In this document: positions 1 to 35,289 of the stretch, one piece after another | How the letters are laid out: each line of letters begins with the position of its first letter | Numbering within the stretch: position 1 is the stretch's first letter | Virus record (IMG/VR): IMGVR_UViG_3300009705_000053 | Span: 1 to 35,289 of that record | Length of the DNA: 35,289 nucleotides | From: a virus | Reading direction: 5' to 3' (one strand) | Notes under the pieces: generated by a model | What the model was told of the DNA's origin: nothing | What the model saw: only the letters and a program-made list of their open reading frames with translations | The model's database searches: none | Translations under genes and position numbers: made by a program

Positions 1-432
1 ATAGGTCATCATACAATCCTTCCTGTAGAGGTTCTCTTCCACCCAAGACGCATCAATAGGTTTATGAAAAACGCTATCCGCATCCACAAAAATGATCCCA
101 TCATATTCCCCCCCCGCCCCCAGAACCAAATCAGTATGGGCGAAAACCTTGTAGCAGAATCGAACCGCATCGAAGCGGAATGCCTTCAGCCGCTGCCCCT
201 TTCTGTTTTTTTTGATGACGCTCGCTGGATCTCGATGTCTATTTCTTGCGACGAAATCCCTACATTGCGGGACATCATTCATCAGGTTCACGGTCTTTCC
301 TTTGGGAGCAACCCAGTCAGAATCCTCGGTGTAGGTAAAGAGGTCGAAATCCCAGTTGTAGGTCTCGTAGAATTTATGACCATACTCTTTAAAAAGCCTC
401 TGGTTCAATGATGTGACGACTGCAATTTTCAT
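1..432 (-). CDS. Glycosyltransferase-like protein (partial, C-terminus outside window)
   Basis: The frame is open from an ATG at 432 to the window edge, so only the first 144 residues are present. The N-terminus (MKIAVVTSLNQRLFKEYG) followed by an FRFDAVRFCYK segment and then IIFVDADSVF resembles GT-A fold glycosyltransferases, in which the DxD (here DAD) binds the metal and nucleotide-sugar. The likely role is sugar transfer to phage DNA, a virion protein or a host glycan; the acceptor cannot be told. The start overlaps the stop of the upstream gene as ATGA, implying translational coupling. The plus-strand open frame across the same DNA is a shadow. The family call rests on the DxD motif and overall pattern only. 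Confidence 0.6.
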   Translation of the reverse strand, partial: MKIAVVTSLNQRLFKEYGHKFYETYNWDFDLFTYTEDSDWVAPKGKTVNLMNDVPQCRDFVARNRHRDPASVIKKNRKGQRLKAFRFDAVRFCYKVFAHTDLVLGAGGEYDGIIFVDADSVFHKPIDASWVEENLYRKDCMMTY

Positions 433-857
433 CTTCTGCGTTTCGGTATCTTTTCGTGTGGTATATGCGTTGCTCGTTTGATGATCTGTCGATCTCTCGT
501 TGAATTAATCAGGTATCCCTCAATTGCATCAAACCCATTCTCTCTTGCCCAGAGAACCCGCTTGTGACCGACATGTACATACATGCCCTCAATAATCTTG
601 CCGTCTTTATCTAGGTTGGTGTTCTCGGGGTTGTTTGGCTCGACCTCGACACGCCTCCTGACCCACTTGTGGTCATGTGTGGAGACCGCAATAGGAAACA
701 GCATACCTGCGACACGAAAGCTTTCATCATAACCAAATCTTTCCATTCGAACACGGAGCCACTTGTCCGAAGGAAGAAACCGCAGTTCATCGACCCTGAA
801 TGCGCGGACGCACAGCCCAATGTCCTTGGGATATTCCTTGGCCCGAAGTATCTTCAT
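429..857 (-). CDS. ParB-like domain hypothetical protein
   Basis: A 142-residue soluble protein. The stretch YVHVGHKRVLWARENGFDAIEGYLI (given in pieces: YVHVGHKRVLWA at about 92-103, then RENGFDAIEGYL) matches the pattern of ParB/Srx-type folds, where a G-H-[KR]-R segment sits in the nucleotide-binding box and is followed by a helix and a beta strand. The C-terminus is very basic (KIPKRRR), which suggests nucleic-acid contact. It sits between a cupin gene and a glycosyltransferase gene, overlapping both by ATGA. The biochemical role (CTPase, nuclease or DNA binding) cannot be decided from sequence alone. Confidence 0.6.
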   Translation of the reverse strand: MKILRAKEYPKDIGLCVRAFRVDELRFLPSDKWLRVRMERFGYDESFRVAGMLFPIAVSTHDHKWVRRRVEVEPNNPENTNLDKDGKIIEGMYVHVGHKRVLWARENGFDAIEGYLINSTRDRQIIKRATHIPHEKIPKRRR

Positions 858-1219
858 GTGGGGTCTGCGGGCGACTCCCCACCGGAGACTTGCCTTTGGA
901 TGTCGTTGTGTTCCATTTCAGACCAATAAAGCTCAAACGCCAACCCATCTTCAATACCAATAAACTGGTGGTAAAGTCCCGGCTTTACGGCAGTGAAGTC
1001 GCCGGGGCCAAGAAGGGTCTCATCAATCAGACCCTGTTCCTTTTGCCAGACACGAACCAACATCTCGCCGCTCACCACATAGAACCCATTGCTCTTAGTC
1101 TGGTGCTTGTGTTCGCTGCACTGGTATCCCGCATTGAAATCAATGCGATGGAATTCCAGCGTGGAGTTTTTGTAGATTTCCTCGGTTTTACCCCAGACCT
1201 TGCCTTGAATGTTACTCAT
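854..1219 (-). CDS. Small cupin-domain protein
   Basis: A 121-residue single-domain cupin. Motif 1 is visible as EHKHQTKSNGFYVVSGE (H37 and H39, E52 region) and motif 2 as GPGDFTAVKPGLYHQFIG (His84), the usual metal-binding set of mannose-6-phosphate-isomerase-like cupins. It probably binds a divalent metal and may act on a sugar or small ligand, in line with the glycosyltransferase two genes downstream. Start and stop overlap the neighbours by ATGA (1216-1219 and 854-857), so this looks like one operon. The substrate is unknown. Confidence 0.8.
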   Translation of the reverse strand: MSNIQGKVWGKTEEIYKNSTLEFHRIDFNAGYQCSEHKHQTKSNGFYVVSGEMLVRVWQKEQGLIDETLLGPGDFTAVKPGLYHQFIGIEDGLAFELYWSEMEHNDIQRQVSGGESPADPT

Positions 1220-1392
1220 ATTTCATCACCTTCTTCATATGCATCTTGACCCGGTGTTCCACAAAAGGGGCAGAATATCGGTTCAGTTTCTTCGTATTCG
1301 TCATTCTCAACGTCATACATTGTGTAGGTATAGTCATACCACTCAAGTGTGTATGTGTTCTTGCAGGAATGGCATGTTGATTCTATGTTCAT
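1216..1392 (-). CDS. 58-residue zinc-ribbon-like protein
   Basis: A short gene starting MNIESTCHSCKNTYTLEW and ending EEGDEI. It has two Cys pairs, CHSC near residue 7 and CPFCG near residue 42, the knuckles of a small zinc ribbon, separated by an acidic and aromatic segment. The stop overlaps the cupin start by ATGA. Phages carry many such small zinc ribbons, mostly of unknown role and often binding protein or nucleic acid. Support is the clean frame, the Cys pairs and the coupled spacing. Confidence 0.7.
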   Translation of the reverse strand: MNIESTCHSCKNTYTLEWYDYTYTMYDVENDEYEETEPIFCPFCGTPGQDAYEEGDEI

Positions 1393-1436
1393 ATTATGAA
1401 TTAGATTACGGAATAATGGTTAGTGATTTAAGTTTT

Positions 1437-1544
1437 TTATTTGATATATTTCTCATAGAAGTAAAAGATGATGGCGCCTACCACCAAAAGCGCCATGCTC
1501 TGGTAAAGCATGTTCTCTACGATTTCTTCCTTCTTTTCACTCAT
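1437..1544 (-). CDS. 35-residue single-span membrane protein
   Basis: The product starts MSEKKEEIVENMLYQSM, has one hydrophobic span (ALLVVGAIIFYFY) and ends EKYIK, so it has a charged amphipathic head and one membrane helix. An upstream in-frame start at 1622 would overlap the ribonucleotide reductase gene by over 50 bases; the internal ATG at 1544 leaves a normal 25-base gap and is preferred. The function is unknown; small membrane proteins in this position may modify the host membrane. Confidence 0.5.
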   Translation of the reverse strand: MSEKKEEIVENMLYQSMALLVVGAIIFYFYEKYIK

Positions 1545-1569
1545 GTCAGTGATTTTAGTATATATCTCA

Positions 1570-3546
1570 TTACCGAACCGGACAGGCTCCCCCTTCACAT
1601 TCGACACCCTCAAGCATTTCATTAGAGGACTGGATGCGGGTTAGTGGTTTTACCTTTTTAATCAACTTGGTATATGTAGCCTCGTCAATCTCCTGATAGG
1701 GGGGCTGAACGAATCCATGATCCGAGTGCAGGAGGAATGAAACCGACTTGATATGATTCTTATAGTTCTTGGAAAGCCACTCTCGGATCTCTGAGAGTTC
1801 TTCGTTGCGGTAATACACCGTGCAAGAGACCGCATTGTCTGCCCATTCGGACTGGATCGTCTTAACCATCTCCAACTGGTCAATTGCACTGCTATCCTTG
1901 GCAAGGATAGCGCCTTCATCGAACTTACATGGAAACTCTACGACCACGGTGTCATGGTTCTCGGTTCCATCGAAGTTTTTGGCGAACTCAGTATGGTATC
2001 CAAGTTCGACACATTGCCCGACCAGTAAATCATTTGAAGACATCCGAATGCGTCGAATGAAGTGTCGCGAGAACCCCGGATGGACACCGGGAGTAGACCC
2101 AGCGAGAATACTCAGGGTTCCAGATGGTTTGACAGTAGTCAACTTGATGGACCGGGGCCAACCCATCTTCTCGGAATATTGCTTATCGAACTCACGAATT
2201 TTGGTGTAGGTGTAGTCGAGCCATCCCAATTTATCCTCCGATTGACATATGCCGGTCACTCCCAGACCAATCCTCATGTTCTTATGAACGATCTTATTGG
2301 TCTCCTCATGGATGAATGGAAGACTACAAATCGCCTTCTGGGTCTTGTAGAGCAATTGGGCACACTCATACATCTCTCCCTTGGACTCGATGTTGTTAAG
2401 GTGAAGCTCTGAAAGGTTACAACATTCGTAATTGGCAAGACTTATCTCACCGCAAGGGTTCGTGCCCACCACATTGTCTTTGCTGGCAGGATAGAAATCA
2501 CTAAACCTCATCAAGCCGTCTTTTCTACGACCATATTTCTCACTCAGCGGGAGATTAAAAAGACCGTAAGGTTCTCCATTTCCCTCATATCCTTCCCAGA
2601 GAGCTTCACTGGTGTGTTCATAATCATCGCAGTAGATGGTGTTATTGGACATTGCCCGGTGGTTGGGGACACCCCCAAGATCCCATCGCTTTGCCCGCAG
2701 GAACAGAAAGTCGTCAGGGTCGCCAAGGGCTATTTCTGCACTTCTGCGAACATTGCCCGCCACGACAATTGAGCCAATGATGTTGCAGATATCCAGAACG
2801 TCCAAGGACCGAAGCTTCTTCCCTTCACGCCCCCGTAGCACATCACACATCTTTGCGATCCCACCCATGAGAATCGCGGGTCCTGAAGCGGTCCCCCCGA
2901 ATCCGCGAATAGCAGTCCCTGCCCCACGAACCAGAATTGTGGAGTATGAGAACCCTTTGCCGCTCACGAAGAAGGCATCGAGGGTCTTCTCCAGAAGCCT
3001 GACCCACCCTTCACGGGAATCTGGGACAATGAAGTCTGCGTCGTTGGTCGCCTTCCCCTCCCTTTCATCATGAATAATCTCCACCCCGCTCTTGATGCGG
3101 GGGAGTTCATGGACATCTTCCCGGCGCACAGAAAATCCAACACCACCACCCAACATGAGGTTCTCAAAGAGGAAAGGGAACGCTTTAGGCTCGTTCATTT
3201 TAACCATCCAACAGTTCAGAAGGCTGTTGGCCCCGAAGAGGTCAACTGTTGGTGTGCCGAGTTGCCAGAGCATCCTCCCGGCAAAATTGCATTTCAAATT
3301 GAAAATTAAATCGAAAAGCCGCTCGGCCTCTTTTTGGGTGTAGTTCGCCCCAATCTTCTGCGCCCCATTGATGCACCTTCGAATGGTGTCATGCCACTCC
3401 TCGGATGTGCCATCTTCCCTTTGTCTGGAATATGTCCGCTTGTAAACGATGTATCCAAGTCCCGAAAATCCCCAAGGTGGTTCTTTGTCTGCATAGGTGG
3501 CGGCAAATTCTTGGGAGATGATGGTATTGGTGTCTTTTTCGCTCAT
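1570..3546 (-). CDS. nrdJ: Adenosylcobalamin-dependent (class II) ribonucleotide reductase
   Basis: A 658-residue monomeric-type class II reductase that converts ribonucleotides (probably triphosphates) to deoxyribonucleotides using a B12-generated thiyl radical. It resembles Lactobacillus leichmannii RTPR. Visible residues: Cys112 (NCWMV), the finger-loop motif NPCGEISL with Cys365 and Glu367, and Cys376 in ECCNL, matching the catalytic C119/C408/E410/C419 set. The C-terminal CEGGACPVR is the swinging dithiol tail seen in RTPR (CEGGACPIK). The family is usually near 740 residues, so this is a compact form. No B12 riboswitch was seen upstream. With dCMP deaminase and dUTPase it forms the nucleotide-supply set. 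The ATG at 3546 diverges from the plus-strand gene at 3618. Confidence 0.95.
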   Translation of the reverse strand: MSEKDTNTIISQEFAATYADKEPPWGFSGLGYIVYKRTYSRQREDGTSEEWHDTIRRCINGAQKIGANYTQKEAERLFDLIFNLKCNFAGRMLWQLGTPTVDLFGANSLLNCWMVKMNEPKAFPFLFENLMLGGGVGFSVRREDVHELPRIKSGVEIIHDEREGKATNDADFIVPDSREGWVRLLEKTLDAFFVSGKGFSYSTILVRGAGTAIRGFGGTASGPAILMGGIAKMCDVLRGREGKKLRSLDVLDICNIIGSIVVAGNVRRSAEIALGDPDDFLFLRAKRWDLGGVPNHRAMSNNTIYCDDYEHTSEALWEGYEGNGEPYGLFNLPLSEKYGRRKDGLMRFSDFYPASKDNVVGTNPCGEISLANYECCNLSELHLNNIESKGEMYECAQLLYKTQKAICSLPFIHEETNKIVHKNMRIGLGVTGICQSEDKLGWLDYTYTKIREFDKQYSEKMGWPRSIKLTTVKPSGTLSILAGSTPGVHPGFSRHFIRRIRMSSNDLLVGQCVELGYHTEFAKNFDGTENHDTVVVEFPCKFDEGAILAKDSSAIDQLEMVKTIQSEWADNAVSCTVYYRNEELSEIREWLSKNYKNHIKSVSFLLHSDHGFVQPPYQEIDEATYTKLIKKVKPLTRIQSSNEMLEGVECEGGACPVR

Positions 3547-3582
3547 ATGGGGCTTTTCTTTCTGTTGTATCTATGGTTTCTA

Positions 3583-3611
3583 TTGACAGGAATCGAGTCT
3601 TCTGACAATCT
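3583..3611 (+). promoter_or_regulatory. Sigma70-like promoter for the plus-strand methyltransferase gene
   Basis: A perfect -35 TTGACA at 3583-3588 is followed after 17 bases by CAATCT at 3606-3611, a weak -10. The ATG at 3618 lies six bases past the -10, so transcription would begin at or next to the start codon. It is the only clear promoter on the plus strand, and it serves the only plus-strand gene. Confidence 0.5.
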
Positions 3612-3617
3612 AAAAGC

Positions 3618-4097
3618 ATGGCAAACAAAGCATATCTCACGGCAATTTCGCGAAAGAAACTCTCTGGACCGATGCAATGGCTCATGAATAACAGACTCAT
3701 CCCAATGTGTCAAGAGGGGAAGAGGAAGCTGGATTACGGGTGCGGGCGAGGAACTGACGCCGAACAGCTCGACATGATGAAGTATGACCCGCATTACTTC
3801 CCGGACACCCCCCTCACTCCCGGCTTTTACTATTGCGTGACATGCAATTACGTCCTGAACGTCATACCCGAGAAAGAGGAGCGGGGGAAGGTTCTTTCTG
3901 CGCTGAAAGAATTGGGCAGCAACCGGGTGGGATCGGTCTACGTGTCAGTCCGAAACGACAAAAAGAGTCTTAATGGGTGGACCACCCGCGACACATGGCA
4001 GGGTTTAATCGAGGATAGCGAATTGGCCGAAGCCGGATTCGAGAAGATCTACACGAACTCAAACTTCAGAATGTTCCGATGGAGTATCACCACTTGA
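3618..4097 (+). CDS. SAM-dependent methyltransferase-like protein
   Basis: A 159-residue protein and the only convincing plus-strand gene. RKLDYGCGRGTDAEQLD (from about residue 36) is a class I methyltransferase SAM-binding loop, and YDPHYFPDTPLTPG followed by CNYVLNVIPEKEER matches the pattern of the methyltransferase domain in DNA-phosphorothioation-associated putative methyltransferases and related phage proteins. The first motifs are complete, but the domain is short and no target-recognition region is seen, so the substrate is unknown. Its 3' end overlaps the convergent gene ending at 4087 by 11 bases. Opposite orientation and an own promoter suggest a late insertion (moron-like). Confidence 0.7.
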   Translation: MANKAYLTAISRKKLSGPMQWLMNNRLIPMCQEGKRKLDYGCGRGTDAEQLDMMKYDPHYFPDTPLTPGFYYCVTCNYVLNVIPEKEERGKVLSALKELGSNRVGSVYVSVRNDKKSLNGWTTRDTWQGLIEDSELAEAGFEKIYTNSNFRMFRWSITT

Positions 4098-4389
4098 CCT
4101 TGTCTGACCAATATGCTGCGCTCATCTTACCTTTTGCAATGTTCTTGCGATGCCGCGCCTTGAAGCTTTTCCTCCTAGCCGCACTAGCATCGCTTTCCCC
4201 TTCCTTCTTGGGGCTACCGTCCACTCCTTGCTCCCCAAATCGAATCGTCTTCACATCGTCACCGCTTTTCGCAACGACAATATGGCTCTTTGTAGGGTGG
4301 CTGGGTGTCGCCTTGGGCTTGTTGTAGCCACTTACCCCCGCCCGCTCTAATCGCGAATCCTCTTCGATGAAGGCACTGAATGATTTCAT
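4087..4389 (-). CDS. Small basic phage protein with capsid-targeting-like N-terminus
   Basis: A 100-residue protein of a type common in marine T4-like phages: a middle NKPKATPSHPTKSHIVVAK segment, then RFGEQGVDGSPKKEGES, and a basic ARRKSFKARHRKNIAKGKMS tail ending AAYWSDKVKW. The N-terminus MKSFSAFIEED resembles the T4 internal-protein capsid-targeting peptide MKTYQEFIAEA, with a possible prohead-protease cut after IEE. I infer a protein carried inside the head, where the basic tail could bind DNA. It is convergent with the plus-strand methyltransferase, overlapping by 11 bases, and begins a run of similar genes up to 15.4 kb. Confidence 0.75.
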   Translation of the reverse strand: MKSFSAFIEEDSRLERAGVSGYNKPKATPSHPTKSHIVVAKSGDDVKTIRFGEQGVDGSPKKEGESDASAARRKSFKARHRKNIAKGKMSAAYWSDKVKW

Positions 4390-4447
4390 TTCTTGAAAGA
4401 CACAATCTTTTAAAGAACAGTCCTTTTATAAAGAATTGGCTAGATGA

Positions 4448-5830
4448 CTAAACTTCTTCAACTTTACCTTTTAAAACTAAAGGGCGTGTAACTGAATTCC
4501 AATCTTTCAACTTGTTGCTGAAGAAAGGCTTTCCTCCTTCTTTTCTATTGACGGCTAAAGTTACGTGTTTTATATCATTTTTACTTGGAACAGGCGAAAC
4601 AACTCCAACCGCCATAACTAAATCATCTTTAGCAAATGTTTTTACAGTTAAAGGCGCTTCATCTCCTACCATATTTTCAGCAGGACCGCCGTCTGCATCT
4701 CCCATATTTATTGTCATATGGTGAGCGATAACTTCCCATCCTTCTGGAATGTCATCTTTAAATCTAGAAACTAACTTATCTCTGGACGCTTTGTCTAAAA
4801 CAAGTGCTGTGTAACTCATAACCTTTGCGGCTTCTTCCATGCCCCATGCGGGACGCTTCTTCATGGACCGCTCACGTTCGATCTTATCGAAGCGGACTGC
4901 CAGCTCATAACTTCCATCATAGTTGGTAGCATTAGCAAAATCAGCCAGAGCGACCGCACGTTTCTTGGTGGGGGCATCCTCAATCACGGTCCCCTCATTG
5001 TCAATTACGACCCACCGCATACGGCGCCCGAGGGCGCGGTGTAATGTCCCTGTCACCACTTCCATTTTAGTGGCGGAAAACGCCTTTGCGGCTTCTTCCA
5101 AATCATCATCGTCGTCGTCGTCCTGTTTAAGTTCCTCCTCCTCTGGGACATCCTTTTTCTTTCGCTTCCCGAAGGGCATTGGACGACCCTCAATAGACCC
5201 TGCCACAGTGGTCTCCTTCTTGAGGCTCGCCTCGGTGACAAAAATGGTGGTGCCAGTATCATGATGGTAGACCGGAAACACAGGGGTCCCGAAGATGCTA
5301 CCGACCGGCTTGCTATCGGTAGCGGACACCTTGGTGTCTTTGTAGGCAAGCAAATCTCCCGTAATGGGAAGTGCAACATCCTCAGCTAACACGTAGTCTC
5401 CAACTTCAATCACTCCATGCTCGCCCATCCCATCAACCACGCCATCTTCATTCAGCCAAGCATTAAACATGAGAGGACTCTCCCGAAGGTCGTCCATTGA
5501 AAGATCTACACCACATGACTCGGAGATGACTTTCAGGATACTGTCATCACTCAGCCCGGTGTTCTCCTTGATCAACCAAAACGCCGATAGGTATCTTGCG
5601 ATTGTGGTTTTGCCCAAGGGGATTTTTCCCAACAGGCGGCGAATATTGAAGACCAGCCGGTGAAAGAGGGTGTATGCACCCTTTTCCTCTTTAGACTCTG
5701 GTCGTTTCAGGCGCACCCCATCCTTATCAACAACACCCTCCTTGAAAGCAGCAGTTTTCTCCCATGGCATTGTGAGTAGCCGAAGGAAACGAAAGGCATA
5801 TGCATTGTCGGCGAAGCTAAGTAGTCCCAT
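4448..5830 (-). CDS. Modular head-type protein with C-terminal 2H phosphoesterase-like domain
   Basis: A 460-residue protein in three parts. Residues 1-150 match a conserved marine T4-like family (FRFLRLLTMPWEKTAAFK, then AYTLFHRLVFNIRRLLGKIP). After an acidic linker with seven Asp, a site LEEA at 244-247 leads into a small module (WVVIDNEGTV, then TKKRAVALADF), and a second MEEA at 331-334 leads into a C-terminal domain. That domain has two HxT motifs, HMTI at 371-374 and HVTL at 422-425, the signature of 2H phosphoesterases, which act on cyclic or 2'-5' phosphates of RNA or nucleotides. The C-terminal coding region is AT-rich (about one third GC on sampled lines against about half nearby). 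The two EEAAK motifs match prohead-protease sites, so the domains may be separated in the capsid. Confidence 0.65.
   Translation of the reverse strand: MGLLSFADNAYAFRFLRLLTMPWEKTAAFKEGVVDKDGVRLKRPESKEEKGAYTLFHRLVFNIRRLLGKIPLGKTTIARYLSAFWLIKENTGLSDDSILKVISESCGVDLSMDDLRESPLMFNAWLNEDGVVDGMGEHGVIEVGDYVLAEDVALPITGDLLAYKDTKVSATDSKPVGSIFGTPVFPVYHHDTGTTIFVTEASLKKETTVAGSIEGRPMPFGKRKKKDVPEEEELKQDDDDDDDLEEAAKAFSATKMEVVTGTLHRALGRRMRWVVIDNEGTVIEDAPTKKRAVALADFANATNYDGSYELAVRFDKIERERSMKKRPAWGMEEAAKVMSYTALVLDKASRDKLVSRFKDDIPEGWEVIAHHMTINMGDADGGPAENMVGDEAPLTVKTFAKDDLVMAVGVVSPVPSKNDIKHVTLAVNRKEGGKPFFSNKLKDWNSVTRPLVLKGKVEEV
4822..5100 (-). repeat. 18-bp direct repeat flanking a protein module at protease-site codons
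   Basis: CCTTTGCGGCTTCTTCCA occurs exactly at 4822-4839 and 5083-5100 (plus-strand reading). Each copy encodes an EEAAK motif in the gene at 4448-5830. The DNA between encodes one small module, and the AT-rich 2H domain starts immediately beyond the first copy. Confidence 0.8.
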
Positions 5831-5831
5831 A

Positions 5832-6200
5832 TTAAATATCCTGTAGTTGTTTTGCTATGGAGAGGTCCATGTTTGCACATCTTTGCTCCTGCGCCGGTAG
5901 ATAATTCAAAAACATTAAAAACGAATTGAGTGGATCGTGTAGGTCATCATCAATTTTGTATCGCAGCATCCGATTGGCGGCTTCTATGTCGAAGACGTTG
6001 TATAGTGTGATGATGTGGTTGAGCACCAACCGAATGTTAATTTTATTTGAGTCTTTGTATTTCCTGAGCAGCCGCAACAAATAAGAGAAGCGGTTTATGT
6101 CGTCATAGAAATCGGTTAAATCCACGCACCGATTGTTCCGATAGTGTTTTGCCGCAAATAGTTCAAAATTTTTGGAAGTGATTTCATCAAACAGCGTCAT
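5832..6200 (-). CDS. Conserved T4-like phage protein of unknown function
   Basis: A 122-residue, largely helical protein (MTLFDEITSKNFELFAAKHY, then DINRFSYLLRLLRKYK, then VLNHIITLYNVFDIEAANRML). This pattern recurs in marine T4-like phages; no enzyme motif is visible. It starts after an AATAAATA box that overlaps the end of the upstream gene and is 6 bases before the ATG, resembling T4 late promoters (TATAAATA). One base separates it from the next gene. Late expression and a structural or assembly role are possible but only inferred. Confidence 0.7.
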   Translation of the reverse strand: MTLFDEITSKNFELFAAKHYRNNRCVDLTDFYDDINRFSYLLRLLRKYKDSNKINIRLVLNHIITLYNVFDIEAANRMLRYKIDDDLHDPLNSFLMFLNYLPAQEQRCANMDLSIAKQLQDI

Positions 6201-6205
6201 TGCTG

Positions 6206-6481
6206 TTATTTATTCTTCCCCTGCAACCCCTTTGAAAGTTCATTAATGGCATCAGCGAGTTTATCAGAACTTTTGACCCACCTGCCGGTCATCTCACTGC
6301 GCTCTTCCTTGCCATCATCCAACATGGTCTTTACCAAGTCGATGTGCCGCTTATTATGATTTGTCGAGGTGCGAATAAAGAGGACAATAATCCCCACCAA
6401 GGAACCAAACATCAACCCAATTATCCCGTAATCTCCCCATGATGTTGGTTCATGGATGGTTGATAGCAGAAACGGGATCAT
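6206..6481 (-). CDS. Small membrane protein, holin-like topology
   Basis: A 91-residue protein with one strong membrane span (GIIGLMFGSLVGIIVLFI, about residues 18-35) followed by a long charged helix (NHNKRHIDLVKTMLDDGKEE) and a Lys-rich end. This is the plan of BhlA/UviB-like small phage membrane proteins, some of which act as holins. The neighbour at 6485-6808 is another membrane protein, so the pair may form a holin/antiholin or an envelope-modifying unit. No endolysin gene is seen in the window, so the lysis role stays a guess. Confidence 0.55.
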   Translation of the reverse strand: MIPFLLSTIHEPTSWGDYGIIGLMFGSLVGIIVLFIRTSTNHNKRHIDLVKTMLDDGKEERSEMTGRWVKSSDKLADAINELSKGLQGKNK

Positions 6482-6484
6482 GTA

Positions 6485-6808
6485 TTAGTTTTTTGTGCCG
6501 CGAAGTCTCACTAAGACCCAGAGCAGATGCAACGTGGTTGTGCTGGTCGCAAAAAACATGATGAACCGAATCCAAGACTGTAGCACAAGGGACCAATTAT
6601 CCAAGGCTCCGGTATGGGCGGCATATGCAAAAGACACGGTGCCAAGACCGATGATACCCTCCCCGATGAGTTGCCATGATATCGCTCGGGAAAGCCTTTG
6701 TGCCGACGACCTCCCTCCTGCATATGCTCCGAAAAACATTGCCGTTACGCAACTCAGGACTACGGTAAGTATCCCAAGAATAAGTATGACTGCTGTAATG
6801 AACTCCAT
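6485..6808 (-). CDS. Multi-span membrane protein
   Basis: A 107-residue protein with three or four hydrophobic spans (FITAVILILGILTVVLSCV, then IGEGIIGLGTVSFAYAA, then SWIRFIMFFATSTTTLHLLWVLV). No family was recognised. An AAGGG ribosome-binding site lies shortly before ATG 6808. It is immediately upstream of the holin-like gene, with a 3-base gap, and is probably expressed with it. A role in lysis or membrane remodelling is plausible but unsupported by any motif. Confidence 0.55.
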   Translation of the reverse strand: MEFITAVILILGILTVVLSCVTAMFFGAYAGGRSSAQRLSRAISWQLIGEGIIGLGTVSFAYAAHTGALDNWSLVLQSWIRFIMFFATSTTTLHLLWVLVRLRGTKN

Positions 6809-6924
6809 TTAACCCTTTTGTTAGTGTTTAAGCTACTGGCTTGTATACCAACCCACCACGATCCTCTGCGCTGGTTGACTTGGCTTCACCCACGGCTCGC
6901 AAAAGCCAATCCCGCAACCGATCA
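6809..6924 (-). other. Gap with an open frame that could extend the upstream gene
   Basis: The 116-base gap after the stop at 6925 contains no promoter or terminator that I can see. On the minus strand one frame stays open to a stop at 6828 and reads protein-like (FNDRLRDWLLRAVGEAKS, then AEDRGGLVYKPVA). It would join the upstream gene if one G were lost from the GGG run at its end. See findings. Confidence 0.35.
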
Positions 6925-8370
6925 TTAAACCCTGCTATAATATTCGTTCTTCGATTTAGACTTATTGATGAGTTTGAATGCAATATCAGCCATCTTAGTG
7001 ACACCAAAATCGGTGAACGATTTTTGGTTTTTGGAACCCAACTTATCGTAAACCTGCGTGATTGCAGATGCCGAAAAAGCATCAACATCAACGGATTTGT
7101 TCAACTTGGTGTCCTTGACATTTTTATGTTGGTGGTCTTTGACAATGCTTCTGAGTTGTTTGATAAGCTCAGGTTCTGAGGCTGCTTCTTCAAGTTCCTC
7201 AGTGGATTCCTTAACATTCCTCACAGAAACTGTATCGCCATCACGCTCAACTTTTAGCTTCTTGGACATCTTCTCGCCCAGATCGTCGTCATCATCGTCG
7301 TCGTTCCCCACGCTATCAGGAATATCAAGCTCAACCTCGCTCTTTACCATCTGTCGCTGTGCCTTCGCATACGCGAGTTTACGAATCTTCTCTCGGAACT
7401 CCCTGCGGCGACCATCAATGGGAGATGCGCCCTCATGCATATCCTCACGGGATTCGCCCATCATCCTCATCACCTCTACGTGATCTAACTTATGCTTGAA
7501 CATCAACCGGGAAGCAGCACTTCGGCTAACAAAGGCGATGCGGGCCTTGACAAGTTTTTTGAGAAACTCTTTGTCGTCATCAAGTTCCCTGATCGTGTCA
7601 CTAAGTTTGGAAGCATCCTCATGACCAATCTTCTTCCCGCGAAGAGGCTCGTATACTTGACGGAGACGTTCAATTTCTTTCCCGGATGAACTTTCTTTCA
7701 TCGGTTCTTTTTTAACATACCCGGTAGAGACCTCGATATCTCTGAGTTTGTCTTTCTCACTATAGTGACCGTCATCATCATCATCAACATCATCAACGGT
7801 GTCCAATAGAGAAGCAACAATTTCGTCCTCTTCCTCATCGGTTAGATCGTAGTCAAAATCTTCGTCCATATCATTGTCTTTCGTTTCAGTCTCCTCGGAG
7901 ACGGTTTCTGTGTCTGTGAGGCGCTTATTGCCACCAATCACAGTATTTCCTTCCACTGTCACACGACCCGCTATGAAGGCATCGCCTTTGACAGTCGCCT
8001 GTCCGCGCACACCCGCCCAACCAGAAATTTGTGCTTTACCCTTAACTGTGGCATTACCGTAGATAACCGCATTCAGGTTGACATTAGCCTTCTCGGAGAC
8101 ACTCGCATTATCAGAAACCTCAGCGTTCCCAGAAACCTCCGCGTTCCCAGAAACCAGTGCGTCATCCATGACTTGCGCATTATCCATGACTTGCGCATTA
8201 TCGGAGATCCAGCAATTGCCGTCATGACTCAGGTTATCTTCGGATTCGATGAAGCCACCAAGGTCGTCTTTCCGCACCCTGTGTTTTGGTAGCGATATTA
8301 GCGCCCGGATCTGCCGCAACCTCTTGTTTTTTGGATGTGCTGCCTCTGTGATTTCATATTTCAATTTCAT
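6925..8370 (-). CDS. Beta-helix repeat plus marine T4-like domains; probable packaged polyprotein
   Basis: A 481-residue mosaic. Residues 35-145 begin GGFIESEDNLSHDGNCW and continue with six-residue repeats of the V-S-G-N-A-E type, the left-handed beta-helix of YdcK-like proteins. A long acidic linker follows (runs of Asp at 170-200). Residues 265-345 hold a basic helical domain (FLKKLVKARIAFVSRSAASR). A second Asp run precedes a site LEEA at 393-396, and the last domain (LRSIVKDHQHKN, then SASAITQVYDKLG, then MADIAFKLI) resembles a conserved marine T4-like module. LEEA fits the T4 prohead protease consensus. The N-terminus MKLKYEITEA resembles a capsid-targeting peptide, but is also typical of the YdcK family, so it is weak evidence. 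Confidence 0.7.
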   Translation of the reverse strand: MKLKYEITEAAHPKNKRLRQIRALISLPKHRVRKDDLGGFIESEDNLSHDGNCWISDNAQVMDNAQVMDDALVSGNAEVSGNAEVSDNASVSEKANVNLNAVIYGNATVKGKAQISGWAGVRGQATVKGDAFIAGRVTVEGNTVIGGNKRLTDTETVSEETETKDNDMDEDFDYDLTDEEEDEIVASLLDTVDDVDDDDDGHYSEKDKLRDIEVSTGYVKKEPMKESSSGKEIERLRQVYEPLRGKKIGHEDASKLSDTIRELDDDKEFLKKLVKARIAFVSRSAASRLMFKHKLDHVEVMRMMGESREDMHEGASPIDGRRREFREKIRKLAYAKAQRQMVKSEVELDIPDSVGNDDDDDDDLGEKMSKKLKVERDGDTVSVRNVKESTEELEEAASEPELIKQLRSIVKDHQHKNVKDTKLNKSVDVDAFSASAITQVYDKLGSKNQKSFTDFGVTKMADIAFKLINKSKSKNEYYSRV

Positions 8371-8384
8371 TTTAGCAGGAATCG

Positions 8385-10694
8385 TTAAGATATGTAGGCA
8401 TTCAACTCATAACGACCGCTTTCCATCCCAAAGACCTGAAAGGCAGCGGTTCTGCGGGTCTCTTTTCCATTTTTTTCAAGTTCAACAATGATGCTGTTAG
8501 TCTTGCCAGCAGAAGGCTTTCTAGGACCAGTCGAAACCTTGTTAAACCAGTTGTCTGGGTCCACTGTGTATCCGTTTCTGGCAATGAGATCCAGAACCTC
8601 ACTGAGAGCATCGGTGTAGGAGGTATGATAGACTTCATAATCCTTCTTGCCCTTGCTCCGTTCTTCCAGAGAATTTGCAAAATCTTTCAAATTCTTGGAT
8701 TCATCGACTGAGTATTTTGCCAAGACGAAATAGCTTCCGGGGTTGCTCTTATCCAGAGTAGCAACGTATGAGTCCCCATCAAATGGGTGAATCCAGACGG
8801 AACCACCCTTTTTGATCACCATTTCGGGATGCCCTCCAAATCCTCGCGACCCATACGGATCAAAAGAACCCGCACCAGCGACTTTAAGTTCGACCCGACT
8901 CCTTGCCTTGATCCACTGTTTGCTATCTGGTTTGATGCCTGTATTTAAAAGGGACTTCGCCGCCTCATCCAGATTGGAGTAAATGATACTCAGGATGTAG
9001 TCACGGGGATCAGTATCCATGGTAGAGGCATACTTCAGGGCACCCGACTCATCGCCCTTCTGGAGCATCTTGGCGACTGCAAGCATATCAGCCTTATCAA
9101 TGCCACCATGTTTCTTGGCATAAGCCTCAAGGTCTTTACCTTTCCCCTTCAGATCACTAGATTTTCTGGCAGGAGGGAGGTCGCCCTTGGCCTCATCGAG
9201 ATCGACTTCTTCGTGCAGTGTCCAAATAATTTCAGCAATTTTCTTCACTCCTGATTTGTCATACATCTTGCTGGCATAGCCGAAACCTTTCCTAACAGCA
9301 TCCTTTGCGTCTTTGGGATTAACACCAGTTTTAACTAGGTGCGCTTCAACGTCTTTTGGTGTTACTTCCTTGGCCTCATCCAGATCAACATCCTCATTCT
9401 CAGTAGATTCTTTGACGGGTTTGCCGTTCTTTGAGATGAATCCCTTATACCCATCGGCTTGCACATCACGCAAATGCTTCTTGGCCTTGTCTAGTGTCAT
9501 AAACTTAGCGGTAGAGATCGGCCCGCGCCTGCTCTTGCCGTATCTGACCCAATATTGAGGCGCATCGCCACTCGACGGGAGGGTGAAACCGGGATCATCA
9601 GATATCCAAGGCTTCCCTTTCACTGCCTCGTTCTTCTCAGGCTTCTCATCATCTGCCTTCCATCCGGCATCAATCTCATCATAGAACTTCTTCTTGTCCC
9701 CATCAGCGAGATCACCGGGAGATTTTGCTCCATACTTCTTGAGAGTTTTCTGAAAGAATGCCTGATATGCCTTCTTGTCACCCTTGGTGTCTTTCTCTGC
9801 GCCTTCATCAAGGAGTGCGTTTCCGGTCACATAATTCTGTGCCGCAGGAATCAAAACCTTGTCATAAAACTCTCTAGATCCACCGATCCAGCCCCACCCA
9901 TCATTTGAAACCTTCCCGCCATGCTTCTTGGCAATATTGATAAATGCATCGAGACCGGGTCCAGACCCCCTGTAATCGGTAACTGCCTTGTCAAAGGTAG
10001 GTGGATTGGAGAAATCGTCATCATCAAACACCTTGTTCTTCTTCAGCCAATCGTAAGCAACTTTACCGGAAATCTTCCCTTTCGTAGCCTCCTCAAGATC
10101 TTCAGTTTCCTCGGTATTCGCTCCCTCCTGAACGTATTCTGCCTTGGTATCGGTGTAACGCTGGTTTCCCAGTGTATACCAGCGTGATGTCCACTCCTTG
10201 GGCACCTTTTTAAGGGCAAGGAGGGCATCCTCAACCGAATCAAAACTACCAAGAGTGACCACTTTGGCCGAAGACCACTTTGCTCCCCGGCCTTTCAGGA
10301 TCTCATAGGCAGCAGTCACCCGATTCTTACCGTATTGACCGGTTAGGGTATCGACAGTTTTCACCAACTTACCACTGTATTCTCCCTCGTCCATACGATT
10401 CAGATCATCACAATCACGCCCCTCATTGACAAAATCCACAGCAGCAAGCATTGAGCCTCCGGTCTTAGGGTCATTGACCAACATAGTAACCGTCCCATCA
10501 GGAAGTTTCCCTCTGAAATCCCTACCAACTTTTTTCCATTCTGCTTTGGTTATCAGAACTTTGTTGTTTTTGATCTCGTATTTCGCCTCAGTGACAAATG
10601 ATGGAGATTTTACATCCTCGGAAGAAGGTCCCCCGGACATGATTTTTTCGGCCACCCCGGCCATTTTACGGATGAGCGCGTTGTCGTTAAACAT
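8385..10694 (-). CDS. Large modular polyprotein with five predicted prohead-protease sites
   Basis: A 769-residue protein made of short unrelated modules. Sites of the L-x-E-[AG] type occur at residues 200 (LEEA), 295 (LDEG), 438 (LDEA), 499 (LDEA) and 575 (LDEA), giving six segments of about 60-200 residues. Recognisable marine T4-like modules are KKAYQAFFQKTLKKYGAKSP (307-326) with FYDEIDAGWK, a YWVRYGKSRRGPIST module near 381, and a C-terminal module with DALSEVLDLIARNGYTVD, DNWFNKVSTGPRKPS and YELNAYI. No catalytic motif was found. I infer processing in the prohead into separate internal proteins. A perfect T4-late-like TATAAATA lies 9 bases before the ATG, overlapping the stop of the upstream gene. 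Confidence 0.7.
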   Translation of the reverse strand: MFNDNALIRKMAGVAEKIMSGGPSSEDVKSPSFVTEAKYEIKNNKVLITKAEWKKVGRDFRGKLPDGTVTMLVNDPKTGGSMLAAVDFVNEGRDCDDLNRMDEGEYSGKLVKTVDTLTGQYGKNRVTAAYEILKGRGAKWSSAKVVTLGSFDSVEDALLALKKVPKEWTSRWYTLGNQRYTDTKAEYVQEGANTEETEDLEEATKGKISGKVAYDWLKKNKVFDDDDFSNPPTFDKAVTDYRGSGPGLDAFINIAKKHGGKVSNDGWGWIGGSREFYDKVLIPAAQNYVTGNALLDEGAEKDTKGDKKAYQAFFQKTLKKYGAKSPGDLADGDKKKFYDEIDAGWKADDEKPEKNEAVKGKPWISDDPGFTLPSSGDAPQYWVRYGKSRRGPISTAKFMTLDKAKKHLRDVQADGYKGFISKNGKPVKESTENEDVDLDEAKEVTPKDVEAHLVKTGVNPKDAKDAVRKGFGYASKMYDKSGVKKIAEIIWTLHEEVDLDEAKGDLPPARKSSDLKGKGKDLEAYAKKHGGIDKADMLAVAKMLQKGDESGALKYASTMDTDPRDYILSIIYSNLDEAAKSLLNTGIKPDSKQWIKARSRVELKVAGAGSFDPYGSRGFGGHPEMVIKKGGSVWIHPFDGDSYVATLDKSNPGSYFVLAKYSVDESKNLKDFANSLEERSKGKKDYEVYHTSYTDALSEVLDLIARNGYTVDPDNWFNKVSTGPRKPSAGKTNSIIVELEKNGKETRRTAAFQVFGMESGRYELNAYIS
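9186..9389 (-). repeat. Near-identical DNA at two LDEA motifs
   Basis: Plus-strand 9186-9206 and 9369-9389 match at 19 of 21 bases (CTTGGCCTCATC then GAGATC or CAGATC). Both encode VDLDEAK in the polyprotein at 8385-10694 and bound a module of about 61 residues. Confidence 0.7.
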
Positions 10695-10703
10695 ATATGT
10701 TCC

Positions 10704-10711
10704 TATTTATA
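10704..10711 (-). promoter_or_regulatory. T4-late-type promoter box TATAAATA
   Basis: The minus strand reads TATAAATA exactly, the T4 late promoter consensus recognised by gp55-loaded host polymerase. It overlaps the stop codon of the gene ending at 10707 and lies 9 bases before ATG 10694. The overlap with a stop codon makes chance a fair alternative. Confidence 0.4.
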
Positions 10712-11156
10712 CAATTTTAAGTTTCGAGAGTTTAATCGCCTTCTTCACTGAGTCTTTGGGGATATTGGAGACCGCATAATTTCCGGGGTCTCTGGGGTCC
10801 AGATTCGGAAGCTTCTTGCGGTTCAGAATCAGCAGGTATCCTTCTCCAGTGTCACGGTATGCCACCATAGCAAACCGTCCTGCCAGATGGATGTTGTCCG
10901 CGACATAAGAACCATCAATGTCGCTGGTGTTGCCGTCCCCTTTGGATTTCACTGATCCATCTCGGGTCAGAACCTTGTATTCAAGTTCAGAAATGCCCCG
11001 GTAGACCTCTGATCGTTTACTCTTTAGGTCATTGAGCCGGTCTGCAATGCGGCGAAGATCGCCTTCAGGCTCCCAGATCAGGAAATCCTCTACCTTGGAC
11101 TCTTCCAGATGACCAACGCTTTCGCCCCTCTTGTGAAATTGGGAAAATGATTCCAT
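10707..11156 (-). CDS. Hypothetical protein with capsid-targeting-like N-terminus
   Basis: A 149-residue protein. I choose ATG 11156 (MESFSQFHKRGESVGHLEES) over a GTG six bases upstream. The start resembles the MKSF-type leaders of neighbouring genes, and HLEE at 16-19 is a possible prohead-protease site. The rest has no recognised domain; it contains LRRIADRLNDLKSKRSEVY (helical) and a beta-rich part (GRFAMVAYRDTGEGYLLIL). Two flanking genes are of the same modular class, which supports a head-internal role by association only. Confidence 0.6.
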   Translation of the reverse strand: MESFSQFHKRGESVGHLEESKVEDFLIWEPEGDLRRIADRLNDLKSKRSEVYRGISELEYKVLTRDGSVKSKGDGNTSDIDGSYVADNIHLAGRFAMVAYRDTGEGYLLILNRKKLPNLDPRDPGNYAVSNIPKDSVKKAIKLSKLKIV

Positions 11157-11183
11157 GGTCACACTACATCCGAATCACCCTTG

Positions 11184-11891
11184 TTAGAATTGAATTGTAA
11201 AGGCGCGATTTCCAAATTCAATTACTCGAAATTTGGGACCCTTTGCCAATTTGCTGATCTGTATATCGGTGATCTTGATTGAAGACCCGCCCGTGCTTTC
11301 CTTGAAAGTAAATGCCGCTGCCTCTCCGACCGCAGTGTTGAAAAAATATTTGGCATCTGCACGGAGGGTTTTCTCCCAGACCGCGACCGCTTTTTCGGAT
11401 TTAGGGGAAAGATCTCCTCGGTCCTTCTCATCCTTAAATTGAGTGGGTTTCGCACTATCATCCTTGAAGGTAGCTTCATCGAGATCCCCCTCGACTTCCT
11501 CATACCGCAAGACCTTATCGCGGGTGAAGAAATTCCGCTTTCTCATGATCGTCTTTCCGATCAGTTCGATATCTCCAGTCTTCCTATTGAGACTCACGAC
11601 CACCGGAAGGTTGAGGTTTGATGTCACATCTTTGATCACTGCCTCAATATCCTTGGCTTTCTTGATTTGCTTTCCTCGATTTTTTGCAATTTTCGCAAAA
11701 AGTAATTGCAATTCATCCGCAACAATCTCCGGTGTATTGCGGTCATCGTTTACCCGATCCATAAAATGCCGTGTAAACTCAACTTCAATGCCAAATTTAT
11801 TAAGCAGATTGTCGGCATATGCCTCAACAGAATTGAGTTGTGCTTGCGTGATGTCTTCTCGTATGCTCTTGATGGTTTTCATGTTTTTCAT
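11184..11891 (-). CDS. Two-module marine T4-like protein with one protease-like site
   Basis: A 235-residue protein. Residues 15-125 (VEFTRHFMDRVNDDRN, then IVADELQLLFAKIAKN, then LVSLNRKTGDIELIGKT read as VVVSLNRKTGDIELIGKT, then IMRKRNFFT) form a conserved domain found in many marine T4-like phages, function unknown. LDEA at 137-140 (site EGDLDEATF) separates it from a C-terminal module (KAVAVWEKTLRADAKYFFN, then KITDIQISKLAKGPKFRVI). The start could be ATG 11891 or the in-frame ATG nine bases later; the second would begin MKTIKSIREDITQA, close to the T4 internal-protein leader. Three bases separate it from the preceding gene. Confidence 0.7.
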   Translation of the reverse strand: MKNMKTIKSIREDITQAQLNSVEAYADNLLNKFGIEVEFTRHFMDRVNDDRNTPEIVADELQLLFAKIAKNRGKQIKKAKDIEAVIKDVTSNLNLPVVVSLNRKTGDIELIGKTIMRKRNFFTRDKVLRYEEVEGDLDEATFKDDSAKPTQFKDEKDRGDLSPKSEKAVAVWEKTLRADAKYFFNTAVGEAAAFTFKESTGGSSIKITDIQISKLAKGPKFRVIEFGNRAFTIQF

Positions 11892-11894
11892 GTG

Positions 11895-13796
11895 CTATAC
11901 TTTGCGGATGGAGATCAACGATGTTCCCATGTCCCCGACCGCCAGAGTGACGCTTTCCCCAATCTTCTCGCCATAGATGTCCTTTTTATTCCTCTTGTAG
12001 AGAAAAAACTTAACACCCGCTCCATCTGGACGCCTTAGCGTGATCTTTTCTAGGTCATACTTTGCGCTTTTGGATTTCCTTCCCACCACCAAAGGCAGCC
12101 ACATTGTCGCTTTGCGCACACTGCTATCATACCAAACCTCCACTTTATCCTTTGATTTCAGAGAATCGAAGAACTTGACCAGATCTTCTGGAGATATTTT
12201 GGTGGGAGCAGACTCCTCACCCAAATACTCAGCTTGGTCGCCCAACCCATCCTCTGTGATGCCAAATTTCCTTAGCAGTTTTTTGTCTGCCCCAGCCATG
12301 TCCGAAATCCACTGTCTGGCAATAGGGGAGGTGGGTTTACTCTCTGAAAACGTCTTGAATTTCTTAAATGCATTAGTAGTCGCCTTTTGAAATTTCGCCC
12401 CAGCGTCATCACTGTTATCAACAATCACGAATTTATCTCCGAAGAATTGTTGAAAGCCGCCCAAATTGTTCTGGACATCGTTCCATCCCTGCTCTACTAC
12501 CTCTTTTTTCAGAGTTCTTTCCCGTTTTTCGTTTCGTGCTAGGGCAGTTTCGAGGTTGGTATTCACAAAAAGCATGGACACAGCATATCCAAATTTCTTC
12601 AGTCGCTCGGCCTGTTTCTTGATTCTAGAAAACGATTTGCCAGTGCCATCAACAACAACACCCAGACGACCGTCAATCCACAATCCCTCTTGCATCGTGG
12701 TGCGGGGTTTTGCAACCCATTTGCGGACACGTTGCCCGGATTTGCTCGATAAAATGTCTGGGTCGCCAAGCACATCCTCTTCGCCCACTCCGGGAAACAA
12801 TTTGCCGCTTTTGGCGGCTTTTTTCATAGCGCGTTCGAAGTGTACATCACTCGAAAGAACCTTAAACCCTAAAGCGGGCAGACCAACCCTGCCCAGAGTG
12901 TAGGATTTACCAGAACCCGGACCACCCGCCATGAATACCGCTTTGAAGATGGCAGGATCGCCCACACCTTCTTCAATGCTCCGGGGGTGAATGTCATCCA
13001 GCCAGCACTTCTGTTCCGCTCCCTCAATATCTTCACAGACCACAAAATTAGGGCATCGCTCTGTGATCACCAGCTCGGAATTGCCTTTGGTGACAATATC
13101 TCCCACATTGAATATCTTGCCTTGAGTGTAATCCTCTCGGACATCACTGACCTTGGGTAGAGAAGTGTGCTTGCGGTGACCGTAAGTCTCTTTGAGTCCC
13201 ATGCCTTTGCGAGTGGCATTCATCAATTCTTGAACCTCCCCGAAGTTCTTGGGAAGGTTGGAAGCAAAGGCTTCAAAGTCATTTGCAGCGGCGGCTTCAC
13301 GCAGTGTAGCCGAAGTTACCCCGGAGCGATTGGCTTCCTCAGAGAGGTTTGTGGTATCACCCGAAGAGACCACCCGAATACCATCACTGAAATGGTAGTG
13401 TCCGTCCTCTCGCATCTCTCCGTTGTGCTTGGTCAGCAATGCCGTGGTTGCAGCAACCGCACTCGATTCTGTGACATAGACGAGTTCAGTGTAACCTTTT
13501 TCGTATGCCTGATCAGCAATGCGAAGAACCTCCGTGACACTTTCATCCAATAGGATGTTTCGGGCATGTGTAGGAAACATTTTTCGCATAAACTTCACCT
13601 TGTCCCGATACTTCAGGGGGTTCGCCTGAGCATCCTGAGTCTGTGAAGAGTATATGCTGTAATCTGCCCCACCACCGGCCATTTCCGCAACCATATCAAG
13701 GGTCTCTTGGTGTGCCGAACTGGGTGGATTAAAATCTCCAAAAGTTACTACCAAGGTTTTTTGGCACTCTGTTATGTATTCTTTAAAGGATTTCAT
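11895..13796 (-). CDS. Fused nucleotidyltransferase and P-loop kinase with capsid-targeting leader
   Basis: A 633-residue multidomain protein. The leader MKSFKEYITEC is very close to the T4 capsid-targeting peptide MKTYQEFIAEA. Residues 12-200 are a cytidylyltransferase-like domain: TFGDFNPPSSAH (the HxGH-type motif, ending at His29) and SATLR at 162-166 (the SxTxxR motif). Residues 225-270 form a small beta-rich module (KIFNVGDIVTKGNSELVI). Site IEEG at 274-277 precedes a zeta-toxin-like P-loop kinase with Walker A GGPGSGKS at 291-298 and an R-rich lid (RNEKRERTLKKEV). A C-terminal 100 residues are unassigned. Similar fusions occur in marine T4-like phages. Likely reactions are nucleotidyl and phosphate transfer on a nucleotide or NAD precursor; substrates are unknown. 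Confidence 0.75.
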   Translation of the reverse strand: MKSFKEYITECQKTLVVTFGDFNPPSSAHQETLDMVAEMAGGGADYSIYSSQTQDAQANPLKYRDKVKFMRKMFPTHARNILLDESVTEVLRIADQAYEKGYTELVYVTESSAVAATTALLTKHNGEMREDGHYHFSDGIRVVSSGDTTNLSEEANRSGVTSATLREAAAANDFEAFASNLPKNFGEVQELMNATRKGMGLKETYGHRKHTSLPKVSDVREDYTQGKIFNVGDIVTKGNSELVITERCPNFVVCEDIEGAEQKCWLDDIHPRSIEEGVGDPAIFKAVFMAGGPGSGKSYTLGRVGLPALGFKVLSSDVHFERAMKKAAKSGKLFPGVGEEDVLGDPDILSSKSGQRVRKWVAKPRTTMQEGLWIDGRLGVVVDGTGKSFSRIKKQAERLKKFGYAVSMLFVNTNLETALARNEKRERTLKKEVVEQGWNDVQNNLGGFQQFFGDKFVIVDNSDDAGAKFQKATTNAFKKFKTFSESKPTSPIARQWISDMAGADKKLLRKFGITEDGLGDQAEYLGEESAPTKISPEDLVKFFDSLKSKDKVEVWYDSSVRKATMWLPLVVGRKSKSAKYDLEKITLRRPDGAGVKFFLYKRNKKDIYGEKIGESVTLAVGDMGTSLISIRKV

Positions 13797-13803
13797 CGTT
13801 TTG

Positions 13804-14730
13804 CTAGTCTTTGTCGCCTGATGCCATTCTTTGCTGCTCGGCTTTTTTTAGTTTTGGAATAAGTTTCTTTGCCATCTTTGTAATTTTACCCGACATTTTG
13901 GCAAGTTTTTTCTCGATACGCTCTTTCTCACTGAAAGACGCTTCTCCTTTATCTTTCCCCTTGAGTAGCTTTTTGAAAATAACATCCCGCGCCTTCTTTG
14001 TCGCCCGATTGAGAAGCTTCTCGGGGGACGCTTTCTTCGATTTGGCTTTTTTGATTGCCCGTTGCATTTTTGCCGAATTCCTTTTGGCAATATTAGAGCG
14101 CTTAATACGCTGAGAGCGTGTTAGTGCTTCGTCAAGGTCTTCTTCCTCCAACTCAGCATTTTCCTTTAAAGGATATCCAACCATCTCCCCAGATCTCTTT
14201 TCACCTGCTGGTTTTTTTAACTTAACAATTTTTAAAGTATTTTTATTTTTAATTGAAATTGGTGGTCTTTCTGATGAAGAGATTGTTCTTTTTGCACCCT
14301 CTTCATTTGATGCAGTACCAACTACAACATCATCATTTGCTGTATCAATCACAACATGAGTTGTTTTTACTGAATATAGTGCTTCATCAAGGTCTTCTTC
14401 CAGATCCAGACCATTAAGTTCGTCCTCGACGCCTTGAAGAACCCGGAGTCTCATTTGAAAAACACTCTCAGAGGGGTTGTTGTTTCCCACCATGCTAATG
14501 GCCTGATCAAAATCCACAGCGCGGGTGATGAGCCGTGTCAAGTGTGCCAGATCAGAGGTGATATCCTTCTTGAGTCGGCTCAGGGAAGTAGTCCCATGAA
14601 GCGGTATTCTCACTTTGGGGTCATCCGGGGTTCCGCCCGAAACGATAAAACCCTCTTCCAGATCTTCTGGAGACCCATCAACCCATGTCTCTAGTTCTGG
14701 GGTTTGGCGAATTTGTTCAAATGATTTCAT
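13804..14730 (-). CDS. Modular basic protein, probable packaged polyprotein
   Basis: A 308-residue protein starting MKSFEQIRQT, with three L-x-E sites: LEEG at 24-27, LDEA at 114-117 and LDEA at 199-202. The segments are an N-terminal helical part, a small AT-rich middle module (THVVIDTANDDVVVGTAS), and a strongly basic C-terminal domain (RSQRIKRSNIAKRNSAKMQR, then KKARDVIFKKLLKGKDK, then KMAKKLIPKLKKAEQQR) that resembles a conserved T4-like marine phage domain and probably binds nucleic acid. The same EEDLDEAL motif stands on both sides of the middle module, and the DNA encoding it is nearly identical. I infer cleavage in the prohead. Confidence 0.7.
   Translation of the reverse strand: MKSFEQIRQTPELETWVDGSPEDLEEGFIVSGGTPDDPKVRIPLHGTTSLSRLKKDITSDLAHLTRLITRAVDFDQAISMVGNNNPSESVFQMRLRVLQGVEDELNGLDLEEDLDEALYSVKTTHVVIDTANDDVVVGTASNEEGAKRTISSSERPPISIKNKNTLKIVKLKKPAGEKRSGEMVGYPLKENAELEEEDLDEALTRSQRIKRSNIAKRNSAKMQRAIKKAKSKKASPEKLLNRATKKARDVIFKKLLKGKDKGEASFSEKERIEKKLAKMSGKITKMAKKLIPKLKKAEQQRMASGDKD
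14122..14401 (-). repeat. 25-bp direct repeat flanking an AT-rich cassette
   Basis: Plus-strand 14122-14146 and 14377-14401 agree at 24 of 25 bases (starting TAGTGCTTC, ending CTTCTTCC). Both encode EEDLDEAL. The DNA between is strikingly AT-rich: by hand count one 60-base line (14221-14280) is about 22 percent GC while the line at 14401-14460 is about 48 percent. Confidence 0.85.
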
Positions 14731-14742
14731 GCTTTTTTGGTA

Positions 14743-15405
14743 TTAGGCTGCTTGAATCTTGGCGACCCATGTGTTGATTTTTTTGATGGCATCGGCGGAA
14801 TTTTTGAAATTGGTTTTTCGGAATTTGAAACGTCCGTAATCGCTGCTTATTTTCCCGGACTTCTGCTCTATGGAGATCATTTGCCAATCCGAATTCTGTA
14901 GAATTCCGTTGGTCCACTCGTTCTTGGGGTCCAGAGAGAGTTTTATGATCACATGCATATTTCCCGACCCGCCGCTATCGAGCCTTCCGCTATTGAACGA
15001 CCCCAGATCTGAATAATCAACATACACCCAAGGGACCTTAATCCCTTGTTTCAGCTCTTTCACAAAGTCCTCCACGGTATCACTGTTCAGGTCAACAGCT
15101 TCAGATATCACCGGGATGACATGCTCTGCCTTCACATATACCGAATTCGGGCTAGCCTTCTCTGCCTTCACATATGCCGCAAATGCAGACTCTGATTTAT
15201 CAGCCAGACCCTCTGCCTTATTAAGGTCAGAAGATGTGCCACCCAACCCCATCTTTTTCTCAAATCGCATCCAAGCAGTATGGGTCTTCAGGGCTTCTGC
15301 TCTGAGGGCATCAACTTCCGAGTCCTTGTGCGGTTTGGTCAAAAAGTCTTGATTTTCGTTAAGTGTGTCAGGCATAGCCATTTGTAGTTCGTCGTTTTTG
15401 CTCAT
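14743..15405 (-). CDS. Hypothetical protein at the head of the modular block
   Basis: A 220-residue protein with no recognised family. The N-terminal half is helical and Ala-rich (ALRAEALKTHTAWMRFEKKM, then ADKSESAFAAYVKAEK); ISEA near residue 101 is a possible prohead-protease site; the C-terminal half is beta-rich with KVPWVYVDYSDLGSFNSG and a basic end (KFRKTNFKNSADAIKKINTW). It is the first gene of the modular block in the direction of transcription and has a sigma70-like promoter directly upstream. ATG 15405 is the first start in frame. Confidence 0.6.
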   Translation of the reverse strand: MSKNDELQMAMPDTLNENQDFLTKPHKDSEVDALRAEALKTHTAWMRFEKKMGLGGTSSDLNKAEGLADKSESAFAAYVKAEKASPNSVYVKAEHVIPVISEAVDLNSDTVEDFVKELKQGIKVPWVYVDYSDLGSFNSGRLDSGGSGNMHVIIKLSLDPKNEWTNGILQNSDWQMISIEQKSGKISSDYGRFKFRKTNFKNSADAIKKINTWVAKIQAA

Positions 15406-15411
15406 AATGTA

Positions 15412-15439
15412 TTTGTAACGGGTTGGGGTGTTATGTCAA
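15412..15439 (-). promoter_or_regulatory. Sigma70-like promoter for the modular block
   Basis: On the minus strand TTGACA (15434-15439) is followed after 16 bases by TACAAA (15412-15417), six bases before ATG 15405. Transcription would start at or beside the start codon. This places a promoter at the head of the 4-15 kb gene block. Confidence 0.5.
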
Positions 15440-15528
15440 ACTTTTGCGTAATTTGTATATTACTGCTATTTAGCATATGGAAATTTTGGAAACCGCCAAA
15501 ATATGAATCTTGAAGCGAATTTTTCAAC

Positions 15529-15550
15529 TCAAACTTTCAAACCTGAGTAA
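15529..15550. repeat. Copy 1 of the 22-bp gp41-tail repeat
   Basis: Identical over 22 bases to 16661-16682, where it encodes the end of gp41 (YSGLKV and stop). Here it lies beyond the small-RNA-like locus and ends no gene that I can identify; on the minus strand it still reads YSGLKV-stop in one frame. Confidence 0.85.
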
Positions 15551-15594
15551 AAAGAAAGGCTCTACCGGGGAAACCGGAAGGTCGTTTCCGACCT
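15549..15594 (-). terminator. Hairpins and T-rich run ending the small-RNA-like locus
   Basis: The minus strand holds a perfect six-pair hairpin with a GAAA tetraloop (15579-15594), then a CCGG/CCGG hairpin (15565-15577), then CCTTTCTTTTT. The seven-base gap between second stem and T run makes a rho-independent terminator plausible but not ideal. Confidence 0.45.
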
Positions 15595-15788
15595 CGTCCT
15601 CACCATTCAACCAAAACCTAATTGGTTGTTGCGGACTCGAACCGCGAACTAGAGCCATCGGAAGATTCCTTGCTGGGACTCGAACCCAAAGTGCTCCCAC
15701 CTTTAACCGGCCCTCGATTTCATAAAAGGTTTGAAACCAAGACCCCGGCGCGGGAGTCGAACCCGCGAGCACCAAGCTCTCAACCGAC
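15549..15788 (-). ncRNA. Small-RNA-like locus with three tRNA T-arm-like hairpins
   Basis: On the minus strand three hairpins carry the tRNA T-loop signature GGTTCGANTCC: 15750-15766 (stem GCGGG/CCCGC, extendable to six pairs), 15673-15689 and 15630-15646. Spacing between loops is 78 and 43 bases. I could not fold a full cloverleaf around any of them: D-arms and matching acceptor strands are missing, and the third overlaps the second. Other pairings are GAGC/GCTC just before the first T-arm and ACCTTT/AAAGGT between first and second. A promoter at 15795-15822 and hairpins with a T-rich run at 15549-15594 bound the locus. It may be a novel structured RNA or a cluster of decayed tRNA genes. Confidence 0.5.
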
Positions 15789-15794
15789 ACTTAC

Positions 15795-15822
15795 ATACTA
15801 CCGGAATCCGAAGTTCCGTCAA
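15795..15822 (-). promoter_or_regulatory. Sigma70-like promoter for the small-RNA-like locus
   Basis: Minus strand TTGACG (15817-15822), 16-base spacer, TAGTAT (15795-15800). The same -35 and spacer length occur in the strong promoter at 33766-33793. The predicted start is near 15788, just before the first hairpin. Confidence 0.5.
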
Positions 15823-15857
15823 GGGGTTTCGACACCTTTTTTGAAGTTTTTTTCAAT

Positions 15858-15879
15858 TCAATGTTTCAAGCCTGAATAA
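15858..15879. repeat. Copy 2 of the gp41-tail repeat
   Basis: Matches copies 1 and 3 at 18 of 22 bases. It encodes the end of the cytosine methyltransferase, DYSGLKH, nearly the same as the gp41 end DYSGLKV, although the two proteins are unrelated. Confidence 0.8.
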
Positions 15880-16655
15880 TCGGAAGGCAGAAAGCAATCT
15901 ACCATCTTCATAAGTTCGTAGGCGATGTCTGGCACGATTGCGTTTCCAAGGGCTTTATTACGGTCGCCCCCGTCTCGTATCCCATCAGCCACTCTAGGTA
16001 TTCTGAGTTCAGCTTCCCCTCCTTGCCATCTCGATACGCCGCCTGATGTCTTAATCGAGCTTGGCAGGTACGCTTCATCTCCTTGTATTCCATCCATGCT
16101 GAAGGTTTCCCCACTCGCGTTCCATCTTCCACTGTCGGCGTAAGCGACCACCCAAAGCCTTTCCCGTTTGTGGGGTGCGCCAACGGCGCAAGCTGGAATA
16201 CTGAACGCTTGGCTGGAGTAGCCTTCAACCTCCAAATCGGCTTGCACTTCGTCCAATCCCATTTTGATGAGGTTAGGCACATTCTCACCAATGATCCAAG
16301 TGGGTTTTGATTCTCCGATGACTCGGAGCATTTCAGGCCACAGGTGGCGTTCGTCGTGCTTCCCGAGTTGCTTCCCTGCCTTGCTGTATGGTTGGCAGGG
16401 AAATCCACCAGTGAGCACGTCACATGGGACACCTCGCATTTCTCGGATGTCTCCGTAGTTTGGCACATTTGGCCAGTTGTTTCCCAAAACTCTGATTGCA
16501 TATTTTTCTACCTCCGAAAATCCTATTGTTTTCCATCCCACCCTTTTGGCGGCGGTTGCAAATCCACCTATCCCGCTAAACAAATCCAAATGCCTAACCA
16601 GACGATCCTGTCCACAACTTTTGATGGCATTAATATCCACACATTTTGAATTCAT
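15858..16655 (-). CDS. DNA (cytosine-5)-methyltransferase
   Basis: A complete 265-residue C5-cytosine methyltransferase that transfers a methyl group from SAM to cytosine in DNA. Motif I is DLFSGIGGF (about 24-32), motif IV GGFPCQPYS with catalytic Cys87, motif VI ENV (124-126), motif VIII KRERLWVVA, and motif X NKALGNAIVP near the C-terminus. The target recognition region is short. I choose ATG 16655 (MNSKCVD), five bases after the gp41 stop, over a TTG at 16664 that would overlap it. No restriction enzyme is seen nearby, so it is an orphan enzyme likely protecting phage DNA. Its C-terminus DYSGLKH copies the end of gp41, suggesting cassette insertion. Confidence 0.92.
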   Translation of the reverse strand: MNSKCVDINAIKSCGQDRLVRHLDLFSGIGGFATAAKRVGWKTIGFSEVEKYAIRVLGNNWPNVPNYGDIREMRGVPCDVLTGGFPCQPYSKAGKQLGKHDERHLWPEMLRVIGESKPTWIIGENVPNLIKMGLDEVQADLEVEGYSSQAFSIPACAVGAPHKRERLWVVAYADSGRWNASGETFSMDGIQGDEAYLPSSIKTSGGVSRWQGGEAELRIPRVADGIRDGGDRNKALGNAIVPDIAYELMKMVDCFLPSDYSGLKH

Positions 16656-16660
16656 TTTTA

Positions 16661-16682
16661 TCAAACTTTCAAACCTGAGTAA
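16661..16682. repeat. Copy 3 of the gp41-tail repeat
   Basis: Encodes the last residues and stop of the gp41-like helicase. Identical over 22 bases to 15529-15550. Confidence 0.85.
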
Positions 16683-18061
16683 TCCGGCCCGCCCCCGGAA
16701 GAAAAGGGAGTCTGGGTAGGCTGATTATTACCCTGAACTGAAGACTGGACGATGCCCGCGCTCGGATTCTCAAGATCAAAGAGTCGCATATGGGCCTTAT
16801 CTACCCCAATACAAAATTTCTGGTTGCGCTGGGGGTCATTGTATCGGTTTTTCAACTGTTTGATCATAAGATGACCCTTTGATGCAAGTGCGTCGTTACT
16901 GATCGCAGCAAGCATAAGGTCTGCCGTGGCGGGAAGTCCAAAAGACTCGCTCGTATGCTCAAGCTCAACGTCAGAACTCTTGAAGCCCTCGCGGTTAAGC
17001 TGTGTAGCAGACCAGATAGGAAGCCCTGCCTCCACTGCCAACCCCCGGACCTCCTCGGCAATTGACTTGACATATGAATAGGTGTTGATCGACCCACCTA
17101 GACCACTAATTCGGCTGGACGCACAAATATTCAGGTAGTCAATAAAAATGATGTCCGGGGTAAAGGTTTTCTTCATCTGTAATTCGCTCAACAGGGCGCG
17201 AAAATGCCCAGCATGAGCCGACCCAGTCGGATATTCCTTAACCACAAGCCTCCCCGATGTCTTTTTGCGGATTTCGTTGATCTTTGACTCAAAGGTCGCC
17301 TTGGGAACCCGCTCAAGGTCATCCATAGTGATATCAAAGAGGTTGGCATCAATGCGCTCGGCAATTCGCTCCTCTGCCATCTCCATGGTGATATAGAGCA
17401 CGTTTTTACCCTGTTGCAGAGCTGCGCCAGCAAAGTGGCACATCATCAGGGATTTTCCCACGCCAGTTCCCGCCAAGATGATATTCAGTGTCTTCTTAGG
17501 AACCCCACCTTTGGTGATGGTGTTGAACATTTCCAAATCGAACGAAATCTTCTCTTCGACCCGATGGTATGCATCGTATCGATCAGATGCGTTCTCGATA
17601 TAATCGTGCCCAACAGCGGTGTCAAATGTCACCGCAAGTGCTTTGCTCAGAATCTCGGGAATAGCGCCTTCAGACTTGCCGTCCTTGGTCTTCCCGTCAA
17701 TGATTTGGATTGATTCCATGATGGCGAGGTAGACTGCACGATCCTTGCACCATTTTTCAGTTGCATCCAAAAGCCATTCTTCTTTGGTGTCTTCATCTGT
17801 CTTAGATAGTGAGTGGATGATACTCGTCACCTCATCCGCATTGAGTTTCTTGAAGTCTGACTGCTCATACTCAACCTGTATGGCAGATGTATTAGGGAGT
17901 TTTGAATATTTGATGATAAACCGGAGGATCAGGTCGTAGACGATTCGGTCTGATCCCTCGAAATACTCAGGCTTGATGTGTGGTATGGATTTACGACAAT
18001 ACGACTCCCGCTGTATCAGGTTTCTAAGGATTAGATTTGTCAGATTGGGACTGTTGCTCAT
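16661..18061 (-). CDS. 41: Replicative DNA helicase (T4 gp41-like, DnaB family)
   Basis: A 466-residue RecA-fold hexameric helicase that unwinds the replication fork 5' to 3' and partners with a primase. Walker A is GTGVGKS (198-204), Walker B is within DIIFIDYLN near residue 305, and a conserved LPIWSATQLNREG segment and a KNRYNDP arginine-containing loop follow. Length fits T4 gp41 (475). The N-terminal 38 bases overlap the gene ending at 18024. The C-terminal tail is Gly/Pro/Gln-rich and ends DYSGLKV, whose DNA is the repeat copied twice more downstream. T4 gene 41 neighbours uvsX in T4 too; here uvsX is 2.8 kb upstream. Confidence 0.93.
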   Translation of the reverse strand: MSNSPNLTNLILRNLIQRESYCRKSIPHIKPEYFEGSDRIVYDLILRFIIKYSKLPNTSAIQVEYEQSDFKKLNADEVTSIIHSLSKTDEDTKEEWLLDATEKWCKDRAVYLAIMESIQIIDGKTKDGKSEGAIPEILSKALAVTFDTAVGHDYIENASDRYDAYHRVEEKISFDLEMFNTITKGGVPKKTLNIILAGTGVGKSLMMCHFAGAALQQGKNVLYITMEMAEERIAERIDANLFDITMDDLERVPKATFESKINEIRKKTSGRLVVKEYPTGSAHAGHFRALLSELQMKKTFTPDIIFIDYLNICASSRISGLGGSINTYSYVKSIAEEVRGLAVEAGLPIWSATQLNREGFKSSDVELEHTSESFGLPATADLMLAAISNDALASKGHLMIKQLKNRYNDPQRNQKFCIGVDKAHMRLFDLENPSAGIVQSSVQGNNQPTQTPFSSGGGPDYSGLKV

Positions 18062-18332
18062 TATGTTGTATTTGCTCTTCTAAAATCTGATTCATGATTT
18101 TCCCAAGGATTTCTTGGAAAGGCTCCATTTTTTCGATATCCTGACAAGACCGCTCATCCGGGGTTTTCAGGACATCAAAGTCTATGTTGACCCGGCAAGA
18201 GGTATCATCGCCCTCCTCCTCATGAAACTGCACGGTTTTGAAGGCGAATTCAACTCCATTGAATTCGCCTTCAGTGATCTTCAGGACTGCAAGCCCTGCC
18301 TCGTTGTTGGCTTCTGTAAGTTCAAATTTCAT
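18024..18332 (-). CDS. Hypothetical protein overlapping gp41
   Basis: A 102-residue protein: a beta-rich N-terminal two thirds (LAVLKITEGEFNGVEFAFKT, then CRVNIDFDVLKT) and a helical Gln-rich end (ILGKIMNQILEEQIQHNEQQ). Its 3' end overlaps the start of gp41 by 38 bases in another frame, an unusually long overlap for this genome that suggests coupled translation. No family was recognised. The start overlaps the stop of the upstream gene by ATGA. Confidence 0.65.
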   Translation of the reverse strand: MKFELTEANNEAGLAVLKITEGEFNGVEFAFKTVQFHEEEGDDTSCRVNIDFDVLKTPDERSCQDIEKMEPFQEILGKIMNQILEEQIQHNEQQSQSDKSNP

Positions 18333-18652
18333 TTTAATAGTCCCAGTTTGCGAGCTTCGGTTTCAATAAACGTCAGGTGTGCCAGCTTCTTTGCTGCAAC
18401 CGCTTCCTTTAACACCCTTGCATCAGTCATTCGCGTTCGCGCTTCTTCGTTGGTCTCCTTGCGCACTCCCCAGATTGAATAATCCTTCCCTCCATCATAT
18501 GAATAAAAGTCACATTTTACCCAAAGGGTGTGGTAGCCCTGTTCTCCAAAAGTCAATTGGATTTCTTGCATATATGCAATCAGGTCATTCAGCGACTGCT
18601 CTGCTGGCTCGAAGTGCGGCAGTAATTCTTGTTCGATTTCTTGTTTTACCAT
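18329..18652 (-). CDS. Hypothetical protein
   Basis: A 107-residue protein with a strong ribosome-binding site (GAGGAG about 10 bases before ATG 18652). It combines an N-terminal helix (EQSLNDLIAYMQEIQLTF), a beta-hairpin with aromatic residues (YHTLWVKCDFYSYDGG) and a long basic helix (EEARTRMTDARVLKEAVAAKK). No known domain was recognised. It precedes gp41 in the operon. Confidence 0.65.
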   Translation of the reverse strand: MVKQEIEQELLPHFEPAEQSLNDLIAYMQEIQLTFGEQGYHTLWVKCDFYSYDGGKDYSIWGVRKETNEEARTRMTDARVLKEAVAAKKLAHLTFIETEARKLGLLK

Positions 18653-18692
18653 AAACTTTTTCTCCTCATATTTGAAATGTAATTTTCAGTTT

Positions 18693-18872
18693 TCATTTAG
18701 CCTGTAGTGGGCAATCTTGACTCACTTCTTCCTCTAAGTCAAGTTCTTTTTCTACATTTTTCTGCATCTTGGTGCAAAACCGATCCCCTTCAAATAGGTA
18801 TCCATCGGTGAAGAAGTGCGGGCAATACATGCAACAGGACACTGAGACCGAGGTTTTCTTGTTGGTTTTCAC
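18693..18872 (-). CDS. 59-residue Cys-rich protein (GTG start)
   Basis: An open frame from GTG 18872 to TGA 18693 encodes VKTNKKTSVSVSCCMYCPHF and continues to PLQAK. Cys at 13, 14, 17, 33 and 54 could bind a metal. A short spacer from the upstream terminator (18887-18915) and no clear ribosome-binding site leave the start uncertain. Protein-like composition and fit in the gap are the support. Confidence 0.5.
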   Translation of the reverse strand: MKTNKKTSVSVSCCMYCPHFFTDGYLFEGDRFCTKMQKNVEKELDLEEEVSQDCPLQAK

Positions 18873-18886
18873 GAATCAGCAGAAAG

Positions 18887-18915
18887 AAAACTCAGTTCAG
18901 TCTGAACTGAGTTTT
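18887..18915. terminator. Bidirectional rho-independent terminator
   Basis: A perfect 14-base inverted repeat (AAAACTCAGTTCAG, one central T, then its complement) with T runs readable on both strands. It directly follows the stop of the HTH gene at 18920, so the HTH gene forms a single-gene unit between its own promoter and this terminator. Confidence 0.85.
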
Positions 18916-18919
18916 GGGG

Positions 18920-19171
18920 TTATGCGTTGATTTCGGAGCTTCCGGCTGCTGTGATCTCAACCCAGAAGACTGGAGGCATTCCCGGCTCCTTTTCTTCCAA
19001 GCTTGTCGCAAGCCCTTTTTTGATCAGCGAGCCGAGAATCCCCGCTGTGCTGTGGGATGCATCCGCAATCTCATGAAGCCATCCTTCGCCGGGGGCGTCC
19101 ATCCCCTCTGCAATGCTGTTAAGGAGGGCGGTCTCTTTGGTGGTCGTCGTCGTGTTGTTGTTGTCTCTCAT
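18920..19171 (-). CDS. Small winged-helix DNA-binding protein
   Basis: An 83-residue protein. TALLNSIAEGMDAPGEGWLH, then EIADASHSTAGILGSLIKKG, then PPVFWVEITAAG fits a MarR/ArsR-like winged helix: helix, recognition helix with a STAGILGSL turn, then a beta wing. The N-terminus has a Thr/Asn-rich tract (NNNTTTTT) encoded by trinucleotide repeats. It has its own promoter with a near-leaderless start and a terminator, so it is probably an independently expressed regulator. The target is unknown. Confidence 0.65.
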   Translation of the reverse strand: MRDNNNTTTTTKETALLNSIAEGMDAPGEGWLHEIADASHSTAGILGSLIKKGLATSLEEKEPGMPPVFWVEITAAGSSEINA

Positions 19172-19178
19172 ACGGAAG

Positions 19179-19208
19179 ATAATAAGCGTAACCAGCCGAT
19201 CCTGTCAA
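19179..19208 (-). promoter_or_regulatory. Sigma70-like promoter for the winged-helix gene
   Basis: Minus strand TTGACA (19203-19208), 18-base spacer, TATTAT (19179-19184), then seven bases to ATG 19171. Both boxes are close to consensus, and the predicted start is at the A of ATG. Confidence 0.65.
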
Positions 19209-19215
19209 ATGAAAA

Positions 19216-19854
19216 TCACCCTTTCTTTGAAAAATTCTCAAGGAGAGCGAACGATGGCCCCGGATAGGCGGCTAGTCGGTCATCTGTGTCGATTTTCAAT
19301 CCTAGCTTTTCTGCTTCCTCTGGCGACCAAACCACTCTGGCGAACTTCAGCTCATGCTCCTCGATCAAACTGTCCCACCTACCGCCGTATGACGCTTGCA
19401 GCTCCATGTTTTTCGGCACCGATCCCATGTTGCCAACCCAGAATGGAATAGATTTTGTGAATGCCCAGAATTGCACATCTGGTTTGGACGCCGCGAACTC
19501 CATCCACCCAAGGAAATACTGCTCTGAGAAAAAGTCGCCAGCAGTGTGTGTCCTATTTCGGCGGGCTTTTATAGGCCAACAGTCGGATAAAATGTCACAC
19601 ACCTCGTTTGAGGTTTTGCCACGAACAGCATCGAAGTTCGCCCAGTAACGACTCCGCACAGATGGGTATCTCTCCCCTTGTGCAGAATAACACTTGAATT
19701 TTTGCTTTGGGCCATTCGTGATCTTGCCCGTCGTTCTGTCTGCCTTGGCGAGACACTGTTCCGCTCCGGGGCATGTAGTTCCAGATGGCAAAGACCATGA
19801 CATCGCCTTGGGATCGAAAACGTATCGGTTGACTTTTGTGAACGCGGGTTTCAT
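19216..19854 (-). CDS. GP88-family phage protein
   Basis: A 212-residue protein. KAMSWSLPSGTTCPGAEQCL near the N-terminus, a second Cys in KFKCYSAQGERYPSVR, and later QYFLGWMEFAASKPDVQFWA, FTKSIPFW match the pattern of the gene product 88 family first described in mycobacteriophages. Conserved Cys suggest a metal site. Function is not known for the family; it has no signal peptide or membrane span. ATG 19854 is preceded by the 40-residue membrane protein gene with a six-base gap. Confidence 0.75.
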   Translation of the reverse strand: MKPAFTKVNRYVFDPKAMSWSLPSGTTCPGAEQCLAKADRTTGKITNGPKQKFKCYSAQGERYPSVRSRYWANFDAVRGKTSNEVCDILSDCWPIKARRNRTHTAGDFFSEQYFLGWMEFAASKPDVQFWAFTKSIPFWVGNMGSVPKNMELQASYGGRWDSLIEEHELKFARVVWSPEEAEKLGLKIDTDDRLAAYPGPSFALLENFSKKG

Positions 19855-19860
19855 ATTACT

Positions 19861-19983
19861 TTATCTTAGGATGATTGTGGCGATAACAGCAACGACGTAA
19901 ACTAAAACTACGATGACCGACGATGCAATAGCACAGCCAAGACACGCTTGGTGTTCTGGGAGTGGTGTCTTCCTTTTATTCAT
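19861..19983 (-). CDS. 40-residue single-span membrane protein
   Basis: MNKRKTPLPEHQACLGC is followed by one membrane span (AIASSVIVVLVYVVAVIATI) and ends ILR. A short positively charged N-terminus suggests an inside-N topology. The start overlaps the dUTPase stop by ATGA, and six bases separate it from the GP88 gene, which supports it being real. Function unknown. Confidence 0.6.
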   Translation of the reverse strand: MNKRKTPLPEHQACLGCAIASSVIVVLVYVVAVIATIILR

Positions 19984-20465
19984 GACGAGCAGTTCCTCTC
20001 TTCTTGATTAAGAATCAGATCGACGTTTTCAAGAGGACTCACTCCACTCGATCCAAAGCCATTCACACCACGACCATCTGATTCAGGAAGAGTGTCAACC
20101 TCTGTGAGTGCCGTGGAGGGAGCAACTTCAATAACCATCTGTGCGATGCGGTCTCCGGGTGAAATGCAAAAAACCATATCGCCCAGATTGATAAGCACCA
20201 CGCGGATCTCATCTCGATACCCAGAGTCAACCACACCAGCTAGAATGTCAATTCCACGGTTTGCGGCTAACCCAGACCTCGGGGCTATTCGCCCATAATA
20301 ACCATGCGGAATCGCCATACACACATCCGTGCTAATTGTTTGATGTTTACCGGGCGAAACCTGATATTCATCAGCCGCATACAAATCCCACCCAGCATCG
20401 TGTATATGTGCCTTGGTTGGGACAGTTGCGCGGTCTGACATTCTACAGACTGGTAATTCAATCAT
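19980..20465 (-). CDS. dut: dUTPase (trimeric type)
   Basis: A 161-residue dUTP diphosphatase that hydrolyses dUTP to dUMP and pyrophosphate, keeping uracil out of DNA and feeding thymidylate synthesis. All five motifs are present: HDAGWDLYAA (I), PRSGLA (II), GVVDSGYRDEIRVVLIN (III), GDRIAQMVI (IV) and RGVNGFGSSG (V). I choose ATG 20465 (MIELPVC) because AGGAG lies seven bases upstream; a TTG at 20471 is less likely. The start overlaps the upstream small gene. Works with dCMP deaminase and ribonucleotide reductase. Confidence 0.95.
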   Translation of the reverse strand: MIELPVCRMSDRATVPTKAHIHDAGWDLYAADEYQVSPGKHQTISTDVCMAIPHGYYGRIAPRSGLAANRGIDILAGVVDSGYRDEIRVVLINLGDMVFCISPGDRIAQMVIEVAPSTALTEVDTLPESDGRGVNGFGSSGVSPLENVDLILNQEERNCSS

Positions 20466-20613
20466 TTTCAATCTCCTCTCTCAGTAATGTTATATCTTTT
20501 ATCAAACCCTCAAGGAAGAAATTAAACGTCCTGATCTCTTGGAGGCAAACGATCTCCCTCTGAATCTGGTCCTCCAGATTTTTGACACGCTGTAATATCT
20601 CTCGATTTGTCAT
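20458..20613 (-). CDS. 51-residue coiled-coil protein
   Basis: MTNREILQRVKNLEDQIQRE is followed by IVCLQEIRTFNFFLEGLIKD and ends REEIEND. The regular heptad-like pattern suggests a small coiled coil. Its end overlaps the dUTPase start by eight bases. Function unknown. Confidence 0.6.
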   Translation of the reverse strand: MTNREILQRVKNLEDQIQREIVCLQEIRTFNFFLEGLIKDITLLREEIEND

Positions 20614-20642
20614 TTTTACATGTTTTTATACCGAATATGTCG

Positions 20643-20840
20643 TCATAGTTGTTCCGATACCTCTGGGTAAAACAATTGCGAGGTGAATCTCCCTTGCCGT
20701 TCGTCTTCATAGTCTTTTTCTTCCAAAACATACATATTTGCCCTGCCACATTCCCAGCAGAAACCCTCGACCCAATCGGGGTTTTCTTGAAATGGGATCA
20801 AGCCTTTTTGATCTGCACATTGGATACACCATTTCTTCAT
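20643..20840 (-). CDS. 65-residue zinc-finger-like protein
   Basis: MKKWCIQCADQKGLIPFQEN then WVEGFCWECGRANMYVLEEK: two CxxC pairs (residues 5-8 and 28-31) form a likely zinc ribbon, followed by an acidic tail. The start overlaps the uvsX stop by ATGA (20837-20840), so expression is tied to the recombinase. Function unknown; such ribbons often mediate protein or nucleic-acid contacts. Confidence 0.65.
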   Translation of the reverse strand: MKKWCIQCADQKGLIPFQENPDWVEGFCWECGRANMYVLEEKDYEDERQGRFTSQLFYPEVSEQL

Positions 20841-21880
20841 GGTGTCACTTCCTCCATGATGGGCGAATGAGCCACAGTGAATTTCTTTCGAATCTCATCA
20901 GCGAAATTGGTGGTATCCATAATCGGCTTCCAGAACTCGCTTTTCATAGTGTCCGCTGCCCGACAATTACTTGGTGCAAGTTCTTTCTTGGTCACAGGAT
21001 CGATGGGCATATACCATCCATTCTTAGGTTTGATGACATGCCCCGTTTCTAGCGCAACATCCAGCAGCCCTGACCATTTTTCAATTCCACCTTCCCATGA
21101 AACTGAAATTGGAATTTTGGACTTCTCTCGCACAAACCTCGACTTCTCCACATTGATGATGAAGTGGTATCCCTGAATCTCAGTGCCAACCTTGTCCTGT
21201 TGACGACCAATGATCCAGATGTTGTCTGCCGAATAGTATGCACCAGTACCACCACTCACGATATCTCGGGGATGCATCTTTTGCTCCTTGTATGTGTGAT
21301 TGATGGTCAGCATGGGAATGTCCTTCATCGGCAGATGGGGCGAGACAATGCGAAACAAGCTTTTGAGTTGCTTGGCCCGTGTCATGTCCGCTGCCGTGTT
21401 TTCGCCAAGAGCATCCTCGACCTCTTTCTTGGATGCAATGTTACCGATGGAGTCAATGATGATGATGACCTTTTCACCTCGCGTCAGATTGTCCAACTGA
21501 TGTGCCATATCAAACTTCAGCGTCTCGATATTCGTGATAGGTGTGTGGAGAACCCTATCCGTGTCGATCCCAAAAGACTCAAAGTATGCCTGTGGGGAGC
21601 CAAACTCCGTGTCATAGAACAATAGGACCGCATCCTTGTATTGCTTGAGGTAAGCGGATGCCATCAGAAGCGCAAATGATGTCTTGAAGTGCTTACTTGG
21701 TCCCGCCAGCATGGTGTGACCGGGAATAAGCCCCCCGTCCAATGACCCCGACAAAGCCACGTTGATCATGGGCACCGGTGTCTGTATCATGTCCTTTTTG
21801 GTGAAGAATTTAGAATCCGTGAGGATTGATACCCCCTCCACCTTGGACGCTGCTTTAAGTCTGTCGATGAGTGTTGCCAT
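20837..21880 (-). CDS. uvsX: UvsX RecA-like recombinase
   Basis: A 347-residue strand-exchange protein that forms a filament on single-stranded DNA and drives recombination-dependent replication and repair. Walker A is GPSKHFKTS (60-68), the T4 UvsX-type form rather than the RecA GPESSGKT. Walker B is VIIIIDSIGN, followed by DMTRAKQLKSLFRIV and an INHTYKEQ segment, with IVSGGTGAYYSADNIWIIGR near loop L2. It lies in a recombination and replication cluster with the exonuclease one base upstream. Confidence 0.95.
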   Translation of the reverse strand: MATLIDRLKAASKVEGVSILTDSKFFTKKDMIQTPVPMINVALSGSLDGGLIPGHTMLAGPSKHFKTSFALLMASAYLKQYKDAVLLFYDTEFGSPQAYFESFGIDTDRVLHTPITNIETLKFDMAHQLDNLTRGEKVIIIIDSIGNIASKKEVEDALGENTAADMTRAKQLKSLFRIVSPHLPMKDIPMLTINHTYKEQKMHPRDIVSGGTGAYYSADNIWIIGRQQDKVGTEIQGYHFIINVEKSRFVREKSKIPISVSWEGGIEKWSGLLDVALETGHVIKPKNGWYMPIDPVTKKELAPSNCRAADTMKSEFWKPIMDTTNFADEIRKKFTVAHSPIMEEVTP

Positions 21881-21881
21881 G

Positions 21882-22628
21882 TCAGTCCTGTTCTTCTTGG
21901 TATTTCTTGAAGTTGCAGTTATTGATTGTATAGTATCCTCCGCACTTCTTGCATTTCATCTGGTGCTGCACAGTTCCCGCTGCTGTGTATCGGGTTTTCG
22001 ACTTACCCACTTTAAAGGATGTGCATCGAGGGCAAGACCACTTTTCCCTTCCCGCCAAAACCCCGGCATGGATCTTCGGGTTGTGATACTTATGAAGTTC
22101 TCCCCAAATACGTTCCAGCAGTCTCACATCCTGTGCGCAATACTTTACCATTTTCTTCATCGACTTTTGGCAATTGTCCAAAACGATGTCCCTCCAGAGG
22201 CCAAATGATGTTTCCATCTTGCCCTCCTTAAACAAGAACTTTGCGATATAGTCAAGCCGGTTAGAGTTGAAGCGGAATCGCTTTCGCGCCAATGCGAGCG
22301 TATCGAGAGACTTCCAGATCGGAGCTGGACCCAGACCATGCTTCAAGAGGCGGGTGTTGACCCACGGAATATCAAACCGATCCCCGTTATGGGCAACGAT
22401 CTCATCTGCTTCCTGAAGGACCGGAAAGAGATCCTCCAGCATCTTTTTGTCGTCCCCTTTGTCCCACTTGAGGGTATGCACTTTCTTATCACCTTCCCAC
22501 TTGTATGCAACACAAATCACCGCAGATTCTTCAATAATGTTATTATGAGAAATTGAGATTTTGTATCCGGGTCGCCAGAAGAACCCGATACAGGGAGAGG
22601 TTTCGATGTCAAAAAATAGTCTTTTCAT
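21882..22628 (-). CDS. DEDD 3'-5' exonuclease-like protein with zinc ribbon
   Basis: A 248-residue RNase-H-fold exonuclease. Motifs: FDIETSP (Asp7 and Glu9), IVAHNGDRFDIPWVNTRLLK, and YCAQDVRLLERIW with the last Asp, forming the DEDD set that binds two metals. The C-terminal 50 residues contain CPRC and CKKC pairs, a zinc ribbon that may grip DNA. It likely trims single-stranded ends or proofreads during repair, in line with its place beside uvsX. Orthology to a T4 gene is not clear; T4 has no obvious match that I recognise. Confidence 0.8.
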   Translation of the reverse strand: MKRLFFDIETSPCIGFFWRPGYKISISHNNIIEESAVICVAYKWEGDKKVHTLKWDKGDDKKMLEDLFPVLQEADEIVAHNGDRFDIPWVNTRLLKHGLGPAPIWKSLDTLALARKRFRFNSNRLDYIAKFLFKEGKMETSFGLWRDIVLDNCQKSMKKMVKYCAQDVRLLERIWGELHKYHNPKIHAGVLAGREKWSCPRCTSFKVGKSKTRYTAAGTVQHQMKCKKCGGYYTINNCNFKKYQEEQD

Positions 22629-22664
22629 ATTTGAGGGGGGTATTTTAGCTTACTTTGGTGGTTT

Positions 22665-23114
22665 TTACAGTGTGATTTTATGATACATAACGTCTGCTTC
22701 TTTGAGAAATTCTGCCGCTCGACGGATTTCTTTGATCCAATGTGGTGGCGCATCCATGGTGGTTACCACGACTTTTTTGATCCCGGCCTGAATGATCCCT
22801 TTGGCGCACTCGGCACATACCGGAAGCGTTGAGACATAGAGTGTCGAACCCTCAAGCGAAATTCCATTGAAAGCCGCATTGTAGATGACGTTCATCTCTG
22901 CATGAACAACGTAATCATACTTAGTGGGTCTTTGGTTGCGTTCAGGCGAGTCTGCAATGCCTCGGGGGAAACCATTGTATCCCTGAGAGAGAATTGTGTG
23001 GTTCTTACCAACGACGACCGCTCCTACCTGTGTGGAGTCTTTTGACCAGCCAGCAATGTGTTGCGCCATTTTAAGGTAACGCCGATCCCATTTTTGTTCA
23101 TTTTGAGTTTGCAT
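22665..23114 (-). CDS. cd: dCMP deaminase
   Basis: A 149-residue zinc deaminase that converts dCMP to dUMP for thymidylate synthesis. HAE at 71-73 supplies the zinc ligand and catalytic Glu, and PVCAECAKG carries the other two ligands (Cys100, Cys103). GAVVVGKNHTILSQGYNGFP and ADSPERNQRPTKYDYVVHAE are typical of the phage and bacterial dCMP deaminase family. Starts with ATG 23114, overlapping the upstream small gene by 17 bases. Confidence 0.93.
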   Translation of the reverse strand: MQTQNEQKWDRRYLKMAQHIAGWSKDSTQVGAVVVGKNHTILSQGYNGFPRGIADSPERNQRPTKYDYVVHAEMNVIYNAAFNGISLEGSTLYVSTLPVCAECAKGIIQAGIKKVVVTTMDAPPHWIKEIRRAAEFLKEADVMYHKITL

Positions 23115-23271
23115 TTTTGATATTGGAAATTATGATTTCAAAATACTCTTTGATGTGTATACGATTTACCCGACTCACCACCTCAATCCCGTGTCTGTCC
23201 AGAAGCACCTTGAGTTCATTGGCTTTGATCATGATTTCATGTGCTGGTGGGTTCTTTCGCATTTCAATCAT
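23098..23271 (-). CDS. 57-residue hypothetical protein
   Basis: MIEMRKNPPAHEIMIKANEL then KVLLDRHGIEVVSRVNRIHI and a basic, Ile-rich end. It looks soluble and partly helical. The 3' end overlaps the dCMP deaminase start by 17 bases, which suggests coupling. No family was recognised. Confidence 0.5.
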   Translation of the reverse strand: MIEMRKNPPAHEIMIKANELKVLLDRHGIEVVSRVNRIHIKEYFEIIISNIKNANSK

Positions 23272-23301
23272 TATACGACATTCCGGGCCTCATGTAAACC
23301 A

Positions 23302-23460
23302 CTAAAGCTCAGTCTCCTTGTCTTTGGGCTTGGGAGCGTCTTCACCCTCGCCACCACAAGCCCACCACATGACGATGAAGGCGGCCCCAAGGTGAAGTGC
23401 AAGCGGAATAACCACAAAGAAGAAAACAAAGGTCAGAAAAAACGATATAGCATCGATCAT
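23302..23460 (-). CDS. 52-residue membrane protein
   Basis: MIDAISFFLTFVFFFVVIPL begins a long hydrophobic N-terminus that continues ALHLGAAFIVMWWACGG, probably one or two membrane helices, with an acidic and Lys-rich tail (EDAPKPKDKETEL). It starts one base after the stop of the gene at 23462. Function unknown. Confidence 0.6.
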   Translation of the reverse strand: MIDAISFFLTFVFFFVVIPLALHLGAAFIVMWWACGGEGEDAPKPKDKETEL

Positions 23461-23461
23461 G

Positions 23462-23746
23462 TTACTGCCCAACCTTTTCTTTCAGGAATTCCATTTCCTT
23501 TTCGACATCTTCTTCAGTGAGATGTCCATTGCTCAGGACACATTCCCACTCTTCCACCTCCTGAATGTTTCTACTATACATGGGACCAAGAAGAGCTATC
23601 TCATAAAGACCTTCCCTGCCTCCACCGCTTTGTTGGTGTTTGATCACAGAGACCTCATATCCATTCCCCAGATCGACAATGGCTCGAATTGCGTCTGCGT
23701 CCTGCATGGCGCCCATGCTCTCAAATTTTAATTCACTAAACTTCAT
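23462..23746 (-). CDS. Hypothetical protein
   Basis: A 94-residue protein: MKFSELKFESMGAMQDADAI, then AIVDLGNGYEVSVIKHQQSG, then GLYEIALLGPMYSRNI and an acidic helix (EEDVEKEMEFLKEKVG). The middle resembles small phage domains that present a beta sheet (GYEVSVIKH, YEIALLG). The start overlaps the sigma-like gene by 11 bases. Function unknown. Confidence 0.65.
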   Translation of the reverse strand: MKFSELKFESMGAMQDADAIRAIVDLGNGYEVSVIKHQQSGGGREGLYEIALLGPMYSRNIQEVEEWECVLSNGHLTEEDVEKEMEFLKEKVGQ

Positions 23747-24365
23747 TTTTAACTTGCCTTTCTTTGTTTTCTTTTAGAGTTATAAACCGAACTTCTTTTG
23801 CAATTTTCTTTCTGGCATGATAAAGCCTACTCATGACGCTGCCTATGGGGATGTTTAGCGTCTTAGCTATCTGGGCATACGTTAGGCCATCTTTGTAGAA
23901 GAGCATGGCTGTATTACGATGAGCATCTTTCAATCGACCGATACAGTCAAATGCCAAACCAGTAAGCCTCTTGTTTTCCGCCGCCTCTTCTTTATTAATC
24001 GCGTCATCACACGGGGTTTCCTTGATAGCGTTAGACTTGTCCACTAGCCTATCCAAAGAGCCGTCATCGTCGTATATCGGGACTGGCGAATTCTTGCCCT
24101 TAGACTTCCGGTACATGTCAATGTATGCCCGCTTACATGTGGTAAATCCCCAGCTTTTAATATTATCGATGATCTCGATATTATCATAGATCTTCATGAA
24201 GCAAGTATTTACGAGCGGGCCAATATCTTGTGTCGGCACCCGCATCGAGTATAAGAAGCCATAAAAATGACCACGGTAACGCTCATAAATGGCACTGAAG
24301 GCGTCGTCGTTCCCCGCTATAACCAGTGCTCGTAGATCATCGTCTGTTTGGTCTTCTAGTTTCAT
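23736..24365 (-). CDS. ECF-type RNA polymerase sigma factor
   Basis: A 209-residue sigma70-family protein with only regions 2 and 4. Region 2: FSAIYERYRGHFYGFLYSMR, then FMKIYDNIEIIDNIKSWGFT, then AYIDMYRKSK (the -10 recognition part). Region 4: CIGRLKDAHRNTAMLFYKDG, then LTYAQIAKTLNIPIGSVMSR, LYHARKKIAKEV (HTH contacting -35). A linker of about 50 residues with an acidic stretch lies between. It does not look like T4 gp55. It would redirect host polymerase to a subset of promoters. Overlaps its neighbour by 11 bases. Confidence 0.88.
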   Translation of the reverse strand: MKLEDQTDDDLRALVIAGNDDAFSAIYERYRGHFYGFLYSMRVPTQDIGPLVNTCFMKIYDNIEIIDNIKSWGFTTCKRAYIDMYRKSKGKNSPVPIYDDDGSLDRLVDKSNAIKETPCDDAINKEEAAENKRLTGLAFDCIGRLKDAHRNTAMLFYKDGLTYAQIAKTLNIPIGSVMSRLYHARKKIAKEVRFITLKENKERQVKNEV

Positions 24366-24366
24366 A

Positions 24367-24561
24367 TCAGTAGAGCTTCTTGGCGAGATTAATCAAGTCT
24401 ATGTAAGCAGTTTCGACTCTTCCCAGATCACTGATCCCATTGATTGAGTTGAGATCGCTTATCATTACAAGCACCTCAGTTTCGAGTTCATCAATCCAGT
24501 TTTGGAGTTCCGTCTGGAATTCCTCGGGGCATTCTTTGAGTATTTCGTGTCGTGTTTTCAT
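24367..24561 (-). CDS. 64-residue helical hypothetical protein
   Basis: MKTRHEILKECPEEFQTELQ then NWIDELETEVLVMISDLNSI and VETAYIDLINLAKKLY: an acidic, mainly helical protein. It is one base from the sigma-like gene and overlaps the upstream gene by ATGA. It could be a partner (for example anti-sigma) of the sigma factor, but nothing in the sequence proves this. Confidence 0.55.
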   Translation of the reverse strand: MKTRHEILKECPEEFQTELQNWIDELETEVLVMISDLNSINGISDLGRVETAYIDLINLAKKLY

Positions 24562-24869
24562 ATGGTGTTCGCCTCACACACTCGTCCTTTGTGCATAATA
24601 CAATCTGCTGCATCATGTCTCACTGCGGTTTCCCGATAATTGCTGAGATATTTCATGTTTATCCAAAGTGCAACAGAGGCATCAACCCCCCTCTCAACAT
24701 GCAGTCTGAACGAGGGTTTATGTTTTTCCCAAAGGGCATTCGCTTCGGTGCGAGTGATGAGATTGGTGTCCTCGACCATATTACCGTCACTGTAATACTG
24801 GAACGCGCAGTCTTTCGGATCGGTGTGAGGCTCCAGCCCAAGAGATTCGGGAGTTGGGTATACTTTCAT
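24558..24869 (-). CDS. Hypothetical protein, first gene of the sigma-containing operon
   Basis: A 103-residue protein with MKVYPTPESLGLEPHTDPKD, then QYYSDGNMVEDTNLITRTEA, then RETAVRHDAADCIMHKGRVC. Several Cys and His occur but no clear metal motif. A promoter at 24880-24908 lies immediately upstream and would start transcription four bases before the ATG. Confidence 0.6.
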   Translation of the reverse strand: MKVYPTPESLGLEPHTDPKDCAFQYYSDGNMVEDTNLITRTEANALWEKHKPSFRLHVERGVDASVALWINMKYLSNYRETAVRHDAADCIMHKGRVCEANTI

Positions 24870-24879
24870 ATTTTTTTAG

Positions 24880-24908
24880 AGTATGGGGGTGAGCTGCGCC
24901 TTTGTCAA
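24880..24908 (-). promoter_or_regulatory. Sigma70-like promoter for the sigma/uvsX operon
   Basis: Minus strand TTGACA (24903-24908), 17-base spacer, CATACT (24880-24885). ATG 24869 is 10 bases downstream, so the leader would be about four bases. The interval 24909-24998, between this promoter and the AEP-like gene, holds only a weak TTTCC/GGAAA hairpin and no convincing gene. Confidence 0.6.
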
Positions 24909-24998
24909 ATAAAAGATGTCTACGGCAATCATGCGGTCGTTTTTGTGTTTTTCTTCATAAGTCGTATTTCCTGCGTGGGAAATTTACTGTTATTCAGA

Positions 24999-25937
24999 CT
25001 ACGCATTCATCAGGGCATAATCAATCGCCCGTTGAGCTTCTTTGTCCCATGCTCTTCCCTGATACCAGTTTCCAGTGCTGGCATCCAGTTCTTTGCAAAG
25101 TGTGACCACATCCCCCCGGTGAATCTGGTGTCCCGCTCGAATTGCATTGCTGGCAATAGAAACCATGATGGAATACATCTTCGAATACCACCCGAAAGGC
25201 AGGTTTCCATATTCCCCCACAAGTTTCTGATTCACAAATGGGCAATCTTGCAGTCCGGTCCATGTGGCAGCGGATGGGTTGCCGAGACCCTGCCATCGAC
25301 TTTTTGCAATTTCAATTTGAATTTCATTTGGAAGACTCCCGCCCAGAGAGCTTCCGACCGTTGGAGCGGTATATGGATGCTTTCCCATCATGTCATAGGG
25401 GTTCACAATCTCCCCGGCGTTGCTGAAGATGAAATTAAACGCCCCCGGATACTGCGCCGGAACGTAATACATCCGACTCACATCCTTGGTCTGTTTGTCC
25501 CCAAGCGTATCAAATTCGGTGTTCATGGCATACCAGAAGTGTCGAATTTTATCGACTGCAACAGGAGATGTGCATGGGAACACCACCCGAAACTTTGGGT
25601 GTTCCTTTGTTGACGATGCGGTGGAATAACACACATAGTAGTATTCAGAAAACACCCTCATGGCGGCATCGAAACCCCCCTCATAATCATCAACATCAAG
25701 TGCGGCCCATCCGTTCCACTTAACCACATTATCGTTTCCCCGTGTAGACCCTGATGTGTAGGATGCCGGTGAGATCAACGGTGACCCCGGTTTCCTTTCT
25801 CCCTTCTTGGGTTTGTATCCCGGCTGTTCGCTCAGTCGATACAAAAGCCTCTCAAAACCATCGAAGGAATCGAATGACATCGAACGATGGGTCTTGTTAT
25901 CGTAGATGTTTCGGAAAAGTGTAAATGATGTCGTCAT
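24999..25937 (-). CDS. AEP primase-polymerase-like protein
   Basis: A 312-residue protein starting MTTSFTLFRNIYDNK (ATG 25937). It shows a pattern like archaeo-eukaryotic primases: NGWAALDVDDYEGG (D81xD83, motif I), CYSTASSTKEHPKFRVVFP (motif II, 103-121) and TKDVSRMYYVPAQYPG (motif III, D152xSR). The C-terminal part (KLVGEYGNLPFGWYSKMYSI, then NAIRAGHQIHRGDVV) resembles primase C-terminal helical domains. It sits one base after gp43. If active it would make primers or extend DNA at the fork. No DnaG-like gp61 primase is seen in this window. The call rests on motif spacing, so it is tentative. Confidence 0.55.
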   Translation of the reverse strand: MTTSFTLFRNIYDNKTHRSMSFDSFDGFERLLYRLSEQPGYKPKKGERKPGSPLISPASYTSGSTRGNDNVVKWNGWAALDVDDYEGGFDAAMRVFSEYYYVCYSTASSTKEHPKFRVVFPCTSPVAVDKIRHFWYAMNTEFDTLGDKQTKDVSRMYYVPAQYPGAFNFIFSNAGEIVNPYDMMGKHPYTAPTVGSSLGGSLPNEIQIEIAKSRWQGLGNPSAATWTGLQDCPFVNQKLVGEYGNLPFGWYSKMYSIMVSIASNAIRAGHQIHRGDVVTLCKELDASTGNWYQGRAWDKEAQRAIDYALMNA

Positions 25938-25938
25938 A

Positions 25939-28440
25939 TCAAATAAAGAAATCCTCCAATGTGGAGATTGGCTCTGGACTCCAGCCAATGGAGTCCAGTA
26001 TCAACTTCAGAGGGTCGAGCAGGGCTTTTTGAAATTGGAGATCATAGTTTATGTATCGGTGCAGCCCAAGCTCTTCGGGCAACTTGTCAATGAATCCAAT
26101 GACATTCTCATGGATCGGGTTAGGGAGATGTAGGTAGACGAAACGAATCTTGTCTCCATTACGGATCAGTTCGTATTTTTTATGAATCCCTGCCAGCTTG
26201 ACATGGTGGTTGAAGAGCAGCGACCCCCTCACATGCATCGGAGTCCCCTTGTCGTATATCTTCTCTGGGTTTCGGTAACCTACGACATTGGATACTCCTC
26301 GCGGGAACGCGATCTGTTCTGGTGTGAAGGCTTTAAATTCGTCTTTGAACTTTGCGATTGCGGCCTGAGTGGTCTTCTCGTCAGTCGAAATGATGATCTG
26401 AAACATCTCTTTCATGGCATTCCGGCACACCATCGGAGTAGATGCCTTCACTGCCTCGATGCCTAAGATTTTCAATTTGGGCTTCGCATACTGGACACCC
26501 TCACTGTTATGGACGTTGAGAATGTATCGCTTCTTTGCGGTCCAGATGCCACGATCTGCGATCACCTCCCGTTTCATGACCATTCGGTTGCGATAAGAAT
26601 TCATGATCTTGCAGAACCCATCAAAGCATTTCTCCAAGACTGGTTCCAGTGCCTCCGATCCCAATCTATCCAAAAACGCAACCGGATTCTTGGGGTTCGC
26701 CCTCTTGATCACATCATTCACATTCACATACACCGAATCTGTGTCAATTGCAATTACACGATCCTTGGTTTCGCCCAATGCTTCGTCAAGATAGTCATTG
26801 ATGTGCTTCTCTGCATACCGAATTACAGACTGACCTGTCAGAGTGACTCCTTCCGCGATTCTGATATCGAAATATCTGAACCAAAGATTCGCCATAGCTC
26901 CATACAAAGAGTTCAGCAGAATCTTCACTGCCATTTGCTCAGTCTCGCAACGGGCGATTTCTCGCTCAAGGGATGGGTTCCCACCTTCCACCTCTTTCCG
27001 TTGTTGGGCCTTGATCATCTTCTGCTTGATGGTGACCCGTGTATCATACAGCTCTTGAATGATCTCAGGGAGAATGCCCTGCTTGTCTTTCCGGTAGCAT
27101 GACCCATTTGCTGCCACAGAGACATCGATGTCGATCACCGGGTCCGTTGCATCCAGAACCTTGTCCGGGTTCAGACCCTCAACTCGGGTCTGTGGTATCA
27201 GGGTCTCTGGTGACATGTTGCATTGGATAATAATGTTGGGGTAAAGAGAGTTCAAATCAAAGGACATGACCCAATCATGCATCCCGGTCTGAGGCTCCTT
27301 GACATACCCTCCCGCAAATTCAGTTTTGTGATTCTCCTTCCTTGTAGGGATCGCAATATGTCTCTGTGCAAGTCTCCGAAATATGATGGAGTCCCAGATT
27401 GCAGTCGTCCCAAGGGTATCGGTGTAGTTGACCCCACCAAGGTATGCCATCGTTAGGACCAGATTGATAAGACCCACCTTGTCTTCCATCTGTTCGATTA
27501 GCTCGACATCAACAATATTGTAGTCCACGAACCTCTGGAAATCCTGCTCATAGAGCTTCTTCAAAGAACCCACATCAGTGTAGTCGAGCTTCTTGGTCCC
27601 CAGAACAACATTGGCAATATGGTCGAGCTTGTATGACTCCTGATTGCCATACTTGTAGCCAAACTTCTTAAAAAGATCAAGGTAGTCTAGTTGCTCAACT
27701 CCTCGGATATTAAACGCAAGCTGTTCCTTGCCCATCATCCTGATCATTTTCTCGTCCACCAATCGCCATGGAGAGAAGTTTTTTGCGACATGCGTCCCCA
27801 AGACCCGCGAAACCCGATTCACCAGATACGGAACATCGAAAAATCGAATGTTCCACCCACTAATGATATCGGGAGGACTCGATGCCCACCAGACCATGAA
27901 TGCCTGAAGCATTGATGCCTCATCGTGATAGTGATAATAGTCGATCTTCAGGCCAGTGGAAGATGCGTTGGCATCGTAGTCCTTCATTCCCCACACTCGA
28001 TAAACGTCCTCCTTGCTGGACTTCAGGGCGATGGTCAGGATAGATTGGTCCGCAACATCTGGATTTGGGAAGCCGTCATTGTAATCGGTCTCTATGTCCA
28101 AAAAGTAGGTCTCCACATTCTCTGGGATGAAGTCGATCTTTCCGGGGTGTTTGGATTGGATGAATGCTGCATCGTAGCGGTCGTTGCCATGTATGTTGTA
28201 TCCATCAACGCCTTTGTAGGTTTTAACAAACTCGCTCGCTTCCTTCATGGAATCGAACCGCATCTGCTCAAGAGGCTTCCCATGCAAAGATTTCCACTTG
28301 GAATGCTCTGGGTTGGTGGTCTCAAGATACAGGGCGGGCTTGTAGGAGATTTTCTCTTGAACACGATCTCCATTTGAGTCGTATCCACGGTAAAGGATAT
28401 TTTTGCCCCACTTGCAAACAGACGTATAGAAGTTTGTCAT
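25939..28440 (-). CDS. 43: DNA polymerase, family B (T4 gp43-like)
   Basis: An 833-residue replicative polymerase with 3'-5' exonuclease. Exo I is DIET (115-118), Exo III is YNIVDVELI near 307-315, polymerase motif A is DLNSLYPNIIIQ (395-406), motif B KILLNSLYGAMAN, motif C IDTDSVYVN. The C-terminus TLEDFFI looks like a sliding-clamp binding tail. Length is slightly less than T4 gp43 (898). Expressed separately from regA: a strong terminator (28461-28490) lies between, and a possible promoter overlaps the stem. Confidence 0.97.
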   Translation of the reverse strand: MTNFYTSVCKWGKNILYRGYDSNGDRVQEKISYKPALYLETTNPEHSKWKSLHGKPLEQMRFDSMKEASEFVKTYKGVDGYNIHGNDRYDAAFIQSKHPGKIDFIPENVETYFLDIETDYNDGFPNPDVADQSILTIALKSSKEDVYRVWGMKDYDANASSTGLKIDYYHYHDEASMLQAFMVWWASSPPDIISGWNIRFFDVPYLVNRVSRVLGTHVAKNFSPWRLVDEKMIRMMGKEQLAFNIRGVEQLDYLDLFKKFGYKYGNQESYKLDHIANVVLGTKKLDYTDVGSLKKLYEQDFQRFVDYNIVDVELIEQMEDKVGLINLVLTMAYLGGVNYTDTLGTTAIWDSIIFRRLAQRHIAIPTRKENHKTEFAGGYVKEPQTGMHDWVMSFDLNSLYPNIIIQCNMSPETLIPQTRVEGLNPDKVLDATDPVIDIDVSVAANGSCYRKDKQGILPEIIQELYDTRVTIKQKMIKAQQRKEVEGGNPSLEREIARCETEQMAVKILLNSLYGAMANLWFRYFDIRIAEGVTLTGQSVIRYAEKHINDYLDEALGETKDRVIAIDTDSVYVNVNDVIKRANPKNPVAFLDRLGSEALEPVLEKCFDGFCKIMNSYRNRMVMKREVIADRGIWTAKKRYILNVHNSEGVQYAKPKLKILGIEAVKASTPMVCRNAMKEMFQIIISTDEKTTQAAIAKFKDEFKAFTPEQIAFPRGVSNVVGYRNPEKIYDKGTPMHVRGSLLFNHHVKLAGIHKKYELIRNGDKIRFVYLHLPNPIHENVIGFIDKLPEELGLHRYINYDLQFQKALLDPLKLILDSIGWSPEPISTLEDFFI

Positions 28441-28446
28441 TTCCCG

Positions 28447-28475
28447 AGTGTATCACAAAAAAGGCGGGACTGCAA
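28447..28475 (-). promoter_or_regulatory. 43: Possible promoter for gp43 overlapping a terminator stem
   Basis: Minus strand TACACT (28447-28452) preceded by TGA (extended -10), with TTGCAG 17 bases upstream (28470-28475) inside the terminator stem. Six bases separate the -10 from ATG 28440. The -35 matches poorly, so this is tentative. Confidence 0.35.
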
Positions 28476-28490
28476 CAGCAGTCCCGCCTT
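28461..28490. terminator. Strong rho-independent terminator after regA
   Basis: A 13-base perfect stem (AAGGCGGGACTGC and its complement) with an AACA loop (plus strand), followed on the minus strand by a run of six T. It ends the gp45-gp44-gp62-regA transcript just before gp43. T-runs on both strands make it nearly bidirectional. Confidence 0.9.
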
Positions 28491-28506
28491 TTGTTCGATA
28501 TTAACG

Positions 28507-28959
28507 TCAGTCTTGAATGAATTCTGGATCGGGGGGTCCCGAGTCGGTTTTTCCGTTTCCAATGCTGTATTTTGCGCAGAGCCTCCACTGAGACTTGTCC
28601 TTAAACGGAATAATTTTAATGTGTCGCAGAGATGTCGTTTCTTCGGGGGTGCGCTCAAGTGAAAGCAGTCCCCAGTCGGAAAGCAGAATTGAAATCGTAT
28701 TCCTGCGCTTCAGATCATCCTGTGTGAAGGTGGAGACTTTCCCGTCCAGCTTGAACAGTTCCTTGAAGTGGACGATGAAGTATCGACCTTGTTTGTGTAG
28801 TATATGACAACTCTGGTAAAGGGCGCTGCCATCCTTGTGCGAGGCGACACCAATGCGCGTTAGGGTTTCCCGTATTTTGAGAAAATCATCAGGGTCCCCC
28901 AGCGTCACTTCCAGCATGTCAGACGGACTCCACTCGACATTTTGATCATCATCATTCAT
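28507..28959 (-). CDS. regA: RegA translational repressor
   Basis: A 150-residue RNA-binding protein that in T4 blocks translation of early mRNAs by binding near their start codons. GDPDDFLKIRETLTRIGVAS then SALYQSCHILHKQGRYFIVH and FKELFKLDGK match T4 RegA closely over this core; RRNTISILLSDWGLL continues the similarity. Its position between gp62 and gp43 is as in T4. A CATAAATA box (late-promoter-like) lies five bases before ATG 28959. Compared with T4 RegA (122 residues) this one has an extended N-terminus (MNDDDQNVEWSPSDML) and a longer C-terminus. Confidence 0.95.
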   Translation of the reverse strand: MNDDDQNVEWSPSDMLEVTLGDPDDFLKIRETLTRIGVASHKDGSALYQSCHILHKQGRYFIVHFKELFKLDGKVSTFTQDDLKRRNTISILLSDWGLLSLERTPEETTSLRHIKIIPFKDKSQWRLCAKYSIGNGKTDSGPPDPEFIQD

Positions 28960-28964
28960 GTTGT

Positions 28965-28972
28965 TATTTATG
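28965..28972 (-). promoter_or_regulatory. T4-late-like box CATAAATA before regA
   Basis: The minus strand reads CATAAATA at 28965-28972, one base off the T4 late consensus and five bases before ATG 28959. Late transcription of regA is not expected from T4 biology, so chance cannot be excluded. Confidence 0.3.
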
Positions 28973-29006
28973 GGTTACAACTTGTTCGTGATTGGTGCAT
29001 TAACTG

Positions 29007-29441
29007 TCAGGATGGTGCGTTTATATGCCTCTTCATGCGGGCAGAAAACTCCTTAGCGTTGTCCGGTGACATCACTTTAGCAAACTCTCTTGCTTTGGCG
29101 CGAGAGCATTGATATGCCAGAACAATACCGTCGATCATGTCATTATCAGGGACAGGCTTTGCCCACTTGGCAAATCTCTTCCGGGGTTTGGCTGCATTTT
29201 TCAGAAAATCATACTGCATCTTTGGTGGGAGGTGATGGTTTATGTTCATCTCATTCGCCAGCAGGATGGTATCCTGAAAATACGACAATGAGCGGTTGAT
29301 CACAAACGGGACGTAACTCTTGGATGGCGACTCTGGGTTCGCCCCCTCTTCAAGAGCATTACCCCCCGCAAAGAGGCTTTTTTTGCTCGCTGAATTGATG
29401 CTGTTCAGAAAGTCGAATACTTTCGGTTTTGAAATACTCAT
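29007..29441 (-). CDS. 62: Clamp loader small subunit (gp62-like)
   Basis: A 144-residue protein placed between gp44 and regA as in T4. VPFVINRSLSYFQDTILLAN, then EMNINHHLPPKMQYDFLKNA and RKRFAKWAKPVPDND match the pattern of gp62 in marine T4-like phages, with a C-terminal helical repeat. It joins the gp44 tetramer to load the gp45 clamp onto DNA. I choose ATG 29441 (MSISKPKVFDFL), which overlaps the gp44 stop by ATGA; a GTG at 29447 is a less likely start. Confidence 0.88.
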   Translation of the reverse strand: MSISKPKVFDFLNSINSASKKSLFAGGNALEEGANPESPSKSYVPFVINRSLSYFQDTILLANEMNINHHLPPKMQYDFLKNAAKPRKRFAKWAKPVPDNDMIDGIVLAYQCSRAKAREFAKVMSPDNAKEFSARMKRHINAPS

Positions 29442-30373
29442 TTCCACTTCGTCCTTGCCATAAGTTCAGTGAGACATGCCATCAGATTGATTTCCTTGTC
29501 CGCAACAAACGCGGCTTGGTATCCGTATTTTGCAAGAATCACAACTGCTTCAGGGATGCTTGGTGGGGTCATGTATTCATACAGCGAATCGTAGATTGCG
29601 CGAAAAGTGACGTTGCCATCAAGGTCACTGTTATTTGCCACCCACTGCCGAACACTCATGAATTCCCCTCTACGAAGCATCTCCATCATATCACGAAGAC
29701 TCTGGTCTGAGATGCTCACCAGCACATCGGGAGTTAATGTGCCTGATGTCGAATACCGTTGACACTCATTGATAACTCGCCGCCAATCTGGGGAGAATTT
29801 CTTGATCAATTCAACGAGGACTTTGATATCATACTCGACAGATTCTTTTTCGAGTATTGCTTCCAGCCTACGCAAAAACGCGGCCTGAAGAATTTCCAAA
29901 CCAGATTTTTTGAAATTGAAATCGAAAACAGAGCATCGAGAGTGTAGCGGCTCTATGATTCGATTCTTGAAATTGCAAGTCATCACAAATCGACAATTCG
30001 CACTAAACTCTTCAATGAATGCACGAAGAGCGGGTTGGGTGGAATTGGCATTCAGGTAATCCGCCTCATCAAGGATGACCACACGAACCCCGCCATCCAA
30101 TGAGATGGATGATGCAAAAGACTTGATCTTCTGTCGAAGGGTATCGATGCCACCCTCCTCAGAGCAGTTGATCAAAAGATAGTCAAGATCCAACTCATTA
30201 CACAATGCCTTGGCAACAGTCGTTTTACCGAGACCTGAAGATCCGGTAAAGAGCATATTTTGAAGGTCCCCGGAGGCTACAGTGTCAGCGAAGGTTTTCT
30301 TGAGGTCCGGGGGAAGGACCACATCGTTGATGAGTTGTGGGCGGTGTTTTTCGCACCATAGAAATTCTTTCAT
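29438..30373 (-). CDS. 44: Clamp loader large subunit (gp44-like AAA+ ATPase)
   Basis: A 311-residue AAA+ protein of the replication factor C type that opens and loads the gp45 clamp using ATP. Walker A GSSGLGKTT (44-52), Walker B VVILDEADYL, sensor I CRFVMTCNFKNRI and the SRC motif in PLHSRCSVFDF are all seen. Size equals T4 gp44 (319). The C-terminal collar domain follows. Translation is probably coupled to gp62. Confidence 0.96.
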   Translation of the reverse strand: MKEFLWCEKHRPQLINDVVLPPDLKKTFADTVASGDLQNMLFTGSSGLGKTTVAKALCNELDLDYLLINCSEEGGIDTLRQKIKSFASSISLDGGVRVVILDEADYLNANSTQPALRAFIEEFSANCRFVMTCNFKNRIIEPLHSRCSVFDFNFKKSGLEILQAAFLRRLEAILEKESVEYDIKVLVELIKKFSPDWRRVINECQRYSTSGTLTPDVLVSISDQSLRDMMEMLRRGEFMSVRQWVANNSDLDGNVTFRAIYDSLYEYMTPPSIPEAVVILAKYGYQAAFVADKEINLMACLTELMARTKWK

Positions 30374-30392
30374 AACAAATTGGGTTCAGGTC

Positions 30393-30599
30393 TTAGGTAT
30401 TATCCAAAGAGTATTTCAGTGGACCAGTCATTTCCCAAACGGAATCCATGGGGTCTCCGTCCGATTCTGTCTCCCATCGATTTAGGGTGTTTTCGGCTTT
30501 CGCCTTGCTCCCAAAAACGTGCGCCCCGTCAAGAGGATCGAAGATGACCCAAAGGGCATTCAGTGGTTTTCGTATTCGTATCTGTGTGTTTTGGCTCAT
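30393..30599 (-). CDS. 68-residue hypothetical protein
   Basis: MSQNTQIRIRKPLNALWVIF then DPLDGAHVFGSKAKAENTLN: a beta hairpin followed by a helix, as in small phage domains that begin with a WVIFD-type strand. No catalytic motif. It lies between gp44 and the Glu/Pro-repeat gene, within the clamp operon. Function unknown. Confidence 0.6.
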   Translation of the reverse strand: MSQNTQIRIRKPLNALWVIFDPLDGAHVFGSKAKAENTLNRWETESDGDPMDSVWEMTGPLKYSLDNT

Positions 30600-30680
30600 A
30601 ATATTAAGGTGTGGGTTTTTGCAGAGGTTTAAGCAAGCTCGATGAACCCAGTCTTGCTCCCACTTACTCTAGGGCAAGGG
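30600..30680. other. 81-base gap within the clamp operon
   Basis: No open frame, promoter or terminator was recognised here. Confidence 0.4.
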
Positions 30681-30980
30681 TCAGTCTGCTCCTTCTTTCA
30701 ATTCAGAGATACGAACTGGTTCTTCCTCGGGTTCTTCCTGAACTGGTTCTTCCTCGGGTTCTTCCTGAACTGGTTCTTCCTCGGGTTTTGGTGGCGCATG
30801 TGCATTGAGAAACCCCTGAAAGCGTTCCCCCAGCTCACCAACATTTTTCATTTCGTTCAACTCAAAGGCCCCTCTCCGTGCAGCAATTTTCAGAACTTGA
30901 ATAGCGAATGAGATGTCTCCCAACGAGATGCCGGGTTTGGGGGTTTCTTGTTCAGTTACATTTTCTTTTTGATTTTCCAT
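30681..30980 (-). CDS. Conserved clamp-operon protein with Glu/Pro repeat tail
   Basis: A 99-residue protein. SLGDISFAIQVLKIAARRGA then FELNEMKNVGELGERFQGFL is like a small protein found next to gp45 in marine T4-like phages. The C-terminal third is a PEEEPVQEE repeat, encoded by a perfect 27-bp tandem repeat (2.8 copies at 30714-30791). The acidic tail is likely unstructured. Four bases separate it from gp45. Confidence 0.7.
   Translation of the reverse strand: MENQKENVTEQETPKPGISLGDISFAIQVLKIAARRGAFELNEMKNVGELGERFQGFLNAHAPPKPEEEPVQEEPEEEPVQEEPEEEPVRISELKEGAD
30714..30791 (-). repeat. 27-bp tandem repeat (2.8 copies)
   Basis: Copies at 30714-30740 and 30741-30767 are identical, with a partial third. 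Each encodes PEEEPVQEE. Such in-frame repeats are prone to copy-number change. Confidence 0.85.
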
Positions 30981-30984
30981 AGTG

Positions 30985-31662
30985 TTATTCTCCGAATGTT
31001 GATGTCTTGTCTACTGCCACAAAGTAGTGGATGTCCAATGCTGTCGATTTGCTTTCCCATTTACTTATGAACTTCGATGAGATCGAGACCTTGTAATCAC
31101 CGGGGATCAACTTCAAGTTGGAAATTGAAAAGTGAATATCAAAGGTTTTCTCAGTCTTATGGTCTAGGGTGATCTTAAAGTCGTCGCCATCCTGATCCCC
31201 ATCATCAAATACAGAGATAGTCGTGGGTTGCCCGTTCCCAGTAGACTGGATTCGAATCTTTGAGAATCTAAAGATACCTGCTGCCTTAAATATCTCATTG
31301 AGATGAGATTGTGTGACTGCAACCTCAACATCATTGGCGGGCAAGCTAATGTCCTTGGCTGGATATGTGAGAATGCTTGGCTCGGAATATCCAATATGAC
31401 AACTCTTTTCCGATGATGAAATGACAACATGGTCATCCTTAAAATCGAGGGTTGGATCATTGAAGAGGCCGATTAGCGAAAGGAATCTATTCAGATCATA
31501 GATGCCGATCTTTTTGTCAAACTTCTCAGATACCCGCGCAACCCCCAAAATCGTTTTTGGTTCAGAGATCGTCTTGATGGTCGAGCCAGCATCAATAACG
31601 AGGTTGCTATTGATGCTGGCGAAGTTTTTAAGGACAGTAAGTGTGTTTGATGATATTTTCAT
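30985..31662 (-). CDS. 45: Sliding clamp (gp45-like)
   Basis: A 225-residue processivity clamp, nearly the length of T4 gp45 (228). MKISSNTLTVLKNFASINSN, then IYDLNRFLSLIGLFNDPTLD and HIGYSEPSILTYP fit the PCNA-like two-domain fold that trimerises around DNA and tethers gp43. It leads the operon 45-44-62-regA, with a near-consensus promoter immediately upstream (31671-31699). Confidence 0.93.
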   Translation of the reverse strand: MKISSNTLTVLKNFASINSNLVIDAGSTIKTISEPKTILGVARVSEKFDKKIGIYDLNRFLSLIGLFNDPTLDFKDDHVVISSSEKSCHIGYSEPSILTYPAKDISLPANDVEVAVTQSHLNEIFKAAGIFRFSKIRIQSTGNGQPTTISVFDDGDQDGDDFKITLDHKTEKTFDIHFSISNLKLIPGDYKVSISSKFISKWESKSTALDIHYFVAVDKTSTFGE

Positions 31663-31670
31663 TGCTGGTG

Positions 31671-31699
31671 ATTGTAGTGTAAAATATGCCGCAAGTCAA
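31671..31699 (-). promoter_or_regulatory. 45: Sigma70-like promoter for the gp45-44-62-regA operon
   Basis: Minus strand TTGACT (31694-31699), 17-base spacer, TACAAT (31671-31676): five of six consensus bases in each box. ATG 31662 is eight bases downstream, so the leader would be one or two bases. Confidence 0.7.
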
Positions 31700-32451
31700 C
31701 CTCGGACCCGTATGTCCCCAGAGAGTGTTGCGTCCCCGGAGATTACTGCTGTCCCAGAGACCCATGCTTCCCCAGAGACCATTGCGTTCCCGGTGACCAT
31801 TGCGTTCCCGGTGACCTCTGCTTCTCCAAAGACATTTGCGTTCCCAAAGACCCGTGCGGTATCACAGATTGCGGTGTCCCCATAGACCTGTGTGTCCCCA
31901 TAGACATGTGCGTTCTCAGAGACCCATGCGTCCCCAGAGACCGATGCGTCCCCAGAGACCGATGCGTTTCCAGAGACCGATGCGTTCCCATAGACCCATG
32001 CGTTTCCAGAGACCGATGCGTTCCCATAGACCTGTGCGTTCTCATAGACCATTGCGTTCCCAAGGACCTTTGCGTTCCCAGAAACCTCCGCGTTCCCAGA
32101 GACATTTGGGTGCCCAGAGACCAATGCGGTCCCAGAGACCTTTGCGTTCCCAGAGACCTTTGCAGCCCCAGAGACCAATGCGTTCCCAGAGACCTTTGCG
32201 TCCCCAGAGGCCGATGCGTTGCCAAAGACCATTGCCTCCCCAGAGACCCAGCAGTCGCCTTCATGACTTAGATTGTCTTCGGATTCGATGAAGCCACCAA
32301 GCTCGCCCTTTTTAACCTTACCAAAATCCTGAAGAGAGCGAATTCGTTTGATGGTTGAAAAAACCGGAGAACTTTCATTTGTGATTTCGTATTTTTTAGA
32401 CACAGTGGATTCGTTTCTAATCGCTGGGGGTTCTTTACTGATTTTGTTCAT
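31696..32451 (-). CDS. Left-handed beta-helix repeat protein (YdcK-like)
   Basis: A 251-residue protein. After an N-terminal region and KGELGGFIESEDNLSHEGDC, it is made almost entirely of six-residue repeats (VSGNAE, VYGNAS, VSGDAW) that form a left-handed beta-helix, as in YdcK-like proteins. The N-terminal part is a paralogue of residues 33-60 in the gene at 6925-8370, and the DNA is also similar. No catalytic residues are visible. Its place between gp45 and the MoxR gene interrupts the core, suggesting insertion. Function unknown; it may be a structural or surface protein. Confidence 0.8.
   Translation of the reverse strand: MNKISKEPPAIRNESTVSKKYEITNESSPVFSTIKRIRSLQDFGKVKKGELGGFIESEDNLSHEGDCWVSGEAMVFGNASASGDAKVSGNALVSGAAKVSGNAKVSGTALVSGHPNVSGNAEVSGNAKVLGNAMVYENAQVYGNASVSGNAWVYGNASVSGNASVSGDASVSGDAWVSENAHVYGDTQVYGDTAICDTARVFGNANVFGEAEVTGNAMVTGNAMVSGEAWVSGTAVISGDATLSGDIRVRG
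31716..32262 (-). repeat. 18-bp periodic tandem repeat
   Basis: The DNA encoding the beta-helix repeats units of 18 bases (for example GCGTTCCCAGAGACC plus three variable bases on the plus strand) for about 550 bases. The period keeps several frames open on both strands, producing spurious open frames. Confidence 0.85.
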
Positions 32452-32469
32452 TGTTTTTCTTTCTGCTGC

Positions 32470-32497
32470 GGGGGGGGGTCGCCCTCCCCCTTTTTTT
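32470..32497 (+). terminator. GC-rich hairpin with T run, plus-strand orientation
   Basis: A run of nine G (470-478), TCG, then CCC-T-CCCCC, then seven T. This is a rho-independent terminator shape on the plus strand, although no plus-strand gene lies upstream. It could stop antisense transcripts, or the G tract may be unstable. The 32452-32522 gap holds no gene that I can support. Confidence 0.45.
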
Positions 32498-32522
32498 CAT
32501 TTTTATTTTCGTGGCCTGTGTG

Positions 32523-33719
32523 TTATGCAGTTCCTGATGCTCGACAGCGGCGTCCAAAGGGGTCCTCGTTACTGGTCTCGTCAGCCACGGCTGGTGCAGG
32601 ATCGTCGCCAAGCTTATCGTAAAGGTCCACGAATGCCGTTTTGGTATCGTCATCAAAGCGAGCGATGCATAGGCTAATCGCTTTTTTCTCATCTTCAAAC
32701 ACCGAAAAAGTTTGGACCACATGGCAGAGCCGCCGAGTCGAGATGAATTCATCCACCCCGCCGTCCTCAAATGTTTTTCGGATAATTTCACTCCAAGCGG
32801 TCAGCTTGTCGGCGAATTTAGTCACCGGAACATCGAACTTATCCATGTGCTTTTTAACAATTTTAGTCTCAATTGCCCGCGACGGATAGGGCTGCTCAAT
32901 CGTCACCACGAACCGTTCAAGGAAAGCGTCGTCGATGATTCCAGCAGCACTATACCGCCCGTCATCAGACCCGCGTCCCTTAGTGTTAGCGGTCGAGATG
33001 ACCGTGAACCCAGAGGCAGGAGAAACCACTTCACCCGTCTTTTTAATCATGACAGGCTTGCCTTCAAGCACTCCCTGAAGGCACATGATTTTGTTGGTTC
33101 CCCTATCTATCTCATCAATCAGGAGGACCGCACCAGACTCCATTGCCCGAAGCACCGGACCTTTTTGGAAGACCGTCTCCCCTCCAATGAGGCGAAAGCC
33201 GCCGATCAAATCGTCCTCATCCGTTTCAGGGGAAATTTGGACCCTCACATACTCCCGTTTTGCTTGAGCGCAAGCTTGCTCGACCATAAAGGTCTTGCCG
33301 TTACCAGACAGACCCGATATGTAAATCGGGAAGAATTGGCGGGTAGAGAGCGCTTTTTTGACATTGGCGAAATTGCCCCATGCCACAAACGTGTCATCGA
33401 CATCTGGAACAAACACCGCATCCCCAGACTTGTCAGTGACACCGGACACCATCTTTATGGTGGCAGGGGCAGGAGTAGCGAAGACTTTCGCCACCTTTGC
33501 GGAATTGTATGCAGCGGTCACCTCGGGAAGAGGCTCATCAAACGAGTATGCCCCCCTTCCCACCTTAAACATTTGCCGAAGCAAAGCCCCAGCGACGGCG
33601 GCGGGATATCCCACACTTTCGCAAGCTGTGATGATTTCGGCCCGTGAAAAGAACGAGCGCATATTGCCATGAGTAACGACCATCTGGTCCCGAACGAGTG
33701 TTTTGTCAATTTGATACAT
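32523..33719 (-). CDS. MoxR/CobS-like AAA+ ATPase
   Basis: A 398-residue AAA+ ATPase of the MoxR family, like CobS proteins found in cyanophages. Walker A GLSGNGKT (136-143), Walker B VLLIDEID with GTNK after it, DLIGGFRLIGG (the MoxR-specific segment), then sensor I VISTANTKGRG and FLERFVVTIEQPYP. CobS in bacteria works with CobT and CobN to insert cobalt into the B12 ring. Here the partner is the adjacent VWA protein. It has its own strong promoter and a 40-base leader. The N-terminal 110 residues are unassigned. Confidence 0.85.
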   Translation of the reverse strand: MYQIDKTLVRDQMVVTHGNMRSFFSRAEIITACESVGYPAAVAGALLRQMFKVGRGAYSFDEPLPEVTAAYNSAKVAKVFATPAPATIKMVSGVTDKSGDAVFVPDVDDTFVAWGNFANVKKALSTRQFFPIYISGLSGNGKTFMVEQACAQAKREYVRVQISPETDEDDLIGGFRLIGGETVFQKGPVLRAMESGAVLLIDEIDRGTNKIMCLQGVLEGKPVMIKKTGEVVSPASGFTVISTANTKGRGSDDGRYSAAGIIDDAFLERFVVTIEQPYPSRAIETKIVKKHMDKFDVPVTKFADKLTAWSEIIRKTFEDGGVDEFISTRRLCHVVQTFSVFEDEKKAISLCIARFDDDTKTAFVDLYDKLGDDPAPAVADETSNEDPFGRRCRASGTA

Positions 33720-33765
33720 GATTTAGTTTTGTTTTTACAGGTTGTTGTCTCTCGGTTACGTGCTC

Positions 33766-33793
33766 ATTATAGTCGAGCGCGGGGTGCCGTCAA
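33766..33793 (-). promoter_or_regulatory. Strong sigma70-like promoter for the MoxR gene
   Basis: Minus strand TTGACG (33788-33793), 16-base spacer, perfect TATAAT (33766-33771). Predicted start near 33759, giving a leader of about 40 bases to ATG 33719. This is the best promoter in the window. Confidence 0.75.
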
Positions 33794-33835
33794 GTGTTTT
33801 TGAACAAGTTTTTGAACTTTTTTCATTTCAAATGT

Positions 33836-35289
33836 TTATGCGATAATGTCAGAAAAGATTGACAGGAACTTTCGCGATTCTTTGCGGGCCTTTGCTGAAG
33901 TCTTGAAAAGTCTGGCCAATTTCGTGGCAGATTTACGATCAGTGGCATCAAAAAACTGATCACCCAAGTCGAGGTGGTCAGTGTCGTCCACATCAAGAGT
34001 CTTTCTGTCTAACAGGAAAAAGTGATCATATCCCAGTGCCTCAGTGAGATGCGCAACCCCGTTTGCTCTGAATCGCTTGCAATATTCTGAAACCTCAGAA
34101 TACCGACTATTCAATGCCCGGTTAAGAATCCGATTAGAATCCCCTTTATACGAGAGTCTAAAACCAACCAGCACAATATCCGTTTGTTTCCGCAGCGCCT
34201 TAAACGCATCCCGTGCGTTATGGCCCGATATGAAATGCTCCCCAAATTTCAGGCATCCCTTTCTATTGAGGCGATCTACCGAGTTCAGAATGCCAGACTC
34301 TCCGTCAGTCAGGAACATTGCAACGGTCTTTTGGATGCGATGGGTTTTTTGAAACCGCCGAATCATGGCCCTAGAAACCACGATAGTGGCCACCAGCGGG
34401 GTGCCAGACATACGTTCGATGACACTAGGAGCATCATATCCAACCCCCCCCATAGTGACCGATGCATACAACGTCTCCATCGCACCTTGCAAGACACTCC
34501 TTTTCATGGTGGAGTTTAACAATTCCCAGATTTTGGTGTGGGCGAAATCCATCTCATCATCGAGCTGATGCAGGGGCTGGGGGGTAGGCCCACTGCTAAA
34601 TCCATGCACCTCAAATGGGATTCCCACCGCTTGGCAGAAAAATACCATGTTCAGCGTTTGCTCGACTACCTCATGTATCACGGAACCCATTGACCCGGAA
34701 AAATCCACTACCATAAACAGGCCATGATCTTTCGCATCGGCCAGTCGGGTGACGCTCTGGAAGATGTTGTCATCTATCTTATAGCGGTGGACGCTATTCA
34801 TATTTAAGCGACCAGAGCGGGCCTCTGTGGCCCGAGAATAGCGGAAGGACGCTTTCTTCCGTTCGAACTCTTTTACCAGATAACTGGTTTGCGATTGGGA
34901 CTTTTTTCGAAAGTCTTGGAACTTTTTAGGAACTTCGTAATCGTCCACCATCTTTTTAAAGTGAACATTTTGTTCACGGGAGGTGGCGACATCTTTAAAG
35001 GGTGTCGCCACTTCAAGCAACCGCTTGTCACCGGGATCATAACAACTCCCGTAATCGCCCGTATCAGTTGAGCTTTCTAAGAAGTCCTCCATCTCGCGAA
35101 GGCTTTCGCTTGAGTAATCGACACCGTCACCGTCACCGGGCTTTTCCCCGGATTCTTCACCGGGCTTTTCACCTTCACCGGATTCTTCACCGGGCTTTTC
35201 ACCTTCACCGGATTCTTCACCTTCACCGGATTCTTCACCGGATTCTTCACCGGATTCTTCACCGGATTCTTCACCGGATTCTTCACCGG
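33836..35289 (-). CDS. CobT-like VWA-domain protein (partial, start outside window)
   Basis: The frame is open through ATG 35092 to the window end, so the N-terminus is missing. The first 50 or so visible residues are GEES/GEKP repeats, then DYSSESLREMEDFLES, a linker, and a von Willebrand A domain with MIDAS DFSGSMGS, a Thr-containing later motif (AMFLTDGESG) and a basic end. An acidic repeat followed by a VWA domain is the layout of CobT, which partners CobS. I infer a two-part AAA/VWA machine with the gene at 32523-33719. A closer look shows no VTRYY-type CobT end, so the link to cobalt chelation is tentative. Confidence 0.8.
   Translation of the reverse strand, partial: GEESGEESGEESGEESGEESGEGEESGEGEKPGEESGEGEKPGEESGEKPGDGDGVDYSSESLREMEDFLESSTDTGDYGSCYDPGDKRLLEVATPFKDVATSREQNVHFKKMVDDYEVPKKFQDFRKKSQSQTSYLVKEFERKKASFRYSRATEARSGRLNMNSVHRYKIDDNIFQSVTRLADAKDHGLFMVVDFSGSMGSVIHEVVEQTLNMVFFCQAVGIPFEVHGFSSGPTPQPLHQLDDEMDFAHTKIWELLNSTMKRSVLQGAMETLYASVTMGGVGYDAPSVIERMSGTPLVATIVVSRAMIRRFQKTHRIQKTVAMFLTDGESGILNSVDRLNRKGCLKFGEHFISGHNARDAFKALRKQTDIVLVGFRLSYKGDSNRILNRALNSRYSEVSEYCKRFRANGVAHLTEALGYDHFFLLDRKTLDVDDTDHLDLGDQFFDATDRKSATKLARLFKTSAKARKESRKFLSIFSDIIA
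35130..35289 (-). repeat. 12-bp in-frame repeats (GEES)
   Basis: Repeats of GGTGAAGAATCC (minus strand), with a shorter GGTGAA unit and a GGTGAAAAGCCC variant, continue to the window edge. They encode GEES and GEKP units in the VWA protein. The total length is unknown because the window ends inside the repeat. Confidence 0.85.

Follow-up and report, generated by a model that had tools for sequence, protein, structure and literature searches.

A candidate cassette of head-packaged precursor polyproteins with predicted prohead-protease sites in an aquatic T4-like phage

In bacteriophage T4, the prohead protease gp21 cuts after L/I-x-E, and processing of the IPIII leader is blocked when Asp occupies the cut position (PMC9026906). 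The T4 internal proteins IPI-IPIII and Alt, products of accessory and variable genes, are packaged with the DNA and carry an N-terminal leader of about 10 residues, F/Y-x-x-F/Y-x-x-E, which is cut off by gp21 after L/I-x-E. Several gp21 sites per chain in acidic surroundings are found in gp22, gp67 and gp68. The ejection and inner-body proteins of SPN3US and phiKZ are likewise packaged in large number and cut after x-x-E by a gp21-like protease, while polyvalent proteins bring many effector domains, including 2H and nucleotidyltransferase domains, into the host on one injected chain (Iyer et al., 2017, PMC5512222). The locus described here resembles each of these systems, its cuts being predicted and its packaging argued by homology.

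The stretch analysed (the window) is the whole 35,289-nt IMG/VR record IMGVR_UViG_3300009705_000053, a 35-kb fragment of an aquatic, T4-type and Kyanoviridae-like phage. Between its helicase and RNR genes, the block at 4087-15405 is quite probably a cassette of head-packaged proteins, many of them precursor polyproteins that would be cut into modules by the prohead protease.

Predicted precursors and cleavage sites

The open reading frames, leaders and motif positions given in a preliminary description of the block were all recovered at exactly the same coordinates on re-reading the sequence. The predicted features are as follows (arrows mark putative cuts).

4360-4389, minus strand: leader MKSFSAFIEE↓ of the 100-aa protein 4087-4389 (leader-profile score 15.4)
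4448-5830, minus strand: two-part precursor, conserved N-terminal domain phrog_18642/2086 and 2H-phosphoesterase-like C-terminal part (phrogs)
5090-5101, minus strand: predicted site LEE↓A, residues 244-247 of 4448-5830 (motif, shuffles)
6925-8370, minus strand: precursor with YdcK-like beta-solenoid, YEPLRGKKI bead, acidic linker and IKQLRSIVKD bead (Pfam PF18836)
7183-7194, minus strand: predicted site ESTEELEE↓A, residues 393-396 of 6925-8370 (motif, shuffles, relatives)
8385-10694, minus strand: 769-aa polyprotein, six predicted beads, five L[DE]E[AG] sites
8961-8972, minus strand: predicted site LDE↓A, residue 575 of 8385-10694 (motif)
9189-9200, minus strand: predicted site EVDLDE↓A, residue 499 of 8385-10694 (motif, relative)
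9372-9383, minus strand: predicted site DVDLDE↓A, residue 438 of 8385-10694 (motif, relatives)
9801-9812, minus strand: predicted site LDE↓G, residue 295 of 8385-10694 (motif, relatives)
10086-10097, minus strand: predicted site LEE↓A, residue 200 of 8385-10694 (motif; L002 bead behind ESVELEE↓A)
10707-11162, minus strand: 151-aa packaged-protein candidate with leader MESFSQFHKR (residues 3-12, score 11.8)
11097-11108, minus strand: predicted site HLEE↓S, residues 19-22 of 10707-11162, before SKVEDFLIWEP (relatives; absent from the preliminary description)
11184-11891, minus strand: two-bead precursor (relatives)
11472-11483, minus strand: predicted site LDE↓A, residue 137 of 11184-11891 (motif)
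11895-13796, minus strand: leader, cytidylyltransferase/NMNAT-like domain, zeta-toxin/AAA_33-like kinase and C-terminal bead
12966-12977, minus strand: predicted site IEE↓G, residue 274 of 11895-13796, between transferase and kinase
13767-13796, minus strand: leader MKSFKEYITE↓ of 11895-13796 (score 19.9; AlphaFold pLDDT <50 at 1-10)
13804-14730, minus strand: polyprotein with leader-like start MKSFEQIRQT and three beads
14125-14136, minus strand: predicted site LDE↓A, residue 199 of 13804-14730, before the basic bead LTRSQRIKR
14380-14391, minus strand: predicted site LDE↓A, residue 114 of 13804-14730 (motif)
14650-14661, minus strand: predicted site LEE↓G, residue 24 of 13804-14730 (motif)
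14743-15405, minus strand: possible, weak member (single ISE↓A at residue 100, no leader)

The genes 5832-6200, 6206-6481 and 6485-6808, although lying inside the block, show no sign of belonging to the cassette; 14743-15405 has a weak phrog match only, and the fetched loci contain no relatives of it. The domains of 11895-13796 are matched by phrog_395, phrog_3041, PF06414 and PF13671, and in a PDB fold search its kinase groups with small-molecule, polynucleotide and zeta-toxin kinases, while PDB sequence searches with this protein and with 4448-5830 found nothing.

The block contains 11 copies of L[DE]E[AG] against 0.45 expected from whole-protein shuffles, and the rest of the window 3 against 0.73, one of these three being the clamp-loader Walker B LDEAD and another lying within DNA polymerase. 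Under a stricter control, in which residues were shuffled inside 20-residue windows so that local acidity was kept, 0.53 occurrences were expected in the block and no more than 4 were reached in 2000 shuffles. Asp is more abundant than Glu in the block proteins, yet the Asp control L[DE]D[AG] is found 0 times (0.59 expected from the same shuffles), and the reversed motif is also missing from the block. The L/I-x-E sites by which a gp21 substrate is recognized are thus present, enriched and Glu-specific, and lie far above chance. Outside the block, the looser [LI]xE[AG] is slightly elevated (16 vs 9.2). As a site predictor it over-predicts, LREA at residue 165 of 11895-13796 sitting in a folded helix (AlphaFold), and some LxE[AG] occurrences are implausible as cut sites.

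Sites were said usually to follow acidic stretches; those at residues 295 and 575 of 8385-10694 and 274 of 11895-13796 do not. Around the last of these, pLDDT is below 50 at 273-279. In 8385-10694, the ordered modules 305-347, 441-475, 513-570 and 690-769 fall between sites; the AlphaFold model is of low confidence (mean pLDDT 52), so that disordered sites are weak evidence there and a whole-model viral fold search was uninformative.

Module seams in relatives

In related phages, modules recur right after (L/I)xE, which ends either an N-terminal leader or another module. Just upstream of internal module starts, [LIVM]xE is found in 32 of 44 cases, against 8.9 in controls (maximum 17 in 500). 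Among three near-identical relatives, whole modules are gained or lost at repeated ES(V/T)EELEE linkers, one of these seams carrying a 23-nt identical DNA repeat. Searches with linker DNA patterns brought up 61 distinct related proteins, in which 79 further sites were counted against 4.0 expected (Asp control, 4 vs 3.3); the median site spacing was 88 residues.

The basic mature part of 4087-4389 (pI 10.2) has homologues behind ADLDE↓ in L257 and behind an MQGFREF leader in L314. In relatives, the N-terminal domain of 4448-5830 exists as an independent protein of 195-239 aa, and the 2H part, with two H-x-T motifs (HMT, HVT) visible in the sequence, stands alone or is fused differently. Beads of 6925-8370 recur behind EEVDLDEAKM (L246, L311) and VDLDEA (L289), and those of 8385-10694 have homologues in shuffled arrangement (L002-L004, L240, L246, L301, L334). 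The residue-295 bead of this polyprotein stands behind N-terminal leaders in L101, L102, L206 and L208, behind IEE↓A in L002 and behind INE↓S in L207; the residue-438 bead follows EEV[DE]LDE in L240, L301, L334 and L338, and the residue-499 bead follows EEVDLDE↓A in L246 (58% identity). The module of 10707-11162 comes after MKSFTEYITE↓ in L008 and after a different domain ending in LNE↓ in L003/L004, and the N-terminal bead of 11184-11891 occurs both behind the leader MKSFKNFNEE↓ (L202) and inside longer proteins. At the position aligned with residue 274 of 11895-13796, [LI]xE is found in 13/13 kinase homologues. The last bead of 13804-14730, strongly basic (pI 11.0, net +27) and probably DNA-binding, is found as LDE↓ALTRAQRIKR in L001/L002/L004 and alone behind leaders (e.g., MKSFHEFYADE↓A in L031); tblastn with 13804-14730 gave no related loci, the bead being nevertheless recovered by profile. 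The placing of motifs between modules, as originally suggested, is borne out by the residue-specific enrichment, by seams kept when the neighbor changes and by whole-module indels at linkers. On sequence grounds, the internal LxE sites are module seams.

Leaders, head genes and virion proteomics

T4-type capsid-targeted internal proteins begin with a leader of about 10 residues of the [FY]xx[FY][LI]xE type. A leader profile was trained on 53 IMG/VR leaders from metagenomic relatives. The MKSF-type leaders first pointed out are real, but by this profile they are strong only in 4087, 10707 and 11895 (scores 11.8-19.9), while 13804, 8385, 6925, 4448 and 11184 fail to pass; in the long precursors 8385, 6925, 4448 and 11184 no leader is recognizable. 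Since the start codon of 10707-11162 is GTG, its leader comprises residues 3-12 (MTMESFSQFHKR); neither this leader nor that of 13804-14730 ends in Leu/Ile-x-Glu at residue 10. Among leader-bearing proteins of the broad relative set L001-L080, internal sites show no general enrichment, and the polyprotein form is therefore lineage-dependent. HTVC008M, which has a cassette without the classic MKSF leader and almost no L[DE]E[AG], was dropped as a model genome for these reasons; its kinase begins MIPFILKE↓GLYDPGIF.

The search for a gp21 protease (Peptidase_S77) had a divided outcome: gp21, gp22 and gp23 are absent from the window, a 35-kb fragment without head genes, whereas gp21 and gp23 are present in 11/12 of the relative contigs tested, the two closest among them. 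The gp22, gp21 and gp23 of the closest relatives have [LI]xE at the expected places.

The virion proteome of S-CREM2 is published (PMC10665884), and 7/8 of the proteins scoring best with the leader profile were detected in virions. Of 14 non-structural virion proteins, 5 score at least 8, against 1 of 185 undetected proteins (P=5e-6, or 6e-5 without the homologous gp154); that single undetected protein counts only if translation starts upstream of the annotated start codon. The hits include a SAM hydrolase (MKDFDSFLEE) and an APH-like kinase (RFDAFLTE). Leaderless S-CREM2 virion proteins also exist, e.g., the Cas9-like gp12, and some virion enzymes may be contaminants according to the authors (PMC10665884). 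Cytidylyltransferase homologues of 11895-13796 are virion proteins detected by mass spectrometry in the three cyanophages S-SCSM1, S-CREM2 and S-SZBM1, with the leaders MKSFLQFLKE↓A, MKNFSSFLTE↓A and MRFRQFIIE↓A, and syntenic neighbors are likewise virion proteins. In S-SCSM1 and S-SZBM1 the homologue adjoins the helicase gene, as in the window. For 11895-13796 itself, a multidomain chain (transferase plus kinase), packaging is argued by homology. Block proteins with several sites are found in mature virions as well (S-CREM2 gp155 and gp160; S-SCSM1 89 and 92). Published proteomics of relatives thus back the packaging by T4-type leaders that had been proposed.

Proposed processing and comparison with known systems

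Some proteins of the cassette would be directed to the capsid by a T4-like leader of about 10 residues (consensus K-S-F-K-x-Y-L-x-E). In many, small modules of about 60-150 residues, enzymes and a basic bead among them, would be connected by acidic linkers whose last residues are (L/I)-(D/E)-E, with Ala, Gly or Ser following. The precursors may go into the prohead together with the scaffold core, where the gp21 serine protease would strip the leader and cut every linker after Glu; the modules freed inside the head would leave with the DNA on ejection. The same linkers could double as recombination seams, allowing modules to be added, lost or reordered without harm to their neighbors. The sequence comparisons support the reading of the internal LxE sites as prohead-protease seams from which small proteins, enzymes among them, would be released; cutting there, prohead entry of the leaderless precursors, and ejection are inferred.

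It is unlikely that packaging and injection involve intact multidomain effectors, with LDEA linkers that serve only as flexible spacers and recombination seams and stay uncut or are cut later in the host. Some polyvalent proteins are indeed packaged uncut, such as the N4 virion RNA polymerase (PMC5512222), and recombination would gain from repeated linkers even if these were uncut; a spacer, however, needs neither Glu over Asp, nor Leu three residues from its end, nor a following Ala/Gly. Moreover, the N-terminal leader, necessarily recognized in the prohead, ends in identical residues, and the seam persists whether the neighbor is a leader or a module. Very unlikely is a role of the multi-site proteins as scaffold-like prohead core, chopped into fragments that leave the head so that beads are never delivered. 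T4 gp22, gp67 and gp68, with their several sites, are mostly degraded to peptides (PMC9026906), and the relatives' gp22 has similar acidic linkers, but the beads, often enzymes, are conserved and exchanged as whole units, several occur as single leader-bearing proteins, and the multi-site virion proteins named above are found in mature particles. It is scarcely credible that the motifs simply reflect acidic composition, the leaders being chance MKSF starts and the block an ordinary accessory region, since, Asp/Glu-rich as its proteins are and mildly raised as [LI]xE[AG] is outside it, the local-composition shuffles with the Asp and reversed-motif controls refute this for the motif statistics and an independent leader profile predicts virion content.

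It seems fairly likely that aquatic T4-like phages widely use exchangeable beads-on-a-string head polyproteins, in which the linker E-E-V/T-D/E-L-D/E-E↓A/G is both protease site and recombination seam and many injected effectors can be loaded and swapped as single-gene cassettes. A single gene could then supply the head with several small proteins, to be delivered into the bacterial cell. If true, leader and linker rules would allow many hypothetical proteins in abundant aquatic phages to be predicted as virion effectors with individual boundaries, would account for enzymes such as the cytidylyltransferase, SAM hydrolase and kinases recurring in cyanophage virion proteomes, and would provide a simple handle for finding new anti-defence proteins and designing phage-head cargo.

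A hallmark of RNA viruses is the polyprotein that contains several mature functional proteins, and no description of such polyproteins in tailed-phage heads was found in the literature searched; unlike those of RNA viruses, the polyproteins proposed here would be processed only within the assembling capsid. The T4 internal proteins are single proteins losing a leader only, whereas several modules per precursor are found here with a site at each joint, in a cassette placed between helicase and RNR genes. T4 gp22, gp67 and gp68 are destroyed and mostly removed, while the pieces predicted here look like conserved reusable domains. In SPN3US and phiKZ, processing is mainly the removal of N-terminal propeptides, the phiKZ motif being S/A-x-E, with no strings of exchangeable modules. 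For polyvalent proteins, processing has been proposed through built-in zincin metallopeptidases, which are common though not universal; no peptidase domain is found by Pfam in any block protein, and cutting here would instead fall to the prohead protease, acting in trans on a repeated linker.

Predicted cut-site motifs in the block and in related contigs

By gene content the window phage is of the T4 type, encoding a ribonucleotide reductase, a DnaB-type helicase, a RecA/UvsX-like protein, a family-B DNA polymerase, a clamp and a clamp loader; these markers were named by reading translated sequences and the genes of the block at 4087-15405 by family search. In the transferase comparison, the nearest annotated relatives are Pelagibacter phage HTVC008M, phage C48C1, Methylophilales phage Melnitz and cyanophages, placed, for those looked up, in the Kyanoviridae in record taxonomy. 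The block had been described as encoding capsid-packaged polyproteins with T4-like leaders and L[DE]E[AG] sites for the prohead protease gp21 between modules, and every ORF and motif position of this preliminary description was correct when checked in the window sequence. The following products are predicted:

11895-13796, minus strand, first domain: cytidylyltransferase/NMNAT-like enzyme
11895-13796, minus strand, second domain: P-loop kinase, with PDB fold matches to polynucleotide, dephospho-CoA and zeta-type kinases
Block, minus strand: 2H phosphoesterase-like domain, its H-x-T motifs read directly in the sequence
Block, minus strand: very basic bead (unit between predicted cuts), pI 11.0, net charge +27
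Block, minus strand: about ten further small domains without assigned function

The block (3,677 residues) contains 11 L[DE]E[AG] motifs versus 0.45 expected, an excess beyond chance that persists when shuffles are confined to 20-residue windows (11 vs 0.53, maximum 4 over 2000). Outside it, 6,944 residues hold three versus 0.73 expected, of which one is part of the DNA polymerase and another is the Walker B motif of the clamp loader. The Asp control L[DE]D[AG] is absent from the block, although the nine block proteins tested contain 284 Asp and 255 Glu, and so is the reversed motif. This Glu-specific pattern matches a protease requiring Glu ahead of the cut; gp21 of T4 cleaves behind L/I-x-E, and the IPIII leader is no longer processed once Asp occupies its cut position (PMC9026906). 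A single ALEE^G (caret, predicted cut) at residue 32 of the clamp-loader-region protein 29007-29447 is not in an acidic linker and probably reflects chance.

Searching for the linker with two degenerate DNA patterns yielded 130 viral-contig stretches. After masking of the EEVDLDEA seed, 79 additional L[DE]E[AG] sites remain in the 61 non-redundant proteins retrieved, versus 4.0 expected (Asp version, 4 vs 3.3; reversed, 5 vs 4.2), with a median site spacing of 88 residues; multi-site examples have 614 residues and six sites (locus L279) or 929 residues and five sites (L244). Beads of 6925-8370 and 8385-10694 reappear behind EEVDLDE^A in loci L246, L240, L301, L334 and L311. gp23 is encoded by 5/16 records of this set, including all those of at least 57 kb, and in L241 the polyprotein lies directly upstream of gp21.

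Module boundaries with changing neighbours

The window modules were searched for in relatives and the residues upstream of each were read. The kinase, which starts behind IEE^GVGDPAIF in 11895-13796, is found behind leaders in L075 (FIEE^GKNDPAIF), L052 (YLEE^G), L058 (FIDE^G), L250 (FISE^GVNDPAI) and HTVC008M (ILKE^GLYDPGIF) and, within other polyproteins, behind LNE^G (L257) and LTE^G (L334), [LI]xE being retained ahead of it in 13/13 cases. In the window, L001, L002 and L004, the basic bead LTRSQRIKR comes after LDE^A; elsewhere, L031 and L013 among the examples, it comes after leaders. The SKVEDFLIWEP module stands behind HLEE^S in the window, behind MKSFTEYITE^S in L008 and, in L004, where another domain precedes it, behind LNE^S. 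The KKAYQAFF bead is located behind LDE^G in the window, behind leaders in L101 and Vibrio phages (MKQTFREFLEE^S), and behind INE^S within a protein of 936 residues in Tenacibaculum phage pT24. Over nine modules, [LIVM]xE occurs at 32/44 internal module starts (at the start or within 18 residues before), compared with 8.9 on average, and at most 17, in controls; this backs the earlier proposal that the motifs fall between modules. The KKAYQAFF bead is labelled 'DNA ligase 1' in Vibrio phage Va1 (L208:7959-8144) and in pT24 (L207:6207-9017); on a 61-residue leader-bearing protein and on a polyprotein, this label is apparently a propagated mis-annotation.

The polyproteins of L002, L003 and L004 (633, 708 and 772 residues) differ almost only by whole-module insertions or deletions, whose breakpoints are repeated ESVEELEE/ESTEELEE linkers, one of them bordered by an identical 23-nt DNA repeat. 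Such changes are what one would expect if each linker-to-linker unit were an independent protein. At 31696-32451, a second beta-solenoid (hexapeptide-like) protein has at its N-terminus an LGGFIESEDNLSH(D/E)G module that 6925-8370 also carries in its N-terminal part; judged by sequence, this module is a bead duplicated outside the block. Also outside the block, a short ORF at the edge of the window (35077-35286) carries tandem NPVK/KNPVKVK repeats.

Regarding structure, the AlphaFold model of 11895-13796 places the IEEG site (273-279), and the leader (1-10), in low-confidence stretches beside folded domains. LREA at 165 is implausible as a cut site, lying inside a helix. For 8385-10694, confident modules (305-347, 441-475, 513-570 and 690-769) lie between sites in a model of low overall confidence, more than half of the chain being low-confidence, which gives weak support there.

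Leaders, virion proteins and the prohead protease

Dozens of MKSFKxYLxE-type N-termini occur in relatives, on otherwise unrelated proteins grouped in the same genomic block. A weight matrix from 53 such leaders, all from IMG/VR loci only, was run on Synechococcus phage S-CREM2 and compared with its published virion proteome (PMC10665884, Table 3). Among the eight ORFs with the highest scores, seven encode proteins of that virion set (cytidylyltransferase gp154, SAM hydrolase gp6, gp13, APH-like kinase gp14, gp136, gp15 and gp137); in the remaining one the leader is located upstream of the annotated start. At a score of 8, 5/14 non-structural virion proteins pass versus 1/185 undetected ORFs (P=5e-6; P=6e-5 without gp154). 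The known virion proteins at L214:3837-5081, 10310-10546, 10579-12846 and 12843-13331 of this phage (SAM hydrolase, APH-like kinase and two small neighbours) have capsid-targeting-like leaders (MKDFDSFLEE, RFDAFLTE, MKDLHSFLTE and MNFSEFNE); the Cas9-like virion protein gp12, among these leader-bearing genes, has none.

In cyanophage S-SCSM1, the helicase-RNR interval, equivalent in position to the block, holds SSCSM1_89-93, 95 and 97, which the record labels, or notes, as virion proteins; SSCSM1_91 is a cytidylyltransferase/NMNAT with the leader MKSFLQFLKE^AAESG. The picture is the same in S-SZBM1 (leader MRFRQFIIE^A). Since virion proteins of these three phages carry leaders, the proposed leader packaging is backed experimentally in relatives; in the window it is strong only for 11895-13796, 4087-4389 and 10707-11162. 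The virion protein of S-SCSM1 gene 93 (L209:10493-10702) ends in LPE^KKKRTFKEFLEYIE, resembling a capsid-targeting sequence at the C- and not the N-terminus.

The protease gp21 (PF03420) is encoded in 11/12 contigs with block relatives, including the two closest, where the gp23 N-terminus carries ITE^ at the expected T4-type cut, gp22 contains numerous [LI]xE[AG] sites with acidic residues around them, and a C-terminal LAE^A is present in gp21 itself. No gp21 was seen in the 35,289-base window, because it terminates ahead of the head genes. Marine T4-like gp21 proteins (L158-L164 relatives, L086:14633-15292 and L212 of S-SZBM1) have a conserved FxxFLxxL-like C-terminal tail (VFEDFLSKL, VFQDFLSKL, LFKDFLNTI, EFKNFLSLIKSKL, AFHEFLQSL), in several immediately behind LAE^A; similar to the leader, it may be a core-targeting tail lost by self-cleavage.

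Proposed route and known systems

Most likely, the precursors would enter the prohead, some via the leader and the remainder otherwise, gp21 would then liberate the beads, and these would leave the head together with the DNA. A literature search covering a minority of subscription journals found neither head polyproteins with exchangeable functional modules split by prohead-protease linkers nor cyanophage capsid-targeting leaders described. Earlier work (PMC9026906, PMC5512222, PMC10052503) has established T4 leaders, gp21 sites, core proteins with multiple cuts, and multidomain polyvalent proteins that are injected.

What the first reader, a model, noticed from the sequence alone, without database searches (positions are those of the whole stretch)
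4443..5100. 2H phosphoesterase-like domain attached through a repeated EEAAK site, with foreign base composition
The C-terminus of the gene at 4448-5830 has two HxT motifs (HMTI, HVTL) 51 residues apart, the 2H phosphoesterase signature. Its DNA (about 4443-4820) is AT-rich, and the change occurs at the first of two exact 18-bp repeats (4822-4839 and 5083-5100). A structural-type protein carrying an RNA-phosphate enzyme at a predicted cleavage site would be a way to deliver RNA-repair or cyclic-nucleotide-degrading activity, for instance against host defence signals, at infection.
Basis: partly seen in the sequence, partly recalled or inferred. Interest (0 to 1): 0.75.

Follow-up and report, generated by a model that had tools for sequence, protein, structure and literature searches.

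The report
Detachable RNA-end-healing enzyme in phage protein
A virus of bacteria carries, at the end of one of its conserved proteins, a small enzyme that looks built to heal broken RNA ends and sits behind what look like cutting sites of the virus-head protease, suggesting it is packed in the particle, cut loose and injected into the host cell.

Summary
The last ~125 residues of the gene at 4448-5830 (-) look like a 2H phosphoesterase (HMT 371-373, HVT 422-424). The AlphaFold model (pLDDT 89) is closest to CNPase (Z 12.7) and the fungal tRNA-ligase CPD domain (10.7), ahead of anti-CBASS Acb1 (7.8). Its DNA is foreign-looking (GC3 0.25 against 0.54) and starts behind the second exact 18-bp repeat, which encodes (L/M)EE-AAK, a T4 gp21-like protease site.

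The family seems viral (163 IMG/VR loci; 67 distinct relatives compared). Relatives are solo, fused to a kinase-like domain with T4-type RNA-ligase genes nearby, or cassettes in polyproteins with tRNA-nucleotidyltransferase parts. All 25 non-kinase fusions, window included, have [LIM]xE just upstream (4 expected).

Near-identical related phages differ by cassettes: two of three differences lie exactly between 23-bp repeats encoding such sites. The window's only other equally AT-rich coding segment is likewise repeat- and site-bounded.

Best reading: a detachable head-cargo cassette that opens RNA 2',3'-cyclic phosphates. Packaging, cleavage and activity are inferred. 2H domains in injected phage proteins are already published; the repeat-encoded protease joint and the CPD-type, RNA-repair-linked family appear new.

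The parts
4448..5830 (-). whole gene, 460 aa: N-domain, acidic linker, two protease-type sites, middle segment, 2H domain
   Evidence: ORF and translation
5216..5830 (-). N-domain, residues 1-205, conserved in T4-like phages; the relatives read end soon after it
   Evidence: phrog_18642 and phrog_2086; 564 phage records match P0001, the 60 listed over its N-terminal part; 10 IMG/VR relatives plus C48C1 carry no 2H behind it
5083..5100 (-). first 18-bp repeat copy; encodes LEE246-A247 (L-x-E site)
4832..5092 (-). middle segment, residues 247-333, between the two sites; no relatives found
4822..4839 (-). second 18-bp repeat copy; encodes MEE333-A334; AT-rich DNA begins beyond it
4448..4831 (-). 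2H phosphoesterase cassette, residues 334-460 plus stop, CNPase/Trl1-CPD-like fold
   Evidence: phrog_36523, PF08302 E 7.5e-4, under its cut-off, AlphaFold model pLDDT 89, CNPase Z 12.7 and 6u05 Z 10.7
4712..4720 (-). first HxT motif, H371-M-T373
   Evidence: 67 and 68 of 68 conserved
4559..4567 (-). second HxT motif, H422-V-T424
   Evidence: 68 of 68 conserved
4087..4389 (-). next gene; CTS-like start MKSFSAFIEE, phrog_7595, weaker match (E 2.3e-4) to a minor head protein/DNA pilot family
13804..14730 (-). second case of the same layout: AT-rich cassette (residues 117-201, GC3 0.16) bounded by two LDE-A sites and by 25-nt repeats at 14122-14146 and 14377-14401 (96%)
8385..10694 (-). multi-cassette protein with LEEA/LDEA sites; 28-nt repeats at 9185-9212 and 9368-9395 (86%) at two of them; segments reshuffled in relatives
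11895..13796 (-). cytidyltransferase-like plus P-loop kinase (Zeta/AAA_33) protein with CTS-like start MKSFKEYITE; possible co-packaged kinase

Best explanation
The C-terminus is a detachable cargo cassette. The conserved N-domain takes the protein into, or onto, the assembling head of a T4-like phage (inferred). The phage's gp21-type prohead protease cuts after LEE246 and MEE333 (inferred), freeing a 127-residue 2H enzyme inside the head; it enters the host with the DNA (inferred). There the two HxT motifs open 2',3'-cyclic phosphates on RNA ends left by metal-independent host nucleases such as anticodon nucleases, giving 3'-OH/2'-phosphate ends that kinase and ligase can rejoin (fold predicted and family shown, activity inferred). 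The cassette came from an AT-rich phage and joined the gene at a short DNA repeat that also encodes the protease site (composition and repeat shown, event inferred).
For: 2H fold: model pLDDT 89, CNPase Z 12.7 over 121 residues, fungal kinase-CPD 6u05 Z 10.7, Acb1 7.8, LigT 6.0; PF08302 in 10 of 10 members of A1, best 4.9e-5. Catalytic residues conserved. RNA-repair context: PolyA_pol/CCA-type nucleotidyltransferase, HAD_SAK_1 and AAA_33 kinase in the same proteins (14 given); RNA_lig_T4_1 genes about 0.5-4 kb from the kinase-2H gene in 5 of 6 loci laid out, three of them interrupted genes and two of those under the cut-off. Site: 25 of 25 non-kinase fusions have [LIM]xE within 13 residues upstream of the domain, 4.05 expected, kinase fusions 2 of 12; the fusion label needs 9 changes on the domain tree, at least 3 forced by well-supported branches, so attachment behind such sites probably arose more than once. 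Kinase-2H proteins start MKxxIxx[IV]LRE in 11 of the 12 given (L088 was not picked up by the script), like a capsid-targeting sequence plus site. Protease PF03420 in 19 of 33 contigs. gp21 cuts after L/I-X-E, and CTS-tagged foreign proteins are packaged and delivered (PMC9026906, passages). Repeats as joints: L018, L019 and L020, at least 98.9% identical in the aligned pieces, differ by cassettes, two of three differences lying exactly between 23-bp repeats. Source: 16 of 18 relatives' 2H genes, picked by hand, have GC3 of 0.31 or less.
Against: The target gene has no CTS-like start and its N-domain gave no confident model (pLDDT 56); no virion proteomics was seen. CTS-like starts among the window genes are 4 of 39 with 0.98 expected from shuffling, a modest excess. 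The second site has M, not L/I, at P3. No gp21 and no T4-type-1 RNA ligase lie in the 35-kb record, which is a fragment. 10 of 10 contigs with the N-domain, all but one under 60 kb, show no 2H, so the fusion is known from one record. The window's domain scores below Pfam's cut-off (19.5 against 23 bits), and only 9 of 14 family proteins matched PF08302 at 0.01, 4 over the cut-off. Foldseek alone gave no PDB match at E 0.001 or better (best 1.1e-3). One cassette difference between L018/L019 and L020/L021 (236 bp against 8) is not between such repeats. The 25 fusions are partly related rows.
Confidence: 0.55

Rival explanations
1. The cassette is packaged and injected, but degrades nucleotide signals of host defence (cyclic or 2'-5' oligonucleotides) in the manner of Acb1, rather than healing RNA ends.
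For: Acb1 and a phage phosphodiesterase (BCSR5) share the fold (Z 7.5-7.9); polyvalent-protein 2H domains were proposed for this or for RNase action (PMC5512222, section 20).
Against: CNPase and the fungal CPD stand about 3 to 5 Z units above Acb1; Pfam finds tRNA_lig_CPD and not Acb1 in the domain, while separate Acb1/LigT-like domains occur beside it in some of the same polyproteins (L059, L067, L076, L084); RNA-ligase, kinase and tRNA-nucleotidyltransferase links.
Confidence: 0.17
2. The fusion is an ordinary cytosolic protein; the EEAAK sites are chance or plain linker, and the 2H domain works in RNA repair during infection without being packaged.
For: 31 of 68 rows are solo, by eye mostly with only a few residues before the domain (not tested for CTS, and L094 starts MKLITLLKE, which is CTS-like); the target gene lacks a CTS-like start; the reductase gene is close by.
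Against: 25 of 25 non-kinase fusions behind [LIM]xE against 4 expected; the genes from 4448 to 14730 hold 10 of the window's 13 [LIM][DE]EA sites; the only other equally AT-rich segment is also bounded by such sites.
Confidence: 0.2
3. The domain is a decayed or non-catalytic graft, kept as a binding or scaffold part.
For: Single known record of this fusion; recent-looking composition.
Against: Both HxT motifs and the other positions invariant in 68 of 68 are intact in the window; the frame is open.
Confidence: 0.06
4. The junction is an assembly chimera of two phages.
For: Metagenomic record; sharp composition step at a repeat.
Against: An 18-bp repeat is shorter than usual assembly words (recalled); gene order on both sides (5832-6200 gene and N-domain; reductase, 854 and 429 genes) is the same in L018-L022, with other sequence between these two blocks; a second gene of the window shows the same layout.
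Confidence: 0.04

Closest known systems
Fungal tRNA ligase Trl1 kinase-CPD module (Pfam PF08302; PDB 6u05)
   Same: 2H fold, HxT pair; in some phage relatives the domain follows an AAA_33 kinase domain, with T4-type RNA-ligase genes nearby
   Different: ligase is a separate gene; in the window the domain is on a T4-like N-domain without the kinase; below Pfam's cut-off for the window itself
Vertebrate CNPase catalytic domain
   Same: best fold match, Z 12.7, 2.1 A over 121 residues
   Different: 14% identity; the phage domain is shorter (123 against about 210 residues)
Polyvalent proteins of phages (Iyer et al. 2017, PMC5512222; passages and section 20 seen)
   Same: multi-domain proteins thought to be packaged and injected; 2H and ADP-ribosyltransferase domains occur in them
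   Different: there processing is ascribed to a built-in MPTase and the 2H versions were never seen with RNA ligases; here the joints look like gp21-type sites and this 2H family has members near RNA ligases
T4 internal head proteins IPI-III and Alt with capsid targeting sequences and gp21 cleavage
   Same: [LIM]xE sites; CTS-like starts in several neighbours and in kinase-2H proteins
   Different: the target gene has no CTS; the cassette is C-terminal and internal sites separate cassettes
Anti-CBASS Acb1 (7t26)
   Same: 2H superfamily fold
   Different: Z 7.8, no Pfam Acb1 match

Membership tests
2H phosphoesterase superfamily | two HxT/S motifs | tested here: met
   H371-T373 and H422-T424, conserved in 67-68 of 68
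2H phosphoesterase superfamily | 2H fold | tested here: met
   predicted model pLDDT 89; the best matches listed by VIA-align (CNPase, Trl1 CPD, Acb1, LigT and kin) are 2H enzymes
2H phosphoesterase superfamily | phosphoesterase activity, both histidines in one pocket | not testable with these tools
   no assay; coordinates not available
tRNA-ligase CPD / CNPase branch | match to PF08302 over its cut-off | tested here: inconclusive
   window 19.5 bits, cut-off 23; of 14 family proteins scanned 9 match at 0.01 and 4 (L059, L067, L035, L108) pass the cut-off
tRNA-ligase CPD / CNPase branch | linkage to 5'-kinase and RNA ligase | tested here: inconclusive
   met in relatives: 12 kinase rows, RNA_lig_T4_1 near 5 of 6 laid out; no ligase of that family in the window fragment
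Acb1 | match to Pfam Acb1 | tested here: not met
   only PF08302 at E up to 10
Polyvalent proteins | several effector domains in one packaged protein, with known LPD/MPTase/ART domains | tested here: inconclusive
   target gene has no Pfam match as a whole; relatives' polyproteins carry ART-PolyVal
T4-type internal head protein | N-terminal capsid targeting sequence | tested here: not met
   starts MGLLSFADNAY; not among the 4 of 39 CTS-like starts
T4-type internal head protein | gp21 site L/I-x-E | tested here: met
   LEE246-A247; second site has M at P3
T4-type internal head protein | presence and cleavage in the virion | not testable with these tools
   needs proteomics
T4-type internal head protein | gp21 homologue in the same phage | tested here: inconclusive
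   none in the 35-kb fragment; present in L019 and L021, relatives with longer contigs

The most novel reading that the evidence does not exclude
In these T4-like phages short DNA repeats that encode the prohead-protease site serve twice: as protein joints where head cargo is cut apart, and as recombination joints where cargo cassettes are gained, lost and traded between phages. The 2H domain is one such cassette, so a phage lineage can re-arm the set of enzymes it injects by repeat-mediated exchange without breaking maturation.
Probability: 0.5. Interest if true: 0.78.

Novelty: new variant of a known kind. Interest (0 to 1): 0.64.

Why it matters
How T4-like phages acquire new injected proteins is open; CTS tags are known, but a DNA element that is protease site and recombination joint at once would explain cassette turnover and gives a simple rule ([LIM]xE behind a repeat) for finding unknown injected enzymes in metagenomes. 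A head-packed RNA-end-healing enzyme would also mean that repair of host-cut tRNA can start before phage gene expression, which needs intact tRNA.

Tried and rejected
N-domain as T4 gp40 (head vertex chaperone): suggested by annotation and position, rejected; a profile of five relatives finds nothing convincing in the two T4 stretches read (64 of 169 kb), and gp40 belongs to other families. N-domain fold: model pLDDT 56, not searched. PDB sequence search with A1 gave only MYB chains (8 distinct sequences, best E 9.6e-4), judged chance. Cellular relatives: the genome-contig scan used two peptide patterns and gave one weak match (L031, WOR-3); the frame read there is 43 residues, judged spurious and dropped. 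Middle segment: no relatives. Window kinase (11895-13796) against the kinases fused to the 2H: only short P-loop-level matches (best E 0.14). PADLOC: no match in the three proteins given. RNA ligases: PF09414 also rings in 8 of 14 control genomes, so the count (17 of 20 contigs over a cut-off with PF09414 or PF09511) is only suggestive. MCP sites: of 20 loci read, L117 gave a wrong frame and was dropped; of the remaining 19, all but L121 show [LIM]xE at about residue 46-58 (counted by eye; no chance test). Rows dropped before counts: L031 and identical copies; the tool kept 80 of 163 confirmed loci. L096 was first mislabelled and corrected; L101, whose own frame has lost the kinase, was counted as kinase with its identical copies L102-L104. 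Segment starts: with the looser pattern [LIM]xE[AGSER] 6 of 8 lie near a site (1.31 expected), with [LM][DE]E only 4 of 8 (1.11 expected). Assembly chimera: see rivals.

Full report
What is there. The gene at 4448-5830 on the minus strand encodes 460 residues. Residues 1-205 match phage families of unknown function (phrog_18642, E 1.4e-31; phrog_2086) and residues 339-445 match phrog_36523, E 1e-5. Between them are an acidic linker, the site LEE246-AAK, 87 residues without relatives found and the site MEE333-AAK. The two sites are encoded by an exact 18-bp repeat. What follows the second copy is AT-rich: GC3 0.246 against a mean of 0.537. The record is T4-like by its UvsX-type recombinase and family B polymerase.

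The domain. Alone it matches one Pfam family, the fungal tRNA-ligase phosphodiesterase domain, at E 7.5e-4 but under the curated cut-off; all 10 members of the first alignment match it at E up to 1. AlphaFold gave pLDDT 89. Foldseek's best PDB match has E 1.1e-3. Realigned by VIA-align, the best solved structures are CNPase (Z 12.7), the fungal kinase-CPD protein 6u05 (10.7), then a phage phosphodiesterase and Acb1 (7.9, 7.8) and LigT (6.0). So it is very probably a 2H fold and leans to the branch that opens 2',3'-cyclic phosphates. That preference is inferred from fold ranking and context; a fold shows no function.

The family. Scans of IMG/VR with the alignment confirmed 163 loci, of which the tool kept 80; 67 distinct domains plus the window were compared. 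A two-pattern scan of 84,980 cellular genomes gave one weak and probably spurious match, so the family seems viral. Three layouts were counted: at most 44 residues upstream ('solo', 31, which includes L077, where a nucleotidyltransferase and HAD domain follow), kinase fusions (12) and other fusions (25, with the window). The 14 proteins given to searches show tRNA-nucleotidyltransferase parts, ADP-ribosyltransferase of the polyvalent type, LigT/Acb1-like domains, acetyltransferase or AAA_33 kinase beside the 2H.

The site. T4's prohead protease cuts after L/I-X-E (PMC9026906, passages). Of the 25 non-kinase fusions, 25 have [LIM]xE within 13 residues upstream of the domain, where 4.05 are expected from random places in the same proteins; kinase rows show 2 of 12. 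Rows are related, so the simulated probability is not to be trusted as such, but the fusion label needs 9 changes on the tree, at least 3 of them forced by well-supported branches. Kinase fusions instead begin with MKxxIxx[IV]LRE in 11 of 12 given, L088 not being picked up by the script; this looks like a capsid targeting sequence ending in the same site, but the kinase rows are probably one clade. A gp21-family protease was found in 19 of 33 contigs and a gp23-type shell protein in 21 of 33. Neither the protease nor an RNA ligase of T4 type 1 is in the window's own 35-kb fragment.

The graft. In L018-L023 (N-domain 56-60% identical) the protein ends soon after the N-domain, and no 2H is found on any of the 10 contigs with an N-domain relative. 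Gene order around the spot is the same in L018-L022: the 5832-6200 gene and the N-domain gene on one side, the reductase and the 854 and 429 genes on the other, with other sequence between these blocks. That argues against a chimeric contig. Relatives' 2H genes are mostly AT-rich (16 of 18 picked by hand with GC3 of 0.31 or less), as expected of the source.

Repeats as joints. The only other stretch in the window genes as AT-rich as the 2H is in gene 13804-14730: residues 117-201, GC3 0.16, bounded by two LDE-A sites whose DNA forms 25-nt repeats 96% identical. Gene 8385-10694 has 28-nt repeats (86%) at two LDE-AK sites. Segments of these proteins recur in relatives in other orders; 6 of 8 segment starts lie within 8 residues of an [LIM]xE[AGSER] site, 1.31 expected, but only 4 of 8 with the stricter [LM][DE]E, 1.11 expected. 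Most directly, L018, L019 and L020, at least 98.9% identical in the aligned pieces, differ by cassettes. L020 has 397 bp (822-1218) between two identical copies of a 23-bp repeat encoding ESVEELEE where L018 and L019 have one copy. L020 and L018 have a 202-bp stretch (L020 1491-1692) between two copies of a second such repeat (one mismatch between them in L020), encoding EST(E/D)ELEE, where L019 has one. A third difference, 236 bp in L018 and L019 against 8 bp in L020, is not between such repeats. L021 is like L020 throughout. So DNA encoding the presumed protease site is also a place where cassettes come and go.

What was not shown. No virion proteomics, no cleavage and no enzyme activity. 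The N-domain's role is unsure: one homologue is annotated putative capsid component and holds 35 residues, 18 identical, that match T4 gp23 from its LTE (residue 63) on, which hints at the head; that match was not looked for in the window's own N-domain. The gene itself lacks a CTS-like start.

Known and new. 2H domains in proteins thought to be injected were described by Iyer et al. 2017 (PMC5512222, passages and section 20), who never saw them with RNA ligases and favoured RNase or signal-degrading roles; later papers link phage 2H domains to RNA repair and, when fused to MuF or portal, to packaging (PMC7824862, passages, and PMC9503650, passages and one section). What differs here: this family is of CPD/CNPase type, has members beside RNA ligases and on kinases, and its joints look like prohead-protease sites encoded by recombining repeats. 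The nine searches of the held open-access library listed no paper that I recognised as describing such repeat joints; four papers were opened in part, of the others only listings and starts of abstracts were seen, and most subscription papers are not held.

Noticed in passing
window 13804-14730: AT-rich cassette (residues 117-201, GC3 0.16) bounded by LDE-A sites and 25-nt repeats 96% identical: the same layout as the 2H graft.
   Followed up: yes
L019 1923-1945 and 2172-2194; L020 822-1218 and 1491-1692: Nearly identical phages differ by cassettes lying between 23-bp repeats that encode ESVEELEE or EST(E/D)ELEE; a third difference is not so bounded.
   Followed up: yes
L106 6139-8680, L111 9298-9900, L014 10441-11022: T4-type RNA-ligase genes near the kinase-2H gene are interrupted by intein/Hint-like domains in three phages.
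   Followed up: partly
window 11895-13796: Cytidyltransferase-like plus P-loop kinase protein with start MKSFKEYITE, a possible packaged protein; 467 phage records match, mostly cyanophages, the listed ones mainly over the cytidyltransferase half.
   Followed up: partly
window 6925-8370 and 31696-32451: Two proteins with YdcK-type beta-solenoid repeats; their starts look related by eye (LGGFIESEDNLSH in both).
   Followed up: no
window 32523-33719 and 33836-35092: AAA_5 ATPase gene next to a gene that reads like a VWA-type protein (the latter by eye; no Pfam match).
   Followed up: no
L109 1658-2233 and L106 3052-3648: Solo ART-PolyVal proteins near kinase-2H genes; starts MKQLIKKLLRE (CTS-like by the rule) and, from an internal Met, MKDLITKRLRE.
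   Followed up: no
L146 2968-3447 (Acinetobacter phage AB1I1M-1): N-domain homologue holds a stretch like the N-terminal arm of gp23 (18 of 35 identical), which may explain 'major capsid protein' labels on homologues.
   Followed up: partly
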